NCBI RefSeq assembly: GCF_017640745.1
Contig: NZ_JAEPQA010000014.1
Span: 1-64,000, forward strand
Direction of reading: 5' to 3'
DNA length: 64,000 bases
Origin: Nisaea sp.
Lineage (GTDB): Bacteria; Pseudomonadota; Alphaproteobacteria; Thalassobaculales; Thalassobaculaceae
The notes under the pieces are model-generated. The model did not search any database. It was not told where the DNA came from and saw nothing but the letters and a program-made list of their open reading frames with translations. Shown here in pieces: positions 1-64,000 of this stretch (its first letter is position 1; each line of letters begins with the position of its first letter). A program made the position numbers and the translations under genes.

Positions 1-51
1 CGATCAGGCGCAATCGCAGACTGGAACGAAAGCGGAGAAAGGAGCACGGCC

Positions 52-1008
52 ATGGGCATGTCGAAACAGGAATTCGAGGCAATGCAGGCGCCGCGCTATA
101 CCGGATTGCCGACCTTCATGCGCATGCCCTTCCGGGAAAGCGCCGACGGCCTCGATATCGCGCTGGTCGGCGTACCGTATGACGGCGGCGTGACCAATCG
201 TCCGGGCGCCCGCCTCGGCCCGCGGGAGATCCGCAACCAGAGCAGCATGATACGCACCATCAATCAGGCGACCGGGACCTGTCCCTACGAACTGTGTTCG
301 GTCGCCGATGTCGGTGACGCGGTGGTCGAGCGGCCGTTCCAGCTCGAGCAGGCGCATGAACAGATTCAGGCGTATTATGAAAAGCTGGCGGCGACCGGCG
401 CGGTGCCGCTCAGTGCCGGCGGCGATCATTCGATCACATTGCCGATCCTGCGGGTGCTCGGACGCAAGGAGCCGGTCGGGCTGATCCAGATCGACGCCCA
501 CTGCGATACCGGCGACGATTATCTCGGTTCCCGCTTCCACCACGGCTCGCCGTTCTCGCGGGCGGTGGAGGAAGGCGTGCTCGATCCGAAACGCTGCGTG
601 CAGATCGGCATTCGCGGAGGCATAAACGGGCGCGACCAGTGGGCCTTCAGCTACGAGCACGGAATGCGCGTCATCCAGATCCACGAAGCGCATGCGATGG
701 GGCTGGAGGCGGTGATCGCCGAGGCTCGGCGCGTGGTCGGGGATGGGCCGACCTACTTCACATTCGACATCGACGGTATTGATCCGGCTTATGCACCTGG
801 AACCGGGACGCCGGAGATCGGCGGCTTCACGGCACTCGAGGCGCAGCTGCTGGTCCGCGGCATGAGCGGGGTGAACCTCGTCGGCGCCGACGTGGTCGAG
901 GTCGCGCCGCCTTTCGATCCGAGCGGCATCACCGCGCTGACCGGCGCGACGGTCATGTTCGAGCTGCTCTGTATTCTGGCCGAGTCGGTCGCGGCGCGCC
1001 GCGCTTGA
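52..1008 (+). CDS. Agmatinase-family ureohydrolase
   Basis: A 318-residue enzyme of the arginase/agmatinase superfamily, which hydrolyses a guanidino group to urea with a binuclear Mn (or Ni) centre. The metal-ligand motifs are all visible: GGDHS (H126), DAHCD (D148, H150, D152) and FDIDGID (D239, D241). Length and motif order fit agmatinase (agmatine to putrescine), but guanidinobutyrase and guanidinopropionase look alike and cannot be excluded. ATG at 52 is preceded by AAAGGAG with an 8-base spacer. The next gene starts 4 bases after the stop, so the two are probably cotranscribed. Confidence 0.85.
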   Translation: MGMSKQEFEAMQAPRYTGLPTFMRMPFRESADGLDIALVGVPYDGGVTNRPGARLGPREIRNQSSMIRTINQATGTCPYELCSVADVGDAVVERPFQLEQAHEQIQAYYEKLAATGAVPLSAGGDHSITLPILRVLGRKEPVGLIQIDAHCDTGDDYLGSRFHHGSPFSRAVEEGVLDPKRCVQIGIRGGINGRDQWAFSYEHGMRVIQIHEAHAMGLEAVIAEARRVVGDGPTYFTFDIDGIDPAYAPGTGTPEIGGFTALEAQLLVRGMSGVNLVGADVVEVAPPFDPSGITALTGATVMFELLCILAESVAARRA

Positions 1009-1012
1009 GGCA

Positions 1013-1843
1013 ATGAACCTGCGCGGCATCGCATGGGGAGCTCTGGTCGCGGGTCTCCTGGGAGTGGTTCCGGCCCGGTCCGAGGATGCCGGTCCAACTG
1101 TATTTCTGGCGAATCCGGAGCTCGTGTCTGAGGCGGTGCCGGAACTGCGCTTCGCGCGCTGGCCGGTCGATCGGTGGGCGGCCATATATGTGCGCGTCGC
1201 GAACGGTTCGGTCGTGGGGCTCGCTCTAAAGCAAAGGGGCGGCACGAATGAAGGGGGGCCGGTACTGCGGCTTTCCCAAGGGGCGGAACGGCGGGTCTGG
1301 ATCGGAGGGACCTCGGACTATTTCGTGTCACCCCGGACCGGAGCGGCGTCCGATCGTGAAGCCCTGATCGTTTTGCTCGCCGCAGGCCGACCGCCGGAGT
1401 TCGGCAATCTTGCCCCCATTGCCGGCACTCAGTTACCGGACGTCGCACCATCCGCCGAGACATTCTTCCATCAACTGGCAACTGCGCCCTGGATCGGAGA
1501 TGTCGAGATCCACATGGTCCCCTACCGGGTCAGCGCAGGAAAAGGCGCGGCAGCATCGGTTGCCGAACGGACGGGGGCCGATGTCCAGCTCGTCTTTTCC
1601 GGCCTGCCGTTCGACAAAGTTCTGACGGTTGCGGACATCCTCGCCGTGGAGACCGTCGATCTTCTGTCGCCTTTGCGCATCCGGCGCCACGATGAGGGCA
1701 GCGCTGTAACGTTCGGCTACAAGACGGCTCTCGATCTGACGGCGCTTGCCGGAAGGATCGAAAAGATTGCCGCCGATCTAGGAGCGCGTGCGTTCGTCTC
1801 TGTCGATGTCGCCAACGGGCGGCTGGAGCTGTCCGCGCCCTGA
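1013..1843 (+). CDS. Exported protein of unknown function
   Basis: A 276-residue protein with an N-terminal signal peptide (hydrophobic residues about 5-20, likely cleavage after ARS-E near residue 24). I do not recognise the family. The first part of the mature protein (about 30-125) looks beta-rich, loosely like surface or envelope ligand-binding domains. The C-terminal part (about 200-276) contains a short mixed alpha/beta segment. It begins 4 bases after the agmatinase stop, so an operon is likely, but nothing in the protein itself suggests polyamine metabolism. The genes after it are separated by 117 bases of AT-rich DNA and are probably a different unit. Confidence 0.6.
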   Translation: MNLRGIAWGALVAGLLGVVPARSEDAGPTVFLANPELVSEAVPELRFARWPVDRWAAIYVRVANGSVVGLALKQRGGTNEGGPVLRLSQGAERRVWIGGTSDYFVSPRTGAASDREALIVLLAAGRPPEFGNLAPIAGTQLPDVAPSAETFFHQLATAPWIGDVEIHMVPYRVSAGKGAAASVAERTGADVQLVFSGLPFDKVLTVADILAVETVDLLSPLRIRRHDEGSAVTFGYKTALDLTALAGRIEKIAADLGARAFVSVDVANGRLELSAP

Positions 1844-1960
1844 TCTGCGGGCAACCACTTGCATATGGGAGTGTTGCGGCTGGTCCGGAAATCACCCAAG
1901 ATAAACACGCATAAGGTGAGGAAATATAAAATTACTCACTAATTTAGAGGGGCCGCGCGC

Positions 1961-3619
1961 GTGTTTGAGCATGGTGGGGGAGCAGCTGGCCTGAGAACGG
2001 AGATCAGCGGAGAGCTTGCCTCGGCGCTCGCCGCGGTCGTCGAAGCCTCGGGCGATGCCGGGCGGCGTTACGATGCGAGAGTGCGCCGCTCCCTTATCCA
2101 GACGGTCGCCGCCAGGGCCTATGGCCGGCCTTTGCTGGAACTTGCGTTCCTGATTTCCGCTGCAGACCGGATCGCGGGACGCGGAGGGTATATCGGTTAT
2201 CTTTGGGGCGTACGCACAGCAAGCGCTGCGGCCTTCAAAGCGGCGTCGATCGCCTCCGGACGGCTCGACCGGAATGGGTCCGGGGTTCATGCCGGAGCGA
2301 ACGAGCTTATTCTTCGAACGGCCTCGCCGGAATTCCGCATCAGCTATGGCCGGATCCCTTTCCTCGCTGCGTTGCTTGATTTTTGTGTAACCGCCCTTGG
2401 TTTCGAAGCGGTGGACGATGAGATCGCGGCATTTCTCGCCGGCCCGCAAGGGCGGGGTGAAGCGCAGGCGCTCGCCAACGCCCTGTCCAGACGCCTCTAC
2501 GAGTTTCTGAAGCGGCATCTCCCCTCGCAGCAATACGAGCGGAAGTTCGGTGTGATATGCGGTTTTCTCGCCGATCGAAGCGGACGCAGGCCGGCTGCCG
2601 AATCCATCGATGACCGCACAATTCTGGCGTTCTGGGAACAGCGTTGCGCGTTGCATTCCGACGGCGGGGATTTCAGGGGATTTCGCACCGTCGCTCTGGA
2701 CTGTTTCCGGCTGCGGACGGCGCTCAAGGAGGCGGCGGTCCGGCGGGCGGTCGAGAGCGCCGCGCCGATCGGGCCATCACGCGAACAGGGGGAGGTTGAC
2801 CCCGAACAGGTGCTGGAGGCTCTGGAGGTCGTAGACGGGGGGCGGGCCATCCTCACCGAACTTTCCTCGCCTCCGGCAGACCGGCTCAAATCGGTAAACA
2901 AGCGGGAGGCCGCACGCCTTGAAATGGTTCTGGAGGCCGGCGACGCGGCAGGCATTCTGCCGCTGACAATCCTGCGTGCCGAAGTGTTTGGCGCACATCA
3001 GGCGCGCATCATCCAGGCGCTGCGCAGGCGGAGCGGACATGCCGGGCAGGATCTGGTGGCCAGCCTGATCGGCACCTCGCCGGAAGAGAAATACGCGACC
3101 ACCGTCGCAAGCTTCGGGACGATCGCAATGCATCTCCTGAAAGTTCGCAAGGCCTTGATGTATATTCTGTTCCGGAACCGCAGACCGGAAGCTTTGGCGA
3201 TTGCGGTCTCGCTCTTTCCGGAGATGGCGCCGGCCCTCAAGCAAAGTGTTTCAGGATCGGGACCTTTCGAGGGAAACGTGGTCCCGCTTCGCCCCGAGCA
3301 GGTCGTCGGAGGATTGATCGAACATGCGCTTTCCGGCGATCCGGAGGCGGCACCCGAAGCCGGGTTTTTCCACGCCGCCCGAGGCGCATTCGCCAAGATC
3401 AACCGTCGCGGTTTCGACGAAAACCGCGTGCTGGAGCGCGAGGTTCTCGAGGCGGCCGAAGTCAGCGAACCGCTGGTTCGCGATTGCGCCAAAAGTCTGC
3501 AGGACCTGCTGAAGTCGCTTGGACGGCATTTTGACCTGATCTCCCCGGATCAGGTTTTCGACGAGGATTGCCGCCGTTTCGCCGCTGCTCTGGCGGCCCT
3601 TTACCGGGAGCATGCATGA
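1961..3619 (+). CDS. Large helical protein of unknown function, first gene of a coupled trio
   Basis: A 552-residue protein not assignable to a family by reading. It is rich in Ala, Leu, Arg and Glu, looks mainly alpha-helical and soluble, has no signal peptide, and shows no nucleotide-binding or nuclease motif. It starts with GTG at 1961 after a 117-base AT-rich stretch that probably holds the promoter. Its stop overlaps the next start as ATGA at 3616-3619, so the three genes 1961-5255 are translationally coupled. The partner at 4152 is membrane-anchored with a Lon-like domain, so a scaffold, adaptor or substrate role is possible. That is inference only. Confidence 0.65.
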   Translation: MFEHGGGAAGLRTEISGELASALAAVVEASGDAGRRYDARVRRSLIQTVAARAYGRPLLELAFLISAADRIAGRGGYIGYLWGVRTASAAAFKAASIASGRLDRNGSGVHAGANELILRTASPEFRISYGRIPFLAALLDFCVTALGFEAVDDEIAAFLAGPQGRGEAQALANALSRRLYEFLKRHLPSQQYERKFGVICGFLADRSGRRPAAESIDDRTILAFWEQRCALHSDGGDFRGFRTVALDCFRLRTALKEAAVRRAVESAAPIGPSREQGEVDPEQVLEALEVVDGGRAILTELSSPPADRLKSVNKREAARLEMVLEAGDAAGILPLTILRAEVFGAHQARIIQALRRRSGHAGQDLVASLIGTSPEEKYATTVASFGTIAMHLLKVRKALMYILFRNRRPEALAIAVSLFPEMAPALKQSVSGSGPFEGNVVPLRPEQVVGGLIEHALSGDPEAAPEAGFFHAARGAFAKINRRGFDENRVLEREVLEAAEVSEPLVRDCAKSLQDLLKSLGRHFDLISPDQVFDEDCRRFAAALAALYREHA

Positions 3620-4155
3620 CCGGCGAGGACGAGACGGTGGCCGATCCGTTGGCAAAGGCGCTTTTTACTGCGGCCTCGCTGGCCCGGGACCTGCGAGGCG
3701 CGACGAAAGAGGCAGCCGGTGCGATCTGCTTTTCCGAGTTGGCGCATCGTCTGTTGCGGCCGGACGGGAGGGGAGCGGATGCGGTTTTGGACCGCGCTTT
3801 CGGTAATCCGAAATTGGCCCCGGCTGCGGAAGCCCTGCTCCGCCGGATTGCCCTGGCCGAGTTTCCTGCAGCCGCAGCGGCGAGCAGCGGCGGCCTCGAA
3901 ATGCGCGAACGTGACAGCTATCGTCTGCGGCTGGCGACTTCACTTGCCGCGGACGGCCCGACATATCTGCTGATCGAGCAGGCGCAGCCGGGGGCGGAGC
4001 TGCCGCGCCTGCTTGTCGCCCTTCAGCCCGGCATGCGCCCGGAATATGCCGTCTTGCCCGAGGCGGACACTTTGCCGCTTCAGCTCATGTTCGATGCCGA
4101 TGCGCCGTTTCTCCGGGCGTTCCGCAATCCGGACAGCAGGCTCTTCCTGACGTGA
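3616..4155 (+). CDS. Small protein of unknown function, middle gene of the trio
   Basis: A 179-residue protein with no recognised family. The ATG at 3616 overlaps the previous stop (ATGA); an upstream in-frame start at 3568 would lie inside the preceding gene and is less likely. The N-terminal half is helical (about 10-85). The C-terminal half alternates strands and helices, including a TYLLIEQ segment and an LLVALQPG segment. Its stop overlaps the GTG of the next gene (GTGA at 4152-4155). Overlaps on both sides suggest fixed stoichiometry with its neighbours. Confidence 0.6.
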   Translation: MTGEDETVADPLAKALFTAASLARDLRGATKEAAGAICFSELAHRLLRPDGRGADAVLDRAFGNPKLAPAAEALLRRIALAEFPAAAAASSGGLEMRERDSYRLRLATSLAADGPTYLLIEQAQPGAELPRLLVALQPGMRPEYAVLPEADTLPLQLMFDADAPFLRAFRNPDSRLFLT

Positions 4156-5255
4156 CGGCGGGCGCGAAACGGGTACGGGTTTTCATCGCGACGACCCGTG
4201 GGGCGGTCCGCGTGGTGCGGATCTCGGCGGAGAATCCGACGGTCCGGTCCGCTCTCTGTCTCTCAGGCTCCCTTGCCGCGCTGCCGGTTAGCGCCGATTA
4301 CGACTCCTTCGTGCGCGAGCCGACGGGTGTGGTCGAGCGACAGACCGGTCACCCGGTCTATCGGACGGATCTGTCAGCGACGATCGAAGGGGGCGAGAGC
4401 TGGCAGCTCGGCCTGTTTGTCGCCCACTTACTGAAGCACGAAGACCTCCTTGCCGAGGGCGACGAGCCGGCGGAAACGGACTTGCTGGTCACGGGACGGC
4501 TCGACCGGGATCTCAATATCGGAACGGTCGATCACGTCCGGGAAAAGCTGGAAAGGGCCGGTATGGCCGGATCGGGGCGGGGCCTCTTCGTACTCCCCGC
4601 CGGAGGTGACATCCCGGACAGTGCCGGAGGCTGGCAGGTTCTGCCCGTCGACCATCCGGGGCAGGCTCTGTCGGCCTGCCTCGGGACGGAAACGTTCGAA
4701 AGCCGCTATGGCGCCTTGCGGAGCTCGCCTCCGCGAGGCAGGTGGCCGCCGCTCGCAGGGAAACGCATTGCGGCCGCCGCCGGGATAGCGTCTGCGGGAC
4801 TGATGGCAGCGGTCCTTTACAGTTCGATCATCCAGCGTGAGGAAGCTGCCCCGGAACGGACGAGCGGCGGTGCAGGTTCGATGATGCAGCTGGAGATCGT
4901 GCCCCGGGGCGAACAGGGATGCGGCGCTCCGGTTGTTGTTGCGCCGCAAGCGAATGTCTTCGCCGGACCCGCCTGTGCCGGCATCGTTACGGTTGGCCGA
5001 GACGGAGAGTTCCGGATCATGGCGTCTGTCTCCGGGGACTTCCTGAGCTATGCGGACCCCAGGCGGTATCGGAGAGAATTGCACCGCGTCATCAGTGGCG
5101 GTGACCGGCTGGTGCTGAGGATCGATTTCCCCTATTGGGTGCGCCAGCCGGTCCGTTTAAATGTTGACGTCACCCAGTTGGCGATGGACGGGGAGCCGGT
5201 GCTATCCGCCAAACGAAGTATCGAGCTCCGGCCCGCCGGTTCTTTTCATTTTTAA
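4152..5255 (+). CDS. Membrane-anchored protein with a Lon (S16)-like Ser-Lys protease domain
   Basis: A 367-residue protein in three parts. Residues about 1-180 resemble a Lon proteolytic domain. GGESWQLGLFVA corresponds to the Lon GPSAG nucleophile turn (Ser83). VTGRLDRDLNIG corresponds to the Lon MTGEITLRGRVLPIGG strand. VREKL corresponds to GLKEKLL, which places Lys132 where the Lon catalytic lysine falls. A VLPAGG strand follows, as VLIP does in Lon. A single hydrophobic helix lies near 200-222. The C-terminal 130 residues look beta-rich and extracytoplasmic. There is no AAA+ domain, unlike true Lon. GTG start overlaps the upstream stop. The domain assignment is by eye and needs a profile search. 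Confidence 0.6.
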   Translation: MTAGAKRVRVFIATTRGAVRVVRISAENPTVRSALCLSGSLAALPVSADYDSFVREPTGVVERQTGHPVYRTDLSATIEGGESWQLGLFVAHLLKHEDLLAEGDEPAETDLLVTGRLDRDLNIGTVDHVREKLERAGMAGSGRGLFVLPAGGDIPDSAGGWQVLPVDHPGQALSACLGTETFESRYGALRSSPPRGRWPPLAGKRIAAAAGIASAGLMAAVLYSSIIQREEAAPERTSGGAGSMMQLEIVPRGEQGCGAPVVVAPQANVFAGPACAGIVTVGRDGEFRIMASVSGDFLSYADPRRYRRELHRVISGGDRLVLRIDFPYWVRQPVRLNVDVTQLAMDGEPVLSAKRSIELRPAGSFHF

Positions 5256-5566
5256 TTCTTTTAAATTTCACCCGATTTTTGTTTGTGTTCGAGGGTGCGT
5301 ATGATCAGTCCGGGTGCGGCAATACAGAGAAGCTTGTCCATCTCTTTCAGATTGACCCTAATTCAATTATAGCTTTGCGTTCCTTCACAAGTCTTTATTG
5401 TTGACGGGAGTGATCGGAGTCTCAGAATTCTTAGGCTTGCCCGGGATGCTCGGAGAGACCATGAAATGCCAAGCTGTGCATGGCTTGTGAATAATTGGGC
5501 TCTTTTGTTTTTTAAACTCGAATCGTCAAAACGCTTTGCGAATGCAATGTTTGAGGGCGACTGAAC
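5256..5566. other. AT-rich intergenic stretch
   Basis: About 310 bases, much more AT-rich than the surroundings, between the Lon-like gene and the DUF1194 gene. A run of T-rich sequence directly follows the upstream stop codon and may end transcription, though only a weak GC hairpin precedes it. No convincing ORF, tRNA or repeat is visible. It probably holds the promoter of the downstream gene. If that gene starts at 5660, the gap extends to about 400 bases. Confidence 0.4.
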
Positions 5567-6556
5567 ATGAGGCGGAACGGATCCCTTGCATTTGAAGCTT
5601 CTAGCCGTGCCGCAGCGCAAAAAAAGTTATCCACAGATAAATTCCGTTTTGTTTCAAGAATGTTAAGTCGCGCCTGTGGCGTGCGATCCGGATGCCGGGC
5701 GGTGATGTGCGCACTTGTCTTAATGAGCGCCTGGACTCGTTCCGGCTTAGCGGAGCCGGTCGACCTGGAGCTGGTCTTTGCCGCTGACGGGTCAGGCTCC
5801 ATCGACGACGAAGAACTGCGGTTGCAGCGTCAGGGATATGCCGATGCGCTTGCCGATAGGCGGGTCCTGGACGCCATCGCGTCGGGTCGCCGGGGTAAAA
5901 TAGTGGTTACCTATATCGAATGGGGAGACGCGGCCTCCCAGCATACCATCGTCGACTGGTCGGAAATCGCCGGGCCGGACGATGCTCGCGCATTCGGCGA
6001 GGCGCTGATGGCGGCGCCGCGCGCGGCCTGGGGATATAATTCGATAAGCGAGGCGATCGCCTATTCGACCGACATGATCCTCGGCAACGCCTACGAGGGC
6101 ACGCGCCTGGTGATAGATGTCTCCGGGGACGGCCCGCAGATCGGCGGTCGCCCGATAGACTGGGCGAGAGACCGGGCGGTCGATGCCGGAATTACCGTAA
6201 ACGCACTTGCTGTGAAAAGCCGTGGCGGGAACCGTCCGGGACCGGGAGGCATGCCTTTGGAGATGCACTACCGTCTGGATATCATCGGCGGCGTCGGTGC
6301 ATTCGTCATGGTGGCCGACGAGCAAACCCGCTTTGCCGACGTCCTGCTGGCCAAGATCATCCGTGAAATCGCCGATGCGCGGCCGACCGGACATGGCCGG
6401 GAACAGGCGGGGATTGGCAAGCGAGGGCTTCCGTCACAATATTCAGCCGACCCGATGATCTGCGAGGCGAAAGACGATGAACGAACCGGCGATGACCTTG
6501 GATGCGAGCGGCTTGAAATGTCCGCTGCCGGTGTTGAAAACCCGAAAGGCGATTAA
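5567..6556 (+). CDS. DUF1194 family exported protein with a von Willebrand A-like domain
   Basis: A 329-residue protein matching DUF1194, a VWA-like family common in alphaproteobacteria. The metal-ion-dependent adhesion motif DGSGS is at about 74-78, followed by the typical ISEAIAYS, VIDVSGDG and LDIIGG segments. ATG 5567 has a GAGGG ribosome site 9 bases upstream but gives a 45-residue N-region before the hydrophobic core. ATG 5660 would give a normal signal peptide cut near GLA-EP but lacks a clear ribosome site. Function is unproven; metal-dependent protein binding outside the cytoplasm is likely. The 3' end overlaps the TusA-like gene by 80 bases in another frame. Confidence 0.8.
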   Translation: MRRNGSLAFEASSRAAAQKKLSTDKFRFVSRMLSRACGVRSGCRAVMCALVLMSAWTRSGLAEPVDLELVFAADGSGSIDDEELRLQRQGYADALADRRVLDAIASGRRGKIVVTYIEWGDAASQHTIVDWSEIAGPDDARAFGEALMAAPRAAWGYNSISEAIAYSTDMILGNAYEGTRLVIDVSGDGPQIGGRPIDWARDRAVDAGITVNALAVKSRGGNRPGPGGMPLEMHYRLDIIGGVGAFVMVADEQTRFADVLLAKIIREIADARPTGHGREQAGIGKRGLPSQYSADPMICEAKDDERTGDDLGCERLEMSAAGVENPKGD

Positions 6557-6710
6557 AGGCCTTGCGCCCGGCCAGTTGATCTCGGTTCGTTCGACGGATC
6601 CTGCTTCGCCGCTCGACTTCAAGCATTTCTGCAATAGCGGCGGCCATGAACTTGTCAGCGAGGACGAGGCGGAAGGCGCCTTCACTTTCGTGATTCGCAA
6701 AGGCGCCTGA
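6477..6710 (+). CDS. TusA-family sulfurtransferase
   Basis: A 77-residue protein of the TusA/SirA/YeeD sulfur-carrier family. The diagnostic LKCPLPVLKTRKA motif places the persulfide cysteine at Cys15 within CPLP. The rest follows the two-layer beta-alpha fold, including the DFKHFC segment. These proteins relay sulfur for tRNA thiolation, molybdenum cofactor or dissimilatory sulfur metabolism; nothing here tells which. The start at 6477 lies inside the upstream DUF1194 gene, and an alternative ATG at 6492 would still overlap it by 65 bases. It converges on the PLP-enzyme gene, with stops 9 bases apart. Confidence 0.9.
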   Translation: MNEPAMTLDASGLKCPLPVLKTRKAIKGLAPGQLISVRSTDPASPLDFKHFCNSGGHELVSEDEAEGAFTFVIRKGA

Positions 6711-6719
6711 TAGAAAAGG

Positions 6720-7673
6720 CTAGCCGAGTCCGTCAGTTCCGGCGCCGCAGACGATGACGCCGACATTGCTCCCCGTTTCGACGGCAGCAGCTCCGCTCTG
6801 AATGGCGGCGAGTGCTGCGGCCCCGCTCAGCTCGGCCGCGATCCCGGCTTCCGCCCAGAGCCATTCCGCAGCAGCCTTCATGTCCGGGTCCGAGACCAGC
6901 ACCAGCTCGTCCACGTTCTCCGAAATCAAACCGAAATTGAGCTCGGCCGAGGTCCGGGGGGCAAGCGTGCCCGCAGCCGTCTCGATCTTGTCCAGCGTCA
7001 CCAGATGCCCGGCCGCGCGGGCGGCATGGTGCGTCGGCGCGCCGGTCGGCTCTACGCCGATCACGCGGATATCCGGCTTCAGCAGCTTCGCCGCGGTCGC
7101 CACACCGGCAATCAACCCGCCGCCGCCGATGGCGACCACCAGCGTGTCGATTTCCGGATTGTCCTCCAGCATCTCCAGCGCGATGGTGCCTTGCCCGGAG
7201 ACGACCCTCGGATCGGCGAAGGGATGGATATAGGTCAGGCCCTCGGTCTCCGCCCGCGCTAGCGCCGCCTCGTTGGCATCGTCCCAGACCGCGCCATGCA
7301 CGATCACCTCGGCGCCCCATGCCTTCAGCTTCTCCGCTTTCGCTTTCGGTGTGCTCTCGGGCAGATAGATCACCGCCGGGCAGCCGCTCATGCGCGCGCC
7401 GAAGGCGACGCCGAGGCCGTGATTGCCGCCGGACGCGGTGATCAGGCCGCGCGCCTTCTCTTCTTCCGAGAGCGACATCACCGTGTTCGTGGCGCCGCGC
7501 ACCTTGAAGGAGCCGGTCGGCTGCAGGTTCTCCAGCTTGAGCAGCAGACGCCCGCCGGGCGCCGGATCGCTTTTCAGCGCCACGGCCTCGAGGGAGGGCG
7601 TCCGGCGGACCTTGCCGCGGATACGGGCGGCGGCGGCGTCAAAGTCGACGCGGGTGAGAGATTGAGACGACAT
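6720..7673 (-). CDS. Threonine/serine dehydratase-like PLP enzyme
   Basis: A 317-residue fold-type II PLP enzyme of the threonine dehydratase/serine racemase group. The PLP lysine is K57 in GSFKVRGA, the substrate loop is SGGNHG, and the phosphate-binding glycine loop is GGGGLIAG. There is no ACT regulatory domain, so it is the catabolic or racemase type. The true start is the ATG at 7673, which shares one base with the stop of the upstream SDR gene (TGATG), so the pair is translationally coupled. Substrate could be serine, threonine, a 3-hydroxyaspartate or a related hydroxy amino acid; not decidable here. Confidence 0.88.
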   Translation of the reverse strand: MSSQSLTRVDFDAAAARIRGKVRRTPSLEAVALKSDPAPGGRLLLKLENLQPTGSFKVRGATNTVMSLSEEEKARGLITASGGNHGLGVAFGARMSGCPAVIYLPESTPKAKAEKLKAWGAEVIVHGAVWDDANEAALARAETEGLTYIHPFADPRVVSGQGTIALEMLEDNPEIDTLVVAIGGGGLIAGVATAAKLLKPDIRVIGVEPTGAPTHHAARAAGHLVTLDKIETAAGTLAPRTSAELNFGLISENVDELVLVSDPDMKAAAEWLWAEAGIAAELSGAAALAAIQSGAAAVETGSNVGVIVCGAGTDGLG

Positions 7674-8413
7674 CAGTTGAGAATGCCTCCGTCGACAACA
7701 AAGAATTGGCCGGTCGTGTATGCGCTTTCGTCCGAGGCGAGATAGAGCACCATGGCGGCGATCTCCTCCGCAGTCCCGAGCCGGCCGAGCGGCTGGCGGG
7801 CGATGAAATCCTTGCGCGCCTGGACGGGGTCGTCGAAGGCGTTGATCCGGCCGTCGAGCGAGGGCGACTGCACGGTGCCGGGGCAAACCGCGTTGCAGCG
7901 GATGCCCTGCTTCAGGAAGTCGGCCGAGATCGACTTGGTGAGGCCGAGCACGGCGGCCTTGCTGGCACCGTAGACACAGCGCGCCGGGATGCCTTTCAGG
8001 CTTGAGCTGACCGACGACATGTTGATGATCGAGCCGCCGCCGTTCTCCAGCATCGCCGGCAGGAAGGCGCGGCACATGCGGAACATCGCCTTGACGTTCA
8101 GATTGAAGGAGAAGTCCCAATCCTCGTCACTGGTGTCGAGGATGGTGCCGTGATGGACGAAGCCGGCGCAGTTGAAGAGCGCGTCGACGGCGCCGATCTC
8201 CTTGGCGGCCGACATCACCGCCACGTCGTCCAGCACATCCAGCTTGCGCAAGGTGACGCCGGAGAGACCCTCCAGCGCGCCGAGCGCGTCCATGTTGATG
8301 TCGGTTGCGATGACTTGCGCGCCCTCGCGGCTGAAGGCCTCGACAGTGGCCTTCCCGATGCCCTGTGCCGCGGCCGTTATCAGCGCTTTCTTGCCGTTCA
8401 GACGTCCTGCCAT
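7673..8413 (-). CDS. SDR dehydrogenase, DHRS6 / 2-keto-3-deoxy-L-fuconate dehydrogenase-like
   Basis: A 246-residue classical short-chain dehydrogenase. The cofactor motif is TAAAQGIG (9 residues into the Rossmann fold), then NCAG, catalytic Ser in NMSSVSS, and YGASK with catalytic Tyr and Lys. The text is strikingly close to animal DHRS6/BDH2 (shared NCAGFVHHGT and DWDFSFNLNV-type segments). In bacteria that subfamily includes the 2-keto-3-deoxy-L-fuconate dehydrogenase. A UxaA-type sugar-acid dehydratase is divergent at 8539, which supports a deoxy-keto sugar acid substrate over a hydroxybutyrate. ATG at 8413; overlaps the downstream PLP enzyme by one base. Confidence 0.88.
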   Translation of the reverse strand: MAGRLNGKKALITAAAQGIGKATVEAFSREGAQVIATDINMDALGALEGLSGVTLRKLDVLDDVAVMSAAKEIGAVDALFNCAGFVHHGTILDTSDEDWDFSFNLNVKAMFRMCRAFLPAMLENGGGSIINMSSVSSSLKGIPARCVYGASKAAVLGLTKSISADFLKQGIRCNAVCPGTVQSPSLDGRINAFDDPVQARKDFIARQPLGRLGTAEEIAAMVLYLASDESAYTTGQFFVVDGGILN

Positions 8414-8538
8414 GATTTCCCCCCGATTTGATCAGATTATCGTCCATCAGTAAGCACCGGATTTCCACGCGGCAAGCTTTTGCGCAGCACCGGTGCTGAG
8501 CTATCATCGCAGCAATCATATTGAGGGAGATGCATGTG

Positions 8539-10086
8539 ATGGCCGAAGCAGACGCAGGCCGCGGCGGCGAGAAACTGACGGTCCGGCTCAACCCGGCGGA
8601 CAACGTCGTCACGTCGCGCACCGAGATCGCGGCGAACACCAAGATCGCGGAAGAGATGGTGGCGACGCTGGGTCCAATCCCGCGGGGCCACAAGATCGCG
8701 ACCCGGCGCATCGGCGTCGGCGAGCCGGTGAAGAAGTACAACCAGGTGATCGGCTTCGCGACCGCCGACATCCGGCCCGGTGAGCATGTGCATACCCACA
8801 ATGTCGCGATGAAGGATTTCGAGCGCGACTACGCCTTCTGCATGGACCGGCGCGACACCGACTACGTGCCGGAAAAGGAGCGCGCGACCTTCGAGGGCTT
8901 CCGCCGCAAGAACGGCAAGGTCGGGACGCGGAACTATATCGGGATCCTGACCAGCGTGAACTGCTCGGCCTCGGCGGCGAAATATCTCGCCGACGCGGTG
9001 ACGCCGGAACTGCTGGTGAAGTATCCGAATGTCGACGGTGTGGTTGCGCTCAGCCACGCGACCGGCTGCGGCATGGCCGATACGGGCGAGGGCTACGCGA
9101 ACCTGCAGCGGGTGCTCTGGGGCTTCGCCGGGCACCCGAACTTCGCCGGCATCATCATGGTAGGCCTCGGCTGCGAGGTGAACCAGATCGACTTCCTGTT
9201 GGAAGCGAACCAGCTCGAGCGCGGCCCGCGCCTGCGCACCATGACGCTGCAGGAGACCGGCGGCACCCGGAAGACCATCGAGAAGGGCCTTCAGCTGATC
9301 GAGGAGATGCTGCCGCTCGCAAACCAGAGCCGGCGCGAGACCTGCCCGGCCTCGGAGCTGACGCTGGCGCTGCAATGCGGCGGCTCGGACGCCTATTCCG
9401 GCATGACCGCGAACCCGGCGCTCGGCTACGCCGCCGACCTGCTTGTGCGGCATGGCGGCACCGCGGTGCTGGCGGAAACGCCCGAGATCTACGGCGCCGA
9501 GCACCTCCTGACCCGCCGGGCCGTCAGCAAGGAGGTCGGCGAAAAGCTGGTCGAGCGCATCAAGTGGTGGGAAGAGTACTGCGCGCGCAATGGCGGCGAG
9601 ATGAACAACAACCCCTCTCCGGGCAACAAGGCGGGTGGTCTGACGACCATCCTAGAGAAAAGCCTCGGCGCGGCCGCCAAGGGCGGCACCACGAACCTCA
9701 CCGGGGTCTACAAATACGGCGAGAAGATCGACACCAAGGGCTTCGTCTTCATGGACAGCCCCGGATACGATCCGGCCTCGATCACTGGGCAGGTGGCGAG
9801 CGGCAGCAACATCGTCGCCTTCACCACCGGACGCGGCTCCTGCTACGGCTGCAAGCCGGCACCCTCGATGAAGCTTGCCACCAACTCAGCCATGTACGAG
9901 CGCATGTCCGAGGACATGGACATCAATTGCGGTCCGGTCATGGATCAGGGCGTCTCGATCGAGGAGATGGGGACCGAGATCTTCGAGCAGGTGCTCCGCG
10001 TCGCCTCGGGCGAAAAGACAAAGAGCGAGCGGCTCGGGATCGGCGATCACGAATTCATTCCCTGGCAGATCGGGGCGGTGATGTGA
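8539..10086 (+). CDS. UxaA-family altronate/galactarate-type dehydratase
   Basis: A 515-residue sugar-acid dehydratase with both usual parts fused. An N-terminal SAF-type domain (about 1-110) contains GEHVHTHN, and a long GD_AH_C catalytic domain follows with conserved HATGCG, GLGCEVNQ, QCGGSDAYSG, NNNPSPGNKAGG and RGSCYGCKP motifs. Such enzymes dehydrate altronate, galactarate or related onates to 2-keto-3-deoxy acids. An SDR of the keto-deoxy-fuconate type is divergent, so an L-fuconate-like or similar onate route is plausible; the exact substrate is unknown. GAGGGAG at 8523-8529 fits ATG 8539 best (9-base spacer); ATG 8530 is too close. Confidence 0.88.
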   Translation: MAEADAGRGGEKLTVRLNPADNVVTSRTEIAANTKIAEEMVATLGPIPRGHKIATRRIGVGEPVKKYNQVIGFATADIRPGEHVHTHNVAMKDFERDYAFCMDRRDTDYVPEKERATFEGFRRKNGKVGTRNYIGILTSVNCSASAAKYLADAVTPELLVKYPNVDGVVALSHATGCGMADTGEGYANLQRVLWGFAGHPNFAGIIMVGLGCEVNQIDFLLEANQLERGPRLRTMTLQETGGTRKTIEKGLQLIEEMLPLANQSRRETCPASELTLALQCGGSDAYSGMTANPALGYAADLLVRHGGTAVLAETPEIYGAEHLLTRRAVSKEVGEKLVERIKWWEEYCARNGGEMNNNPSPGNKAGGLTTILEKSLGAAAKGGTTNLTGVYKYGEKIDTKGFVFMDSPGYDPASITGQVASGSNIVAFTTGRGSCYGCKPAPSMKLATNSAMYERMSEDMDINCGPVMDQGVSIEEMGTEIFEQVLRVASGEKTKSERLGIGDHEFIPWQIGAVM

Positions 10087-10105
10087 GCGGCGGAAAGCCC
10101 CGGTC

Positions 10106-10594
10106 GTGAATGATTTCGAAGAGAGCTATCTCGGTCAGCTGCGGAAGCTGATTGGCAACCGGCTCGTCCTGATGCCGGGAGCCCGTTGTGTGATCGAGGA
10201 CGAGGATGGCCGCGTTCTTCTGCAGCTGCGTGGAGACATGAATGTCTGGGGGCTGCCCGCGGGCTTCTGCGAGGCGGGGGAAAGCGCTCTTACGACCCTG
10301 GTCCGAGAGGTCGCCGAGGAGACCGGTCTGACCGTATTGGACCCTGTGCCATGGGGACATTCCTCCGATCCGGAGACCAACTTTCTGACCTACCCAAACG
10401 GCGACCGTATCCAGGGCTTTGGGCTGGATTTCGTCGCCCGGCGCTGGGAAGGCACACCGACTGCCGATGGCGAAGAGACGCTGGCTCTCGACTGGTTTGC
10501 GCTGGACAATCTGCCGGAGATGCTTCCCTCCCACCGGGTGACGCTTAAGTATTTCGGGCGTTACCGGGAAACCGGCGTCTTTCAGCTTTTCTAG
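10106..10594 (+). CDS. Nudix hydrolase
   Basis: A 162-residue Nudix enzyme that hydrolyses a nucleoside diphosphate linked to another group. The Nudix box is complete, beginning at GFCEAGE and ending REVAEETGL, about residues 52-74, so metal-binding glutamates are intact. An N-terminal strand with LMPGARCVIEDEDGRVLLQ and the WGLPAG turn are typical. No specificity motif is obvious. It starts 19 bases after the UxaA gene and is followed 12 bases later by the amidohydrolase-like gene, so it is probably in the same transcript. Confidence 0.9.
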   Translation: MNDFEESYLGQLRKLIGNRLVLMPGARCVIEDEDGRVLLQLRGDMNVWGLPAGFCEAGESALTTLVREVAEETGLTVLDPVPWGHSSDPETNFLTYPNGDRIQGFGLDFVARRWEGTPTADGEETLALDWFALDNLPEMLPSHRVTLKYFGRYRETGVFQLF

Positions 10595-10606
10595 GGGCGC
10601 CGCCCG

Positions 10607-11542
10607 ATGTCCTTTGAAAGTTTTCTTGGCGAACTGCGCGCCGACGCGGACGAGCGGGCGAAGGTGGTGCCGCCGCCGGGCGCCGTCGATTGCGAGGTGA
10701 CGATCACCAGCCTCGACGGCGAACAGGCGGTGGGCGGACTGCCGGAGCATCCGCCGCATGCCTATCGGGAGCGGCAGGAGGAGCTCGGGCTTGCCCGTGC
10801 CGTGTTGTTCCAGCCGGATGTGCCGGGAGCGGATGTGGAGTTCCTGCTGCGGGCGAAGGAAGCACTCGCGGTATCGCCCGACGGGTTGGTCGAGGACTGC
10901 ACCCGCGCCTTCGCGACGCTCGGGCCGGGGGAGGATCCGAAGCGTCTCGCCGATCTGGCCGGCGCCGGGATCGACGGGCTCCGCCTTAGCATGCTGCGCG
11001 GGCGCCTCACCTGCCCCTGGGAAGAGCTTGACCGCCATGTCCGCCGCACCCACGACCTGACCGGCTGGAGCCGGGAGATCTCCCTCGACGGCTCAGACCT
11101 GCACGAGCTGGAGCAGATGCTGCGCGGCTGGCCGGGCGAGACCGTATTCTCCGACTGCGGCGGCTTCCGCTTTTCCCGCAGCCTGACCCAGCCCGGCTTC
11201 CGGGCGCTGCGCCGCCTGATCGACCGGGGACATGTCTGGGTCAAGCTCGCACGTCCGTATGCGATCTCGAAGACCGGCGAGGCGGACGATCCGGAAGTAC
11301 GGACGCTGGCCCGTGCGCTCGCCGACTGGGCGCCGGAACGGATGCTCTGGGGCAGCGGCTGGCCGCATCTTGAGCGGACGGGCGAAACAGGCAAGGAAGA
11401 AGGCGAAGGCTCCGCCGACCGCGCTCTGCTCGACCTGCTGGCCGAGTGGGCGCCCTCGAAGGAGGTGCGCACGCGTATTCTTCTCCGCAATCCGGAGGAA
11501 CTCTACGGCTTCGCGCCCTGGCCTGTGGCGCCGGACGACTAA
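10607..11542 (+). CDS. Amidohydrolase-2 (PDC hydrolase-like) protein with altered catalytic motifs
   Basis: A 311-residue TIM-barrel protein resembling COG3618 amidohydrolases (2-pyrone-4,6-dicarboxylate lactonase type). The overall plan is intact: an FSDCGG segment mid-barrel, a VWVKLARPY strand, a WGSGWPH strand near 246-252, and a C-terminal RNPEELYGF helix. Two key sites differ from active members. The N-terminal DxHxH-type motif reads VDCEVT (27-32), and WGTDWPH reads WGSGWPH, losing the usual aspartate. It may be inactive or use another chemistry. No frameshift is seen. Likely last gene of the 8539-11542 unit. Confidence 0.75.
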   Translation: MSFESFLGELRADADERAKVVPPPGAVDCEVTITSLDGEQAVGGLPEHPPHAYRERQEELGLARAVLFQPDVPGADVEFLLRAKEALAVSPDGLVEDCTRAFATLGPGEDPKRLADLAGAGIDGLRLSMLRGRLTCPWEELDRHVRRTHDLTGWSREISLDGSDLHELEQMLRGWPGETVFSDCGGFRFSRSLTQPGFRALRRLIDRGHVWVKLARPYAISKTGEADDPEVRTLARALADWAPERMLWGSGWPHLERTGETGKEEGEGSADRALLDLLAEWAPSKEVRTRILLRNPEELYGFAPWPVAPDD

Positions 11543-11593
11543 ATCCCGCTTGGTAAGATAAAATTTACCTTAAAGCTTTTACGCTGCGCGCAA

Positions 11594-11618
11594 CCCTCGC
11601 GCGACGAGGGACTTTTTT
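11594..11618 (+). terminator. Rho-independent terminator in front of the chemoreceptor gene
   Basis: A 6-base-pair GC stem (11594-11599 with 11605-11610, loop CGCGA) followed by ACTTTTTT. It lies 52 bases after the amidohydrolase stop and only 20 bases before the chemoreceptor ATG. It may end the upstream operon, or act as an attenuator if the chemoreceptor promoter lies in the AT-rich stretch 11545-11580. An inverted repeat GGTAA/TTACC is at 11551-11568. Confidence 0.6.
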
Positions 11619-11638
11619 GCTTGCGGAGAGGGGTTGAA

Positions 11639-13348
11639 ATGCTGTCGGGCTTGAGTGTGCGTAACAAGGTGGCCGCGGTCACCATCCTCCTTGTCATCGT
11701 CTCGATGCTGGCGACGGCGTTTTCCTCGATTTTTCTGATCGGTTCCTATGTCCAGGAACAGGCTGCGCGCGCGCAGGGTCAGAACCTGAACACGGCCGCG
11801 CTGCTGCTGGAGAAGACCTATGGCGAGCTGAAGGTCGCGCGGAAGGCGGACGGGTTGGCACTCTCCTGGGACGGCGCCATCCCCGCCTTCGAGGACCATG
11901 GACCGATCGACACTGTCGGCCTCGCCACCGGCGAGACGGCGACGATCTTCGCCTGGGACGAGGAAAGCGGCGATTTCTGGCGCCGGACCACGAACATCAA
12001 GAAGGATGACGGCAGCCGCGCCATCGGGACGCCGCTTGGCAAGACCGGACGGGTCTATCCGATCGTCACCAAGGGCGAGACCTATCGCGGCGTCGCCACC
12101 ATTCTCGGCAAGGACTATTTCACCCTCTACCAGCCGATCTTCTCCACGTCCGACACATCGAAGGTGATCGGCATCCTCTATGTCGGCGTCGGCAAGCAGG
12201 CGATCGCGGCGATCGAGCAGGAGCTGACCCTGAGCCTGCTCTCCGTGATGATCGTGGTCGTGCTGGCGACCGCTGCGCTCGCCTTCGTCGTGATCGGCGC
12301 GATCATGAAGCCCTTCCCGGTGCTGCGTGAGATCATCCAGCGTTTCTCGGCCAACGAACTGGACCGGGACGTGCCCTATCTCGAGCGCCGCGACGATGTC
12401 GGCGATCTTGCCAAGGCTGTCGAGACCTTCAAGACCGCGACCCTCGAACGCCGCCGCATCGCACAGGAGAGTTCGGATGCGCTGGAGAAGGCGAGCGAGG
12501 ACCGCAGGCAGATGCGCATCCGCACCGCCGACGAGTTCGAAGGCACCGTTGCCCGCACGGTCGAGCAGGTCGCCGACGCGCTCCGCGCCTTCAGCGGCTC
12601 CGCGAACGGCATGGCGGCCTCGGCCGACGACGCCAAGGCGAAGGCCTCCATCGTCGTCTCCGACAGTGACAGCGCCGCCCGCAACATCCAGACGGTTGCG
12701 TCGGCGACCGAGGAACTGACCGCCTCGATCTCCGAGATCGGCCGTCAGGTCTCGCAGGCCTCCGATGTCGCTTCCGGCGCGGTCCGGCAGGCGGCCGATA
12801 CCAACGGCAAGGTCCAGGGGCTCGCCGAGGCGGCGCAGAAGATCGGCGAGGTGGTCGGGCTGATCACCGAGATCGCCGAACAGACCAACCTCCTCGCCCT
12901 GAACGCCACGATCGAGGCCGCGCGGGCGGGCGAGGCGGGCAAGGGCTTCGCGGTCGTGGCCTCGGAGGTGAAGAACCTCGCGAGCCAGACGGCGCGGGCG
13001 ACCGAGGAGATCTCGGCGCAGATCCAGGGCATCCAGTCCTCGACCAGCGAGTCCGCCGACGCCATCGCCGCGATCACCGAAACCATCGAACAGGTGGACC
13101 AGATCGCCAGCGCGATCGCCGCCGCGGTCGAGCAGCAGAGCGCGGCCACGCAGGAGATCGCCCGCAATGTCGAGGAAGCCTCCGCCGGCACCGCCCGGGT
13201 CTCCTCGACCATCTCGGAGGTTTCGCAGTCGGTTCATCAGACCGGCGACGCCGCTTCGCAGATCCGCGACGAGACCCGGCGCCTGACCGGCGACGCGGAT
13301 CGCCTGAAGGAAGAGATCCGCCAGTTCCTGGCGAGCATCCGCAAGTAG
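11639..13348 (+). CDS. Methyl-accepting chemotaxis protein with periplasmic Cache domain
   Basis: A 569-residue transmembrane chemoreceptor. TM1 spans about 8-34 and TM2 about 200-222. The periplasmic loop between them has the Cache_3/Cache_2 look ([18 protein letters not shown], then YQPIF and IGILYVGV). A HAMP segment follows, with [30 protein letters not shown] sequence, then the long cytoplasmic signalling hairpin. Its tip carries the conserved [22 protein letters not shown] signature for CheA/CheW contact. No C-terminal CheR-binding pentapeptide is seen. GGAGAGGGG at 11625-11633 sets ATG 11639. The ligand is unknown. Confidence 0.93.
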
Positions 13349-13366
13349 AGCCGCAGCACACCTCTT

Positions 13367-13394
13367 CGCCCTCTCCCCGACGCGGGAGAGGGCG
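13367..13394. terminator. Hairpin between convergent genes
   Basis: An 11-base-pair perfect stem (13367-13377 with 13384-13394, loop CGACGC) between the stop of the chemoreceptor gene and the stop of the small minus-strand gene at 13405. There is no strong T tract on either side, so it is a likely but unproven bidirectional terminator. Confidence 0.5.
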
Positions 13395-13404
13395 TCTCTT
13401 CCCG

Positions 13405-13644
13405 CTATTGCGGATCGTGATCCGCGTAGACGACGAGCCGCCGGAGGATGTCGCCGAGGGCCTCGTCGTGCTGGTGGTGGTTCTGCGGCGGCAGCGGGTC
13501 GCCCTGGTTCGAGGCCACTTCCTTTCTGCAGCCCTCGCAGCGGTAGATTCCGGAAAACGGCGCCGTATCCGCCGGCCGGTGCAGGAAGTCGAACGCGTCG
13601 TCGTCGATTTTCACGAGATACCGATCGTCCTTGTAGAGTGCCAT
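13405..13644 (-). CDS. Small conserved-looking protein with a CxxC knuckle
   Basis: A 79-residue protein beginning MALYKDDRYLVKID. ATG 13644 has a perfect AAAGGAGG site with a 5-base spacer, which rules out longer upstream starts. It contains GIYRCEGCRKE (one CxxC pair) then GDPLPPQNHHQH, where the His cluster could complete a metal site. This resembles small zinc-ribbon-like proteins found across proteobacteria, but I cannot name the family. No membrane segment. Possibly a stress or redox accessory; function unknown. Confidence 0.7.
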   Translation of the reverse strand: MALYKDDRYLVKIDDDAFDFLHRPADTAPFSGIYRCEGCRKEVASNQGDPLPPQNHHQHDEALGDILRRLVVYADHDPQ

Positions 13645-13880
13645 CGCGGCCTCCTTTCGCCATCGGGTTGCATCATGGTTCAACCGATGGGCGTGTGGGT
13701 CAAGCGATGCGTCGCGTCTCAAGGCCGGGCGCGTGGATATGTTTGCGCTGCAGCAAGAATTTCGTGCCGCAACGATCCCTAAGCCCATGTCCCGCCTTGG
13801 AAAACCCCAGCCGTTTTGCCTCTTCTGTCGTTATCGGATAAATTATGTCGATAAAACGATAAACAGGAGAGGTTCGGACC

Positions 13881-14894
13881 ATGACGCTGCTTACCAAAGC
13901 GGAAGAAATCTCGGATATTGCCTTCGGGTTCATGGGCTCGAAGGCGCTTTTCGCTGCGCTGCATCATGGCATCTTCACCGCGCTGAAGGACGGTCCGCTC
14001 TCGGTCGAGGAGGTCGGCGAGGCGACGGGTCTGCACCCGGACCGGGTGCAGACCCTCTTGACCGCGCTCGCCGCGCTCGGCGTGGTTTCGACCGAGGACG
14101 GCCGCTTTGCCAACTCGCCAGCCGCCGAGGCCTTCCTGGTGAAAGGGGCGAAATACGATTTCGGCGACTATCTCCGCCTGCAGGTGGATAGGCAGATGTA
14201 CGGGCTGCTCGACCAGATCGAGGACGCCATCGCCAACAACCTGCCCGACGACGCGACCAGCTCCTATGCCGACTGGTTCTCCGACCCGGAGCAGGCCCGG
14301 CTCTATTCCAGGAGCCAGCATGCCGGCTCCCTCGGCCCGGCGCGGGGCCTCGCGAAGCAGGTGGACCTTTCCGGCGGCAAGAAGCTGCTCGATGTCGGCG
14401 GCGGCACCGGCGCCTTCGCGATCACGCTGGCCAAGGCCTTTCCGGACCTGACCGCCACCATCGTGGATTTCCCCAATGTCGCCGATCTCGGCGAGCAGTA
14501 TATCGCGAAGGCGGGGCTCTCCGACCGGATCAGGTACATCCGCGGCAACGCGCTCCGCACCGAGTGGCCGGAGGGACAGGACGCCATCCTGATGTCCTAT
14601 CTCTTCTCCGGCGTGCCCGGCGACGAGCATGAAAACCTGCTGGAAGGCGCCTGGAACAAGCTGGTGCCGGGCGGCCGCCTGCTGATCCACGATTTCATCG
14701 TCACCGCCGACCGCACCGGCCCGAAGCTCGCCGCCCTCTGGCAGCTCCAGCACACGGCCTTCACGCCCGAGGCGCGCTCGCTCGACGACGAGTGGCTGCA
14801 GGAGAAGCTGGAGGCGACCGGGTTCACCGACGTGAAGGTGGAGCCGATGATCCCGGGCATGACCATGCTGGCGGAGGCGGTGAAGCCGGGGTGA
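13881..14894 (+). CDS. SAM-dependent O-methyltransferase, plant-type/CrtF-like
   Basis: A 337-residue methyltransferase with an N-terminal winged-helix dimerisation domain (about 10-95, containing LHHGIFTAL and GLHPDRVQTLLTAL). A class I Rossmann domain follows with the SAM loop LLDVGGGTGAFA (about 170-181) and the later PGGRLLIHDF strand. This architecture is shared by acetylserotonin O-methyltransferases and by CrtF/BchU pigment enzymes. No pigment genes are nearby, so the substrate is open. ATG 13881 has a GGAGAGG ribosome site. The preceding region is AT-rich and likely carries the promoter. Confidence 0.88.
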   Translation: MTLLTKAEEISDIAFGFMGSKALFAALHHGIFTALKDGPLSVEEVGEATGLHPDRVQTLLTALAALGVVSTEDGRFANSPAAEAFLVKGAKYDFGDYLRLQVDRQMYGLLDQIEDAIANNLPDDATSSYADWFSDPEQARLYSRSQHAGSLGPARGLAKQVDLSGGKKLLDVGGGTGAFAITLAKAFPDLTATIVDFPNVADLGEQYIAKAGLSDRIRYIRGNALRTEWPEGQDAILMSYLFSGVPGDEHENLLEGAWNKLVPGGRLLIHDFIVTADRTGPKLAALWQLQHTAFTPEARSLDDEWLQEKLEATGFTDVKVEPMIPGMTMLAEAVKPG

Positions 14895-14970
14895 GGGGGC
14901 GGCGCCACCAATCGTGAATTGGCAAACTTTGCCATCGTGCGCTAGAGTATCCGTGAGCAAGGAGATGCCG

Positions 14971-15216
14971 ATGGCGACGATGAACGTGTCCCTGCCGGAC
15001 CCGATGAAGGACTGGGTCGAGGAGCAGACCCGCGATGGCCGTTACAGCAATGCGAGCGACTACGTCCGCCACCTGATCCGCCGGGACCAGGAACGCCGCG
15101 CCGCGCTCGTCATGCTGCAGTCGGCCATCGACGAGGGTATCGCCAGCGGTACGGCGGAACGCCTGGACCCGGAGGCCTTCAAATCCGCGATGCGCGCGCG
15201 CCGTGCCGCCGGGTGA
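14971..15216 (+). CDS. parD: ParD-family antitoxin
   Basis: An 81-residue ribbon-helix-helix antitoxin. The N-terminal strand MNVSLPDPMKDWVEEQ and the helix pair GRYSNASDYVRHLIRRD are typical of ParD, which binds its own operator as a dimer. The C-terminal tail (about 45-81) would wrap the toxin. AAGGAG at 14959-14964 with a 6-base spacer selects ATG 14971 over upstream starts. It overlaps the ParE gene by 14 bases. Confidence 0.88.
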   Translation: MATMNVSLPDPMKDWVEEQTRDGRYSNASDYVRHLIRRDQERRAALVMLQSAIDEGIASGTAERLDPEAFKSAMRARRAAG

Positions 15217-15541
15217 GAGCGGCGCGCCGACCCATTACCGTCTGACGCCGCGGGCGCGCGCCGATCTTGAGGAAATCTGGCTCTATTCCGAGGAAACCTG
15301 GTCGGCCGAAAAGGCGGACGACTATATCGACGCGCTCACGGAAGGGTTCGAGGCTCTGCTGCGCGTGCCGGAAATGGCCCGGGAACGCACGGAGCTGAGG
15401 CCGCCCGTCCGGATCCATCCCCTGGGTGGCCATCTGATCGTCTATCGCATCCTCGAGGACCATATCGAAATCGTCCGGCTCCTCGGCGGCCGGCAGAACT
15501 GGGTGGCGATCCTCGCTGCTCTGGACGAGGGGCAAGAGTGA
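15203..15541 (+). CDS. parE: ParE/RelE-family toxin
   Basis: A 112-residue ParE-type toxin. It contains LTPRARADLEEIWLYSEETW near the N-terminus, an RELRP-like LRPPVRIHPLGGHLIVYRI strand pair, and an IEIVRLLGGRQNW C-terminal strand. ParE members poison DNA gyrase; RelE members cut mRNA. The missing RelE catalytic basic set and the ParD partner favour ParE. It starts with GTG inside the antitoxin gene, the usual order for this type. Confidence 0.88.
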   Translation: MPPGESGAPTHYRLTPRARADLEEIWLYSEETWSAEKADDYIDALTEGFEALLRVPEMARERTELRPPVRIHPLGGHLIVYRILEDHIEIVRLLGGRQNWVAILAALDEGQE

Positions 15542-15716
15542 TCTGTTCCCTTGATCCTGCCGCCTGATCCTCCTCCGGCGCGTCCCGTTCATTCAGGGGC
15601 GGATGCGCATCGCTGCAATTATTGCGCTAAACACATTCGAATACATGAATGTAATATCGCATGACGAAGCGGTCATACGCTCGAATGCACAAACAAGATT
15701 TATGGGAGGACAGAGA

Positions 15717-16322
15717 ATGAGAGCCATGATTCTGACCGCGCTGCTGGCCTTGCTGGCCGCGGCGCCGCAGCAGCTGTTTGCTGCCGAGCTCGAAGTGAAG
15801 ATCAACGCCCAGACGCCGAGCGTCACGGTGCCGACCAAGGACGGCCCGGTGGAGGTCATGCGCAACCAGGACCAGGAAGCGACGATCGATCCTACCTACG
15901 CGAAGACCTCGCGCAAATGTCCGCCCTTCTGCATCCAGCCGATGCAGGTCGCGCCGGGCGTGACGACCGTGGGCGAGGTCGAGCTGCTTGAGTTCGCCAG
16001 GACCGGCGGCAAGCTGATCGACGGCCGGACCGTCGAATGGCATGTCGACGGCACGATCCCCGGCGCGATCAACATGCCCTACACCCAGATGGCCGACCGT
16101 CTGGACGAGATCGGCTGCGTGAAGAAGGCGGACGGGAAATGGAACTGCGAGAATGCCGAGACGGTCCTGCTGTTCTGCAACGGCCCCTGGTGCGGTCAAT
16201 CCCCGATGGCGATCAAGGCCATGCTCCGCGAGGGCTATCCGGCGGAGAAGATCCTCTATTACCGCGGCGGCATGCAGGCCTGGCACACGCTCGGGCTGAC
16301 CGTCGTCGAGGGCGATATGTAG
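15717..16322 (+). CDS. Exported rhodanese-domain protein
   Basis: A 201-residue periplasmic protein with a clear signal peptide (1-23, cleavage after LFAA). A rhodanese domain follows, with CDC25-like order: LIDGRTVEWHVDGTIPGAINMPY (about 100-122) and the active loop CNGPWCG at 154-160, where Cys154 is the persulfide-forming residue. The extra cysteine pair CPPFC (68-72) is an insertion often seen in exported rhodaneses and could be redox-active. GGGAGGA at 15704-15710 selects ATG 15717 and rejects the longer frame from 15603. Monocistronic, with a terminator after it. Confidence 0.88.
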   Translation: MRAMILTALLALLAAAPQQLFAAELEVKINAQTPSVTVPTKDGPVEVMRNQDQEATIDPTYAKTSRKCPPFCIQPMQVAPGVTTVGEVELLEFARTGGKLIDGRTVEWHVDGTIPGAINMPYTQMADRLDEIGCVKKADGKWNCENAETVLLFCNGPWCGQSPMAIKAMLREGYPAEKILYYRGGMQAWHTLGLTVVEGDM

Positions 16323-16350
16323 GCTCTGACGGAACTTTGAGGTTCGGAGA

Positions 16351-16377
16351 GCCCGCCTGGTTCGCCAAGCGGGTTTT
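16351..16377 (+). terminator. Rho-independent terminator after the rhodanese gene
   Basis: A nine-base stem with one mismatch (CCCGCCTGG at 16352-16360 with CCAAGCGGG at 16365-16373, loop TTCG) followed by TTTTCTCTTT. It sits about 30 bases after the stop codon. Confidence 0.7.
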
Positions 16378-16434
16378 CTCTTTCTGGTGCACTGGACCAA
16401 AGAACCAGCCCTCTCCCCAAGATCACCCCGCGTC

Positions 16435-16520
16435 CGTCATCCCGGCGCAGGCCGGGACCCAGGGGAACGCATGGTGGTGACGGTGGAGCGATGGATCCCG
16501 GATCGCGGTCCGGGATGACG
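16435..16520. repeat. Palindromic repeat element of alphaproteobacterial REP type
   Basis: The ends are inverted copies of CGTCATCCCGG (16435-16445) and CCGGGATGACG (16510-16520). Inner GGCCGGGACCCAGG and GGATCCCGGATCGCGGTCC segments can fold further. Many alphaproteobacterial genomes carry dozens of such extragenic palindromes with a CATCCCGG core. Only one copy was seen in this window. It lies between the rhodanese terminator and a toxin-antitoxin pair. Confidence 0.7.
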
Positions 16521-16580
16521 ACGGGCTTGATGATCCGAGCGCTGTGTCCCCCCGGCACCGACGATGCTATGATGCGTTTT

Positions 16581-16811
16581 ATGAGCAAGATGATCGAAAT
16601 CACCGACGAAACCGCTGCCGCGCTCGCGAAATTGAGTGCCGCGACGGGGCGGGCGCCGTCGGACCTGCTCTCGGACGCCGTCGCCCTCGAAGCCTGCCGC
16701 GCTCATCTCAAGGCCGAACTCGCGCGCCGCCTGTCCGACCAGAGCGCCCCGGTGGACGGTGAGAGCGTTTTCGCCGCGCTCCGGGAAAAGCACGCCTCCC
16801 GCAGCGCCTGA
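16581..16811 (+). CDS. Antitoxin-like protein of a second TA pair
   Basis: A 76-residue protein reading MSKMIEITDETAAALAKLS, then TGRAPSDLLSDAV and a charged C-terminal tail. The strand-helix-helix pattern fits a ribbon-helix-helix antitoxin. ATG 16581 is the best of several clustered starts (16569, 16572, 16581); none has a strong ribosome site. The toxin-like gene begins 3 bases after the stop. Confidence 0.65.
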   Translation: MSKMIEITDETAAALAKLSAATGRAPSDLLSDAVALEACRAHLKAELARRLSDQSAPVDGESVFAALREKHASRSA

Positions 16812-16814
16812 GGC

Positions 16815-17114
16815 ATGGGCTTCCGGTTTCATGCCGAGGCCGTCAAGGACCTGAACGTGATCTACGATACGATTGCCGAACACGATCTGCGCGCGGCAGC
16901 GCGCATGGTCGAGACGCTTTACAGGGCGTGCCGGTTCCTCGGAGAGAACCCGGATGGCGGCCGCCGCAGGTCTGACCTTCATCCGGATCTTCGGAGCTTT
17001 TCCGTCGGCGAGTATTTGCTGCTCTACCGTGTTGACGGGCGCGACGCCGAAGTGGTGTTCGTCGCTCATGGTCGACGCGATCTCGCGGCATTGGTTGAGA
17101 GGGAGGAGAGGTGA
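16815..17114 (+). CDS. ParE/RelE-type toxin of a second TA pair
   Basis: A 99-residue ParE-like toxin. It has FHAEAVKDLNVIYDTIAEHD at the N-terminus, GGRRRSDLHPDLRSFSVGEYLLLYRV in the middle, and DAEVVFVAHGRRDLAALV at the end, matching the toxin fold. It is distinct from the ParE gene at 15203 and shares little sequence with it. Downstream, base composition drops sharply into an AT-rich gene on the other strand. Confidence 0.8.
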   Translation: MGFRFHAEAVKDLNVIYDTIAEHDLRAAARMVETLYRACRFLGENPDGGRRRSDLHPDLRSFSVGEYLLLYRVDGRDAEVVFVAHGRRDLAALVEREER

Positions 17115-17150
17115 CGGTACCGAATTAGGGTGTGTGTTTCCTTATTCCCT

Positions 17151-17795
17151 CTATTTCTCGGGGGCGCGGGCCATTTTAGAGATTTCTTTTGCCATATCTA
17201 TTAGCACCCACGTTTTCTCATCCAAAAAATATTCAACGTAAATTGGGCCGCGTTTATCAGCTGTTGAGTCTATTAACTTAGATAATTGATCTGTTTTCCC
17301 GTTCGAGTGATGGGATTGTAGTAGTTGTAAGAGAGTATCCAACGATGTGTCATAATCTTGATGGCAAAGACCTTCTGGAAAAATAAATTTTAAACTTCTT
17401 TGATCCTGAGTATATGTCTGTATTGAAAATATTCGTGAGCGCTTTTTTGGGCGTGTTTCAGGCCTTTTCCCAAATAGATGCCTTAATAATTGAGACAAAG
17501 CGTTCTTCAATATCCTGTAATGATCTGATCCGGCTTCAGTAAGAAAGGCGTTGAAGTATGGCTTGAGGATATAGACGACAAGCAAAGTCGGCATGGCCCA
17601 CTCTAGGCTCGCATATATGCCTATGGGGCGAGGTTCGCTGAGAGTTTTCAGGCCCGGTGCAGCTATATTTTTTATAAACTCAGAGGGTATCTCTTTTGGA
17701 AGGTCGACTTGGTAAGAAACGCCGACATGGGGTATTTCTTCCATGTGCAATCCTATTCCAAGTTGCTTGCCTTTGACCAACTCTCGATGGCTCAC
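17151..17795 (-). CDS. AT-rich orphan gene of unknown function
   Basis: A 214-residue protein I do not recognise. Its DNA is far more AT-rich than the neighbours, and its codon use (ATA, TTA, AAT) is foreign, so recent transfer is likely. A central segment around WAMPTLLVVYILKPYFNAFL (about 67-87) is hydrophobic, but short and flanked by aromatic and charged residues, so membrane insertion is uncertain. The C-terminal half contains YTQDQRSLKFIFPEG and GPIYVEYFLDEKTWVLIDMAKE, giving an alpha/beta impression. Its start overlaps the stop of the DUF3237 gene (17792-17795), but the composition break suggests insertion next to it and not an old operon. Confidence 0.55.
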   Translation of the reverse strand: MSHRELVKGKQLGIGLHMEEIPHVGVSYQVDLPKEIPSEFIKNIAAPGLKTLSEPRPIGIYASLEWAMPTLLVVYILKPYFNAFLTEAGSDHYRILKNALSQLLRHLFGKRPETRPKKRSRIFSIQTYTQDQRSLKFIFPEGLCHQDYDTSLDTLLQLLQSHHSNGKTDQLSKLIDSTADKRGPIYVEYFLDEKTWVLIDMAKEISKMARAPEK

Positions 17796-18253
17796 AACAC
17801 CCGATACACGTTATAAACCGGCCCACTCGGCGTCCGATCCCCCGTCCCGACGCAGACCGCCTTGTTCAGCCAGAGATACTTGTCCGCGCTAGTCTCGAAG
17901 CTCGGGGTAATCCGGAAGTAATAATCGTTCCGGTCCACCGGCTGGCCCGCGTTCAGCCGCGCCATCACTTCTTCCGGGCCGTGCCGCAATCCCTTGTAGG
18001 TCATGTAGATCAGCGCGCCGTCGTCGGTTTCCAGCACCAGGCGGACATCGAGCTGGGTCACGCCGTCGGCGCGCACCAGGATCCAGTCGCCGCCGCCGCC
18101 GCGCACCGTGCCCTTGATGCCCGGCCCATCGAACGTGCCGCCGGTCACCCTGGCGATCTTGCGCTCGCCATAGGGCGTGTGGCCGAGGAGCTGGAGCGGG
18201 GCTTCCACCGCAAGCGTGATGTCGAAGAGATGTTCTGTCTGGATGTGGCTCAC
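17792..18253 (-). CDS. DUF3237 family protein
   Basis: A 153-residue protein of the DUF3237 beta-barrel family. Markers are GGTFDGPGIKGTV, GGDWILVRADGVTQLDVR, YMTYKGLRHGP and the closing NDYYFRITPSFET...YLWLN pattern. Family members occur beside catabolic enzymes but have no established activity. A GTG at 18253 with GGGGGAGGA just upstream is the best start; an open frame extends to 18346 without support. Normal high-GC codon use, unlike the overlapping gene at 17151. Confidence 0.85.
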   Translation of the reverse strand: MSHIQTEHLFDITLAVEAPLQLLGHTPYGERKIARVTGGTFDGPGIKGTVRGGGGDWILVRADGVTQLDVRLVLETDDGALIYMTYKGLRHGPEEVMARLNAGQPVDRNDYYFRITPSFETSADKYLWLNKAVCVGTGDRTPSGPVYNVYRVL

Positions 18254-18369
18254 GGGTCCGGTCCTCCCCCAAATGGCCGTTCGGCCGTTTTCGTTGACGG
18301 GGAGTATGGACCGGATCCGCGCGCTTGAAAATCGCCCGCTCCGCATCGCGGAACGGGCCAGGGGAGGGA

Positions 18370-18720
18370 TCAGTCGGTGACGGTGACGACCGCGCGCATC
18401 TTCGGGTGGATCCGGCAGCGCAGGGTGAAGCGGCCGGGATTTTCGAAGGTCACGGCGACCTCGCTGCGGGAGTTCTGCAGGCCGATATCGAAGGTGCCGC
18501 CCTCGGTGTCGGAATAGACGTTGTGGCCGAAGACGTCGGAATTCAGGAACACCACCTGCTCGCCCGCCTTGATGGTCACGGCCTTCGGCAGGAATTCGAT
18601 GCCCGCCTGTTCGATCACCGTGGGGGTCGCGGCATAGAGCCCGCCGACCGCCGCCCAGGCGCCTGCGGTCGCGAGGGCGAGGGTGGCGGCGATGCGGCGC
18701 CGGAACGTGCGGGCCGCCAT
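18370..18720 (-). CDS. Exported cupredoxin (type 1 copper protein)
   Basis: A 116-residue secreted cupredoxin with a twin-arginine-looking n-region (RRRIAATLALA) and a signal ending near LYA-A (about 31). The type 1 copper ligands are all present: His66 in FGHNVYSD, then Cys102, His105 and Met108 in CRIHPKM. Likely a small periplasmic electron carrier. It begins 2 bases after the stop of the DUF4394 gene, so the two are cotranscribed. A close paralogue lies at 22375 in front of a histidine kinase. Confidence 0.88.
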   Translation of the reverse strand: MAARTFRRRIAATLALATAGAWAAVGGLYAATPTVIEQAGIEFLPKAVTIKAGEQVVFLNSDVFGHNVYSDTEGGTFDIGLQNSRSEVAVTFENPGRFTLRCRIHPKMRAVVTVTD

Positions 18721-18722
18721 GA

Positions 18723-19520
18723 TCAGCGGTTCACCACGGGCGCGGCGATATCGATCACCGCGCCGCCGCCGGAGGCGATGCGGCCGATCCGCGTCAAGGT
18801 CCCGCGGGCGACGTCGAGGCGGTAGAGGCTGCCGCCCGCTACGGCGAAGCCGAAATATTCGTCCTTCGGGTCGGTATGGATGTCGATCGCCTCGACCAGT
18901 GTGCCGGGCTCGAGACCGGTCGGGCCGACGGACTTCAGCACGCCGTCGTTCGGCGGATCCTGCACCGCGTAGGTTGCGTTCAGGCTGTCGACGTCGAACA
19001 GCTGGGTGTATTTCGTGCCCTTGTAGGCATTGATATAGGCGCCCGCGAGGACGCCGGCCGACTTGCCTGCGTTGCGGTCGCCCGCAGCATAGGCGAGGCG
19101 GCCATCGACCACGGTGGCGCCGGTATCGACATTGACCCGGAGGTTCTGCCCGTTCGAGGCCATGACGCGGAGCCTGTCGGCCTGCGGGTTGAAATCGACG
19201 ACGAGATTGTCGACCGCTTCCAGCCGCTCGGAGATCCTCGCCTTCATCGTGGCGGCGCCGGACGTGGGATCGATGGTGTAGATCGTCCCGGAGGCGGTGA
19301 CCGCATAGAGCGCGAGATCGGCCGGGCGGATATCGATGCCGAGCACCTTGGTGTCGACGCCGGTGATATCGACGATCCGGCTCTTGCCCGGCGCGCTGTC
19401 GGTCATCAGCACGAGCTGATTGCGCGCCGTCAGGCCGATCAGGTCGAGCGCGGCGGCGGGCGCGGTCCATGCGATCCCGGCGGCGAGGGCCGCGGCGGCG
19501 AATGTCTTCTGGAGGGTCAT
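18723..19520 (-). CDS. DUF4394 exported beta-propeller-like protein
   Basis: A 265-residue secreted protein of the DUF4394 family. It has a signal peptide to about AAA-LDL (residue 24), then repeated strand units: LIGLTARNQLVLM, GIDIRPADLALYAV, GTIYTIDPTSG, VDFNPQADRLRVMASNGQNLRVN, and the family motif YAAGDRNAG...INAYKGTKYTQLFDVDS. Function is unknown; a propeller-like periplasmic binder is probable. ATG 19520 is chosen from the signal peptide, since no good ribosome site is visible; an in-frame start exists at 19571. Cotranscribed with the cupredoxin 2 bases downstream. Confidence 0.85.
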   Translation of the reverse strand: MTLQKTFAAAALAAGIAWTAPAAALDLIGLTARNQLVLMTDSAPGKSRIVDITGVDTKVLGIDIRPADLALYAVTASGTIYTIDPTSGAATMKARISERLEAVDNLVVDFNPQADRLRVMASNGQNLRVNVDTGATVVDGRLAYAAGDRNAGKSAGVLAGAYINAYKGTKYTQLFDVDSLNATYAVQDPPNDGVLKSVGPTGLEPGTLVEAIDIHTDPKDEYFGFAVAGGSLYRLDVARGTLTRIGRIASGGGAVIDIAAPVVNR

Positions 19521-19638
19521 GGGGTAGGGTCCGTCTTTTGATGTCAAGGCGCGCGCGGCCGGAGCCGGCACAGTCGGCGCTTACCTGTGTCTACGCGAGG
19601 AGGGACGGACCGGATCGGTTATCCGGGCGGATCGGGCC

Positions 19639-20055
19639 TCAGAGCTTGAAGATCGCCTCGACCTTGGCCTTCATCTGGTCCGGCGTGAAGGGCTTGGCGA
19701 TATAGGCGTCGACGCCGGCCTTGCGCGCGGCAATGACGAAATCCTTGTTGGCGTTGCCGGTCAGCATGATGAACTTCATCTTCGGGAAGTTCCTGCGCAC
19801 AGCCTTCAGGAACTCGAGCCCGTTGATCTCCGGCATGTTCCAGTCGGAGACGATGAGCTGCACGTCGCCATCGAGCTCGCGCAGGAGCTTTAGCGCTTTC
19901 AGTCCGTCCGTGGCATGGAAGATGCGCTTGAAGCCCATGACTTTCAGCGCGCCCTGGGCGAGCTTTGCGGCCATCGGCTCGTCCTCGGCGACGATCACCT
20001 GGAATTCGCCGAAATTCGGGCGAAAGGCAGCGAGGGGGTCGGTCTGGCTGTTCAT
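19639..20055 (-). CDS. Single-domain response regulator
   Basis: A 138-residue CheY-like receiver with no output domain. The acidic pocket is in VAEDE (about 23-26), the phosphoacceptor is Asp71 in IVSDWNMP, the switch Thr is in MLTGNA (99), and the conserved Lys is K121 in IAKPF. Its start overlaps the stop of the hybrid kinase gene by 4 bases (ATGA), so it is the probable phosphorelay partner. With no DNA-binding domain, it should act through protein contact. Confidence 0.92.
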
Positions 20056-22364
20056 TGAGCGGCCTGGCTCTCCAAGAGTGTGCGGCTTTCCTCAAGGGCG
20101 GCGAGCAGATCCTCGGCCGCGGCCGCGCAGTCCTCTAAATGCTGCGTTCCGGCCGCACTTTCAACTGAAACCGCGTCGCGATAGACCCGGCGCAGTCCGA
20201 CGGAGGCGGCCGCGCTCTTGAGCGTGTGCGCGGCTTCGCCGAGGGCGGCCGTATCCTTCGCCGCGAGATGACCCGCGATCGCCTCCCGGTGCGCGTCGAG
20301 CCCGGAGAGGAAGTCGCTCACCATTTCGGCCGCGAACTCGTCGCCGAGCTGGGCGCGGTAGGTCTCCAGCACTTCGGGCTCCAGTGCCGGGCCGTCCTGC
20401 ATCAGTTTCTCCGCGACCGGCGAGGCGGGGGCGGGCTCGTCCTCGAAATCGGGAAAGAGATCCTCCTCCTCCGGATCGAGGCCGTCGGGCGCCGGGATGA
20501 CCGGGCCGAGCACGCGGGCGAGCGCGCCGAAGAGCAGGCCCGGATGGATCGGCTTTGCGACGTAACCGTCCATGCCGGCGTCCATGCAGCGGGCGACCTC
20601 TTCCGCCGTCGCCGCCGCGGTGGCGGCGAGGATCGGGATGTCGGCGCGTGGCGGCAGCAGCGCGCGGATCCGGCGCGTCGCCTCCAGCCCGTCCATCCCC
20701 GGCATGTTCATGTCCATCAGGATGACGTCGTAGGTACCGGGCGGATTGTCCTCGATCGCGGCCAGCGCGGCGGCGCCGTCACTGACCATATGAACGCTGT
20801 GACCCTCCGCTTCGAGCAACCCGCGGGCGACCTGCTGGTTCACCAGATTGTCCTCGGCGACGAGCAGGGAGAGGGGCGGCAGATTGGTTGCTGCCGCTTT
20901 GTCGGTCTTGTTCGGCTTCCTGCCTTCGGGCAGCGGCAGCTCGAACCAGAATGTGCTGCCTTCGCCTGGTCTGCTCTCGACGCCGATCTCGCCGCCCATC
21001 ACCTCGACGAGCTGCTTGCAGATCGCAAGCCCGAGCCCGGTGCCGCCATATTGCCGCGCGGTGGAACTGTCCGCCTGGCTGAACTGCCGGAACAGCCGCG
21101 AGATCTTTTCCTCGGGGATGCCGATGCCGGTGTCGCTTACAGAAAACCGGTAGGTATCCGGCGCCGCTCCCGGTGTGACCGAGACGGTGACGGAGCCGCT
21201 TTCGGTGAATTTCAGCGCGTTGCCGACGAGGTTCAGCAGGATCTGTCGGAGACGCGCGCTGTCGCCTTTCAGATGCGAGGGGCAGTCGGGAGAGACTTCC
21301 GCAACGAAGGAGAGGCCTTTCTCCTCGGCCCGGCCCTGCATCAGTGCGAGCGAGCCTTCGACCAGACGGCGGAGGTCGAAATCGAGCACTTCGAGGTCGA
21401 GCTTGCCCGCCTCCAGCTTGGAGAAGTCGAGGATGCCGTTGAGGAGATGCATCAGCCCCTCGGCGCTCTCCAGTACGGTCTCGGCGAAATGCCGTTCCTC
21501 CTCGCCGAGCGGCTTGCGCAGCAGCAGGCGGGTCATGCCGATCACGCCGTTCATCGGGGTGCGGATCTCGTGGCTCATCATGGCGAGGAAGTCGGCCTTC
21601 GCCTTGGCCGCCGCCTCGGCGCTGTCGCGCGCCTCGCGGACCTCGTTCATGACGTCGCGGAAGACGATGAGGGAGCGGGCCATGCCGCCGATCTCGTCGC
21701 CGCGATCGAGATCGTTCTGCCGCACTTCGATCGAACGGTCGCCCGAGGCGAGCTCGACGGTCCGGCGGGCCAGGCGGTTCAGCGGGCGGATGATGTCGCG
21801 GGCAAGCAGGATGGCGACGATGATCGACACCACCAGGACGCCGGCGAGGATCCAGGTCGTGAAGCGCTTTGTGTCCTCCACCTGCTGTTCGGCGGCAAGC
21901 CAGAAACGGTAGCCGTCCTCGGCCGCGACCTGCACCAGGATGTCGAGGTTGGTCTTCAGCCGCTCGGCGATCTCGTCTCTTGCGGCAAGGAGAGAAGGAT
22001 CGTCGCGCGCTTCGTGCGCGGTTTGCCACCAGGCCTCGAAATCGCTCTTCAGAGCAGCCGACAGTTCGGCGGTGCGTTCCGACATGCGGCGTTCGTCGGC
22101 GATCTCGAGATCGAGGAAGAAATCCTCGCGCAGGCGGAGCAAACGCTCTTCGGCGGCGCTCCCGGTCAGCCGCTCCTCAAGTTCGATCACGAGAAAGCTG
22201 GTCTGCGCCGCGCGGGCGAAATTGATCGATTGCAGCGGCCGGTCGTAGAGCGTCTTGGCGATGTCGCCGAGCGTCCAGGTCGAGAAGAAACTGGTCCCCG
22301 CCAGCGCGCCCGCAGCCAGCACGGCCACCAGGAACGCGCCGATCAGTTTGAGGCGGAGGGACAT
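20052..22364 (-). CDS. Hybrid sensor histidine kinase with receiver and HPt domains
   Basis: A 770-residue membrane kinase. TM1 is about 7-25 and TM2 about 168-188, enclosing a helical periplasmic sensor of about 140 residues. HAMP (190-243) follows, then the H-box [12 protein letters not shown] (His265). The ATPase has N, G1 and G2 boxes ([28 protein letters not shown]). A receiver has Asp551 in MDMNMP, and a C-terminal HPt has His713 in AAHTLKS. This is a complete phosphorelay; the free receiver encoded next to it is its likely target. Ten bases upstream lies a cupredoxin gene in the same direction, suggesting that copper or redox state is sensed. Confidence 0.93.
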
Positions 22365-22374
22365 CGGACGGGGA

Positions 22375-22719
22375 TTATTCTTCGACGGTGATCTTCAGCC
22401 GCATGCGCGGATGGATCCGGCAGCGCACGTCGACGATGCCGAGCTTCTCCAGCACCACGTCGCGCTCCTCACCCGGAGCCTGCAGGCCGATATCGAAGCT
22501 CGCGCCCTCGGTCTCGGAATAGACGTTGTGCCCGTAGAAGTCGTCATTCACGAAGCGGACCATGTCGCCTTTCTTCACCGAGATCTCGCCCGGCGTGAAA
22601 TGGCGCCCCTTCTGGCTGATCGTGGCGACCGGGTCGGCAGCAAGCGCGACGGCGACGCCCGTCGCGGCCGAAAGGGCGGCGGCCAGCGCGGCAGCGCCGA
22701 TGGATCTGGTGAGCGACAT
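22375..22719 (-). CDS. Exported cupredoxin encoded before the hybrid kinase
   Basis: A 114-residue secreted cupredoxin with a signal peptide ending near ALAA-DP (28). Copper ligands are His64 (YGHNVYS), Cys100, His103 and Met106 (CRIHPRM). It is a clear paralogue of the protein at 18370, sharing GHNVYS-TEG-FDIGLQ and CRIHP-M. ATG 22719 is chosen over 22755 because it gives a clean signal peptide. The kinase gene starts 10 bases after its stop, so the cupredoxin, kinase and receiver genes form one unit. Confidence 0.88.
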
Positions 22720-22778
22720 GGGCGCGTCCAAACAGTGATCGGATGTGGATATCATACCGTAATTTCTAGGGATTTACT

Positions 22779-23186
22779 CTAGCGTTGCGGGCGCGTCGAT
22801 ACATCCCCGCCCGCGTCGCGGTACTTCACAAACAGGCGATCCAGTTCGAGGCGGTGGAAGACCTCCGCCTGCGGCCCCCGGTCAGGCCCGAAGTAAAGCC
22901 CGAGGGCGGAGCAGTGCTGGAAGAACCCGGGCCCCGGCACCCCGCCGCGGGATTTCGAGACCGCGACGGCCGCCCGGAGCGGTTGCCCGTCCGCGTGATC
23001 GTCGCTGACCAGCCGCTCCAGCGTTTCCGTCAGTTTGTGGATGGCATACGGCCCCGGAATGCCCGCTTCGGCGGCGATCTCCGCATAGGTGGCGACCTTT
23101 CCTGTCCTGGCAAGGCGCTCCAGCGCATCGAGCAGGCGCGGAAACCAGCCGGGGTCTTCTCGGCTCTCCCGCCGGTCTGTGGTCAT
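22779..23186 (-). CDS. Uncharacterised small protein with a helix-turn-helix-like segment
   Basis: A 135-residue soluble protein. Residues about 12-60 read as a winged-helix-like unit (WFPRLLDALERLARTGKVATYAEIAAEAGIPGPYAIHKLTETLERLV). The C-terminal half has GGVPGPGFFQHCSALGLY and VFHRLELDRLFVKY. I do not know the family; the conserved-looking C-terminal patch suggests a defined function beyond DNA binding. ATG 23186 is preferred to 23270 because the longer form has an unlikely proline-rich leader. Divergent from plsC at 23261. Confidence 0.6.
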   Translation of the reverse strand: MTTDRRESREDPGWFPRLLDALERLARTGKVATYAEIAAEAGIPGPYAIHKLTETLERLVSDDHADGQPLRAAVAVSKSRGGVPGPGFFQHCSALGLYFGPDRGPQAEVFHRLELDRLFVKYRDAGGDVSTRPQR

Positions 23187-23260
23187 GGCGCGCTCCCGGT
23201 TTCGGAGAAGGGGCGGCGTGACAGGCCGCGCAAACTTCAGTAAAGGGTGGGGCAAAGCTT

Positions 23261-23989
23261 GTGGAATCAAAAATGACCGCTTTCAGGGCGACGCTTTTCA
23301 ACGTCCTCTTCTACATCTTCACCCCCATCATCGGCCTGGTGGCGCTTCCGGTCTTTCTCGGGCCGCGGAGCTGGGTCTGCTGGGTGCGCGACACCTGGTG
23401 CCGCGGCGTGCTGGCGGTGCTTGCGGCTACGGTGGGCCTGCGCTGGCGGATCGAGGGCCGGGAGCATCTTCCCGACGGTCCGTGCCTGATCGCCTGCAAG
23501 CACCAGTCGGCCTGGGAGACCATCGCGCTGCAGCTGATCTGCCGCGATCCCGCCATCGTGCTGAAGCAGGAGCTGCTGAAGCTGCCGGTGGTCGGCTGGT
23601 ATTTCCGCAAGGTCGGTATGGTCCCGGTCGACCGCTCGGCGGGGGCGGGCGCGCTCAAGCTGATGGTGAAGGCGGCGGAGGAGCGGGTCGCCGAGGGGCG
23701 TCCGGTGGTGATCTTCCCGCAGGGCACGCGCGTCGCGCCGGGAATGGAGCAGGCCTATCATCCGGGCGTCTACGCGCTCTATCGCGCGCTCGACCTGCCG
23801 ACGGTTCCGATCGCGCTCAATTCCGGGCAGTTCTGGGCGCGGGAGAGCTTCATGAAATATCCGGGCACGGTCGATGTCCGGATTCTTGAGCCGATTCCGC
23901 CGGGGCTCGACCGCAAGAGTTTCATGAGCCGGCTGGAACAGGTGATCGAGAGCGAGACCTCACGTCTGGAGGCGGCGGCCGCTACTTGA
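23261..23989 (+). CDS. plsC: 1-acyl-sn-glycerol-3-phosphate acyltransferase
   Basis: A 242-residue PlsC-family enzyme that acylates lysophosphatidic acid at the inner membrane. An N-terminal hydrophobic stretch (about 10-45) anchors it. The catalytic motif reads CKHQSAWET, so the usual HxxxxD is HxxxxE, a variant common in alphaproteobacterial members. The substrate-binding motif is FPQGTR, and VGWYFRKVGMVPVDR is the second conserved block. GTG 23261 has a GGGTGGGG site 9 bases upstream; ATG 23273 is the alternative. It converges on the FliL-like gene with an 8-base overlap. Confidence 0.88.
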   Translation: MESKMTAFRATLFNVLFYIFTPIIGLVALPVFLGPRSWVCWVRDTWCRGVLAVLAATVGLRWRIEGREHLPDGPCLIACKHQSAWETIALQLICRDPAIVLKQELLKLPVVGWYFRKVGMVPVDRSAGAGALKLMVKAAEERVAEGRPVVIFPQGTRVAPGMEQAYHPGVYALYRALDLPTVPIALNSGQFWARESFMKYPGTVDVRILEPIPPGLDRKSFMSRLEQVIESETSRLEAAAAT

Positions 23990-24488
23990 TCGTCATCTTC
24001 ATGACCTGAACGTTCAGCAGGTCTTCCTTCTGGATGATGTCCCGCAAGCGGACCCAGACACCGTCCCGGATCCTGTTGATGCCGTCGAAGCCGTTCAGTT
24101 CTTCCTGGCTCAGGCTGCTGGCGTAGATGATCACCGCATCCCGGATTCGCGGCTCCAGCGCTGCGACCCGCGCCTGCGCATTCGGGTCCTTCAGCTCAAG
24201 CGCGAGGCTGAGCAGCATGAAGACCGGATAGCGCCGTTCGGTCTGCAGGTTGATGACGAATTCCTCGAGCTGGAAGACGACCGCGTTCGGATCCGCCGCC
24301 GCATAGGGCGGCGGGGCCTCGTTCACATAGGGCTCTTCCTTCGGCGCCGAGTCCCCGCCGCCCATCATGTGCTTGCGTTTGGCGCCGAGGGGATCGAAAC
24401 CGGGAATCAGTCCGAACATCACGGCGCCCATTCCGGCGCCGACGATCAGCATCAGCGGCAGGGTCACGAAGATGATCAGTTTCTTCAC
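23982..24488 (-). CDS. FliL-like flagellar basal-body protein
   Basis: A 168-residue FliL-family protein. One N-terminal TM helix (about 4-27) is followed by a flexible Pro/Gly/charged linker (30-70). The periplasmic FliL domain follows, with VFQLEEFVINL, RYPVFMLLSLALEL and VRLRDIIQKEDLLNVQVMKMTI. FliL links stator and basal body and affects torque. No other basal-body gene is adjacent, so it may be an orphan paralogue. The start codon is GTG at 24488, with no strong ribosome site. Confidence 0.8.
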   Translation of the reverse strand: MKKLIIFVTLPLMLIVGAGMGAVMFGLIPGFDPLGAKRKHMMGGGDSAPKEEPYVNEAPPPYAAADPNAVVFQLEEFVINLQTERRYPVFMLLSLALELKDPNAQARVAALEPRIRDAVIIYASSLSQEELNGFDGINRIRDGVWVRLRDIIQKEDLLNVQVMKMTIK

Positions 24489-24545
24489 GGGCGCGGGCTC
24501 CGTTCGCTCAAGGGACCGTCCAGATCCTCTCCACTAGCAGCTATC

Positions 24546-24582
24546 CTGTTTGTCTGAACAGTATTTCCGGTGCAAACACCGG
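24546..24582. promoter_or_regulatory. Inverted repeats between divergent genes
   Basis: Two adjacent palindromes lie between the divergent FliL-like gene and the small gene at 24632: CTGTT/AACAG at 24546-24561 and CCGGTG/CACCGG at 24567-24582 (loop CAAA). They could be an operator or a terminator-like hairpin. No T tract follows on either strand. Confidence 0.35.
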
Positions 24583-24631
24583 GTAAAACAGTCCTATTAT
24601 GACCCCGGCATACGAATGAGGTGGCGTGTCG

Positions 24632-24886
24632 ATGCAGGATAAGGAAGCCCGGGCCTGGCTCGAGTTTTTCATGAAGCAGCCGGAAGAACGCCAGGCGGAG
24701 AAGTTGCGCGCCGAGGCGCCGGGCGTGACGTCCTTCGTGATCGATCTGGTCGATGACACGTTCTACATCACCTTCCGTTTCGACGACGGGCGTGAGAGAG
24801 CTATCGCGCTCAGCGAGGACATTGCGCTCTATATGCGCGAGTACCTGAACAGCGGCCTGATGGAGCGGGCCACCCGCCGCCGCTAG
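24632..24886 (+). CDS. Small soluble protein of unknown function
   Basis: An 84-residue protein (MQDKEARAWLEFFMKQ...) with a first helix, then VTSFVIDLVDDTFYITFRFDDGRERAIALSED forming a likely beta-meander, and a final helix. No known family. GAGGTGG at 24618-24624 supports ATG 24632 over the GTG at 24626. The last 4 bases overlap the stop of the convergent epimerase-like gene. Confidence 0.65.
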   Translation: MQDKEARAWLEFFMKQPEERQAEKLRAEAPGVTSFVIDLVDDTFYITFRFDDGRERAIALSEDIALYMREYLNSGLMERATRRR

Positions 24887-25782
24887 GCTTCCCGGCCGGA
24901 GCGATAATGCGCGATGGTCCGGGCGATGCCCTCGGACAATGACGTGCGCGGGAGCGCTCCGAGCAGGTCCTCGACCGGGGTCGGAACCATCTCTGCCGGG
25001 ATCGGAAGGGTGGGACCGTTCCAGTCCAGCTCCGCCTCCGGCACATGCTTGCGGATTTCCTCCACGATCGCGCCCGCATCGACCATCTCGCCTGACAGCG
25101 TGACGGCATGCGCACCCTCGAAAGGCCGCGTGGCCGCCGCCTCGCAGACCGCCGCGACGTCGTCGACGAAGATCAGGTCGGCCCCGCCGGAATAGCCGAT
25201 CGTATAGGGATGGCCGGCAAGAGCCTCCCGGCAGGCGACCGAGGGACCGGCGGTGAGGCCGGTCACCCGCCCGGGGCCGTAGACGATCGCCGGGCGGAAA
25301 CCGATGCTGGGAATGCCGGATTCGATCCAGTAGGCCCGCGCGCAGCCTTCCGCCGCCAGCTTGTAGGCGCCGTAATGGGTGATCGGACTGAGATCCGTAC
25401 AGCTGTCCGGGGCGAGGGCGGACGCGCTGCTGGCATAGACCACGCCGGTCATGCCTTCCGCCTTGGCGGCCTCGAAGACGTTCAGCGTACCGACCAGGTT
25501 GACCTTGGCGCCGAGTACTGGATCGGCCGAACATTCGGGCGTCAGAAGGGCAGCGAGATGAACCGCGAACGTGCAGCCGCGTGCGGCCTCCCGCACGGCT
25601 TCGGTATCGGCGATGTCGCCGCTCACCCAGTCGATTTCGTCGGCGCCGTCGCCGATGATTTCGCGGACGATCGAGCGGTCTTCCTTCAGGTCGAAGACGC
25701 GGACGTCTACGTTCCGCTTCTTCAGCCGCTTGATGAGCCAAGCGCCGAGAAATCCGCCGCCGCCGGTGATCAGAACCTTCAT
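24883..25782 (-). CDS. NAD-dependent epimerase/dehydratase (extended SDR)
   Basis: A 299-residue extended SDR. The cofactor loop is GGGGFLG at the N-terminus, Asp is in RVFDLKED, and the catalytic pair is in YGAYKLAAE (Tyr and Lys) after ASSASALAP. The mid-domain FRPAIVYGPGR motif is typical. Substrate unknown: a sugar nucleotide, a hydroxy-acid ester or a steroid-like ketone are all possible. Its start overlaps the stop of the EthD-like gene by 4 bases, making it the fourth gene of an IclR-led operon. Confidence 0.85.
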   Translation of the reverse strand: MKVLITGGGGFLGAWLIKRLKKRNVDVRVFDLKEDRSIVREIIGDGADEIDWVSGDIADTEAVREAARGCTFAVHLAALLTPECSADPVLGAKVNLVGTLNVFEAAKAEGMTGVVYASSASALAPDSCTDLSPITHYGAYKLAAEGCARAYWIESGIPSIGFRPAIVYGPGRVTGLTAGPSVACREALAGHPYTIGYSGGADLIFVDDVAAVCEAAATRPFEGAHAVTLSGEMVDAGAIVEEIRKHVPEAELDWNGPTLPIPAEMVPTPVEDLLGALPRTSLSEGIARTIAHYRSGREA

Positions 25783-26489
25783 TGCGCCGCTCCCGTGCCG
25801 GCCATATCCGCCGCGGAGAGCTGATAGGCGAGGTTGTAGACGATGGTCTCGGGGTTCTTGAGGCCGATGCCGCTCGCGGCGATGGCCGCTTCGAACGCGG
25901 GCACCGAGGCTTCGAGTTCAGGCAGCCCGCTACCCTCGATCAGCACGACCGCATCGAACTCCTTCTCCTTCATCTCCGGGCGGATCTCGGTCTCGCGGGT
26001 CTTCACGCCGGAAACCTCCGTGCGGGCGAGGCCGATATGCGCGCCGGCGGCGCCAGTCACCTTGAGCAGGCTGTCGGCCAGCGCCTGCGCACTGGCGCGC
26101 ACCTGCTCCGGACCGATACCGTCAGCGAAGTCGAGCCGGATCGTCGCCATCGCGCCCCCGTCGCCGACGCCGGAGGAGGCGATGCGGTCGCAAGCGACGC
26201 GGAGGAAATTGCGGAAGGTCGGCTGCACCCTGTTGGACCAGTCGGTCGGATTGTTCAGGCGCTCCAGATAGGCGGGGGAGCGGAATGTCTCGACCGTCTC
26301 GCCGCAATAGACCGTGCCGTAGCGGTAGCGCGGGACGCTGTGATTGATCAGCCGTTTGCCGACGAGAAAGCCGGGGATGGAGAGCCGTTCCGGCATGTGC
26401 TCGCGGGTATGCCATTCCATGTATTCGGTCTGGGAGGGCGGATCGATGTCGTGCCAAAGTGCCAGAAAAGCTTCGCCGGTCAGGGCCAT
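25779..26489 (-). CDS. Dimeric alpha-beta barrel (EthD-like) protein, possible tandem repeat
   Basis: A 236-residue protein. The first half has FLALWHDIDPPSQTEYMEWHTREHMPERLSIPG, matching the WHxxEHxxE pattern of EthD-like dimeric alpha-beta barrels. The second half (about 110-230) looks like a degenerate second barrel repeat. Relatives aid breakdown of ethers, aromatics or steroids, often without a known reaction. It lies between an isomerase-like gene and an SDR gene and is probably an accessory catabolic enzyme of that operon. Confidence 0.7.
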   Translation of the reverse strand: MALTGEAFLALWHDIDPPSQTEYMEWHTREHMPERLSIPGFLVGKRLINHSVPRYRYGTVYCGETVETFRSPAYLERLNNPTDWSNRVQPTFRNFLRVACDRIASSGVGDGGAMATIRLDFADGIGPEQVRASAQALADSLLKVTGAAGAHIGLARTEVSGVKTRETEIRPEMKEKEFDAVVLIEGSGLPELEASVPAFEAAIAASGIGLKNPETIVYNLAYQLSAADMAGTGAAQ

Positions 26490-26528
26490 TTCGTTTCACT
26501 CCGTTGGATTACTACCTGTTCGACCCGG

Positions 26529-27338
26529 TCACGGGTCACCGAGCAGTTTCTTGGTTGCAGCGAGGGCGCGCCGCGCGACTTCGGACGCGCCGATCTCTGC
26601 GGCCAGGGCATGGTTCGGAACCTCGACGCTGACGGTCATCTCCTTCGGAACGAGCGCGGCGATGGCGGCGAGGTCGATCCCGCCTTCTCCGGGGATCATC
26701 CGCGCGGTCCGGGCGATCCTGATCAGCTCTTCGTCCGACGGGTCGTAAGGCACAGGTCCGTCGCAGATCTGGACATAATTCATCAGGCGTGCCGGCAGGT
26801 CGCGGAACTCGTCGAGAGAGGCGCCGCAGCGGTCGAAATGCAGGCTGTCGAACAGGACCGCGGCAGCGGGATGATCGGCGCTCTCGACCATGCGCCGGGC
26901 ATGCGCCAGATTCTTCACGCCCGTCCAGGGCATGAATTCGAGATCGGCGGTCAGGTTGTAGCTGCCGAGGAGGCCGCAGAGCGCAGTGTAGTTGTCCTGG
27001 CTCCGGTCCGGGTCCGTATCGTCGACGGCGACCAGCACATGTTTCGCGCCGAGTTCCGCGATCCGGTCGAGAAACGGGGTGAAGCTTTCGATCCTCGTGT
27101 CGGAGGCCAGCCGGATCATCTCGGCATCCGCCATCGTGACGCCGGTATCCCGCATCGCGGCTTGCACCTCGTGCAGCATCGTATCGTCTTCCAGTAGCGG
27201 GAAGAGTCGGTCGGCCGGGCCCGCGGGCAGCAGACGGAAACTGATCATGTCATAGCCATGATCCGCGGCGATCCCGACGGAGGTCACGGGATCGGCGCCG
27301 TTGCAGGTCAGATAACCGAGGGAATAGGCGCGGGTCAT
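26529..27338 (-). CDS. Xylose-isomerase-like TIM barrel protein
   Basis: A 269-residue sugar phosphate isomerase/epimerase-type TIM barrel (AP endonuclease 2 fold). It carries metal-site strands such as ADAEMIRLA, HVLVAVDDTD, LEFMPWTGV, LFDSLHF and NYVQICDGP, and ends with VSVEVPN. The true start is ATG 27338, overlapping the IclR stop by 4 bases. Members isomerise or dehydrate keto-acids or inositols; the exact reaction is unclear. Confidence 0.82.
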   Translation of the reverse strand: MTRAYSLGYLTCNGADPVTSVGIAADHGYDMISFRLLPAGPADRLFPLLEDDTMLHEVQAAMRDTGVTMADAEMIRLASDTRIESFTPFLDRIAELGAKHVLVAVDDTDPDRSQDNYTALCGLLGSYNLTADLEFMPWTGVKNLAHARRMVESADHPAAAVLFDSLHFDRCGASLDEFRDLPARLMNYVQICDGPVPYDPSDEELIRIARTARMIPGEGGIDLAAIAALVPKEMTVSVEVPNHALAAEIGASEVARRALAATKKLLGDP

Positions 27339-28180
27339 CGGGTGCCTGCCGCTTGCTGTGCGGGCCGGGACGCGGTCGCGCCGTCTTCCCGAAGGCGCCC
27401 GAAAAATTGCGATGCGTCCGCGGCCGCCGACAACTCCGCTGCGGCCTCGTGCAGTTTCGGCGCGAGTTCGGTGACGCGCGGTGTGTCGAGACGCACGGTC
27501 GGCCCGGCGATCGAGAGGCAACCGACGATGGGACCGTCCTTGCCATGCCGGACCGGAACCGCCATCGCGGCCATGCCGATCATGTAGCTGTTGACGGTCA
27601 GCGCGTAGCCCTTTGCGCGCGCTTCGGCCAAGGCAGCGAGAAGCGTGGGACGCGTTGCCGGCGCGCCCGGTCCCGGTTCGAACTCTGTCGGCCGGAGGCC
27701 CTGGCGGGAGACCAATTCCAGTGCGTCCGCGTCGCTCATGCCGGAGAGCCAGGCCTGCCCGCCTGCGGTGCTCGCGAGATGAACGACGACCCCCTGCTCG
27801 CGTCCGGGATCGTAGCGCAGGCCGGTGGTGGCGCCCTGTGCCACCGCGACCCAGACCAGCTGTTCGCCGTCGACGACCGAGAGGCGGATCAGTTCGCCGC
27901 TCGCCGCCGCAAGCCGGTCGAGGATCGGCTGCGCAATGTCCGTTACGCCCGCGCGGCCGAGAAAGCCGAGGCCAAGCGCGGAGAGTTTCACGCTCAGCAG
28001 ATAGTCGCCCTGATCCCTCGGCTGCCTGACATAGCCCAGCCGGGCCAGCTCGCGCAGTTGACGGTGCACGCCGGAAACCGGCATGCCGAGCAGGGCGGCG
28101 ATCCGGCTGACGGGGAGGCCTGCGGGATGCTCCACCATCAACTCCAGAATGCGCAATCCGCGTTCGAGGGCGCTGCTCAC
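27335..28180 (-). CDS. IclR-family transcriptional regulator
   Basis: A 281-residue IclR regulator: an N-terminal winged helix (about 1-65; SRIAALLGMPVSGVHRQLREL is the recognition region) and a C-terminal effector-binding GAF-like domain (about 80-260) with VWVAVAQG and the VNSYMIGMAAMAVPV block. AAAGGAG at about 28187-28193 fixes the start at GTG 28180; the frame continues upstream to 28258 without a ribosome site. It is the first gene of a coupled catabolic operon (27335-24883) and is divergent from the flavoprotein, so it probably controls both. Confidence 0.9.
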   Translation of the reverse strand: MSSALERGLRILELMVEHPAGLPVSRIAALLGMPVSGVHRQLRELARLGYVRQPRDQGDYLLSVKLSALGLGFLGRAGVTDIAQPILDRLAAASGELIRLSVVDGEQLVWVAVAQGATTGLRYDPGREQGVVVHLASTAGGQAWLSGMSDADALELVSRQGLRPTEFEPGPGAPATRPTLLAALAEARAKGYALTVNSYMIGMAAMAVPVRHGKDGPIVGCLSIAGPTVRLDTPRVTELAPKLHEAAAELSAAADASQFFGRLREDGATASRPAQQAAGTR

Positions 28181-28348
28181 CGCGATCTCCTTTCGAGAGC
28201 CTTCCGGCGGTCCCGGGAGGCATTCTTCTCTTCGCAACGGAGAGCGTACATCGGTCATGGCAAAAAATGGAAAGAGATTCTAATTTTGGATTTGGAGCGG
28301 GCGTGCTGCCCGTTTGGCCCTTCGATCCCAGCGACAGGAATCCGACTT
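28181..28348. promoter_or_regulatory. Divergent control region between iclR-type gene and flavoprotein gene
   Basis: About 170 bases separating two divergent starts. The stretch 28260-28300 is AT-rich. It contains TGGAAAGAGATTC (28268-28280), a partial match to IclR-type GGAAA/TTTCC palindromes. Promoters for both directions should lie here. Confidence 0.4.
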
Positions 28349-30085
28349 ATGAGCAGTCCCGACAGTGCCCGGCCTGAGAAAAGCGAGTGGGACGTCATCG
28401 TGCTCGGAGGCGGGGCGGCGGGAATGGCCGCGGCGGTCTTCGCCGCGCTCGAAGGTGCGCGGACCCTGCTCATAGAGCGTTCCGAATATCTCGGCGGCAC
28501 GTCGGCACTGTCGGCCGGAACGGTCTGGATTCCGAACACGCGGCATGCGGCGGAAGTCGGCGCCGAGGATAGCCCGGAACGTGCCGCCGCCTTTCTCGAT
28601 GCTGCGGTCGGGAACAGGGCGCCGAAAGCAATGCGCGATGCCTTTCTCCGTGCGGGTCCCGAAGCGGTCCGTTGCCTTGAGGAGCGGACAGATGTCCGCT
28701 TCCGGGCCCGTCCGTTCCACCCCGACTATCTCTACGAGCTGGAAGGCTCTGTCGCCGGCGGCCGGGCGCTCGAGGCGCTGCCGTTTGACGGTGCCGCGCT
28801 CGGCAGATTTCTGCATCTGCTGAGACCGCCGATTCCTGAATTCACCGTCTTGGGCGGGATGATGGTCGACCGGGACGATATCGGCCATCTGCTGAAGATG
28901 AGCTCTTCGCTCAGATCCCTCGCGCATGGAGTGAGGCTGATCGCCGGTTATGCGGCCGACCGACTACGGTTCGGGCGCGGAGCGCGGCTGGTGATGGGTA
29001 ATGCCCTGACGGGACGGCTGCTGAAAGCGCTGCTGGATCTCGGCGTAGATGTGATGACTGAAGCCGAGGTAACCGATATATCCGCAGCGCCTGACGCGAC
29101 GGGCGTCACCGTAAAGTTCGACGGACGCGTGCGGGACCTTCGCGCGCGCGGCGGTGTGATCCTCGCCTCCGGAGGCTTCGCGCGCCATCCTCAGCGGCGC
29201 CTGGAGATGCTGCCGTCACCGCAACCGGAGTTCAGTCCCGCCGCGCCCGGCAATACCGGGGCGCTGCACGATGTCGCGCTCGGACTCGGTGCACGCTACG
29301 GAGAAGCCGGGGACCAGCCGGTCTTCTGGGCGCCGGTCTCCCGCCGCAGACGCAAGGACGGCAGCATGGCGGTGTTTCCGCATTTCGTGCTCGACCGCTC
29401 CAAGCCGGGGATCCTGTCTGTCGGCCGTGACGGACGGCGCTTCGTCAACGAGAGCCGCTCCTATCACGAGTTCGTCGCGGCCATGTACGCCGCGAACCGG
29501 GATGGCTCGACCATTCCGGCTTACGAGATCACCGATGCCGAGGGGCTCAGGAAATACGGCCTCGGCATGGTGCGGCCGGGCGGACGCGGTCTCGCGCCGT
29601 TCCTTGCCGATGGATATCTGGTCCGGGCGGACAGCCTCGCGGAGCTTGCGGCGAAGCTGGGAATCGACGCGAGAGGCCTTGCAGGCACGGTGGCGCGCAT
29701 GAACGATTTCGCCGAGACCGGCGTGGATCTGGATTTCGGCAGGGGCTCAACTGTCTACGAGCGGGCGAACGGAGATCCGTCGCACGGACCGAACCCGACC
29801 CTCGGGCCGGTCCGGAAACCGCCCTTCTATGCGATCCGGCTCTGGCCGGGGGACATCGGATCGGCCGTCGGGCTGCTCACCGACACCGAGGTCCGCCTTG
29901 TCGATGCCGAGGGCGCGCCGATCGCCGGTCTCTATGCCTGCGGCAACGACATGCATTCGGTGATGGGCGGGGTCTATCCGGCGCCGGGGATCAATCTCGG
30001 CCCGGCGATCGCCTTTGCCTATGTCGCGGGGCGGCATGCCGCCGCCCGCGCGCTCGAAGCTTCGGATCAGCGGCCGACGGCGTAG
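28349..30085 (+). CDS. FAD-dependent oxidoreductase, 3-ketosteroid 1-dehydrogenase/fumarate reductase type
   Basis: A 578-residue flavoprotein. The N-terminal FAD site is VLGGGAAGMAAA, followed by GGTSALSAGTVWIPN. The C-terminal FAD site is ACGNDMHSVMGGVYPAPGINLGPAIAFAY, close to the pattern in 3-ketosteroid delta-1-dehydrogenases. The middle substrate domain has an SRSYHEFVAAM segment. It may oxidise a steroid-like ketone or reduce an enoate; substrate not shown. The frame is open far upstream, but ATG 28349 with AGGA 9 bases before it is the first start followed by a proper Rossmann motif. Its end overlaps the convergent gamma-glutamyltransferase by 19 bases. Confidence 0.88.
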   Translation: MSSPDSARPEKSEWDVIVLGGGAAGMAAAVFAALEGARTLLIERSEYLGGTSALSAGTVWIPNTRHAAEVGAEDSPERAAAFLDAAVGNRAPKAMRDAFLRAGPEAVRCLEERTDVRFRARPFHPDYLYELEGSVAGGRALEALPFDGAALGRFLHLLRPPIPEFTVLGGMMVDRDDIGHLLKMSSSLRSLAHGVRLIAGYAADRLRFGRGARLVMGNALTGRLLKALLDLGVDVMTEAEVTDISAAPDATGVTVKFDGRVRDLRARGGVILASGGFARHPQRRLEMLPSPQPEFSPAAPGNTGALHDVALGLGARYGEAGDQPVFWAPVSRRRRKDGSMAVFPHFVLDRSKPGILSVGRDGRRFVNESRSYHEFVAAMYAANRDGSTIPAYEITDAEGLRKYGLGMVRPGGRGLAPFLADGYLVRADSLAELAAKLGIDARGLAGTVARMNDFAETGVDLDFGRGSTVYERANGDPSHGPNPTLGPVRKPPFYAIRLWPGDIGSAVGLLTDTEVRLVDAEGAPIAGLYACGNDMHSVMGGVYPAPGINLGPAIAFAYVAGRHAAARALEASDQRPTA

Positions 30086-31848
30086 CCCTGCATGCCGCGC
30101 GGGTTGGCGGCGGCGCGCAGCATGTCGCCGTCCTTCGCGGCGGCGGTCAGGCGGCCTTCCGACCAGTCCTCGCCGACCTCGACATCGTGGCCGCGGCGGC
30201 GGAGTTCGTTGACGGTCTCTTCCGGGAACCTGCCCTCCACCACCAGCCGCTTCTCTGTCCGGCCGCGCGGCCAGAACGAGCTCGGGAAATGCTCGTTGTG
30301 GAAGGCCGGGCAGTCGATCGCCTCCTGCAGGTTCATGCCGTGCTCGGCATGGTGCAGGAAGAGCAGCAGCGACCACTGGTCCTGCTGGTCGCCGCCCGGC
30401 GTGCCGAACGGCATGTAGGCCTCGCCGTCGCGCAGCGCGAAGCAGGGCGAGAGCGTGGTGCGCGGACGCTTGCCCGGCGCGAGAGTTGAGGGCGAGCCTT
30501 CCTCGAGCCAGAACATCTGCGCCCGGTTGCCAAGGCAGAAGCCGAGTTCGGGGATGATCGGCGAACTCTGCAGCCAACCGCCGCTCGGCGTCGCCGAGAC
30601 CATGTTTCCGTCCTTGTCGATGATGTCGATATGGACGGTGTCGCCCTTGGCCTCGCCCATCTTGCCGACGGTCGGCTCGCCGACGCCGAGACCGGCGCCG
30701 GAAATATCCGCCGCATGCGGCTCCAGCGTGAAGGCGATGTTGTTGCTGTAGCCCTCGATGGTGCCGGCGAAGAAAGCGTCCGAGGCCTCCTTGCCGACCA
30801 GCGCGCGGCGGCTTTCCGCGTAGGCGTCGCTCAGCAGGACGTCCATCGGAACGTCGACGAAGTTGGGGTCGCCGTAATAGGCCTCGCGATCGGCATAGGA
30901 GAGCTTGGAGGTCTCGGTCACGGCATGGACGAAATCCGGGCCGGTCGGATCCATGTCGGCGAGGCCCATGGCCTTCAGCAGGGAGAGCTGCTGCAGCAGC
31001 ACGGGGCCCTGGCTCCAGGCGCCCGGCTTCATCACCGTGTAGCGGCCGTAATCGTAGGCGAGCGGATCCTCGTAGGTGGCAGACCAGCCGGCAAGGTCGT
31101 CGCCGGTCAGCAGGCCCTTGTGACGGCGTCCGGTCGCGTCCATGTAGGCGTCGCGGAAGAAGCGGTCGATGCTCTCGGCGATCCAGCCGCGGTACCAGAT
31201 ATCGCGCGCCCGGTCGATCTGCACCTCGCGGCTGCCGCCGCCGGCCTCGGACTCGCGGACGATGCGCTCGTAGGTATCGGCCAGCTTCGGGTTGGAGAAC
31301 ATGCCGCCCGGAACCGGCGCCTTGCCGTCCTTCAGATAGATCGCCGCAGAACTCTTCCATTCGTTCAGGAAAAGATCGCGCACCGTGTTCACGGTGTCGG
31401 TGATCTTCGGCACCACCGGATAGCCGTTGCGGGCGTAGCCGATGGCATATTCCATCACCTGGCCGAGACCCATCGTGCCGTGGTCGCGCAGCATAAGCAT
31501 CCAGGCGTCGAACGCGCCCGGCGTCACCGCCGCGAGGAGGCCGCTGCCCGGAATGAGGTCCAGTCCGAGATCGCGGATCGCCGGGATGGTCGCGTTCTGT
31601 GGTGCGGGGCCCTGGCCGCAGATCACCCGCGTCCGGTTCTCTTTCGCGCTGTGCATGATCAGCGGCAGGTCGCCGCCCGGTCCGTTCAGGTGCGGCTCGA
31701 CGATCTGCAGCACGAAACCGGCGGCGACGGCGGCGTCGAAGGCGTTCCCGCCGCGCTCAAGAATGGCCATGCCGGCCGACGAGGCGAGCCAATGGGTCGA
31801 GGCGACGACACCGAAGGTGCCGCGGATTTCGGGACGGGTCGTAAACAT
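30067..31848 (-). CDS. Gamma-glutamyltransferase family protein
   Basis: A 593-residue Ntn-hydrolase of the gamma-glutamyltranspeptidase family. The autocatalytic nucleophile lies in GDTVHIDIID (the Thr), followed by GNMVSATPSGGW and PRTTLSP, then FGTPGGD. N-terminal markers are GGNAFDAAVAAGFVLQIVEPHLNGPGGD. There is no obvious signal peptide, so this may be a cytoplasmic amidase or acylase relative and not a periplasmic glutathione hydrolase. Converges on the flavoprotein with a 19-base overlap. ATG 31848 has an AGGA site. Confidence 0.9.
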   Translation of the reverse strand: MFTTRPEIRGTFGVVASTHWLASSAGMAILERGGNAFDAAVAAGFVLQIVEPHLNGPGGDLPLIMHSAKENRTRVICGQGPAPQNATIPAIRDLGLDLIPGSGLLAAVTPGAFDAWMLMLRDHGTMGLGQVMEYAIGYARNGYPVVPKITDTVNTVRDLFLNEWKSSAAIYLKDGKAPVPGGMFSNPKLADTYERIVRESEAGGGSREVQIDRARDIWYRGWIAESIDRFFRDAYMDATGRRHKGLLTGDDLAGWSATYEDPLAYDYGRYTVMKPGAWSQGPVLLQQLSLLKAMGLADMDPTGPDFVHAVTETSKLSYADREAYYGDPNFVDVPMDVLLSDAYAESRRALVGKEASDAFFAGTIEGYSNNIAFTLEPHAADISGAGLGVGEPTVGKMGEAKGDTVHIDIIDKDGNMVSATPSGGWLQSSPIIPELGFCLGNRAQMFWLEEGSPSTLAPGKRPRTTLSPCFALRDGEAYMPFGTPGGDQQDQWSLLLFLHHAEHGMNLQEAIDCPAFHNEHFPSSFWPRGRTEKRLVVEGRFPEETVNELRRRGHDVEVGEDWSEGRLTAAAKDGDMLRAAANPRGMQGYAVGR

Positions 31849-31988
31849 CTTTTTTCCTGGGACGGGGGTGTCGAGGAGGGGCGACTATAGAGCGCCTAAC
31901 CGGAAGTTCGCAATTCCCGGGCGCATAACATTTCTTAAATTGAATTTTAACCTCCGAAATGCTACAGATTAAGCGCCTCAGAAGGGGT

Positions 31989-32004
31989 GGTCCGATTCCT
32001 GCAT
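31989..32004 (+). promoter_or_regulatory. Candidate sigma-54 promoter
   Basis: TGGTCCGATTCCTGCA fits the -24/-12 pattern: GG at 31990-31991, GC at 32002-32003, and exactly 10 bases between them. It is 56 bases before the DUF1217 start, giving a transcript start near 32015. Sigma-54 control of flagellar genes is common in alphaproteobacteria. Seen by eye only. Confidence 0.5.
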
Positions 32005-32059
32005 ATGATCATGTGGTTAGAGTCGGGCCGGAGTTCCGGCTGCAGAAGCAGAGGACAAC

Positions 32060-34555
32060 ATGTCGAACGCATCGGTCGCATTGGCCATTCTTGGCGGCAG
32101 CGCCTCCTCGTCGTCCCCGACGTCGGCGGTCGCGGCATTCGCGAAATACAAGAAGGATCCCGTTGCGGCTCGCACGGAATTCTACAATCGCGCCGACGTT
32201 CAGAAAAGCATCACCAAGTTCCAGGCCTCCGCCGACAAGATCACCAAGCTCGACGACCTGCTCAAGGATCGCAAGACCCTCGAATTCGTCCTGACCGCTT
32301 TCGGCTTGGAGTCGGAGATCGGCAATCCCGGCAAGCTGAAGGCGATCTTCAACAGCGACAAGGACGACCCGAACTCCTACGCCAACCGGCTGGCTGATCC
32401 GCGCTATGGCGAGCTCGCGAAGTTCTTCAATGTCGCGAACGAGGGGGTCTCGAAGTTCAAGAGTGACGAGATCCAGACCAAGGTCATCGACAAGTTCCTG
32501 ACCAACGCGTTCGAAATCGCGCTCGGAAACGAGAACCCGGCGGCCCGCGAGGCGGTCTATTTCCTGCGCAAGATCAATCAGATCGACTCCTCCGTCGAAA
32601 TTCTCGGCGACATCGCGCTGCGCGGTATTGTCACGACGGCGCTCGGACTGCCGCCGCAGATCGCAAACCAGTCCGTTCTGAGGCAGGAAGCCCTGCTCGA
32701 CGCCAAGCTCGATTTCGACCGGCTCAACACTCTCGACCGGGACGAGGAGAACGTCACCAAGACCAGGGTCGACCTGGTGAATGACGATCTTGCCGCCCTG
32801 AAGAAGGGGCTTGCGGCGACGACGAACGCAACTACCGAACTGGGCAATTTGCAGGATCAGCTGGAAGACCTCCGCATCCGGCTTCAGGATTTCGACAATG
32901 TCACCAACCCGGCCGGCGTTCTCGCAAGCGAGATTCCGGTTCAGGAAACGGCAATTCCGGAACTGATCCGCCAGCGCGGCCTTATTGCGGCCGGCGAGCG
33001 GGCTCTCGCGGAAACGGACCCGAACGTCGAGCGTCTCAAGAAGATTTTCGCAGAGGCGGCGAGTGTAGAGACCCAGGAAGATCTTGATAGCCTGAAGAAT
33101 GAGTTCGCGACGTTGGTCGGAGAGATCACGGCTGCGGACGGCTTCATCAAGAGCGCCAATTACGTCGACAGCACCTCCGGGACGACGGAGAATCTTTTTG
33201 TTCCGTCCGGCGATGTCGGCAGCGGGATCGATGCGCTTGGCAGCGCCAAGATCACGACGGTGGTCAAATCCGACGGCACCGCTGTCGTGACCTCGTCCTA
33301 TGATCTGGGTTCGTTCCTGACGAGCCTCGATGATGCCAACACGGCGTTTCAGGCCGTGACGCTTGGTTCCCTGTCCTCAGGCCTCGCGGCGGCACGCACG
33401 GATTTCGATGATGCAGAGCAGGAGTTCAAGAGCGCCGAAATCATCAACGGCGTGAACAATTCGAGCTTCAATGGCAGCGTCAACAGCGTGAATTTCGGTT
33501 ACACGCTCAACTCGCAGGAACTGTCGCAGGGCATTTCCGCCGTCGACGATTCTCTTACGCGGCTCTCGAAGGCCGCTACGGTTCTGTCAGAGATTCGCAC
33601 GCTTGCCTTCGATGCGCAGCAGGACGGCGCGGACATCACTGCGCTGAACACCAAATACGGCGCCAAGCTTGAGGAATTGACCTCGCTGATCAACGATGCG
33701 GGGTCGGCGTCCGACGGGACCAATACCTTCACGTTCGACAATTTGCTGACGGGCGGTACCTTCACCTATCAAGCCGACGCGACGTCGGGCAAGAGCATAG
33801 ACGCTCGCGGCGGAAGCCTGGACACGGACATCCTGTCCGGACTTCCAGCGACGCTTTCCGCGGTGAATGCGAACAGTATTCTCGGGGATATCGATACGAC
33901 GTTCACGGACGCCTTGTCGGACGTAAAGAATAATCTGGTGACGGACCGGAAGATCTTCGACTTCGCGGCCAACACCGCTGATCCCCTGGGCTCGATCGAT
34001 TCCGAGATCCGTCAGATCCGCGGCGATCTCGACGAGATTATCGACCGCGCCGGCGCCAGCGGTGACAATCTTCTGAAGGAGTTCGCAAGCGACCTGAAGG
34101 TGACGCTCGGCACGCTTGGAACGGCGATCACCGTCGATGCGCAGAACGGGTTCAAGGACAGTTTCGAAAGTTCTCTCAGTTCGCTTCAGTATCTCGCCGT
34201 GACGGGCGCGGCCGCGGCATCGCGCGAGGAACTGCTCAACGACGCACTTTTCTCCGTCGGCTCGACTCTCAGCCGGATCAAGGCCGAGCAGTACACGCTT
34301 AATATTCAGCAATCGATCCTCGACGAGAAGAAGACCGCGCTCACGGGCACGAGCGGCTCGGCGGAAAATCTGAGCTTCCTGAAGCCGCTCGAGAATACGA
34401 ATTACGCGATCAAGTTCATCGAGCAGTATCTGGTCAAGGTGGATCTGCAGGCGATCGGCGGGAACGTCTCGTCTGGCGGCGTGACCAATCCGAATCTGGT
34501 CAGTCTGTTCCAGGGGATCAGTGGCGGCGGTGGCCTGCTCAACCTGACCAGCTGA
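32060..34555 (+). CDS. Long DUF1217 (flagellum-associated) protein
   Basis: An 831-residue protein with DUF1217 signatures in the first about 250 residues: AFAKYKKDPVAARTEFYNRADVQKSITKF, FVLTAFGLESEIG, and the DPRYGELAKFFN and FLTNAFEIALG blocks. DUF1217 proteins are secreted through the flagellar system in many alphaproteobacteria. The remainder (about 250-831) is Asp/Ser/Leu-rich, with heptad-like spacing in places and little cysteine, as in flagellar filament-type or hook-type proteins. The length is much greater than that of short DUF1217 members. No signal peptide. A candidate sigma-54 promoter precedes it. Confidence 0.82.
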   Translation: MSNASVALAILGGSASSSSPTSAVAAFAKYKKDPVAARTEFYNRADVQKSITKFQASADKITKLDDLLKDRKTLEFVLTAFGLESEIGNPGKLKAIFNSDKDDPNSYANRLADPRYGELAKFFNVANEGVSKFKSDEIQTKVIDKFLTNAFEIALGNENPAAREAVYFLRKINQIDSSVEILGDIALRGIVTTALGLPPQIANQSVLRQEALLDAKLDFDRLNTLDRDEENVTKTRVDLVNDDLAALKKGLAATTNATTELGNLQDQLEDLRIRLQDFDNVTNPAGVLASEIPVQETAIPELIRQRGLIAAGERALAETDPNVERLKKIFAEAASVETQEDLDSLKNEFATLVGEITAADGFIKSANYVDSTSGTTENLFVPSGDVGSGIDALGSAKITTVVKSDGTAVVTSSYDLGSFLTSLDDANTAFQAVTLGSLSSGLAAARTDFDDAEQEFKSAEIINGVNNSSFNGSVNSVNFGYTLNSQELSQGISAVDDSLTRLSKAATVLSEIRTLAFDAQQDGADITALNTKYGAKLEELTSLINDAGSASDGTNTFTFDNLLTGGTFTYQADATSGKSIDARGGSLDTDILSGLPATLSAVNANSILGDIDTTFTDALSDVKNNLVTDRKIFDFAANTADPLGSIDSEIRQIRGDLDEIIDRAGASGDNLLKEFASDLKVTLGTLGTAITVDAQNGFKDSFESSLSSLQYLAVTGAAAASREELLNDALFSVGSTLSRIKAEQYTLNIQQSILDEKKTALTGTSGSAENLSFLKPLENTNYAIKFIEQYLVKVDLQAIGGNVSSGGVTNPNLVSLFQGISGGGGLLNLTS

Positions 34556-34574
34556 GCAGGGCTGCCTTCTCCGC

Positions 34575-35390
34575 TCAGGTTCCGGCGGTCAGCGGCGCCG
34601 TTAGGCGGCGCAGGGTCGCGATGACGCTGAGAGCCGTAATCTTCCCGGTCTTCGGATTTTCCTCCGTCGGAATGTTTTCGATCGTCATGGTGAAACGGGC
34701 GCTGTCGGCCTCGACGCGGATCGTATGCGTGTTCCGGGTCACCTCCGGGTCGGCCCAGATTTGAACCGTTGTCCGGTCGGGACCGATGCCGGCGAGGCTG
34801 AGGGCGGCCGCCACATTGACGTTTGCGGGGAACCCCTTGGCGGCTTCCCGCGCATTGCCTTCAAACACCTTCTTCGCCGTGTTCAGATGCTCGACGGAAA
34901 TATCGTTGTCGACCAGATAGGGGGCGCCGGCAAGTCCGCGCGGCGGCTTGCGGGTCTCGAGCGTGACGGAAGCGATCTCGCCCTCAGCCGCGGCCCGCAC
35001 CGCATCCAGGCCGATCAGCGCGCCGGTCGGCAAAACCAGGCGGGCGCCGGTTTCCTTCGCCCGCTCGACAAGATCCATGTGGTTCAGCAGCGCGCCGATA
35101 CTGACCGGCACGAAAATGCGTCCGGCCTCGATCGCGGACCGGGCGACGGTCTCGAAAACCGCGGCGGGGGCGCATTCGACGACGATGTCGCACTTCTCGG
35201 CCAGGTTCTCCAGCGGGACAACCGGGGCTTCGGCGCCGATGGACTCAAGGTTCTTCCGGGCTTTCTCCGCATCCCGGGCGGAAACGGCGCCAAGTTCGAG
35301 ATCGGGCAGTGTACCGTCGGCTACAGCGCGCGCCAGGGTGAGACCGATGGCTCCAAGACCGCCAATGCCAACTCTAAGCTTCCTACCCAT
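34575..35390 (-). CDS. L-aspartate dehydrogenase-like enzyme
   Basis: A 271-residue NAD(P)-dependent aspartate dehydrogenase. The Rossmann loop is GIGGLGAIG, and family motifs include KPPRGLAGAPYL, GFPANVNVAAALSLAGIGPDRT and the active-site region NTHTI (His). It interconverts L-aspartate and oxaloacetate (or iminoaspartate for NAD synthesis). No nadA or nadC gene is adjacent, so a catabolic role is possible. Convergent with the DUF1217 gene, 19 bases apart. Confidence 0.85.
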   Translation of the reverse strand: MGRKLRVGIGGLGAIGLTLARAVADGTLPDLELGAVSARDAEKARKNLESIGAEAPVVPLENLAEKCDIVVECAPAAVFETVARSAIEAGRIFVPVSIGALLNHMDLVERAKETGARLVLPTGALIGLDAVRAAAEGEIASVTLETRKPPRGLAGAPYLVDNDISVEHLNTAKKVFEGNAREAAKGFPANVNVAAALSLAGIGPDRTTVQIWADPEVTRNTHTIRVEADSARFTMTIENIPTEENPKTGKITALSVIATLRRLTAPLTAGT

Positions 35391-35540
35391 TGATCCGATT
35401 TCCCGTGACCGCTGTGATTGTCAGAATTCGATGTCTTCTGTAGCCCAGATTTCGCTGCCGTCAAAACATGCTTGGCTCCGTGTGTCGCTGGACGGCGGTC
35501 GGGTGCGATGTATAGTCTCCGCGACGCGGGTGGGAGCAGG

Positions 35541-36551
35541 ATGCGACAGTTCAGATTCTTATTGCCTCTGATTCTTGCGGCTGCCGCACTGTCCGTGCGG
35601 CCCGGCGTCGTACGTGCTCAAGACCTTTCCTGCATAACCGTATCTCTTATTGTTCCGGCAGCCGTGGGTTCGGCCAGCGACCTCGTGGCACGTGCGGTCG
35701 CCGATGCGGCGAGTGCGCAGGGAGGGAGTACCTATCGCGTGCGCAACCGGCCGCGGGCGATCGCGCAGGACCTGATCGAGGCTGCGGCGCCCAACGGCTG
35801 TACTCTGCTGGTTGACACGCAGATCCGGGTGGCGTTCGAAATCCTGAACGGCGACATGCGTGCCTGGCGCGGACTGACACCTATCGCGCTTCTGACGCAA
35901 ACCCCGATGGCGCTTGCGCTGTCGTCGGGCGGACCCGCGACACCGGCGCCGAAGGGCGAGGAACCCGAACCGCCGCGCCTTGGCAAGATCATTTCCGATC
36001 TGCGCGCCAAACCGGAATCGATGACTTTCGCGCTGGTGGACAACCCCCTCGAAAAGCTGCTTTTCCTGCAGATGGAGGAAGCGCTTGGCGTCCGGTTCCG
36101 AATCCGTAGTTTCCCGAGCGGCATCGCGCGCTATCGCGAAATACTGAATGGGCCGCCCGGTACGCTGGGCTTCGTTTCGCTTAAAGCGGCAAGGGCCAGG
36201 ATGAAGGACAAGGAGCTTCACGTGCTGGCTGTGACCGGCCCGGCTCCCTCCGAACTGCTGCCAGATATTCCCGCTTTGGGAACGGAGGTCCGAGGGCTGA
36301 CGCTGGGCGTGGATCATGGGATCTTCGGTCCGGAGGCACTTCCCGCGGAGATCGCCGCAGCACATGTCGCAACTCTGCAAAAGGTCATGGAGACACGCGG
36401 AGTCCTCGCGAGCCTGCACGAGGACTATGGAACAGAGGCGCGCCTGATCGCAGCGGACGGATTTTCCCGGTATCTGGAAAACCTGGCCGCCGACTGGAAA
36501 GAAATGCTTCAGCGTCAGGACAATAGAGGCCGTCTCGGACAGAAAAGCTGA
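35541..36551 (+). CDS. TctC-like periplasmic binding protein, divergent member
   Basis: A 336-residue exported protein distantly related to tripartite tricarboxylate transporter binding proteins (TctC/Bug). The signal peptide covers about 1-26 (cleavage VRA-QD). It keeps a reduced N-terminal loop (VPAAVGSASDLVARA in place of the usual VPxxAGGxxD) and the ending PALGTEVRGLTLGVDHGIFGP. A proline- and glutamate-rich insertion (about 135-150) is unusual. GGGAGCAGG just before ATG 35541 excludes a start at 35418. No TctA or TctB lies beside it, but the next gene is a canonical TctC. Confidence 0.75.
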   Translation: MRQFRFLLPLILAAAALSVRPGVVRAQDLSCITVSLIVPAAVGSASDLVARAVADAASAQGGSTYRVRNRPRAIAQDLIEAAAPNGCTLLVDTQIRVAFEILNGDMRAWRGLTPIALLTQTPMALALSSGGPATPAPKGEEPEPPRLGKIISDLRAKPESMTFALVDNPLEKLLFLQMEEALGVRFRIRSFPSGIARYREILNGPPGTLGFVSLKAARARMKDKELHVLAVTGPAPSELLPDIPALGTEVRGLTLGVDHGIFGPEALPAEIAAAHVATLQKVMETRGVLASLHEDYGTEARLIAADGFSRYLENLAADWKEMLQRQDNRGRLGQKS

Positions 36552-36649
36552 AGTCCTCGCGGCGACAACCTGAAGGCGAAACTCGCATAAGGTCCTGATT
36601 TTGCTGTTGTGGCGGAAAAACCGGAAAATAGTCCGGCGACGGCAAAAGG

Positions 36650-36677
36650 TTGACACCCCGGTTTGTATTCATAGGGT
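36650..36677 (+). promoter_or_regulatory. Candidate sigma-70 promoter of tctC
   Basis: A perfect TTGACA -35 box at 36650-36655 is followed after 16 bases by TAGGGT at 36672-36677 as a weak -10 box. The transcript would start near 36684, about 80 bases before the tctC ATG at 36765. Confidence 0.5.
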
Positions 36678-36764
36678 TACTGGCTCTGGTCGGGTGCGCC
36701 GGTGGTGTGTCCGCGACATCCTGAGCGCCGGCTTCCGGCCGGTGTGACTTCTGGGAGACAAGAA

Positions 36765-37736
36765 ATGAAGATCAAGACAGCCCTTTTCGCGGCCTTTGCG
36801 ACCGCGTCTGTCGCCCTCGCCGGGGCGCCGGGTGCCGAGGCCGCCGATCTGCCTTGCCGCACCGCCAAACTGATCGTTCCGTGGGGCGCCGGCGGCGGTA
36901 CCGACGTGATTTTCCGCCAGTTCGTTGAGTCGGCCAATGCGGCCGGTGCCAAGCCGCAGATCCAAGTCGTCAATATCGGCGGCCAGGGCGGCAACAAGGG
37001 CGCCAAGGAAGCGCGCGGCTCCAAGCCGGACGGCTGCACCCTGTTCGCCATCCATCAGAGCGCGCTGACCAGCTTCTTCAACGGTCGTGTCGACTTCACC
37101 TGGGACGCTTTCGAGCCGGTAGCCCTGCTGACCCGGACCCCGGCCATCATCGGCGCCAACCCTGACGTTCCGTACAACAACGTCAAGGAACTGGTTGAAG
37201 CCGCGAAGAAGGCTCCGGGTACTGTCGTTGCTGGTGGTACGCTCGGTTCCACCAGTCACTTCATCTTCCTGCTGCTCGAAGACGCGGCGGGCGTGAAGTT
37301 CAAGCACGTTTCCTATGACGGCACCCGTGAGCGCATGACCGCGCTGCTGGCGAAGAACATCGAGATCGGTGAAATCAACCTCGCCGCCGCCAAGAAGTAC
37401 ATCCAGACCAACGAGCTGAAGGCGCTCGGCATCACCACGCCGGCGCGCAATCCGGAAATCCCGGACGTCATGACCCTGCAGGAGCAGGGCTATGACCTGA
37501 TCTACGGTACGGACCGCGGTATCGTTCTGCCGAAGGGCGCGAGCCAGGAAGTGATCGATCACTATGCCGCGATCTTCGAGAAGGCGGCGCAGGATCCGAA
37601 AGTGGTCGAGGCGATGACCGCCAAGGGCACCGCGGTCAATTATCTCGGCCCGAAAGAGTACACCGACTACTTCGAAAAGACCTTCGCGGCCTGGAAGCGG
37701 ATCGCGATTGAGGTTGGACTTTACAAAGGCAGCTGA
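36765..37736 (+). CDS. tctC: Tripartite tricarboxylate transporter substrate-binding protein
   Basis: A 323-residue TctC/Bug-family binding protein. The signal peptide covers 1-27 (cleavage AEA-AD). The canonical ligand loop VPWGAGGGTD, the VNIGGQGGNKG segment and the LARTPAIIG-like strand are present. The C-terminus has GTDRGIVLPKGA. It captures a carboxylate in the periplasm for TctAB. The downstream dgcN and dgcA genes suggest D-glutamate or a related acid. GGGAGA at 36753-36758 selects ATG 36765. A strong hairpin separates it from tctB. Confidence 0.9.
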   Translation: MKIKTALFAAFATASVALAGAPGAEAADLPCRTAKLIVPWGAGGGTDVIFRQFVESANAAGAKPQIQVVNIGGQGGNKGAKEARGSKPDGCTLFAIHQSALTSFFNGRVDFTWDAFEPVALLTRTPAIIGANPDVPYNNVKELVEAAKKAPGTVVAGGTLGSTSHFIFLLLEDAAGVKFKHVSYDGTRERMTALLAKNIEIGEINLAAAKKYIQTNELKALGITTPARNPEIPDVMTLQEQGYDLIYGTDRGIVLPKGASQEVIDHYAAIFEKAAQDPKVVEAMTAKGTAVNYLGPKEYTDYFEKTFAAWKRIAIEVGLYKGS

Positions 37737-37753
37737 TTAAACAGCCCTGCGGG

Positions 37754-37791
37754 CGGCGGCTCCCGGTCCACGGGAGCCGCCGTTTCTATTT
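37754..37791 (+). terminator. Terminator/attenuator hairpin between tctC and tctB
   Basis: A 12-base-pair perfect stem (37754-37765 with 37771-37782, loop GTCCA) followed by TTTCTATTT. It lies 18 bases after the tctC stop and 28 bases before tctB. It would cut most transcripts and leave more binding protein than permease. Confidence 0.75.
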
Positions 37792-37818
37792 CGCCGATAC
37801 GAGTTTGGAGGATAGCCG

Positions 37819-38304
37819 GTGGGCCGGTTGAACCGAGATACGCTGATAGCGCTTGTGCTCCTGGTTTTTTGCGGGGTCATGTTCTCCGCCAGTTTTGAGA
37901 TCGAGGTCACGAACTACGGGACCATGCAGTCGAGTGTCTGGCCGCAGGTCGTGCTCGTGGTGCTGACGGTCTTCAGTCTCGGACTGCTCGGTCAGAGCAT
38001 TGTGAAACCGCGCGCTGTTGAAGCTTCGGCGGAAGCCGCGCCGGCGGGGCTCGGCCGGTTCCGCAACGCGCTGATTGTCTATGTGCTGTTCTTCCTGTTT
38101 CTGCTGACCCTGGATCTGCTGGGCATGCTGCTCGGCGGTGTCGGTTTCGTCTTCCTTGCGTTGACCCTTCTTGGCGAGCCCAGCCTGAAGCGGGTCCCGC
38201 TCCATCTTCTCATCGCCGTGGCGATGGTCGGTATCATGTGGAGCATCTTCACCTTCGGTCTCGGCGTGCTGCTGCCGGACGGCGAACTTCTGCAGCTGAA
38301 CTGA
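37819..38304 (+). CDS. tctB: Tripartite tricarboxylate transporter small permease
   Basis: A 161-residue TctB-type membrane protein with four hydrophobic segments (about 8-28, 40-62, 84-110 and 130-153). The only charged cluster is a loop near 63-80. It pairs with TctA as the small subunit. GTG start; the tctA gene begins 10 bases after the stop. The order tctC-tctB-tctA is standard. Confidence 0.88.
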   Translation: MGRLNRDTLIALVLLVFCGVMFSASFEIEVTNYGTMQSSVWPQVVLVVLTVFSLGLLGQSIVKPRAVEASAEAAPAGLGRFRNALIVYVLFFLFLLTLDLLGMLLGGVGFVFLALTLLGEPSLKRVPLHLLIAVAMVGIMWSIFTFGLGVLLPDGELLQLN

Positions 38305-38314
38305 GGAGCGCGCG

Positions 38315-40003
38315 ATGCTTGACCATATCCTCTACGCCTTCTCCGACGTCTTCGCGGTCTGGAACCTCGCCCTGATGACGATCGGGGTGACCGCCGGTCT
38401 GATCGCCGGCGCCATTCCCGGTTTCACCATTGCGATGGCGATCGTCCTGACGCTGCCCTTTACCTTCGGTCTCAGCCCGGTCGAGGGGCTCGCCACCATG
38501 ATCGGCGTCTTCGTCGGCGGTCTCTCGGGCGGCCTGATGTCCGGCATGCTGACCGGCATTCCCGGAACGCCGTCCTCCATCGCGACCACCTTCGACGGTT
38601 TCCCGCTTGCGCGCGGGGGCAAGCCTGGCTTCGCGCTTGGTCTCGGCGTCTGGTCGTCCTTCTTCGGCGGTCTGATCAGTGCCGTGCTTCTCGTCACCCT
38701 GGCCCCGAGCCTCGCCGTAATCGGCCTGGAGTTCGGGCCCTGGGACTATTTCTCGCTGGTGCTTTTCGCGCTGACCATTACGGCGAGCCTTTCCGGCGAG
38801 AATCTCATGAAGGGGATGATCGCGGGTGCGCTCGGCCTCTTCATCGGTACGGTCGGCGAGGACGAGGTCAACGGCGTCGCGCGCTTCACCTTCGGCTTCG
38901 ACGATCTCGAATCCGGCTTTTCCTTCCTGCCGGTGCTGATCGGTCTCTTCGCCTTCAGCCAGCTGCTTTCCGATATCCAGGACCGGGTGAAGGCCCGCGA
39001 GCCGCTGATGGACGTCAGCGGCACCGACGGACGGGTCCGGGTCGAGCATCTGGCCGCGATCCGTACCATCCTTTCGCGCTGGACCAACCTCGTGCGCTCC
39101 TCCCTCATCGGCGTCTTCACCGGCGTGCTGCCGGCCGCCGGCGGGTCGATCTCCAACATTCTCGCTTATGACCAGGCGAAGAAGGCATCGAAGACCCCGG
39201 AGAAATTCGGCACCGGCATTCCGGACGGCATCATCGCGCCGGAATCCTCCAATAACGCCACTGCCGGCGGCGCGCTGATCACCATGATGGCGCTCGGCAT
39301 TCCGGGAGACATCGTCACCGCCGTGATGCTTGGCGCGCTGCTAATCCACAACGTGCAGCCGAGCCCGACCTTCATCAGCGACAATCCGGATCTCGCCTAC
39401 GCGATCTTCATCGCCTTCTTCCTTGCGCATTTCATCATGATCGCGATGCAGTCGGTGACGCTGAAGCTGTTCCTCCTGGTGACCCGGATCCCGATGTACG
39501 TGCTGGCATCGGTGATCCTCGCCTATTGTGCGATCGGCGTGTTCGCGCTCAACAACATTGTCTACGACATCTGGGTGCTGTTCTTCTTCGGCGTGGCCGG
39601 CTACATCCTGCGCCTGCTCGGCTTCCCGCTGGCGCCGATCATCCTCGGTGTCGTGCTGGGACATGTGGCCGAGCTGAACCTGTCGCGGGCGCTCTCGATC
39701 GACAACGATCTGATGCTGTTCCTCAGCCGCCCCTGGTCGCTCTTCTTCCTTGTCGTCGCGGCCTTCTCGATCGCCTTCCCGTGGTACCAGAAGCTGCGTG
39801 GCACGCAATCCTGGACGCTGGCCTATGTCCCGGCGCTCCTCGCCGCGGTCGCGGTCCCGATGTTCATGATGGAGGGGATCGCCCGTCCGATTATCGGTGT
39901 GGCGCTGCTCGCGGTTTCCGCCTATCTTCTCTGGAGAAGTGCGAAAGCCGGATGGAAAGTGGCGCCCGAAGGCGACCACGAAGTCCATCTCGAAGAAACC
40001 TGA
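38315..40003 (+). CDS. tctA: Tripartite tricarboxylate transporter large permease
   Basis: A 562-residue integral membrane protein of the TctA family with 11 or more TM segments. Family motifs are GAIPGFTIAMAIVLTLPFTF, TGIPGTPSSIATTFDGFPLARGGKPGFALG, VLPAAGGSISNILAYDQAKK, and APESSNNATAGGALITMMALGIPG, the last being a strong signature. It imports the carboxylate delivered by TctC using the ion gradient. Followed 126 bases later by the dgcN-like gene. Confidence 0.93.
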   Translation: MLDHILYAFSDVFAVWNLALMTIGVTAGLIAGAIPGFTIAMAIVLTLPFTFGLSPVEGLATMIGVFVGGLSGGLMSGMLTGIPGTPSSIATTFDGFPLARGGKPGFALGLGVWSSFFGGLISAVLLVTLAPSLAVIGLEFGPWDYFSLVLFALTITASLSGENLMKGMIAGALGLFIGTVGEDEVNGVARFTFGFDDLESGFSFLPVLIGLFAFSQLLSDIQDRVKAREPLMDVSGTDGRVRVEHLAAIRTILSRWTNLVRSSLIGVFTGVLPAAGGSISNILAYDQAKKASKTPEKFGTGIPDGIIAPESSNNATAGGALITMMALGIPGDIVTAVMLGALLIHNVQPSPTFISDNPDLAYAIFIAFFLAHFIMIAMQSVTLKLFLLVTRIPMYVLASVILAYCAIGVFALNNIVYDIWVLFFFGVAGYILRLLGFPLAPIILGVVLGHVAELNLSRALSIDNDLMLFLSRPWSLFFLVVAAFSIAFPWYQKLRGTQSWTLAYVPALLAAVAVPMFMMEGIARPIIGVALLAVSAYLLWRSAKAGWKVAPEGDHEVHLEET

Positions 40004-40129
40004 GCCGCAGCGGCTCGCATTCCGGATCCGTCCGGAAGCGGGCCGCCCCGCGTCCGCAGAGGCCACGCACGGCTCTAGTCCTGCTCCGTCCGGGGCGATG
40101 CGTAACCCTATTTATCTCAAGGTGACGTC

Positions 40130-41131
40130 GTGGAAATCCGCCATCCCTATCTCATGTTCCTGGGCGATGCGCCCGATCAGCTCGCAGCCAAGACCGCGAA
40201 CGGCGTGAAGGTCTGGCGCCCCGAATGGTGCCTCGGTCAGCTCCGTCTGCCTGGCTGCAAGGCCGATCTGAAGCTTCCCGACATGACCATCGAGGAAGCC
40301 GCCGCTGCCGGCGTGAAGACCGTGATCCTGGGCGTCGCGAACCGCGGCGGCGTGATCGGCGAGAGCTGGATGGTCGAGCTTGAGAAAGCTCTCGACCACG
40401 GCATGGAGATCGCGAGCGGCCTGCATACCAAGATCGCCACGATCCCGGCGCTGGCGGAAAAGGCGAAGGCCAAGGGGCTCGGCCTCTATGACGTGCGTCA
40501 CCCGAAGGGCAATTTCTCCGTTGCGAACGGCAAGAAGCGGTCCGGCAAGCGGCTGCTTCCGGTCGGGACCGACTGTTCCGTCGGCAAGATGTTCACCGCG
40601 CTTGCGATCGAGAAAGAGCTGCACAATCGCGGCGTGAAGGCGACCTTCCGCGCGACCGGGCAGACCGGCATCTTCATCGCCGGGTCCGGCGTTTCCGTCG
40701 ATGCGGTGATCGCAGACTTCATCTCTGGCGCTGTCGAGGAACTGGCTCCGGCCAATGAGGCCGATCACTGGGATCTGGTCGAAGGGCAGGGCTCGCTCTT
40801 CCACGCCTCCTATGCCGGCGTGACCATGGGCCTGATCCATGGCGCCCAGCCGGATGCCATGGTGCTTTGCCACGAGGCCAACCGTCCGCACATGCGCGGC
40901 CTGCCGGAATATCCGGTGCCGAGCCTGAGCGAATGCATCCCCTACTACCTGCAGGCTGCCCGCCTGACCAACCCGGATGCGAAATTCGTCGGCGTCTGCA
41001 TCAATACCTCGAGCCTCGACGATGCCGCGGCGGAAGCGTTCCTGAAGCAGGCGAGCGACGAGACCGGCCTGCCGGCGGTCGATCCGATCCGCAACGGGGT
41101 CGGCGCCATCGTCGACAACATGGACATCTGA
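40130..41131 (+). CDS. dgcN: DUF1611 protein, DgcN-type D-glutamate N-acetyltransferase
   Basis: A 333-residue DUF1611 protein. It has an N-terminal Rossmann-like half (VILGVANRGGVIGESW at about 65-80) and a P-loop-like half with PVGTDCSVGKM (144-154), followed by RATGQTGIFIAGSGVSVDAV and LVEGQGSLFHASYAGV. This pattern matches DgcN, described as acetylating D-glutamate to N-acetyl-D-glutamate in marine bacteria. The neighbouring dgcA-type epimerase is the diagnostic partner. GTG start with AAGGTGA just upstream. Assignment rests on family plus synteny; substrate not proven here. Confidence 0.82.
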   Translation: MEIRHPYLMFLGDAPDQLAAKTANGVKVWRPEWCLGQLRLPGCKADLKLPDMTIEEAAAAGVKTVILGVANRGGVIGESWMVELEKALDHGMEIASGLHTKIATIPALAEKAKAKGLGLYDVRHPKGNFSVANGKKRSGKRLLPVGTDCSVGKMFTALAIEKELHNRGVKATFRATGQTGIFIAGSGVSVDAVIADFISGAVEELAPANEADHWDLVEGQGSLFHASYAGVTMGLIHGAQPDAMVLCHEANRPHMRGLPEYPVPSLSECIPYYLQAARLTNPDAKFVGVCINTSSLDDAAAEAFLKQASDETGLPAVDPIRNGVGAIVDNMDI

Positions 41132-41175
41132 TCCGGATCTGATCCGGCAGGCGGCGAAGCATAAGGGGAAAGTTG

Positions 41176-42162
41176 ATGTACCGGTCGGTCTCGGTCAGAC
41201 GCGAAAAATGGCCCTTGCAGGGCGTCTTCCGGATCTCCCGCGGCGCGCGGACGGAATCGGAAGTGATCGTGGTCGAGATCGCCGGCGACGATGTCGACGG
41301 TCTCGGCGAATGCTTTCCCTATGCACGCTACGGCGAGACGCTTGACAGCGTGACGGCGCAGATCGAATCCGTCGCGGGCGAGATCGCCAACGGCATGGAC
41401 CGGAAGGGGGTGCTCTCGGCCCTGCCGCCCGGTGCCGCACGCAATGCGATCGATTGCGCGCTCTGGGACTTCGAGGCGAAGAAAACCGGCAAGCGGGCCT
41501 GGGAACTCGCCGGCCTGCCGGAACCGAAGCCCGTGACCACGGTCTATACTCTCGGCGTCGACGAGCCGGAGGTGATGGGACAGAAGGCCAAGGCCAATGC
41601 CTCCCGGCCGGTCCTCAAGCTGAAGATGACCGGCGACGGAAAGGATCTGGAGCGCGTCGCGCTGATTCATGAGAATGCGCCGAACACCAAACTCGTCGTC
41701 GATGCCAACGAAGGCTGGAGCGTCGCGCAGTACGAGGAGTATGCGCCGCAATTCGCCAAACTCGGTGTGACGATGATCGAGCAGCCTTTGCCGGCCGGCA
41801 AGGACGAGGGCCTGAAGGGCCTCGATCGGGTGGTGCCGGTCTGCGCCGACGAAAGCTGCCATGACAGCGAGACGCTCGACGATCTCGTCGGCAAGTACGA
41901 CATGATCAACATCAAGCTCGACAAGACCGGGGGGCTCACAGAAGCGCTCCGTCTGCGCGACCGGGCGCTGTCCATGGGCTTCGAGGTCATGGTCGGCTGC
42001 ATGGTCGGCACCTCGCTCGCCATGGCGCCGGGGGTTGTGGTGGCGCAGGGCGCCAAGGTGGTCGATCTGGACGGACCGCTGCTCCTCGCGAAGGACCGCG
42101 AGCCGGGCCTGGTCTATGAGGGCAGCCTGGTGCAACCGCCGGATTTCCGGCTCTGGGGCTGA
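41176..42162 (+). CDS. dgcA: Enolase-superfamily epimerase, DgcA-type N-acetyl-D-glutamate racemase
   Basis: A 328-residue enolase-superfamily enzyme of the muconate lactonizing/dipeptide epimerase subgroup. Catalytic residues are in place: KLK (Lys148, Lys150), Asp176 in VVDANEG, Glu202 in IEQPL, Asp225 in CADES, and the second base Lys247 in INIKLDK. Two lysines on opposite faces fit racemisation. Beside DUF1611 it is expected to convert N-acetyl-D-glutamate to N-acetyl-L-glutamate; L-Ala-D/L-Glu epimerase is the alternative. AAGGGGAA precedes ATG 41176 by about 7 bases. Confidence 0.85.
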   Translation: MYRSVSVRREKWPLQGVFRISRGARTESEVIVVEIAGDDVDGLGECFPYARYGETLDSVTAQIESVAGEIANGMDRKGVLSALPPGAARNAIDCALWDFEAKKTGKRAWELAGLPEPKPVTTVYTLGVDEPEVMGQKAKANASRPVLKLKMTGDGKDLERVALIHENAPNTKLVVDANEGWSVAQYEEYAPQFAKLGVTMIEQPLPAGKDEGLKGLDRVVPVCADESCHDSETLDDLVGKYDMINIKLDKTGGLTEALRLRDRALSMGFEVMVGCMVGTSLAMAPGVVVAQGAKVVDLDGPLLLAKDREPGLVYEGSLVQPPDFRLWG

Positions 42163-42166
42163 TCCG

Positions 42167-43015
42167 GTGGGCGAGCGGCCGGACGTCACGGAGCATTACA
42201 GTTCCGAAAGCGGTCTGGCCGACCGGCTGATCGCGATCCTCGAGAAAGCCGGGATCGCCCGGGACGAAATCACCGAAGCCAATCTCCATTCCGTCGACCA
42301 GATGCATCTGCGTGGCCGCGTCGCCGCGGAAGAGTTCCTCGACGCGCTGGATATCCATGCGGGCGACAAGGTACTGGATGTGGGCTGCGGCCTTGGCGGG
42401 CCGTCCCGCATGGCGGCGGCACGCTATCGGGCAGACGTCAGCGGGATCGACCTAACCGCCGATTTCTGCGACGCGGCTCGGCAGCTGAACGCGCTGGTCG
42501 GGCTGGAGCGCATCCGGATCGAGCAGGGCGATGCGCTTGCCATGCCGTTTGCCGACGACAGTTTCGATGTCATTTTCACCCTGCATGTGGCGATGAACAT
42601 CGCCGACAAGCAGGCGCTCTACCGCGAGATTGCTCGTGTCCTCAAACCCGGCGGGCGGTTCGGGCTCTACGACATTGTCGCCGGATCGGGTGAGCCGGTG
42701 CATCTGCCGGTTCCCTGGGCCACTCTGCCCGATCATTCGCACCTCGTCCCGGCCGAAGAGATCGAGGTCGCGGTACATGCCGCGGGCTTCGTCACGGAGC
42801 GCTTCGAGGACCAGTCGGCCCTGGTCGAGGCTTACCTCGACGCGCAGCGTGAAGCCCGCCAGATGCGGGCGGAGAAAGGCGAGCCGGAGCCGCCCTCTGG
42901 TGCGCCCGTTATCATGGGCGAGGCCTTTGCCCGGAAACAGAAACACATCTATCGCAATTTGAAGGAGGGTCGGATCGCGGTCCGCCTTGGTATCTTCCGA
43001 TTGCAGGAAAAGTGA
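42167..43015 (+). CDS. Class I SAM-dependent methyltransferase
   Basis: A 282-residue methyltransferase. The SAM loop VLDVGCGLGGPSR lies near 65-77, then GIDLTADFC, GDALAMPFADDSFDVIF and LKPGGRFGLYDIV, close to the UbiE/sarcosine-dimethylglycine methyltransferase group. The GTG start at 42167 lies 4 bases after the dgcA stop, so it is cotranscribed with the D-glutamate cluster. Its substrate is unknown and its link to that pathway unexplained. Confidence 0.85.
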   Translation: MGERPDVTEHYSSESGLADRLIAILEKAGIARDEITEANLHSVDQMHLRGRVAAEEFLDALDIHAGDKVLDVGCGLGGPSRMAAARYRADVSGIDLTADFCDAARQLNALVGLERIRIEQGDALAMPFADDSFDVIFTLHVAMNIADKQALYREIARVLKPGGRFGLYDIVAGSGEPVHLPVPWATLPDHSHLVPAEEIEVAVHAAGFVTERFEDQSALVEAYLDAQREARQMRAEKGEPEPPSGAPVIMGEAFARKQKHIYRNLKEGRIAVRLGIFRLQEK

Positions 43016-43052
43016 TCGAAAGCGGCCGGAATGGCCGCGACAGGGAGGAACC

Positions 43053-44216
43053 ATGTCGACCGATGCCGAGGTGATCGCCGAGATCCGGCGGGCCGTAGCG
43101 ACGCTCTGCGCCGATTTTCCGGGCGAGTACTGGCGCGAGAAGGACCGCGAGCGGGCCTATCCGACGGAATTCGTGCAGGCGCTGACGGAGTCCGGTTATC
43201 TCGCGGTCCTGATCCCCGAGGAGTACGGTGGCAGCGGTCTTTCGATCAGCGCCGCCGCGGCGATCCTGGAAACGATCCACCGCAGTGGCTGCAGCGGTGG
43301 CGCCTGCCACGCGCAGATGTACATCATGGGCACGCTGCTCCGGCACGGCTCTGAAGAGCAGAAGCGGAAATACCTGCCGAAGATCGCCAGCGGCGAGCTC
43401 CGCCTGCAGGCCTTCGGCGTGACCGAGCCGACCAGCGGCACCGACACGCTCTCTCTTTCCACCACGGCTGTGAAGAAGGGCAATACGAAATACGTCGTGA
43501 ACGGGCAGAAGGTCTGGACCTCGCGCGCCGAGCATTCCGACCTGATGCTGCTGCTTGCCCGGACCACGCCGAAGGAAGAGGTGAAGAAGCGCACCGAGGG
43601 CCTCTCGGTCTTCATCGTCGACATGCGCGAGGCCAAGGGCAACGGTCTTGAGATCCGGCCGATCCGCGCCATGGTCAACCACTCCACGACCGAGGTCTTC
43701 TTCGACAATCTTGAGATCCCGGCCGATAGCCTGATCGGCGAGGAGGGCAAGGGATTCCGCTATATCCTCGACGGGATGAACGCGGAGCGCATCCTGATCT
43801 CCCACGAGAGCCTCGGCGACGCCCGCTGGTTCATCGAGAAGGCGACGAAATACGCGAGCGAGCGCAAGGTCTTCGGCCGGCCGATCGGGCAGAACCAGGG
43901 GGTCCAGTTCCCGATCGCGAAGGCCTATGCAGAGACCGAGGCGGCGGCGCTGATGGCGGAGAAGGCGGCGCAGCTCTTCGAGGCCGGAGAGCCCTGCGGC
44001 GCAGAGTCCAACATGGCTAAGATGCTGGCGGCGGAAGCGGCCTGGGCGGCGGCGGATACCTGCTTGCAGACTCATGGCGGCTTCGGTTTCGCCGAGGAGT
44101 ACGATGTCGAACGCAAGTTCCGCGAGGCCCGGCTGTTCCGGACCGCGCCGATCTCGACCAACATGATCCTTGCCTACATCGCGGAGCATGTCCTCGGCAT
44201 GCCCCGCTCCTACTGA
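43053..44216 (+). CDS. Acyl-CoA dehydrogenase
   Basis: A 387-residue acyl-CoA dehydrogenase with all three domains: N-terminal helices with IPEEYGGSGLS, a middle beta domain with FGVTEPTSGTDT and VNGQKVWTS (FAD contacts), and C-terminal helices with ASERKVFGRPIGQNQGVQ and HGGFGFAEEYDVER. It desaturates a CoA thioester, passing electrons to ETF. The CaiB-type gene follows 16 bases downstream, so the pair likely activates and oxidises an organic acid. AGGGAGGA precedes ATG 43053. Confidence 0.92.
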   Translation: MSTDAEVIAEIRRAVATLCADFPGEYWREKDRERAYPTEFVQALTESGYLAVLIPEEYGGSGLSISAAAAILETIHRSGCSGGACHAQMYIMGTLLRHGSEEQKRKYLPKIASGELRLQAFGVTEPTSGTDTLSLSTTAVKKGNTKYVVNGQKVWTSRAEHSDLMLLLARTTPKEEVKKRTEGLSVFIVDMREAKGNGLEIRPIRAMVNHSTTEVFFDNLEIPADSLIGEEGKGFRYILDGMNAERILISHESLGDARWFIEKATKYASERKVFGRPIGQNQGVQFPIAKAYAETEAAALMAEKAAQLFEAGEPCGAESNMAKMLAAEAAWAAADTCLQTHGGFGFAEEYDVERKFREARLFRTAPISTNMILAYIAEHVLGMPRSY

Positions 44217-44232
44217 GCGGGGAGGCGCTGTC

Positions 44233-45357
44233 ATGACAAAACCTCTCGACGGAATGCTGGTGCTCTCCATCGATCAGGCGGTGGCCGCGCCCTACTGCGC
44301 CTCCCGCCTCGCAGATGCCGGTGCGCGGGTGATCAAGGTCGAGCGCGCGGAGGGCGACTTTGCGCGCGGCTACGACCACGAGGTGCATGGCGAGAGCGCT
44401 TTCTTCCTCTGGCTGAACCGGGGCAAGGAGAGTCTCGTCGCGGATCTGAAGAACCCGGACGACCGCGCGCTGCTGCACCGGATCCTCGCGAAGGCCGACG
44501 TCTTCATCCAGAATCTCGCGCCCGGCGCGACGGACCGGATGGGCCTCGGATCGGACGAGCTGCGCAAACACTATCCGCGGCTGACCACGGTGGATATCAG
44601 CGGCTATGGGGACGAGGGGCCCTATGCCGAGATGAAGGCCTACGACTTCCTCGTCCAGGCGGAGAGCGGGCTGATCTCGGTGACCGGCTCGAAAGAGGAG
44701 ATGGGCCGGGTCGGGGTTTCGATCTGCGACATCGCCTGCGGCATGTTCGCCCGGATCGCGGTGCTCGAGGCGCTGCTGCTGCGCGGTCGGACGGGCGAGG
44801 GGAGCCAGATCAAGGTTTCTCTCTTCGGCGGCATGACCGAATGGATGTCGCCCTGGCTGCTGCATGAGGCCTACGGGGTGCTGAAGGAGCAGCGGATCGG
44901 TCTCAACCATCCTGCCATCGTGCCCTATGGGGCCTACGCCTGCGCCGGTGGGGACATGATCCTGATCGCGGTGCAGAACGACCGCGAGTGGCGCAAGCTC
45001 TGTGCGTCCGTGCTCGGCGACGAGAGCCTCGCGGACGACGAACGCTTCCGCACCAATACCGACCGCGTTGCCAACCGCGAGGGTGTGAATGCCGTGATCG
45101 ACCGTGTCTTCGGAGGCCTGACCCGCGAGCAGGTGAAGGAGAAGCTGAAAGCGGCCGGCATCGCCTTCGGCGCGATCAACAGCGTCGCCGATGTGCTGGC
45201 GCATCCGGCGTTGCGCCGTGTTCCGGTGGAAACGCCTGTCGGCACGATCGAGACGGTGGCGCCGCCGGCGAGCTTCACCGGCATGGACAATACGTTCCGT
45301 CCGGTGCCGCGCCTTGGCGAACATAGCGAGGCAATCAGGGCCGAATTTTCGGCCTGA
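44233..45357 (+). CDS. CaiB/BaiF family III CoA-transferase
   Basis: A 374-residue family III CoA-transferase. The catalytic aspartate is Asp166 in SICDIACG. Other markers are DAGARVIKVERAEGDFAR, FLWLNRGKESL and a GYGDEGPYAEMKAYDFLVQAESG block. It moves CoA between carboxylic acids, probably feeding the acyl-CoA dehydrogenase 16 bases upstream. GGGGAGG precedes ATG 44233. A strong terminator follows. Confidence 0.92.
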   Translation: MTKPLDGMLVLSIDQAVAAPYCASRLADAGARVIKVERAEGDFARGYDHEVHGESAFFLWLNRGKESLVADLKNPDDRALLHRILAKADVFIQNLAPGATDRMGLGSDELRKHYPRLTTVDISGYGDEGPYAEMKAYDFLVQAESGLISVTGSKEEMGRVGVSICDIACGMFARIAVLEALLLRGRTGEGSQIKVSLFGGMTEWMSPWLLHEAYGVLKEQRIGLNHPAIVPYGAYACAGGDMILIAVQNDREWRKLCASVLGDESLADDERFRTNTDRVANREGVNAVIDRVFGGLTREQVKEKLKAAGIAFGAINSVADVLAHPALRRVPVETPVGTIETVAPPASFTGMDNTFRPVPRLGEHSEAIRAEFSA

Positions 45358-45380
45358 AGATACTCTTCTCCCAAACGAAA

Positions 45381-45408
45381 ACGCCCGGCTCGAAGCCGGG
45401 CGTTTTTT
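45381..45408 (+). terminator. Rho-independent terminator after the CoA-transferase gene
   Basis: A 10-base-pair perfect stem (45381-45390 with 45394-45403, loop CGA) followed by TTTTT. On the minus strand the upstream A tract makes it usable for the convergent dctM transcript as well. Confidence 0.85.
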
Positions 45409-45425
45409 GTTTTGTCTCGGTCCTG

Positions 45426-47030
45426 CTAGTTCAGCAGCACGCTTGGCAGCCAGAGCGTGATTTCCGGAATGGCGACCACGATCCCGAGGCCGATCAGCTG
45501 CAGGATCACAAACGGGATGATCCCGCGATAGATCTGCTGCATCGAGACCATCTCCTTGGCCACACCCTTCATGTAGAAGAGCGCGAAGCCGAAGGGCGGC
45601 GTCAGGAAGGAGGTCTGCAGGTTGATCGCGACGATGATCGCGAACCAGTAGAGCACCTGCTGCTGTACAAACTCGATCTGCGCATTGTTCGTCGGCACTT
45701 CGAGCCCGAGATGCGGCGCGAATTCCGGCGCCATGGTCTGGATCACCGGCGCGAAGACCGGAAGGATGATCAGCGTGATCTCCAGCCAGTCGAAGAAGAA
45801 GCCGAGGATGAAGACCACGAACATCAACATGAACAGGAGCGGCCACGGGCCGAGCTCGAGCCATTCGATGAACTCGATGATCAGGTCTTCGCCATAGACG
45901 TTGCGGAAGATCGTCGAGAAGGCCGTCGCGCCGACGAAGATCAGGAAGATCATCGCTGTGGTGAGACCGGTCCGGTGCACGACGTCGCGCAGCACTTCCT
46001 TGTTCAGCGTCCCGTTGGCGAAGGCCAGGATCAGGGAACCGAAGGCACCGACGCCGGCGGCTTCCGTCGGCGTCGCCCAGCCGGCGAAGATGGAGCCGAG
46101 CACGAGCGTGATCAGGAAGATCGGCGGCACGAAGCCCTTCAGGATACCGCCGAGATAGCTGTCGCCTTCCATGCGTCCGATGATCATCGAGATCCCGAAC
46201 ACCATCAGGAAGCCGATCAGACCCCAGTTGAACACATCCGCGAGATGGGATTCCGCCATGATGTAGCAGAAAGCCATGGCTGCGGCGCTGAAACCGAAGA
46301 ATTTCAGGATGTTCTTCTTGTTGCTGGGTTCCATCTGGATCGCGTCTTCGGCGATCGCCGGCGCCTTCTCGGGCGAGATGATCCCGATCACCACAATGTA
46401 AACGACATAGAGGCCGGACAGCAGCAGGCCCGGGAAGATGGCCCCGACGAAGAGGTTGCCGACCGAGACGGCCAGCAGGCTTCCCATCAGCACCAGCATG
46501 ATCGACGGCGGGATCAGAATGCCGAGGGTCGCGCTGGCCGCCAGAGTGCCTGTTGCGAGCGAACGGTCGTATTTCTGGGAGATCATGGTGGGAAGCGCCA
46601 TCAGGGTCATCATGACGACGGATGCGCCGATGATGCCCGTGGTCGCGGCCATGATCGTGCCCATGACCGTCACCGCGAGGGCGAGGGCTCCCGGAACGCG
46701 CCGGAACAGAACCTGCAGGATATGCAGGAGATCTTCCGCGACCTTGGACCGCTCGAGCATCGTTCCCATGAAAACGAAACATGGGATCGCCACCAGAATG
46801 GGGTTCTGGATCGCTCCCGAAGCCCCGTCGCCGCCCCAGATCCGTTGGACGACCTGGAAGAAGACCGCGAAATCGAGCACATCGAGCCAGATCCCGAGGA
46901 GGCCGAACGAGACCGCGACGCCGCCGAGCGCGAAGGCCACGGGAAGTCCCGTGAAGAGCATCAGCGCGAGCGCAAGGAACATGTACGCTCCGATGAACTC
47001 GTAGAAATGATCGTAAAGAACCTCAAACAT
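45426..47030 (-). CDS. dctM: TRAP transporter large permease
   Basis: A 534-residue DctM-type membrane protein with about 12 TM segments. Family markers include FTGLPVAFALGG, IPCFVFMGTMLERS, GIIGASVVMMTLMALPTM, SATLGILIPPSIMLVLMG and ATPTEAAGVGAFG. The length exceeds a minimal DctM (about 430) because of an insertion near 230-300 with extra hydrophobic stretches. Sodium-driven import of an organic acid captured by DctP. Convergent with the CoA-transferase gene. Confidence 0.92.
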   Translation of the reverse strand: MFEVLYDHFYEFIGAYMFLALALMLFTGLPVAFALGGVAVSFGLLGIWLDVLDFAVFFQVVQRIWGGDGASGAIQNPILVAIPCFVFMGTMLERSKVAEDLLHILQVLFRRVPGALALAVTVMGTIMAATTGIIGASVVMMTLMALPTMISQKYDRSLATGTLAASATLGILIPPSIMLVLMGSLLAVSVGNLFVGAIFPGLLLSGLYVVYIVVIGIISPEKAPAIAEDAIQMEPSNKKNILKFFGFSAAAMAFCYIMAESHLADVFNWGLIGFLMVFGISMIIGRMEGDSYLGGILKGFVPPIFLITLVLGSIFAGWATPTEAAGVGAFGSLILAFANGTLNKEVLRDVVHRTGLTTAMIFLIFVGATAFSTIFRNVYGEDLIIEFIEWLELGPWPLLFMLMFVVFILGFFFDWLEITLIILPVFAPVIQTMAPEFAPHLGLEVPTNNAQIEFVQQQVLYWFAIIVAINLQTSFLTPPFGFALFYMKGVAKEMVSMQQIYRGIIPFVILQLIGLGIVVAIPEITLWLPSVLLN

Positions 47031-47081
47031 CTTGGATATCGCCGCCCCTGGATTTATCGCCGGTTTTCATGATCAATCCGC

Positions 47082-47696
47082 TCATTCCGGCTTGTGGTGC
47101 TCGTAGTTGAAGATTTCCAAAGCGTCTCTCGCTTCCTCATGCTCTTCGCGCGTGCCGAACAGGTAGGCCGCGAGCCGGAACAGGGTGGCAAAGATCGCCA
47201 GAGCCAGGACGACGCAGCCGATCAGCATGAATCCCTTGATGACGTAGCGCCAAGGAATGCCGGTCATGGATTCCGAGCCTTCGCCCTGCAAATAGGAGAT
47301 CGAGACCAGCACCCAGGATTCCCAGGCAACCGCGAACAGGAACGGAAGGGCGAGTACCAACAGCCCGATGAATTCCATCCAGGCCTGCTTGCGCGGCCGA
47401 ATGTGCTCGCGGAAGACGTCGACGCGGACATGGGCGTTGGCGAGATATCCGAACCCGAATGTCAGCAGCAGGATGATGCCGTGCAGGTGCCACTGCATGT
47501 CCTGAAGGATAGTCGAGACCGAGTATCCGTAATCGATGGAGAACTGGGAGAAGTAGAGGCGAATGAAATCCACCTTCCGGGTCACGACATCGAAGACGAT
47601 CATGAGCACGAGCGGGACGATGAGCCATGCCGCCGCCTGGCCCATATTTCGGGACCATCGATCAAGAACGCTCGCAAGGTTAAGCGCGGCTTTCAT
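47082..47696 (-). CDS. dctQ: TRAP transporter small permease
   Basis: A 204-residue DctQ-type membrane protein with four TM helices (about 17-34, 68-86, 104-128 and 150-176). The family signature GYLANAHVRVDVFREH sits between helices 2 and 3. ATG 47696 has a weak GGGG site; an upstream in-frame start at 47792 would add an unlikely polar leader. It lies 51 bases before dctM and 158 bases after dctP, with a terminator hairpin in that gap. Confidence 0.88.
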   Translation of the reverse strand: MKAALNLASVLDRWSRNMGQAAAWLIVPLVLMIVFDVVTRKVDFIRLYFSQFSIDYGYSVSTILQDMQWHLHGIILLLTFGFGYLANAHVRVDVFREHIRPRKQAWMEFIGLLVLALPFLFAVAWESWVLVSISYLQGEGSESMTGIPWRYVIKGFMLIGCVVLALAIFATLFRLAAYLFGTREEHEEARDALEIFNYEHHKPE

Positions 47697-47802
47697 AAAT
47701 GAAACCCCATTTGGATGAGAGTGAGAGACTGATCCCTTGAACCGCTCGGTTGCTGGAAGCGGTCTGACCTTGTCGAGCCGGTCCGTTCTCAAGGGGCATC
47801 AA

Positions 47803-47840
47803 ACAGAAAAGTCGGGAGACCCTTCGAAAAGGGTCTCCCG
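47803..47840 (-). terminator. Terminator/attenuator hairpin between dctP and dctQ
   Basis: A 12-base-pair perfect stem (47813-47824 with 47829-47840, loop CGAA). On the minus strand it is followed by ACTTTTCTGTTT. It sits 14 bases after the dctP stop and should leave excess binding protein over permease. Confidence 0.75.
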
Positions 47841-47854
47841 CATTTAAGCGTCTC

Positions 47855-48910
47855 TTATTTCAGGTAACCGCGGTCACCCCAGACCTTGAAGCCCTCGTTG
47901 AACTTCGTGTAGCTGTCCCAGAGCTTCTGGACGTCGGGGTTGGCCGCCAGCTCTTCCGCCAGCACTTCTTCCCACTTCGCCTTGAACTGGGCGAGCTGGT
48001 CGGACGTCCAGTTGACCATCTCCACGCCGTCTTTCTGGTTGGCGATCATCGCCTCGAACTGGGAGGCTTCGCCGTCGGCGATCATGTCGGTCACGTTCTT
48101 GTCGCACGCGATCTCGAGCATGGCCCGCTGACCGTCGGACAGAGCGTTCCACTTGTCCATGTTGATCAGCAGTTCGTTGGAGGTGGACTGCTGGTGCCAG
48201 CCCGGGAAGTAGTTGTACTTGGCGATCTGGTAGAAGCCGTAGGAACGGTCGATCGCCGGCATGGAGAATTCGGTGGCGTCGATCGTGCCACGCTCCAGGG
48301 CCGGGTAGATGTCGCCGCCAGCAAGCTGCTGGGTCGAAACACCGAACTTCTGCATGACCTTCGCGCCGACGCCGAAGAAGCGCATCTTCAGGCCCTTCAG
48401 CTCATCGAGGCTCTCGATCTTCTTACGGAACCAGCCGGAAGTCTCCGGCGGGATCATGCCGCAGAGCAGATATTTGATGTTGTCGCGGCCGTAGAGTTCC
48501 TCGCCGATCTGCGTACCGCCGCCATATTTGAACCAGGCGACGAATTCCGGCGCTGCCGGGCCGAACGGCCAGGTCGACAGGAACGCGTAGGCCGAGTTCT
48601 TGCCCTGGTTGGCGCCCGGGGTACCGAAGGCCGCGTCGATCGCGCCCTGGCTGATCGGGTCGTAGTAGGCATAGCCACCGGTCAGAGCGCCCGGCTCGAA
48701 GACCTTGATGTCGAAATCGCCGTCGGACATCCGTCCGATGCCTTCGGCGATACGGTGCGGCGGCGGGCCCAGAACCTTGACGTTCTGGCCGAACGCAGCG
48801 TGCATTTTCCAGCGAACTTTCTTGGCCTCGGCATCGCCGGAACCAATACCAATCGCCACAGTCGAAGCGATCGCAAGCGCTCCAAACGTCTTAAGCAAAC
48901 CCAATTTCAT
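47855..48910 (-). CDS. dctP: TRAP transporter substrate-binding protein
   Basis: A 351-residue DctP-family periplasmic protein with a signal peptide (1-29, cleavage AEA-KK). It contains the conserved LKGLKMRFFGVGAKVMQKFGVS block, whose Arg (about residue 179) binds the ligand carboxylate, then QQLAGGDIYPALERGTIDATEF. The Phe-rich YGFYQIAKYNYFPGWHQQST region resembles members that take keto acids or mannitol-like ligands. Ligand unknown; the adjacent convergent CoA-transferase and dehydrogenase genes suggest an organic acid. Confidence 0.92.
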   Translation of the reverse strand: MKLGLLKTFGALAIASTVAIGIGSGDAEAKKVRWKMHAAFGQNVKVLGPPPHRIAEGIGRMSDGDFDIKVFEPGALTGGYAYYDPISQGAIDAAFGTPGANQGKNSAYAFLSTWPFGPAAPEFVAWFKYGGGTQIGEELYGRDNIKYLLCGMIPPETSGWFRKKIESLDELKGLKMRFFGVGAKVMQKFGVSTQQLAGGDIYPALERGTIDATEFSMPAIDRSYGFYQIAKYNYFPGWHQQSTSNELLINMDKWNALSDGQRAMLEIACDKNVTDMIADGEASQFEAMIANQKDGVEMVNWTSDQLAQFKAKWEEVLAEELAANPDVQKLWDSYTKFNEGFKVWGDRGYLK

Positions 48911-49165
48911 GAGTTACCTCCCTATTTCATTATCTAGCCGGACCCGGTTTTCCGGATCTCATTGTTAAACCCCACAGTCAGTTTTAACCGGCGTCCGGCG
49001 TCTCATCCGAGGCCGCTTGGTCCCGTGGTGGCCGAAGTATTGCCATGATTCCGCACGCCGTCAAAGCCTTCGAGTCCAAGGGGCGGGCCGGGTACAGCGT
49101 TTTCCCGGTATGAGGAAATACGTCTATGTATACGTTATTTGTCTTGAATTCCGCAGAGTTCTGCG
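48911..49165. promoter_or_regulatory. dctP upstream region
   Basis: 255 bases between dctP and the HAD phosphatase gene, both on the minus strand. The stretch 49110-49150 is AT-rich and carries two direct ATACGT copies 12 bases apart (49118-49123 and 49130-49135) and a GTATAC palindrome (49128-49133). It could be an operator of a GntR-type regulator and the dctP promoter. No matching regulator is in the window. Confidence 0.35.
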
Positions 49166-49888
49166 TCAGAGCGCCCGCCGGAGTAGAGTCGGCAAATGGC
49201 CCGCGTCCGGGATGATAAAATCCGAAATTTTTGTCAATTCGGCCTCGGGCGTGGCACCAGTGAGTACGCCGATCGTGGCGCGACAGCCGGCAGCACGGCC
49301 GGCATCCATGTCGGCCAAGTTGTCTCCGACCATCACCGTTTCGGAAGCCCTCAGGTTCGAAGCATCCAGGAAAGCGTGGATCATGTCTGGCGCCGGTTTG
49401 GCGGCGTGGCCGCTGTCGTATCCGGCAACGAAATCGACGAGATCGCCTAGGCCAAGACGATCGATCATGTCCCGCGCGCCGCGTTCGGCGTCGTTCGTGA
49501 CAACCGCGATTCGCATGTCCTGGCTCCGCAGTGCCGTGAACAGCGTGCCGAGGTCGCACACCGGAGTCAGGTTCCGGGAAGCGTGATCCAGCCAGTAATC
49601 GTCGAGCCAATCGGCGAGGATGTCCGGAGAGGGGAGGCCTGGCGCCAGGCTCCGCCAGAGCGAGGCGACTTCGAGCGCGGTGCCCTGCGCGAGCAACGTT
49701 CCCGGCGCTATTGTCCAGGCTTCCGGGTCGCCACCCGCGGCCCGTGTCAGGTCGGCGGCATCCACGTCGAGCGCATGCAGGTCGACAAGCTCCACCGCCA
49801 CGGACAGCAGACCGGGAAGCCATGTCTTTTCGAAATCGATGAGCGTGCCGTCCTTGTCGAACGCCACGCCGCGGACGGGTCCGGGCAC
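49166..49888 (-). CDS. HAD-family phosphatase, phosphoglycolate phosphatase-like
   Basis: A 240-residue HAD hydrolase. Motif I is FDKDGTLID (nucleophile Asp11, acid Asp13), motif II is VVTND, motif III Lys is in AAKPAPD, and motif IV is MVGDNLADMDAG. A helical cap inserts at about 20-90. Phosphoglycolate phosphatase is a common annotation, but the substrate is not determined. The start is GTG 49888, 7 bases after a GGAG; no ATG is nearby. Confidence 0.85.
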   Translation of the reverse strand: MPGPVRGVAFDKDGTLIDFEKTWLPGLLSVAVELVDLHALDVDAADLTRAAGGDPEAWTIAPGTLLAQGTALEVASLWRSLAPGLPSPDILADWLDDYWLDHASRNLTPVCDLGTLFTALRSQDMRIAVVTNDAERGARDMIDRLGLGDLVDFVAGYDSGHAAKPAPDMIHAFLDASNLRASETVMVGDNLADMDAGRAAGCRATIGVLTGATPEAELTKISDFIIPDAGHLPTLLRRAL

Positions 49889-49986
49889 CGGGGAAGCTCC
49901 ATGTTGCGCGATCGTGCGAGGGCAGGCTCGCGCGCCGGAAGCCTTTTCGCAAGCCCCTCTCGCGCGGGGCCTGCCGCCGGTTGACG

Positions 49987-50820
49987 TCAATTGACGTTGG
50001 TCACGAAACCCGCTGCAGCCTGCCGCTCCTCTTTCAGCTTTTGCCAGGCGGCGAGCTTGCTGGCCCTGCGGTTCTCGAACTCCAGCTTGAGCTGGCGTGC
50101 CGTCTCGGATGCGATCTCGAGCTGACGGGCGGCGCGGGCTTCGCGGATTGCAGCCTCCTGCTCGTGTCGCTCGCGCCGTGTCTCCGCATCCGCGCTGAGA
50201 GCCTCGGCGCGTGCCGCGGAACGGGCGGCGAGTTCGATATCGTCCTTGGACGGATCCGCCGCGGTGACCGCGACACCTTTGTATGCCTGCTGCTGAAGGC
50301 GGGAGACCGCATGTCGGTAATTCCTGCCGCGTGTCTCGTTGCCGGAATGATAATGCTCGATCGCATCGCGCCAGGAGCCGTGGCGCGTCTTCAGTTCGGT
50401 CAGGAAAAGTGCCGCATATTCGGTATTCCGGTCCGGATCGAAGGCCTCTTCCAGATCCTCGAAGGCCTTGCCGTGATAATGCAGATTGATCTGCATGCAG
50501 CCGACATCGATGTTCGTGATGCCTTTCGCCAGCAGGCGGCGGACCTCGGCCATGGCCGCGATCTTGTTCGGAAAATGCTTGCCCTCGCCGCCGGATGTCA
50601 CTGTCCAGGGCCAAGTGTAGCTTTCCTGCCGTTCGTCATGCCAGCGTCCGGTCTCCTTCAGCGAGATCGCGAACAGGAGATGGCGCGGAATGCGGTGCTC
50701 GTCCTCAGCGTGACGGGCTGCATTGGCGCACATCCGGTCCGAGGTTTCGCTTGCCCCGGCAAGGCCGGAGAGAACCAGAAACGGGGCGGCAAGTATGGCC
50801 AGTTTGAACAGAAAGCGCAT
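49987..50820 (-). CDS. Lytic transglycosylase (SLT domain) with coiled-coil tail
   Basis: A 277-residue exported enzyme that cleaves peptidoglycan glycan strands. A signal peptide covers 1-23 (LAGAS). The SLT catalytic glutamate is Glu56 in AISLKETG. Supporting motifs are NIDVGCMQINLHYH, a long AFDPDRNTEYAALFL helix and AIEHYHSGNE. The last about 80 residues are a charged Ala/Glu/Arg coiled coil, unusual for a small LT and possibly a docking element. Such enzymes also serve flagellar or secretion-system assembly. Confidence 0.87.
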   Translation of the reverse strand: MRFLFKLAILAAPFLVLSGLAGASETSDRMCANAARHAEDEHRIPRHLLFAISLKETGRWHDERQESYTWPWTVTSGGEGKHFPNKIAAMAEVRRLLAKGITNIDVGCMQINLHYHGKAFEDLEEAFDPDRNTEYAALFLTELKTRHGSWRDAIEHYHSGNETRGRNYRHAVSRLQQQAYKGVAVTAADPSKDDIELAARSAARAEALSADAETRRERHEQEAAIREARAARQLEIASETARQLKLEFENRRASKLAAWQKLKEERQAAAGFVTNVN

Positions 50821-50883
50821 GGTCTCACTCCTTTTCGGGAGTGGAGAAGCAAGGACCGTGCCGAAGTGGTTATGCCGGTTCCG

Positions 50884-51876
50884 TCATTCCGCTGCGACCC
50901 GGGCCGCCCCGGGGCCGCCCGCTGCGGCATGCAGCGCAGCTTCCGAAAGCTCGGCGAGGAGCGCTGCCATGTCCTGCTTCAGCGGCGCCAGCCCGGCGCG
51001 CGGTTCGATCCGCCGCTCGTCCATGTAGAGGGCGCGGTTGATCTCGATCTGGAGAACATGGATGCCGATCGCCGGACGGCCATAGTGGCGGGTCACGAAG
51101 CCGCCTGCATAGGGGCTGTTGCGGCGCACCGTGTAGTGGCGGGCCCGGAAGAAGCTTTCCGCGCGCTCTATGAAGATCGGCGCGGCGGTGACGCCATGGC
51201 TGTCGCCGAGCACGATATCGATCGGCCGGCGCTCACTGCGCACATGGCGGACCGCGCTCGAGGGCATGGAATGGCCGTCGACCAGCAGGCAGAACCCGAA
51301 CCGCTCCAGCGCCTCGGCGATCAGCCGCTGCAGGGCCCGGTGATACGGGATGTAATAGCGCCGGATCCGCTCCTCGGCCTCCGCGAAGGTGAGCTTGCGG
51401 CCGTAGACCGGCTCGGAATTCGCCACCACGCGGGCGATCGTACCGAGCCCGGCGGAAATCCGGATGCTGTCGGTCACCGCGCCGTCCGGGAGCGGGTCGG
51501 AGAACATGCTCGGATCCAGCTCGTAGGGCTCGCGGTTGACGTCGACATAGACCCGCGGAAAGTGGGCGGTCAGCAGCGGTGCGCCTGCTCGGCTCGCCCC
51601 CTCCAGCACCTCCTCCATGAAGCCGTCCTCGGAAGAGCGGAGATCGAGCGGGCCGAGCCGCGAGGCCTCGACCAGGTCGCGCGGGTAGAGGCGCCCGCTA
51701 TGCGGCGAGGCGACGACGAGCGGACTGGCCGGCGCGGCGGGGCGCACGATGCGATAGACGTCGGCGATCTCGTCCGGCACCGGCGGCACCGGATCGGCGG
51801 TCACGTCGCCCGAGGAAAGGAAGCCCGGTTCGATGATCGCGGCGACTTTCTCGTCCATCGCTGTTTCGCTCGTCAA
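50884..51876 (-). CDS. N-formylglutamate amidohydrolase family protein
   Basis: A 330-residue enzyme of the N-formylglutamate amidohydrolase family, with the metal-dependent motifs ASPHSGRLYP, SSEDGFMEE, VDVNREPYELDP and DGHSMPS. It releases formate from N-formyl-L-glutamate in histidine breakdown; family members may hydrolyse other N-acylglutamates. GGAGG at 51884-51888 with a 7-base spacer favours TTG 51876; ATG 51858 is the alternative. The C-terminal Ala-rich tail is variable in the family. No hut genes are beside it. Confidence 0.85.
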   Translation of the reverse strand: MTSETAMDEKVAAIIEPGFLSSGDVTADPVPPVPDEIADVYRIVRPAAPASPLVVASPHSGRLYPRDLVEASRLGPLDLRSSEDGFMEEVLEGASRAGAPLLTAHFPRVYVDVNREPYELDPSMFSDPLPDGAVTDSIRISAGLGTIARVVANSEPVYGRKLTFAEAEERIRRYYIPYHRALQRLIAEALERFGFCLLVDGHSMPSSAVRHVRSERRPIDIVLGDSHGVTAAPIFIERAESFFRARHYTVRRNSPYAGGFVTRHYGRPAIGIHVLQIEINRALYMDERRIEPRAGLAPLKQDMAALLAELSEAALHAAAGGPGAARVAAE

Positions 51877-52092
51877 TCCGAAGCCTCCACATGTCGCCAA
51901 TGTCTCTCCAACCTAATATGGATTGCGCCGATGGCAAGCGTCACGCGCCCAGGCCCGCAAGGCGCGTTGCGCCACGCCCGGCGGGCGTCAAAAAGTGAGC
52001 GAAAAGCGGTGAAAGAGGTCTTGCAAATCGATCTGACGCTGGCTATACACACGCCTCCTTCGCGGCGACACAATCCCGATGCCGCAAAGATA

Positions 52093-52167
52093 GGGCGCGT
52101 AGCTCAGCGGGAGAGCACTACGTTGACATCGTAGGGGTCGCTGGTTCAATCCCAGCCGCGCCCACCA
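52093..52167 (+). tRNA. tRNA-Val (GAC)
   Basis: A complete cloverleaf. The acceptor stem GGGCGCG pairs with CGCGCCC, the D stem is GCTC/GAGC, the anticodon stem CTACG/CGTAG encloses TTGACAT (anticodon GAC, valine), and the T stem CTGG/CCAG has TTCAATC in the loop. The discriminator A and CCA are encoded. A tyrosine integrase begins 100 bases downstream, so the 3' half is the probable attachment site of an integrated element. Confidence 0.95.
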
Positions 52168-52267
52168 TCTACAGAACTGAGATCATTGATCTTTTTCTGT
52201 GTAGATCTGCCCCGAACATCCTCTGAACGCCTTGCTGTCACACCATTTGTCACAGTGAGGTCCAACC

Positions 52268-53251
52268 ATGCCTACCATCCGCAAGCGCAAAGACCGCTGG
52301 CAAGCCCAGGTCCGTGTGAAGGACAAGCCTGCGCTGACCAAGACTTTCGGCCGGTATCAGGACGCTGTCAGCTGGGCGGCGCAGACCGAGAAGGAGCTGC
52401 GAGGTCGCCAGATCAACACGGGGAGCCTCAGTCCGAGCCGGACGACGCTCGCCGATCTTATCGAGCGCTACAAACGCGAAATCACACCAGCCAAGCGCAG
52501 TTCCGCCATTGAGGAGTTGCGGCTCGGGAAGATGGCGCTGGACCGGATCGCGACTAAGACCCTGGGATCAATCACGACAGCGGATGTTGCGAACTATCGG
52601 GATCGCCGTCTTGCGCTAGTGTCGGTCGATACCGTGCGCCGGGACCTCGGGACCCTGCAGCATGTCTGGGACGTGGCCGAACGATCCTGGGGGCTGGTTG
52701 GTGCCGAGAACCCGTTCCGCCTGGTCCTGAAGCCGAGACCATCGCCGGGCCGGACACGCAGGCTTTCCGAGGACGAGGAAAGGCGGCTGGAAGTCTCCTG
52801 CAACGCGTGCCGGAACAAGGTAATCCCACTGGTGGTGACATTCGCCCTTGAGACCGCCATGCGTCAGGGGGAGATCGTCGGGTTGTTCAAGTCGGACATC
52901 GATTACGAGAAGCGGCTGGCTCTGGTTCGGATCTCCAAGAACGGGCGCAGCCGGCTGGTGCCGTTGAGTGAACGTGCGCTGACGGCGGCCAGACGCGCGT
53001 CCGACCTGAGTGACGACACCAGGGTGTTCGCGATAACGACGACAGGGGTCAAAATGGCCTGGAAGCGCATCCTCCGGCGCTCTGAGATCGAGGATCTGCA
53101 TTTCCATGACTTGCGGCACGAGGCCATCAGCCGGCTCTTCGAGCGGGGCTTCAGTCTGCCCGAGGTTGCGCTGGTGTCGGGTCATCGGACACCAGCCATG
53201 CTCATGCGCTACACCCACATCGAAGCCGGGCGTATTGCGATGAAGCTCTAG
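52268..53251 (+). CDS. Tyrosine site-specific integrase
   Basis: A 327-residue phage-type tyrosine recombinase. An N-terminal Arm-binding-like segment (1-60) and a core-binding domain (about 60-160) precede the catalytic domain with Arg199 (AMRQGE), Lys224, His280 and Arg283 (HDLRHE), His306 (SGHRTPAMLMRY) and nucleophile Tyr315. All catalytic residues are present, so it is likely active. It lies just beyond tRNA-Val and is transcribed away from it. It should mobilise the element that runs to the window end and beyond. Confidence 0.93.
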   Translation: MPTIRKRKDRWQAQVRVKDKPALTKTFGRYQDAVSWAAQTEKELRGRQINTGSLSPSRTTLADLIERYKREITPAKRSSAIEELRLGKMALDRIATKTLGSITTADVANYRDRRLALVSVDTVRRDLGTLQHVWDVAERSWGLVGAENPFRLVLKPRPSPGRTRRLSEDEERRLEVSCNACRNKVIPLVVTFALETAMRQGEIVGLFKSDIDYEKRLALVRISKNGRSRLVPLSERALTAARRASDLSDDTRVFAITTTGVKMAWKRILRRSEIEDLHFHDLRHEAISRLFERGFSLPEVALVSGHRTPAMLMRYTHIEAGRIAMKL

Positions 53252-53288
53252 TTGGCGGAGCAAAGATCTAGGCGCTCATTCATGACGA

Positions 53289-53891
53289 TTAGTATTTTTC
53301 GTGATTGACTGCTGCCGTAAGGTCGCAAAGTTCCTGTGTGATTGACTTTATTTGAGACAACCTGCTTCTGAAGTCTGCAAATTCGGACCGATGATGGGAT
53401 TCCTCAATGCCTGTCTCAGTAGCGAGTTTTTGGGCGATATAGGCGAGGTCGCCGCACGCTTCGCGCAGTAATAGTAAGGTGTGTTCGTCAGCATGAAACT
53501 CGGACGGTGAGCGTTTTCGTAATTCGCCGGACCAAGACGCTCCTTTCATGAATATCGTCGTTTCAGCCAGGTTGACGCCAAGCCCATGGAATATGCTGTT
53601 CCTGCATTCTGTCGTTGGTTTAGCTGCTCTTGCCCAAGCTATAGTGAGATTTGCTAAACGCCTGTTTTGGTGGGCGTCGCTAGCAGTCAATATTGATTTG
53701 ATCAATGAGCTAATTGGGTGGCCGTCTGTTGTCGGATGTGTGCCTTTGGGCTCCTCGTTTTTGAGGCGCCATACGATTCTTTCAGCCCATAACTCAAAGC
53801 TTCCAGAAAACACAGCTATGGCGCCGATGTGCTCAAGCATCAGCGGACTCAAACCTTGCGCCTTAAGGTATTGTTCGCCTGGGTTTTCCAA
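53289..53891 (-). CDS. Unknown protein with a HEPN-like RNxxxH motif
   Basis: A 200-residue mostly helical protein. CRNSIFHG (96-103) gives R97-x4-H102, the arrangement of HEPN ribonuclease motifs and also of many non-enzymatic HEPN-like helical proteins. The flanking DNA is AT-rich, unlike the chromosome backbone. It is convergent with the integrase. A toxin or abortive-infection role is possible but not shown. Confidence 0.5.
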   Translation of the reverse strand: MENPGEQYLKAQGLSPLMLEHIGAIAVFSGSFELWAERIVWRLKNEEPKGTHPTTDGHPISSLIKSILTASDAHQNRRLANLTIAWARAAKPTTECRNSIFHGLGVNLAETTIFMKGASWSGELRKRSPSEFHADEHTLLLLREACGDLAYIAQKLATETGIEESHHRSEFADFRSRLSQIKSITQELCDLTAAVNHEKY

Positions 53892-54055
53892 GTTGCATGT
53901 TTCCTTTTAATGAGCGCCGTGGCCGATCGTCTCCCCCGGGGGGCGGTGGAGGGGTTCGCCGCCGGGAGTCCCAGCCTATGCTTTTACTTAGGCGCCAGCC
54001 ATTTTTAGCAAATTTCGCAGTTGTCGGTCCTAGGGGTAACGTTAGGAGATGTTGA

Positions 54056-54115
54056 TTAATGCGTCCATCATGATACATTAAGGTCAATTAAAGGGCCTTG
54101 ATGGAGACATTAATG
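54056..54115 (+). promoter_or_regulatory. Candidate hipBA operator
   Basis: TTAATG (54056-54061) and CATTAA (54076-54081) form an inverted repeat, and a third copy, the palindrome CATTAATG, lies 32 bases further on (54108-54115), overlapping the hipB start. Repeated palindromes at this position are expected for HipB autoregulation. Seen by eye only. Confidence 0.45.
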
Positions 54116-54421
54116 CCGACGCCTAACATGCCTTCGAGCGTCGTTCAGCGGTCTTTGCGCCGTCTGGGGGATGATATCAGGATCGCGAGGAAGCGCCGCA
54201 ATCTGACGATGCAGGTGGTGGCGGAGCGCGCCCTGGCGTCCCGCAAGACCGTGGCCCGGATCGAGAAGGGCGACCCTGGGGTCAACATCGGCACTTACGC
54301 CTCCGTCCTCCATGCGCTCGGTTTCCTTGACCGGCTGACGTCCCTGGCCGACCCGGCCCAGGACGCGCTCGGGACCGACCTTGACATCGATGCGCTGCCC
54401 CAGCGGGTGCGACCGAAATGA
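54113..54421 (+). CDS. hipB: HipB-like XRE antitoxin
   Basis: A 102-residue helix-turn-helix protein (GDDIRIARKRRNLTMQVVAERALASRKTVARIEKGDPG is the XRE unit at about 18-55). It is the antitoxin and repressor partner of HipA. ATG 54113 is chosen because GGAGA lies 5 bases upstream; ATG 54101 is the alternative. It overlaps hipA by 4 bases (ATGA). Confidence 0.85.
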   Translation: MPTPNMPSSVVQRSLRRLGDDIRIARKRRNLTMQVVAERALASRKTVARIEKGDPGVNIGTYASVLHALGFLDRLTSLADPAQDALGTDLDIDALPQRVRPK

Positions 54422-55686
54422 CCGGAGCGGGGCAGCTCGACACGGCCGAGGTCTGGATTGCGCTCGGGGACGCCGATCATCGCGTCGGGACCCTCTACCG
54501 TCAGCGCCGCCGGGGCGGCGAGACGGTGTCCTTCCGGTACCATGAGGACTGGCTGGCGAACCCGCAACGCTTCGTTCTGGAACCTGCCCTGCCGCTGACG
54601 ACGAGCACCTACCATCCCCCGCAAGGTCAGCAGATCTTCGGCACCATCGGGGACTCCGCCCCGGACACCTGGGGGCGTCAACTGATGCGGCGCCGGGAGC
54701 GACGGCAGGCGGAGCGGGAGGGCCGCACACCAAGGACCCTCGGGGAGCTGGACTTTCTCCTTGGTGTCGCAGATCGCTCCAGGCTCGGGGCGTTGCGCTT
54801 CAGGGACGTCGAGGGAGATGTGTTCCTTGCACCCGACCAGGACAGCGTCGCTCCCTTCATCGCGCTCGGCACGCTCCTGAAGAGCGTGCGGCGCATCGAG
54901 CGGAACGAGGAGACGGACGAGGACCTGCGGATGATGTTCGCGCCGGGCTCGTCGCTTGGCGGCGCTCGCCCGAAGGCCTCGGTGATCGATCCCGAGGGTC
55001 GCATGGCCATCGCCAAGTTCCCCAAGGAAACGGACGAGTACAGCGTCGAGACCTGGGAGCACATCACCCTGCTGCTTGCCGCCGAAGCCGGCATCTCGAC
55101 CCCCAAACACGAACTGCATCGGGTCGACGGGCGGCCGGTCCTGCTCTCCTGGCGCTTCGATCGAGACGGCGAGACGCGCATCCCGTTCCTGTCGGCCCTG
55201 TCCATGCTTCAGCTCACCGACGGGCAGCGGGCGAGCTACATCGAGATCGCTGACGAGTTGTCCCGCTTGGGTTCGCGCACGCGTGCGGACCTGGAGGAAC
55301 TGTACCGCCGGATGGTGTTCAACATCCTTATCTCCAATGTCGATGACCATCTCCGAAACCACGGATTCCTGCGCTCAGGGCCGGATGGGTGGGCGCTCTC
55401 GCCTGCTTACGATCTCAACCCGACGCCGACGGACCTGAAAGCGCGCGTGCTGACTACCTATATCTCGCTCGACGACGGGACCTGCTCGATCGACTTGGCG
55501 CTGGAGGTCTGCCGGGACTTCCGCCTGAAGGAGGAGCGGGCGCGCGAGATCATTGGTGAAGTAGCCAGAGCCGTTGCGGGTTGGCGTGCCGTGGCGGCGC
55601 GTGTCGGTGAGCCTGAGGTCTCGGTCCAGCGGATGGAAAGTGCGTTTGAGCACGACGATCTAGAACGCGCTCTTAGCACCGGATGA
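54418..55686 (+). CDS. hipA: HipA-family serine/threonine kinase toxin
   Basis: A 422-residue HipA-type kinase. The N-terminal subdomain has GTLYRQRRRGGETVSFRYHEDWL. The P-loop-like segment is PGSSLGGARPKAS, the catalytic core is VDDHLRNHGF, and the metal site is SPAYDLNP. HipA kinases inactivate tRNA synthetases (GltX or others) and cause growth arrest; the target here is unknown. Overlaps hipB by 4 bases. Confidence 0.88.
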   Translation: MTGAGQLDTAEVWIALGDADHRVGTLYRQRRRGGETVSFRYHEDWLANPQRFVLEPALPLTTSTYHPPQGQQIFGTIGDSAPDTWGRQLMRRRERRQAEREGRTPRTLGELDFLLGVADRSRLGALRFRDVEGDVFLAPDQDSVAPFIALGTLLKSVRRIERNEETDEDLRMMFAPGSSLGGARPKASVIDPEGRMAIAKFPKETDEYSVETWEHITLLLAAEAGISTPKHELHRVDGRPVLLSWRFDRDGETRIPFLSALSMLQLTDGQRASYIEIADELSRLGSRTRADLEELYRRMVFNILISNVDDHLRNHGFLRSGPDGWALSPAYDLNPTPTDLKARVLTTYISLDDGTCSIDLALEVCRDFRLKEERAREIIGEVARAVAGWRAVAARVGEPEVSVQRMESAFEHDDLERALSTG

Positions 55687-55697
55687 TGCTCGGCGAT

Positions 55698-56870
55698 CTA
55701 ATCGTATCGATCTGCGCGTCTTATCTTCGACAGATTTGAAATCACCAACCCAGATGCCGAGACGTATCCGGTATCAATGCTGCCTCTGTCAATTCTTTGT
55801 GGGCTAATCGAACTTGATTCAAGAACGATCCTTTCGCGAAAAGCGTCTAGCGGTTCCAGGGACGATTTTTCGTCCATTCCGACGAAGACGACCAAGTCGT
55901 TCAATCTGTCATCATTGAGGGCATCGCGAATGGAAAGATTAAGCGGACGGGCATCGGTGCTAAAGAGTCTGCCAATAGCAGATTGGGGGCCGCCATCGAT
56001 TTCCAGCTCGACGATCTCGGGGGTATCTGATGCTGGTGGTGGCAGATCGCCTGTCGGTCTCGAAAAACGGCGCTCGCTTTGTTCGTACCGTGATGCTCTC
56101 GACGGAATGGACGCCCCGTCCGGCAACGAGGTAAAACGCCTGGACATGCTTGGAAGGTCCATGTTTTCGAAAAGATCATGTCTTTCCAGCTGTAAAAGAG
56201 CATCAATGAGGATGCTCTCTTCCTTCTCATTCATTGGGTGCTCATCTGGCGGGGGATCAATTGCGTAGAGCAATGGTTCCCGAGGTGGTTCCTCTATTCC
56301 CCAGCGCGACATGATCGCCCATCCAGAAAGCTTTCGACTACGCGCCGGGCGTTCGAAATCCACCCAGGCGGAAGATATCTGCGCCTTTGCTCGCTCCAGT
56401 GGCTGGAATGTTGCGTTGGAATAGTGGGTTTTGTCAGACGATCCCTTCGCTTCACAGAACATGCATTTTCCATTGGAAATCCCGATCCAGTCCGGAAGAT
56501 CGCTGCTCGGATCTTCAGATCGCCTGACGGCGATACCTGTTGATATTGGAAATGGCGACCCACTAATCGGTATTAATGTGCTGTAACCGAGGTAACTCTC
56601 GGCGAACCAACGGGCAAAAAATCTGCCAAATATTGCTGAGAATGACCTTCGCATTTCGATGCCGTTACCAAACCCATCTCCGGCCCAAATCAATTCAGGG
56701 CTCGCAGCTAGCAATGACTGCATCAGATTCCTGACACCTATACCTCTGGTTCTATTGCGGATAAGTTCCTTGAAAGCAGCCGCCTCGACATCGGCAAGCG
56801 GAACTGGCACGGGGAAACTTTGCGGTGCGTTAGGGGGATCCTCGATGCGGCCACGAACAGTACGGATCAT
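55698..56870 (-). CDS. PD-(D/E)XK-like nuclease of unknown family
   Basis: A 390-residue protein. Residues 91-142 fit a PD-(D/E)XK nuclease core: Glu91 in FAESYLGY, Asp127 in LPDWIG, then Glu140 and Lys142 in FCEAKG. A long linker and a C-terminal alpha/beta part follow (250-390). No signal peptide or TM helix. The gene is AT-richer than the chromosome backbone. The small 2-TM gene at 56904 lies directly upstream on the same strand and is probably its partner. Restriction or anti-phage activity is an inference from fold and island context. Confidence 0.6.
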   Translation of the reverse strand: MIRTVRGRIEDPPNAPQSFPVPVPLADVEAAAFKELIRNRTRGIGVRNLMQSLLAASPELIWAGDGFGNGIEMRRSFSAIFGRFFARWFAESYLGYSTLIPISGSPFPISTGIAVRRSEDPSSDLPDWIGISNGKCMFCEAKGSSDKTHYSNATFQPLERAKAQISSAWVDFERPARSRKLSGWAIMSRWGIEEPPREPLLYAIDPPPDEHPMNEKEESILIDALLQLERHDLFENMDLPSMSRRFTSLPDGASIPSRASRYEQSERRFSRPTGDLPPPASDTPEIVELEIDGGPQSAIGRLFSTDARPLNLSIRDALNDDRLNDLVVFVGMDEKSSLEPLDAFRERIVLESSSISPQRIDRGSIDTGYVSASGLVISNLSKIRRADRYD

Positions 56871-56903
56871 TGCTGTTATTCCAATGATATCTGGGATTAA
56901 TTT

Positions 56904-57188
56904 TTAGAAAAAAGACAAGATGAAGTAAATTGCCTGAGAAACGGCAGAGATGCAGGCGCAGAACGCTGCCTTTGCACTAAGTGCGCTCTGTTTTGTCAGG
57001 CCGCTTGTAAGTTTATCTAGATCGTCATCTTCCGCCTCGGTTCGGTCTCCCCCGATTGTTCCGTAGTCCATGTTGTTAATTTTGTCCGGGATCTCGGTTT
57101 GGCTTGACCTGAGCCAGTAAATTCCTGCGGAGAGAGCGAAAGCTGCCGATACCGCTTGCAGCACCCAGGAAATGGGGTCTAAAGGCAT
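56904..57188 (-). CDS. Small two-helix membrane protein
   Basis: A 94-residue protein with TM segments at about 6-25 and 74-93, joined by an acidic loop (TEAEDDDLDKL). No known family. It begins 33 bases upstream of the PD-(D/E)XK-like gene and points the same way. The pair could act as membrane sensor or anchor plus nuclease, but only gene order supports this. Confidence 0.55.
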   Translation of the reverse strand: MPLDPISWVLQAVSAAFALSAGIYWLRSSQTEIPDKINNMDYGTIGGDRTEAEDDDLDKLTSGLTKQSALSAKAAFCACISAVSQAIYFILSFF

Positions 57189-57375
57189 GCTTCTTAGATT
57201 CCTATCTGGTCGTTCGGTTCATCAGGTTGCATCCTAATGGTTGAGTGGTGAGGGTCGGTTTCGCAAGCGAAAATATGCCGTTTTTGGCGAAAGAACTATT
57301 TTCGGATCGTTGTTCCTTGCCTGGGGCGGCTGTGGGTAAGACGATGCTTAGGCCCCATACGTTGGTTATGAATTG

Positions 57376-58866
57376 ATGCCCAAAATCACCCTCGATCAGC
57401 TCGAATCTCACCTCTGGGAGTCCGCAAACATCCTGCGGGGCTCGATCGATGCCGCCGACTACAAGCACTACATTTTTGGTCTGCTCTTCTACAAACGGCT
57501 CTGCGACGTCTGGGAGGAGGAGTTCGAGGAGCGGATGGCGGTCTACCATGACAAGGACATGGCTGCCGATCCGGACGAGCACCGCTTCGATATCCCGGCC
57601 GGCCACTTCTGGAAGGACATCCGCTCGGACGCCACCAATATCGGCGAGCGCCTGAACCAGGCCTTCGGCGCGATCGAAGATGCGAACAGCCGGCTCCGGG
57701 GCGTCTTTCAGGATGTCGACTTCAACAACAAGGAGCGCTTCCCGGACGCCATGCTGGAGCGGCTGCTGCAGCACTTCGAGACCTACCGGCTCCGTAATGT
57801 CGACGTCGAAGCCGATATCCTTGGCAATGCCTACGAGTACCTGATCAAGCAGTTCGCCGATGACAGCGGCAAGAAGGGCGGCGAGTTCTACACGCCGAAG
57901 CAGGTGGTCCGCATGATGGTGGCCTGCCTGCAGCCCAAACCTGGCATGAGCGTCTACGATCCCACCTGTGGCTCCGGTGGCATGCTGCTGGAGGCGGTGC
58001 AGTACCTGAAGGACCATGGCCAGGACCCGAAGTCACTGGCGCTCTACGGTCAGGAAAAGAACCTCAATACCTGGGCGATCTGCCAGATGAACCTGTTCCT
58101 GCACGACATTGACGATGCCTTCGTCGAGCGGGCGGACACACTGCTGAACCCGAAGCATCTGGTGGGCAACGGCACCAAGTCGCTGCGCACCTTCGACCGG
58201 GTGCTGGCCAACCCGCCCTTCTCGCTGAAAAGCTGGGGCTACGACACTTGGTCCAAGGGCGAAGCGTTCGGGCGCGATACTTTTGGTTGTCCACCGAAGA
58301 GCTTTGGCGATCTTGCCTTTGTCCAGCACATGATCGCCAGCCTGAAAGACGACGGTCTCATGGCCGTCGTCTTGCCGCATGGTGTGCTGTTCCGGGGTGG
58401 TGCAGAGGGACGTATACGCGAGGGGCTGCTGAAGGCCGATCTGATCGATGCGGTCATCGGAGTGGCGCCTAATCTGTTCTACGGAGCCAGCATCCCGGCA
58501 TGCGTAATGCTGGTACGCAAAACAAAGCCGGAGGCTCACAAGGGCAAGGTTCTGATCGTCAACGGCGCAGAGCAGTTCGTCCCCGGAAAGAACCAAAACC
58601 AGCTTTCAGACGCAAACGTCGAAACTTTGTCGCGCGCTTACCTGGAATACAAGGACACCGATCGGCTGACCCGTGTCGTGCCAATTGAAGAGATCCGGGC
58701 AAACGACTGGAACCTGAACATTACCCGCTATGTCCACCTCGGAGAGGATGAGGAGGAGGTCGACGTGGCGGCGGAGGTCGAGAAGTTGGTCGTGTTGCGG
58801 GCCGAGCGCGACGACGCTGAGAGCCACATGATGGGGTTCCTGAAGGAGCTTGGATATGTCGAGTGA
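57376..58866 (+). CDS. hsdM: Type I restriction-modification methyltransferase subunit
   Basis: A 496-residue HsdM. An N-terminal helical domain precedes GGEFYTPKQVV, the SAM motif YDPTCGSGGMLLEA and the catalytic motif IV NPPF (adenine N6). It methylates one adenine on each strand of the target and forms M2S with HsdS. ATG 57376 follows a 187-base gap; the ribosome site is weak. HsdS starts inside its 3' end (11-base overlap). Confidence 0.93.
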   Translation: MPKITLDQLESHLWESANILRGSIDAADYKHYIFGLLFYKRLCDVWEEEFEERMAVYHDKDMAADPDEHRFDIPAGHFWKDIRSDATNIGERLNQAFGAIEDANSRLRGVFQDVDFNNKERFPDAMLERLLQHFETYRLRNVDVEADILGNAYEYLIKQFADDSGKKGGEFYTPKQVVRMMVACLQPKPGMSVYDPTCGSGGMLLEAVQYLKDHGQDPKSLALYGQEKNLNTWAICQMNLFLHDIDDAFVERADTLLNPKHLVGNGTKSLRTFDRVLANPPFSLKSWGYDTWSKGEAFGRDTFGCPPKSFGDLAFVQHMIASLKDDGLMAVVLPHGVLFRGGAEGRIREGLLKADLIDAVIGVAPNLFYGASIPACVMLVRKTKPEAHKGKVLIVNGAEQFVPGKNQNQLSDANVETLSRAYLEYKDTDRLTRVVPIEEIRANDWNLNITRYVHLGEDEEEVDVAAEVEKLVVLRAERDDAESHMMGFLKELGYVE

Positions 58867-60088
58867 GGCTCAGGAGGGCTGGCTTCCCGTGGCTTTTGGA
58901 GAGTTCTTGTCCGAGAGCCGGGTCGCCGGGACCGATGGAGCGCGAGCCCGGAAGCTTAGTGTCAAGCTCTATGGAAGAGGAGTTGTCGAGAAAGATGCGT
59001 CTCGGCCGGGTAGTGAGGCGACAAAATATTATCGACGCAAGACGGGTCAGTTTATTTATAGCAAGCTCGATTTTCTCAATGGGTCTTTTGCTGTAATCCC
59101 TGATTTTCTTGATGGGCTAGAGTCTACGTTAGATCTTCCCGCATTTGATGTCGCCGAGACGGTTGATCCTAAATGGCTCCTCTACTATGTCACCCGCCCG
59201 CAGTTCTACGAAAGTTACCGGGATGTCGCGCGAGGCGGGCGGAAAGCCAGGCGGGTGAACCCAAGAGAGTTCCTAGATTCGACTATTGATCTGCCGCCGT
59301 TGCGAGAACAGCAAAAGATTGCCGAGATCCTGACCTCGGTCGACGACGCCATACAGGCCACCGAAGCCGTCATTGAGCAGACGAAAAAGGTTAAGCATGG
59401 GGTGATGAACCAACTGCTGACCAAGGGCATCGGCCACACCCGCTTTAAGCAGACCGAGATCGGCGACATCCCAGAGGGATGGGAGGTGGTGCCTGCGGAA
59501 TCCGTCTGTGAAGCGGTGATCGACTGCAAGAATCGGACGCCACCAATCACGGATAGTGGGTTCGCCGTAGTCCGAACACCAAACGTCCGAAATGGGAAAT
59601 TCGTCAAGAAGAACCTCACATTCACAGACGAGACTTCATTCGTCGAATGGACCAAAAGAGGGAAACCGAGACCTGGAGACGTCCTGATCACTCGCGAAGC
59701 ACCTGTTGGGGAGGTGTGTGCAGCACCCACCGAGTTCGAGTTCTGTTTGGGGCAGAGGACGATGCTCTATCGCCCGAACCGAGCTCGTCTGGATCAGACG
59801 TTCCTATTGTACTCACTCCAGTCTGACGCAGTTCGACGGGTTTTATTGGAACGAGCCGGTGGTTCTACGGTTGGCCATGTCCGGGTCGGAGACATCCGTG
59901 CATTGCCTATTCCTATTGCTCCTTTAGAAGAACAGCTCCTGATAGTTGAGTGTCTTCGAAGTATCGATCGCCAGATCACTGTGACAGAATGTGAACAACT
60001 TTCGTTGCAGGCCTTGAAATCCTCACTGTTGTCCGATCTCATGACTGGCAGAACTCGGGTGAGGATCAACCATGGACAAGGATCATGA
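58856..60088 (+). CDS. hsdS: Type I restriction-modification specificity subunit
   Basis: A 410-residue HsdS with two target-recognition domains (about 5-150 and 205-360). Each is followed by a conserved coiled-coil helix (LREQQKIAEILTSVDDAIQATEAVI near 145-180 and LEEQLLIVECLRSIDRQI near the C-terminus). The linker contains IPEGWEVV. The two halves recognise the two parts of a split target; the sequence cannot be read from the protein. AAGGAG with a 7-base spacer fixes ATG 58856. TRD1 is noticeably more AT-rich than the rest, as expected for swapped TRDs. Confidence 0.92.
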   Translation: MSSEAQEGWLPVAFGEFLSESRVAGTDGARARKLSVKLYGRGVVEKDASRPGSEATKYYRRKTGQFIYSKLDFLNGSFAVIPDFLDGLESTLDLPAFDVAETVDPKWLLYYVTRPQFYESYRDVARGGRKARRVNPREFLDSTIDLPPLREQQKIAEILTSVDDAIQATEAVIEQTKKVKHGVMNQLLTKGIGHTRFKQTEIGDIPEGWEVVPAESVCEAVIDCKNRTPPITDSGFAVVRTPNVRNGKFVKKNLTFTDETSFVEWTKRGKPRPGDVLITREAPVGEVCAAPTEFEFCLGQRTMLYRPNRARLDQTFLLYSLQSDAVRRVLLERAGGSTVGHVRVGDIRALPIPIAPLEEQLLIVECLRSIDRQITVTECEQLSLQALKSSLLSDLMTGRTRVRINHGQGS

Positions 60089-60701
60089 TCGGCCGACGCT
60101 TGGAGAGTCGAAGGGAAACCAAGCGGCTCGCATAGGCGCCAGTGCGCTTGGAGCAATACCGGTTCTCGGACCAATCATTCAGGCGACGGTGACTGAGACA
60201 ATCCCCAACGTACGGCTGGAGCGCATCGAAGCTTACCTTCAGCACCTGGAGCGGCGGCTTGATGAGGCCACCCTTGGTGAGCAACTCAAAGACGAGCGAC
60301 AGCTCGATCTATTCGAAGAAGGCATGTGGCAGTCTGCGAGAGCGGTCAGCGACGAGAGGAAAGAACGGGTCGCAAACCTTGTCGTCAACGGGCTCTCAGC
60401 TCCCGAGTTGGATGCGGCGCGATCTCGGCATTGGTTGCGAGTGTTGAATCAGCTCGGCGATGAGGAGATCGCGATCCTATTGGATGAGTTTCAATGGCAG
60501 ACGAGCTATCCCGAAGCAACTGACGAAGAACAGGGCCAAAGGGTCAAGGAGACGCCGAACGAAGCCCTCCCGAGCCGTTTCCTGCTTAGCGCCTTCGGGC
60601 TAATGAAGCAGCATGCCACGTGGGGCGGCGGCAATGTGGTTCAAGGCGTGACGCCCGCTGGCGAGGATTTCCTCAGGGCGATGGGCCTCTTGGGCGATTG
60701 A
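60072..60701 (+). CDS. Uncharacterised gene inside the type I RM operon
   Basis: A 209-residue protein starting inside hsdS (17-base overlap) and ending on the base before hsdR. After a charged start it has a glycine-rich hydrophobic segment (ARIGASALGAIPVLGPIIQATVTETIP, about 19-45), then a coiled-coil-like helix (RLERIEAYLQHLERRLDEATLGEQLK), and a C-terminal part ending GVTPAGEDFLRAMGLLG, which looks like a winged-helix end. No known RM subunit matches. Its position suggests a regulator or an accessory immune component. Confidence 0.7.
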   Translation: MDKDHDRPTLGESKGNQAARIGASALGAIPVLGPIIQATVTETIPNVRLERIEAYLQHLERRLDEATLGEQLKDERQLDLFEEGMWQSARAVSDERKERVANLVVNGLSAPELDAARSRHWLRVLNQLGDEEIAILLDEFQWQTSYPEATDEEQGQRVKETPNEALPSRFLLSAFGLMKQHATWGGGNVVQGVTPAGEDFLRAMGLLGD

Positions 60702-63700
60702 GTGGGCTGGATGGGATCTGAGTATCTGCTCGCTGAGAAGCCGGCCATCAATACCTTGCTGTCGTTGGGTTACGACTTCGTCCCGCCGGCCGCTCATGAC
60801 GGCCTCCGGGACGGAGAGAATCAGGTTCTGTTCCGCCCGCATCTGATCGACACCTTGCAGCGTCTCAACAACATCTCTGAAGCCGACGCTCGGGCCGCTT
60901 ATGTCGAGCTGAGCACGAAGAGCCACAATGAGGAATGGCTGGCGCTATTGAGGGGCGGGTTTTCCCGTCCGGTATCGGGCCAGGCCACCGAAAAGACACT
61001 CCACTTGGTCGACTTCAAGACTCCCGCCAACAACCTCTTTACCGTCACCAGCCAGCTTTACGTGAAGGCGGAGAAGTCCCGAATTCCCGACCTAGTGGTG
61101 CATGTGAACGGCATCCCGCTGGTTGTGATCGAGGCCAAGTCGCCGATGGTGGCGAAAAGCAAGGCCGGAGAGGCCTTTGATCAGATCAAGCAGTACGAGC
61201 GCGACATCGTCCGATTGTTCCACTCTAACCTGTTCAACATCGTGACCGACGGTACCACGGTGCTTTACGGCGCTACCGGCGCTCCGGCGAAGTTCTACGG
61301 CTACTGGCGGGACCCGTGGCCGAGGCAGGAGGCGGACTTCACCAGCGAGCTTCAGAAGGGACTCTGGTCGTTGCTGGAGCCGTCCCGGTTGCTCGACCTG
61401 CTTGCCCACTTCACCGTCTTCGAGACCGACCCGGACAGCGGCGAGACCATAAAGAAGATCTGCCGTTATCAGCAGTTCCGGGCCGTGAACAAGGTGGTCG
61501 ACCGGGTGGTCGAGGGAAAGCACGAAAAGGGGCTGATCTGGCATACGCAGGGCTCGGGCAAGAGCCTGACCATGGTCTTCCTTGCACTGAAGCTGAAGAC
61601 CCACCTCACGCTTCCGGACGGCGCGCTCGGTAATCCGAACCTGATGGTGCTGACCGACCGGATCGACCTGGACGACCAGATCAGCGGGACCTTCAATGCC
61701 TGCGGCCTGCCGAACCCGCTTTCCATGGAGAGCGTGGCGGAGCTGCGCAAGCATATCCACAGCGGTGTCGGCGGGCTGACGGTGCTCTCCACCATCTTCA
61801 AGTTCGCCAACTCCAAGACGGCCGTGCCGAACTCGAAGGACTGGATCGTGATGGTGGACGAGTGCCACCGCACCCAGGAAAACGACCTCGGCGCCTATCT
61901 GCGGGCCACCCTGCCGGAAGCCCGCTTTTTCGGTTTCACCGGTACGCCGGTCAAGAAGAACGACCGGGACACCTACGCCAATTTCGGTGTGGTCGGGGAA
62001 GGCTATCTCGACAAGTACGGGATCGACGACGCCGTGCGCGACGGGGCGACGGTGCCAATCCACTATACCGGCCGCAAGACCGACTGGCAGATCGACGAAG
62101 CGAAGATCGACATCCTGTTCGACCAGTGGTTCGCAGACCTGCCGGACGAAACCGTGGCGAAGATCAAGGAGCGGGGTGTTCAACTGGCCGACCTGGTGAA
62201 GCATCCAAAGCGGATCGCGTTGATCGCCTTCGACATCTGGACCCACTTCAAGGCCTACGCCATGCCGGACGGGTTCAAGGCCCAGGTGGTGGCGATCGAT
62301 CGGGAAGAGGTGGTCCTGCTGAAGCGGGCGCTGACAAAGGTGATCGCCGAGGATCTGGTGAAGGACGGCATGGGCGAGGAGGAGGCCAGGGCGCAGGCCG
62401 CTTCCTATGCGGCCTGCGTCTATTCCAAATCCCAGGAAGACGACAAGCCGTCCGAAGACCCGCACACGGACGCGATCCGGAAAGACCTGGTGGCATGGTA
62501 TCTGGACAAGGAGGCGGAACGGGCGGCCAAACGGGAGTTCGGTAAGCGGGGGCAACCGCCGCATTTCCTGATCGTCTGCGACAAGCTGCTGACCGGTTTC
62601 GACGCGCCGGCCGAGTCCGTGATGTATCTGGACAAGCCGCTGAAGGAGCACACCTTGCTCCAGGCGATCGCGCGCACGAACCGGGTGGCCGACGACAAGA
62701 AGCACAACGGGCTCATCGTCGATTACATCGGGGTCTCGAACAAGCTGAACGAGGCGCTTGCGTCCTACAGGTCCGAGGATGTCCAGAACGCCATGAAGGA
62801 CCTGGACGAGCTGCGCTCGCTGCTGCGTACGGCGCATGCGGCGGTCATGGCCTTGGTCAAGGGTGTGCGCAAGCCTGGGAAACCGGCCAAGCAGCAGTAC
62901 GATGAGCTGGTGGAGAAGCTTAAGCCCGAGGACGCGTGGATCGAGTTCCGTCGCAAGGCCCGGGAGTTCATCGGCTGCTTCCAGGCGCTGACCCCGGACC
63001 CGTCTGCGCTGACCTACGTCGAGGATCTCAAATGGGTGGCTGCGTTCCTGCAGTACGCGACCTTGGCGCTGGACAAGAAGCAGAGCATCGACCACACGGC
63101 CTACTCGGAAAAGCTCCGAGCCATGCTGGAGGAGCACCTGGAGGCAACGGGGCTCAGCGTGACAGTCAAGATCCGCACCATCACCGACCCGGACTTCGAT
63201 CAGGACTTCGACACCAGCGGGAAGAGCGAGGACGAGCTGAAGACGGCGGCGATCCGGAAGACGACGGAGCTGAAGAAGACCGTCGAGGTCAAGATCGACG
63301 ACAACCCGCATCAGTACGGCAAGTTCTCGGAGCGTTTGCGCAAGCTGCTGGAGCGGTTGGAAAGCGGTCAGGTCGCCCTGGCGGACTGGCTGAAGGAAGC
63401 CGAGAAGTTCGCGCAGGACCTTCGAGCGGAAGACGAGGCCTACAAGGGCACAGGACTGACCAAGGATGAATACGGTATCCATCAGGTTCTGCAGGCGCTC
63501 GGCGTCGGTCAGATCGACGGGGGTGGCCTGGAATCGTTAGCGAAGGGTGTTTCCCGCATTTATGCGGCAGCCCCTCCCATGTGGCAGGAGAAGCCCGAGC
63601 TACGAAAGGATCTCCGCCAAGGTGTGCGCCAGCAAGCGCACGCCGCTGGCCTCCGGAACCCGAAGCTGGGCGAGACGGTGGAGCAGGTCGAGGATTACGC

Positions 63701-63725
63701 CGTGAAGCACATGGCCAGAGTTTGA
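60702..63725 (+). CDS. hsdR: Type I restriction-modification endonuclease/translocase subunit
   Basis: A 1007-residue HsdR. The nuclease core is in the first 150 residues (IPDLVVHVNGIPLVVIEAKS, a PD-(D/E)XK site). The SF2 motor has Walker A HTQGSGKS (about 284-291), a DECH box (MVDECHRTQ), GFTGTP, and later helicase motifs FDAPAESVMYLDKPL and LLQAIARTNR. The C-terminal 250 residues are helical and bind the M2S core. GTG 60702 directly follows the preceding stop; ATG 60711 is an alternative. All motifs look intact. Confidence 0.93.
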   Translation: MGWMGSEYLLAEKPAINTLLSLGYDFVPPAAHDGLRDGENQVLFRPHLIDTLQRLNNISEADARAAYVELSTKSHNEEWLALLRGGFSRPVSGQATEKTLHLVDFKTPANNLFTVTSQLYVKAEKSRIPDLVVHVNGIPLVVIEAKSPMVAKSKAGEAFDQIKQYERDIVRLFHSNLFNIVTDGTTVLYGATGAPAKFYGYWRDPWPRQEADFTSELQKGLWSLLEPSRLLDLLAHFTVFETDPDSGETIKKICRYQQFRAVNKVVDRVVEGKHEKGLIWHTQGSGKSLTMVFLALKLKTHLTLPDGALGNPNLMVLTDRIDLDDQISGTFNACGLPNPLSMESVAELRKHIHSGVGGLTVLSTIFKFANSKTAVPNSKDWIVMVDECHRTQENDLGAYLRATLPEARFFGFTGTPVKKNDRDTYANFGVVGEGYLDKYGIDDAVRDGATVPIHYTGRKTDWQIDEAKIDILFDQWFADLPDETVAKIKERGVQLADLVKHPKRIALIAFDIWTHFKAYAMPDGFKAQVVAIDREEVVLLKRALTKVIAEDLVKDGMGEEEARAQAASYAACVYSKSQEDDKPSEDPHTDAIRKDLVAWYLDKEAERAAKREFGKRGQPPHFLIVCDKLLTGFDAPAESVMYLDKPLKEHTLLQAIARTNRVADDKKHNGLIVDYIGVSNKLNEALASYRSEDVQNAMKDLDELRSLLRTAHAAVMALVKGVRKPGKPAKQQYDELVEKLKPEDAWIEFRRKAREFIGCFQALTPDPSALTYVEDLKWVAAFLQYATLALDKKQSIDHTAYSEKLRAMLEEHLEATGLSVTVKIRTITDPDFDQDFDTSGKSEDELKTAAIRKTTELKKTVEVKIDDNPHQYGKFSERLRKLLERLESGQVALADWLKEAEKFAQDLRAEDEAYKGTGLTKDEYGIHQVLQALGVGQIDGGGLESLAKGVSRIYAAAPPMWQEKPELRKDLRQGVRQQAHAAGLRNPKLGETVEQVEDYAVKHMARV

Positions 63726-63728
63726 ACG

Positions 63729-64000
63729 ATGCCGGATCTCATCATCGGTAATACGGTCGTTCCCTATACCCTCCGGCGCTCTGCCAGCGCACGGAAGGCC
63801 CGCATTACGGTGACCCCTGACCAGGTCGAACTGGTGGTGCCGGAGGCAGCCAACGAAGATCAGATTGCTCGGGTGCTCGAAAGCAAGCGGGCCTGGATCT
63901 ACGAGCATCACCAGCGCATGGCTGAACGGTCGGCGGAGATGCATACCATCCACCGCTTCATGACCGGCGCCAAGGTGCCATATCGGGGGCGTCTGGTGAG
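63729..64000 (+). CDS. YgjP-like (DUF45, M48-type) metal-dependent hydrolase, partial
   Basis: The first 90 codons of a gene running off the window. The frame reads MPDLIIGNTVVPYTLRRSAS..., then LVVPEAANEDQIARVLESKRAWIYEHHQRM, typical of the N-terminus of YgjP/DUF45 metallopeptidases. The HExxH zinc motif would lie beyond the window edge. It starts 3 bases after hsdR; DUF45 genes often accompany type I RM operons. Confidence 0.8.
   Translation, partial: MPDLIIGNTVVPYTLRRSASARKARITVTPDQVELVVPEAANEDQIARVLESKRAWIYEHHQRMAERSAEMHTIHRFMTGAKVPYRGRLV

What the first reader, a model, noticed from the sequence alone, without database searches (positions are those of the whole stretch)
36765..43015. 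Predicted D-glutamate uptake and catabolism cluster: tctCBA + dgcN + dgcA + methyltransferase
A complete tripartite transporter lies in one transcription direction with a DUF1611 protein and an enolase-superfamily epimerase whose K-x-K, D, E, D, K catalytic set is intact. The DUF1611-epimerase pair is the hallmark of the DgcN-DgcA route (D-Glu to N-acetyl-D-Glu to N-acetyl-L-Glu). The new element is the transporter linkage, which predicts the TTT ligand, and the cotranscribed methyltransferase with no known part in the route. The N-formylglutamate amidohydrolase-family gene at 50884 is a candidate deacylase elsewhere in the window.
Basis: partly seen in the sequence, partly recalled or inferred. 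Interest (0 to 1): 0.75.

Follow-up and report, generated by a model that had tools for sequence, protein, structure and literature searches.

The report
D-acidic amino acid catabolism island
A Nisaea-type marine bacterium carries the known DgcN-DgcA genes for D-glutamate use in one likely operon with a three-part importer whose relatives in other bacteria mostly sit beside an aspartate dehydrogenase gene, so the importer likely brings in aspartate-type acids and not D-glutamate alone.

Summary
The genes are real. tctCBA-dgcN-dgcA-methyltransferase lie on one strand, and the likely operon runs on through an acyl-CoA dehydrogenase and a CoA-transferase to a terminator-like hairpin at 45377-45407. 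DgcN and DgcA pass NCBI's curated cut-offs; the enzyme pair is already known. Three surveys change the reading. (1) The transporter-dgcN link is almost confined to the Nisaea family (TctA within 10.5 kb of dgcN in 11 of 28 family loci; 2 of 72 loci of other families, both distant copies). Outside the family, TctC homologues sit divergently beside aspartate dehydrogenase (7 of 9 readable loci); none of the 10 fetched stretches holds dgcN. The window has the same AspDH, divergent, upstream. The ligand is therefore more likely aspartate-type than D-Glu alone. (2) The partner of dgcN that recurs across families is a GGT-like Ntn-hydrolase (window 30067-31848): 13 of 72 other-family loci, always upstream on the opposite strand, 7 within about 215 bp. 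(3) The methyltransferase follows dgcA in 17 of 26 readable family loci and is near dgcN in none of 72 others. Best model: a D/L-aspartate and D-glutamate utilisation island built from an AspDH-TTT module and a DgcN-DgcA module. Import, ligand and deacylation are inferred. New variant of a known kind.

The parts
30067..31848 (-). GGT-like Ntn-hydrolase (Pfam G_glu_transpept; not a canonical gamma-glutamyltransferase)
   Evidence: PF01019 387 bits; TIGR00066 275 bits, below its 358 cut-off; nearest solved chain 6j3a, 667 bits; homologues upstream of dgcN on the opposite strand in 13 of 72 other-family loci
34575..35390 (-). L-aspartate dehydrogenase (AspDH), divergent to the SBP genes
   Evidence: NF009825 367 bits, cut-off 253; within 10.5 kb upstream of dgcN on the opposite strand in 23 of 28 family loci
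35541..36551 (+). second, diverged TctC-type solute-binding protein (TctC2) with a degenerate carboxylate loop (VPAAVGSASD)
   Evidence: PF03401 39 bits, cut-off 27; same SBP clade as tctC; loop
36765..37736 (+). tctC, TTT solute-binding protein
37819..38304 (+). tctB, small TTT membrane subunit
   Evidence: PF07331 47 bits
38315..40003 (+). tctA, large TTT membrane subunit
   Evidence: PF01970 461 bits
40130..41131 (+). dgcN, predicted D-amino acid N-acetyltransferase (DUF1611)
   Evidence: NF041892 537 bits, cut-off 480; PDB 7xrj 425 bits
41176..42162 (+). dgcA, predicted N-acetyl-D-glutamate racemase, enolase superfamily
   Evidence: NF042940 494 bits, cut-off 400; PDB 4gfi 350 bits; catalytic residues invariant in 175 of 175 rows
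42167..43015 (+). class I SAM methyltransferase, substrate unknown
   Evidence: PF08241 84 bits; GTG start from the sequence and orthologues; follows dgcA in 17 of 26 readable family loci
43053..44216 (+). acyl-CoA dehydrogenase
   Evidence: PF00441 131 bits; no NCBIfam equivalog cut-off reached
44233..45357 (+). CaiB/BaiF class III CoA-transferase
   Evidence: PF02515 344 bits; best NCBIfam succinate-glutarate CoA-transferase 223 bits, below its 750 cut-off
45377..45407 (+). terminator-like hairpin closing the likely operon
   Evidence: 14-pair stem with T tail; 11 such sites in the region against 7.0 in shuffles
45426..48910 (-). TRAP transporter dctM, dctQ, dctP, convergent with the operon
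   Evidence: PF06808, PF04290, PF03480; TRAP genes follow caiB on dgcN's strand in 7 of 28 family loci
50884..51900 (-). N-formylglutamate amidohydrolase family protein, candidate deacylase
   Evidence: PF05013 242 bits; TIGR02017 97 bits, below its 279 cut-off; within 10.5 kb of dgcN, same orientation, in 8 of 72 other-family and 0 of 28 family loci

Best explanation
This is a DgcN-DgcA locus joined to an aspartate-dehydrogenase/TTT module, and it is predicted to take up and use D- and L-aspartate together with D-glutamate: TctCBA would import the acidic amino acid, DgcN would N-acetylate the D form, DgcA would racemise the N-acetyl product, a still unproven deacylase would free the L form, and AspDH would deaminate L-aspartate to oxaloacetate. 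Shown here: gene identities, gene order, the AspDH link of TctC homologues in other families, and the recurring GGT-like link of dgcN in other families. Inferred: co-transcription and operon end, ligand, direction of transport, deacylase identity, and any role of the methyltransferase, acyl-CoA dehydrogenase and CoA-transferase. Candidates for the deacylase, or for the step that releases the D-amino acid, are the GGT-like Ntn-hydrolase and the N-formylglutamate amidohydrolase family protein.
For: DgcN, DgcA and AspDH pass curated cut-offs. AspDH is upstream on the opposite strand within 10.5 kb of dgcN in 23 of 28 family loci; of the other five, four end within 3.5 kb upstream of dgcN (L088, L109, L110, L113) and L086 shows 7 kb without it. 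10 TctC homologues of other families (49-67% identity; 10 of 385 class genomes at E <= 1e-90): AspDH divergent next door in 7, absent in 2, contig too short in 1; dgcN or dgcA in 0 of the 10 stretches. The 34 SBP rows of the family's blocks (window's two included) and these 10 form one group (100/99) apart from 22 other TctC-type SBPs. AspDH also stands directly divergent to dgcN without a TTT gene in the stretch in L111 and L112 and, outside the family, in L127. [quoted passage not shown] A review lists aspartate for BugD and glutamate for BugE, both TTT SBPs (PMC5812351, passages read).
Confidence: 0.5

Rival explanations
1. One reading: the TTT is a dedicated D-glutamate importer for DgcN-DgcA.
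For: tctA is followed by dgcN on the same strand, 126 bp apart, with no + strand terminator-like site in the gap; TctA within 10.5 kb of dgcN in 11 of 28 family loci; BugE, a TTT SBP, held glutamate in its crystal (PMC5812351 passages).
Against: TctC homologues of other families sit with AspDH and not with dgcN (7 of 9 readable; 0 of 10 stretches); TctA near dgcN in 2 of 72 other-family loci, both distant copies (30-33% identity) at 5-10 kb.
Confidence: 0.2
2. Positional linkage only: the TTT serves the acyl-CoA dehydrogenase/CoA-transferase part (a dicarboxylate route) or AspDH alone and has no role in D-amino acid use.
For: Flagellar genes are interleaved in the family; CaiB and ACD genes lie together with MaoC or MmgE/PrpD genes on plasmids of three genera, with no dgcN annotated in the stretches shown; in Roseomonas also with a TTT SBP and a CoA ester lyase.
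Against: ACD-CaiB stands with dgcN-dgcA also in L020 and L032, and ACD alone in L127 and CaiB alone in L133; dgcN directly follows tctA or an SBP gene in most family loci despite rearrangements.
Confidence: 0.18
3. Murein-peptide recycling: DgcA works mainly as an L-Ala-D/L-Glu epimerase and the GGT-like enzyme frees peptide-bound D-Glu.
For: The D297-x-D299 motif is invariant in 175 of 175 DgcA rows and the aligned E. coli Ala-Glu epimerase has the same DLDGP. That this motif binds the free ammonium of a dipeptide is recalled, not from a call.
Against: NF042940 DgcA cut-off met, NF011708 Ala-Glu epimerase cut-off not met; dgcA lies within 10.5 kb of dgcN in 71 of 72 other-family loci, which fits the N-acetyl route.
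Confidence: 0.12

Closest known systems
DgcN-DgcA D-glutamate pathway (Pseudoalteromonas sp. CF6-2; source paper not held, recalled)
   Same: Both enzymes present, adjacent, above curated cut-offs.
   Different: Joined to an AspDH-TTT module, a methyltransferase, ACD and CaiB; the regulator DgcR (recalled) was not looked for.
Tripartite tricarboxylate transporters with Bug-type SBPs (BugD aspartate, BugE glutamate)
   Different: Genes encoded with catabolic enzymes; a second diverged SBP; clade linked to AspDH.
L-aspartate dehydrogenase, NadX/PRK13302 type
   Same: NF009825 cut-off met.
   Different: Here divergent to a TTT and a D-amino acid operon.
Gamma-glutamyltransferase family (PF01019)
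   Same: Thr expected to be catalytic present in 48 of 48 homologues with letters there.
   Different: Below the TIGR00066 cut-off; Gln where the E. coli enzyme has Arg in FREMAP (alignment; 51 of 52 with letters); N-terminus without an obvious signal peptide (by eye).

Membership tests
DgcN (NF041892) | score over curated cut-off | tested here: met
   537 bits against 480
DgcN (NF041892) | D-amino acid N-acetyltransferase activity | not testable with these tools
   needs enzyme assay
DgcA (NF042940) | score over curated cut-off | tested here: met
   494 bits against 400
DgcA (NF042940) | enolase-superfamily catalytic set K-x-K, D, E, D, K | tested here: met
   invariant in 175 of 175 rows; shared with the E. 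coli Ala-Glu epimerase
DgcA (NF042940) | N-acetyl-D-Glu racemase activity | not testable with these tools
   needs enzyme assay
L-Ala-D/L-Glu epimerase (NF011708) | score over curated cut-off | tested here: not met
   323 bits against 343
Tripartite tricarboxylate transporter | TctA, TctB and TctC domains over Pfam cut-offs | tested here: met
Tripartite tricarboxylate transporter | D-Glu or Asp as ligand | tested here: inconclusive
L-aspartate dehydrogenase (NF009825) | score over curated cut-off | tested here: met
   367 bits against 253
Gamma-glutamyltransferase (TIGR00066) | score over curated cut-off | tested here: not met
   275 bits against 358
N-formylglutamate deformylase HutG (TIGR02017) | score over curated cut-off | tested here: not met
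   97 bits against 279; Pfam FGase met
DgcN-DgcA locus with regulator DgcR | regulator gene DgcR with dgcN-dgcA (recalled) | not tested
   no search for such a regulator was made

The most novel reading that the evidence does not exclude
The island is a complete D-aspartate/D-glutamate catabolon: an AspDH-coupled TTT forms a dedicated aspartate-type import and deamination module, and the GGT-like Ntn-hydrolase encoded divergently from dgcN across Alphaproteobacteria is the missing step of the DgcN-DgcA route, either the N-acetyl-L-Glu/Asp deacylase or the enzyme that releases D-Glu from peptides.
Probability: 0.25. Interest if true: 0.62.

Novelty: new variant of a known kind. Interest (0 to 1): 0.42.

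Why it matters
D-Glu and D-Asp come from bacterial cell walls and dissolved marine organic matter, and how bacteria import them is poorly known (general knowledge, not from a call). If right, the locus gives a testable importer and ties aspartate dehydrogenase to a transporter clade. The GGT-like gene beside dgcN in several alphaproteobacterial families gives the known DgcN-DgcA route a concrete third enzyme to test.
Full report
WHAT IS THERE. The reported genes are present with open frames. DgcN (537 bits, cut-off 480) and DgcA (494, cut-off 400) pass the curated NCBI models; the Ala-Glu epimerase model does not (323 against 343). Nearest solved chains by sequence are 7xrj for DgcN and 4gfi, then the E. 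coli Ala-Glu epimerase 1jpd, for DgcA. The genome is of the genus Nisaea by its nearest named relatives (DgcN 89% to two Nisaea species; methyltransferase 87% to Nisaea acidiphila). The likely operon is tctC-tctB-tctA-dgcN-dgcA-MT-ACD-caiB with gaps of 82, 10, 126, 44, 4, 37 and 16 bp (with the methyltransferase start set to GTG 42167), followed by a 14-pair terminator-like hairpin at 45377-45407. That scan found 11 terminator-like sites against 7.0 in shuffles and one promoter-like site against 1.9, so it is weak evidence. Upstream are a second, diverged TctC and, divergent to it, an aspartate dehydrogenase (367 bits, cut-off 253). Co-transcription is inferred.

HOW FAR THE TRANSPORTER LINK REACHES. 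dgcN was sought in 36 genomes of the order (29 with it) and 289 of the class (75 with it). I read the surroundings in 28 further genomes of the window's family and in 72 of 73 from other families. By one uniform count (tblastn with window proteins, within 10.5 kb of dgcN, bit thresholds as in the script; stretches cut by contig ends are kept as misses): family: DgcA 20 of 28, AspDH 23, TctC-type SBP 23, TctA 11, TctB 10, GGT-like 13, methyltransferase 10, ACD 14, CaiB 12, DctM 10, N-formylglutamate amidohydrolase family 0. Other families: DgcA 71 of 72, GGT-like 13, N-formylglutamate amidohydrolase family 8, SLT 4, AspDH 2, TctA 2, TctC 2, TctB 0, methyltransferase 0, ACD 1, CaiB 1, DctM 2. 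So the TTT link is real in the family and nearly absent outside it. In the named set, TctA stands upstream of dgcN in 5 of 80 loci (L006, L007, L010, L011, L030).

WHAT THE TRANSPORTER IS LINKED TO ELSEWHERE. A search of 385 class genomes for the window TctC (E <= 1e-90) found 13, of which 10 lie outside the family. AspDH is divergent next to TctC in 7 (L234, L236, L237, L238, L239, L240, L242), absent in L235 and L241, and unreadable in L233, whose contig ends about 0.3 kb upstream of tctC. dgcN and dgcA are in none of the 10 stretches. A tree of 66 SBPs puts the 34 SBP rows of the family's blocks and these 10 in one group (100/99), apart from 22 other TctC-type SBPs; several rows have long branches. 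I read this as an AspDH-TTT module that came to lie beside dgcN in the window's family. The reverse is weaker: of the other-family genomes with AspDH over the cut-off, three (G014, G061, G128) show the pair and one (G050) has both genes on different contigs; the phylum-wide check was cut short.

ONE REARRANGED BLOCK. In seven genomes dgcA was found on another contig or far from dgcN. In five of them (L186-L190) it stands with the GGT-like gene, with the methyltransferase after it; between the two lies a FliL gene (Pfam in L186; look-alikes by eye in L188 and L190). In the other two (L191, L192) the contig shows dgcA with the methyltransferase only. L190 shows TctA-B-C, AspDH, a DUF1217 flagellar-type gene, GGT-like, dgcA, methyltransferase and ACD in one row. 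The window's 30-45 kb holds this gene set in another order. Because flagellar genes are mixed in, in-family closeness alone is weak evidence for function. The methyltransferase follows dgcA in 17 of 26 readable family loci; in the other 9 ACD follows dgcA without it. In seven family loci (L089, L090, L093, L095, L111, L112, L113) TRAP genes follow caiB on the same strand.

A PARTNER THAT RECURS ACROSS FAMILIES. The GGT-like gene is upstream of dgcN on the opposite strand in 13 of 72 other-family loci (one of them, L142, holds a distant copy), 7 of them within about 215 bp (L116, L129, L144, L163, L165, L170, L175). In the other 59 it is not near. In the class sample the close subfamily occurs in 35 of 73 other-family dgcN genomes against 16 of 212 without dgcN, and lies within 12 kb of dgcN in 12 of the 35 (not corrected for relatedness or genome size). 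It is not a canonical GGT: it misses the TIGR00066 cut-off, and where the E. coli enzyme has Arg in FREMAP it has Gln (alignment; 51 of 52 homologues with letters). That this Arg binds the substrate carboxylate is recalled. The Thr expected to be catalytic is kept in 48 of 48. Its substrate is open.

HOW IT LIKELY WORKS. Import of an acidic amino acid by TctCBA (inferred), N-acetylation of the D form by DgcN and racemisation by DgcA (inferred from curated family membership), deacylation (enzyme unknown, two candidates), then deamination of L-Asp by AspDH (inferred from family). [quoted passage not shown] The TctC model (pLDDT 91) matches the 11 solved TTT SBP entries alike, so the ligand is not settled.

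NOVELTY. DgcN-DgcA and TTTs are known kinds. New here, as far as I could look, are the AspDH link of this TTT clade, the family-specific fusion of the two modules, and the GGT-like/dgcN divergent pair. I found no held paper that pairs AspDH with TTT. The primary DgcN paper is not held, so its gene-context statements are unchecked and the GGT-like link may be in it.

Noticed in passing
window 35541-36551: TctC2 keeps the TctC family match but has lost the usual carboxylate-loop glycines (VPAAVGSASD). Related SBPs stand beside dgcN without TctBA in the stretch in several genera of the family, so they may be orphan or sensory SBPs.
   Followed up: partly
window 52093-53251: tRNA-Val (52093-52167) followed by a phage-type integrase (52268-53251); GC falls to 0.55 at 56-60 kb. 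Looks like an integrated element starting just right of the island.
   Followed up: partly
L100 and L101, downstream of dgcN: A 114-aa protein without Pfam match directly follows dgcN; homologues occur elsewhere near the island, e.g. L106 and L112.
   Followed up: no
L172 (genome G054, another family): A TRAP transporter (DctP, DctQ, DctM) stands upstream of dgcN-dgcA on the same strand, an independent transporter partner for this enzyme pair.
   Followed up: no
L114, L169 and 12 other loci (ORF cluster 16): A hexapeptide-repeat protein of about 200 aa precedes dgcN on the same strand in 14 other-family loci, ending 12-13 bp before the dgcN match in the two looked at.
   Followed up: partly
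window 27335-30085: An IclR regulator (-) and an FAD-binding flavoprotein (+) lie left of the GGT-like gene; whether the regulator acts on the island is unknown.
   Followed up: no
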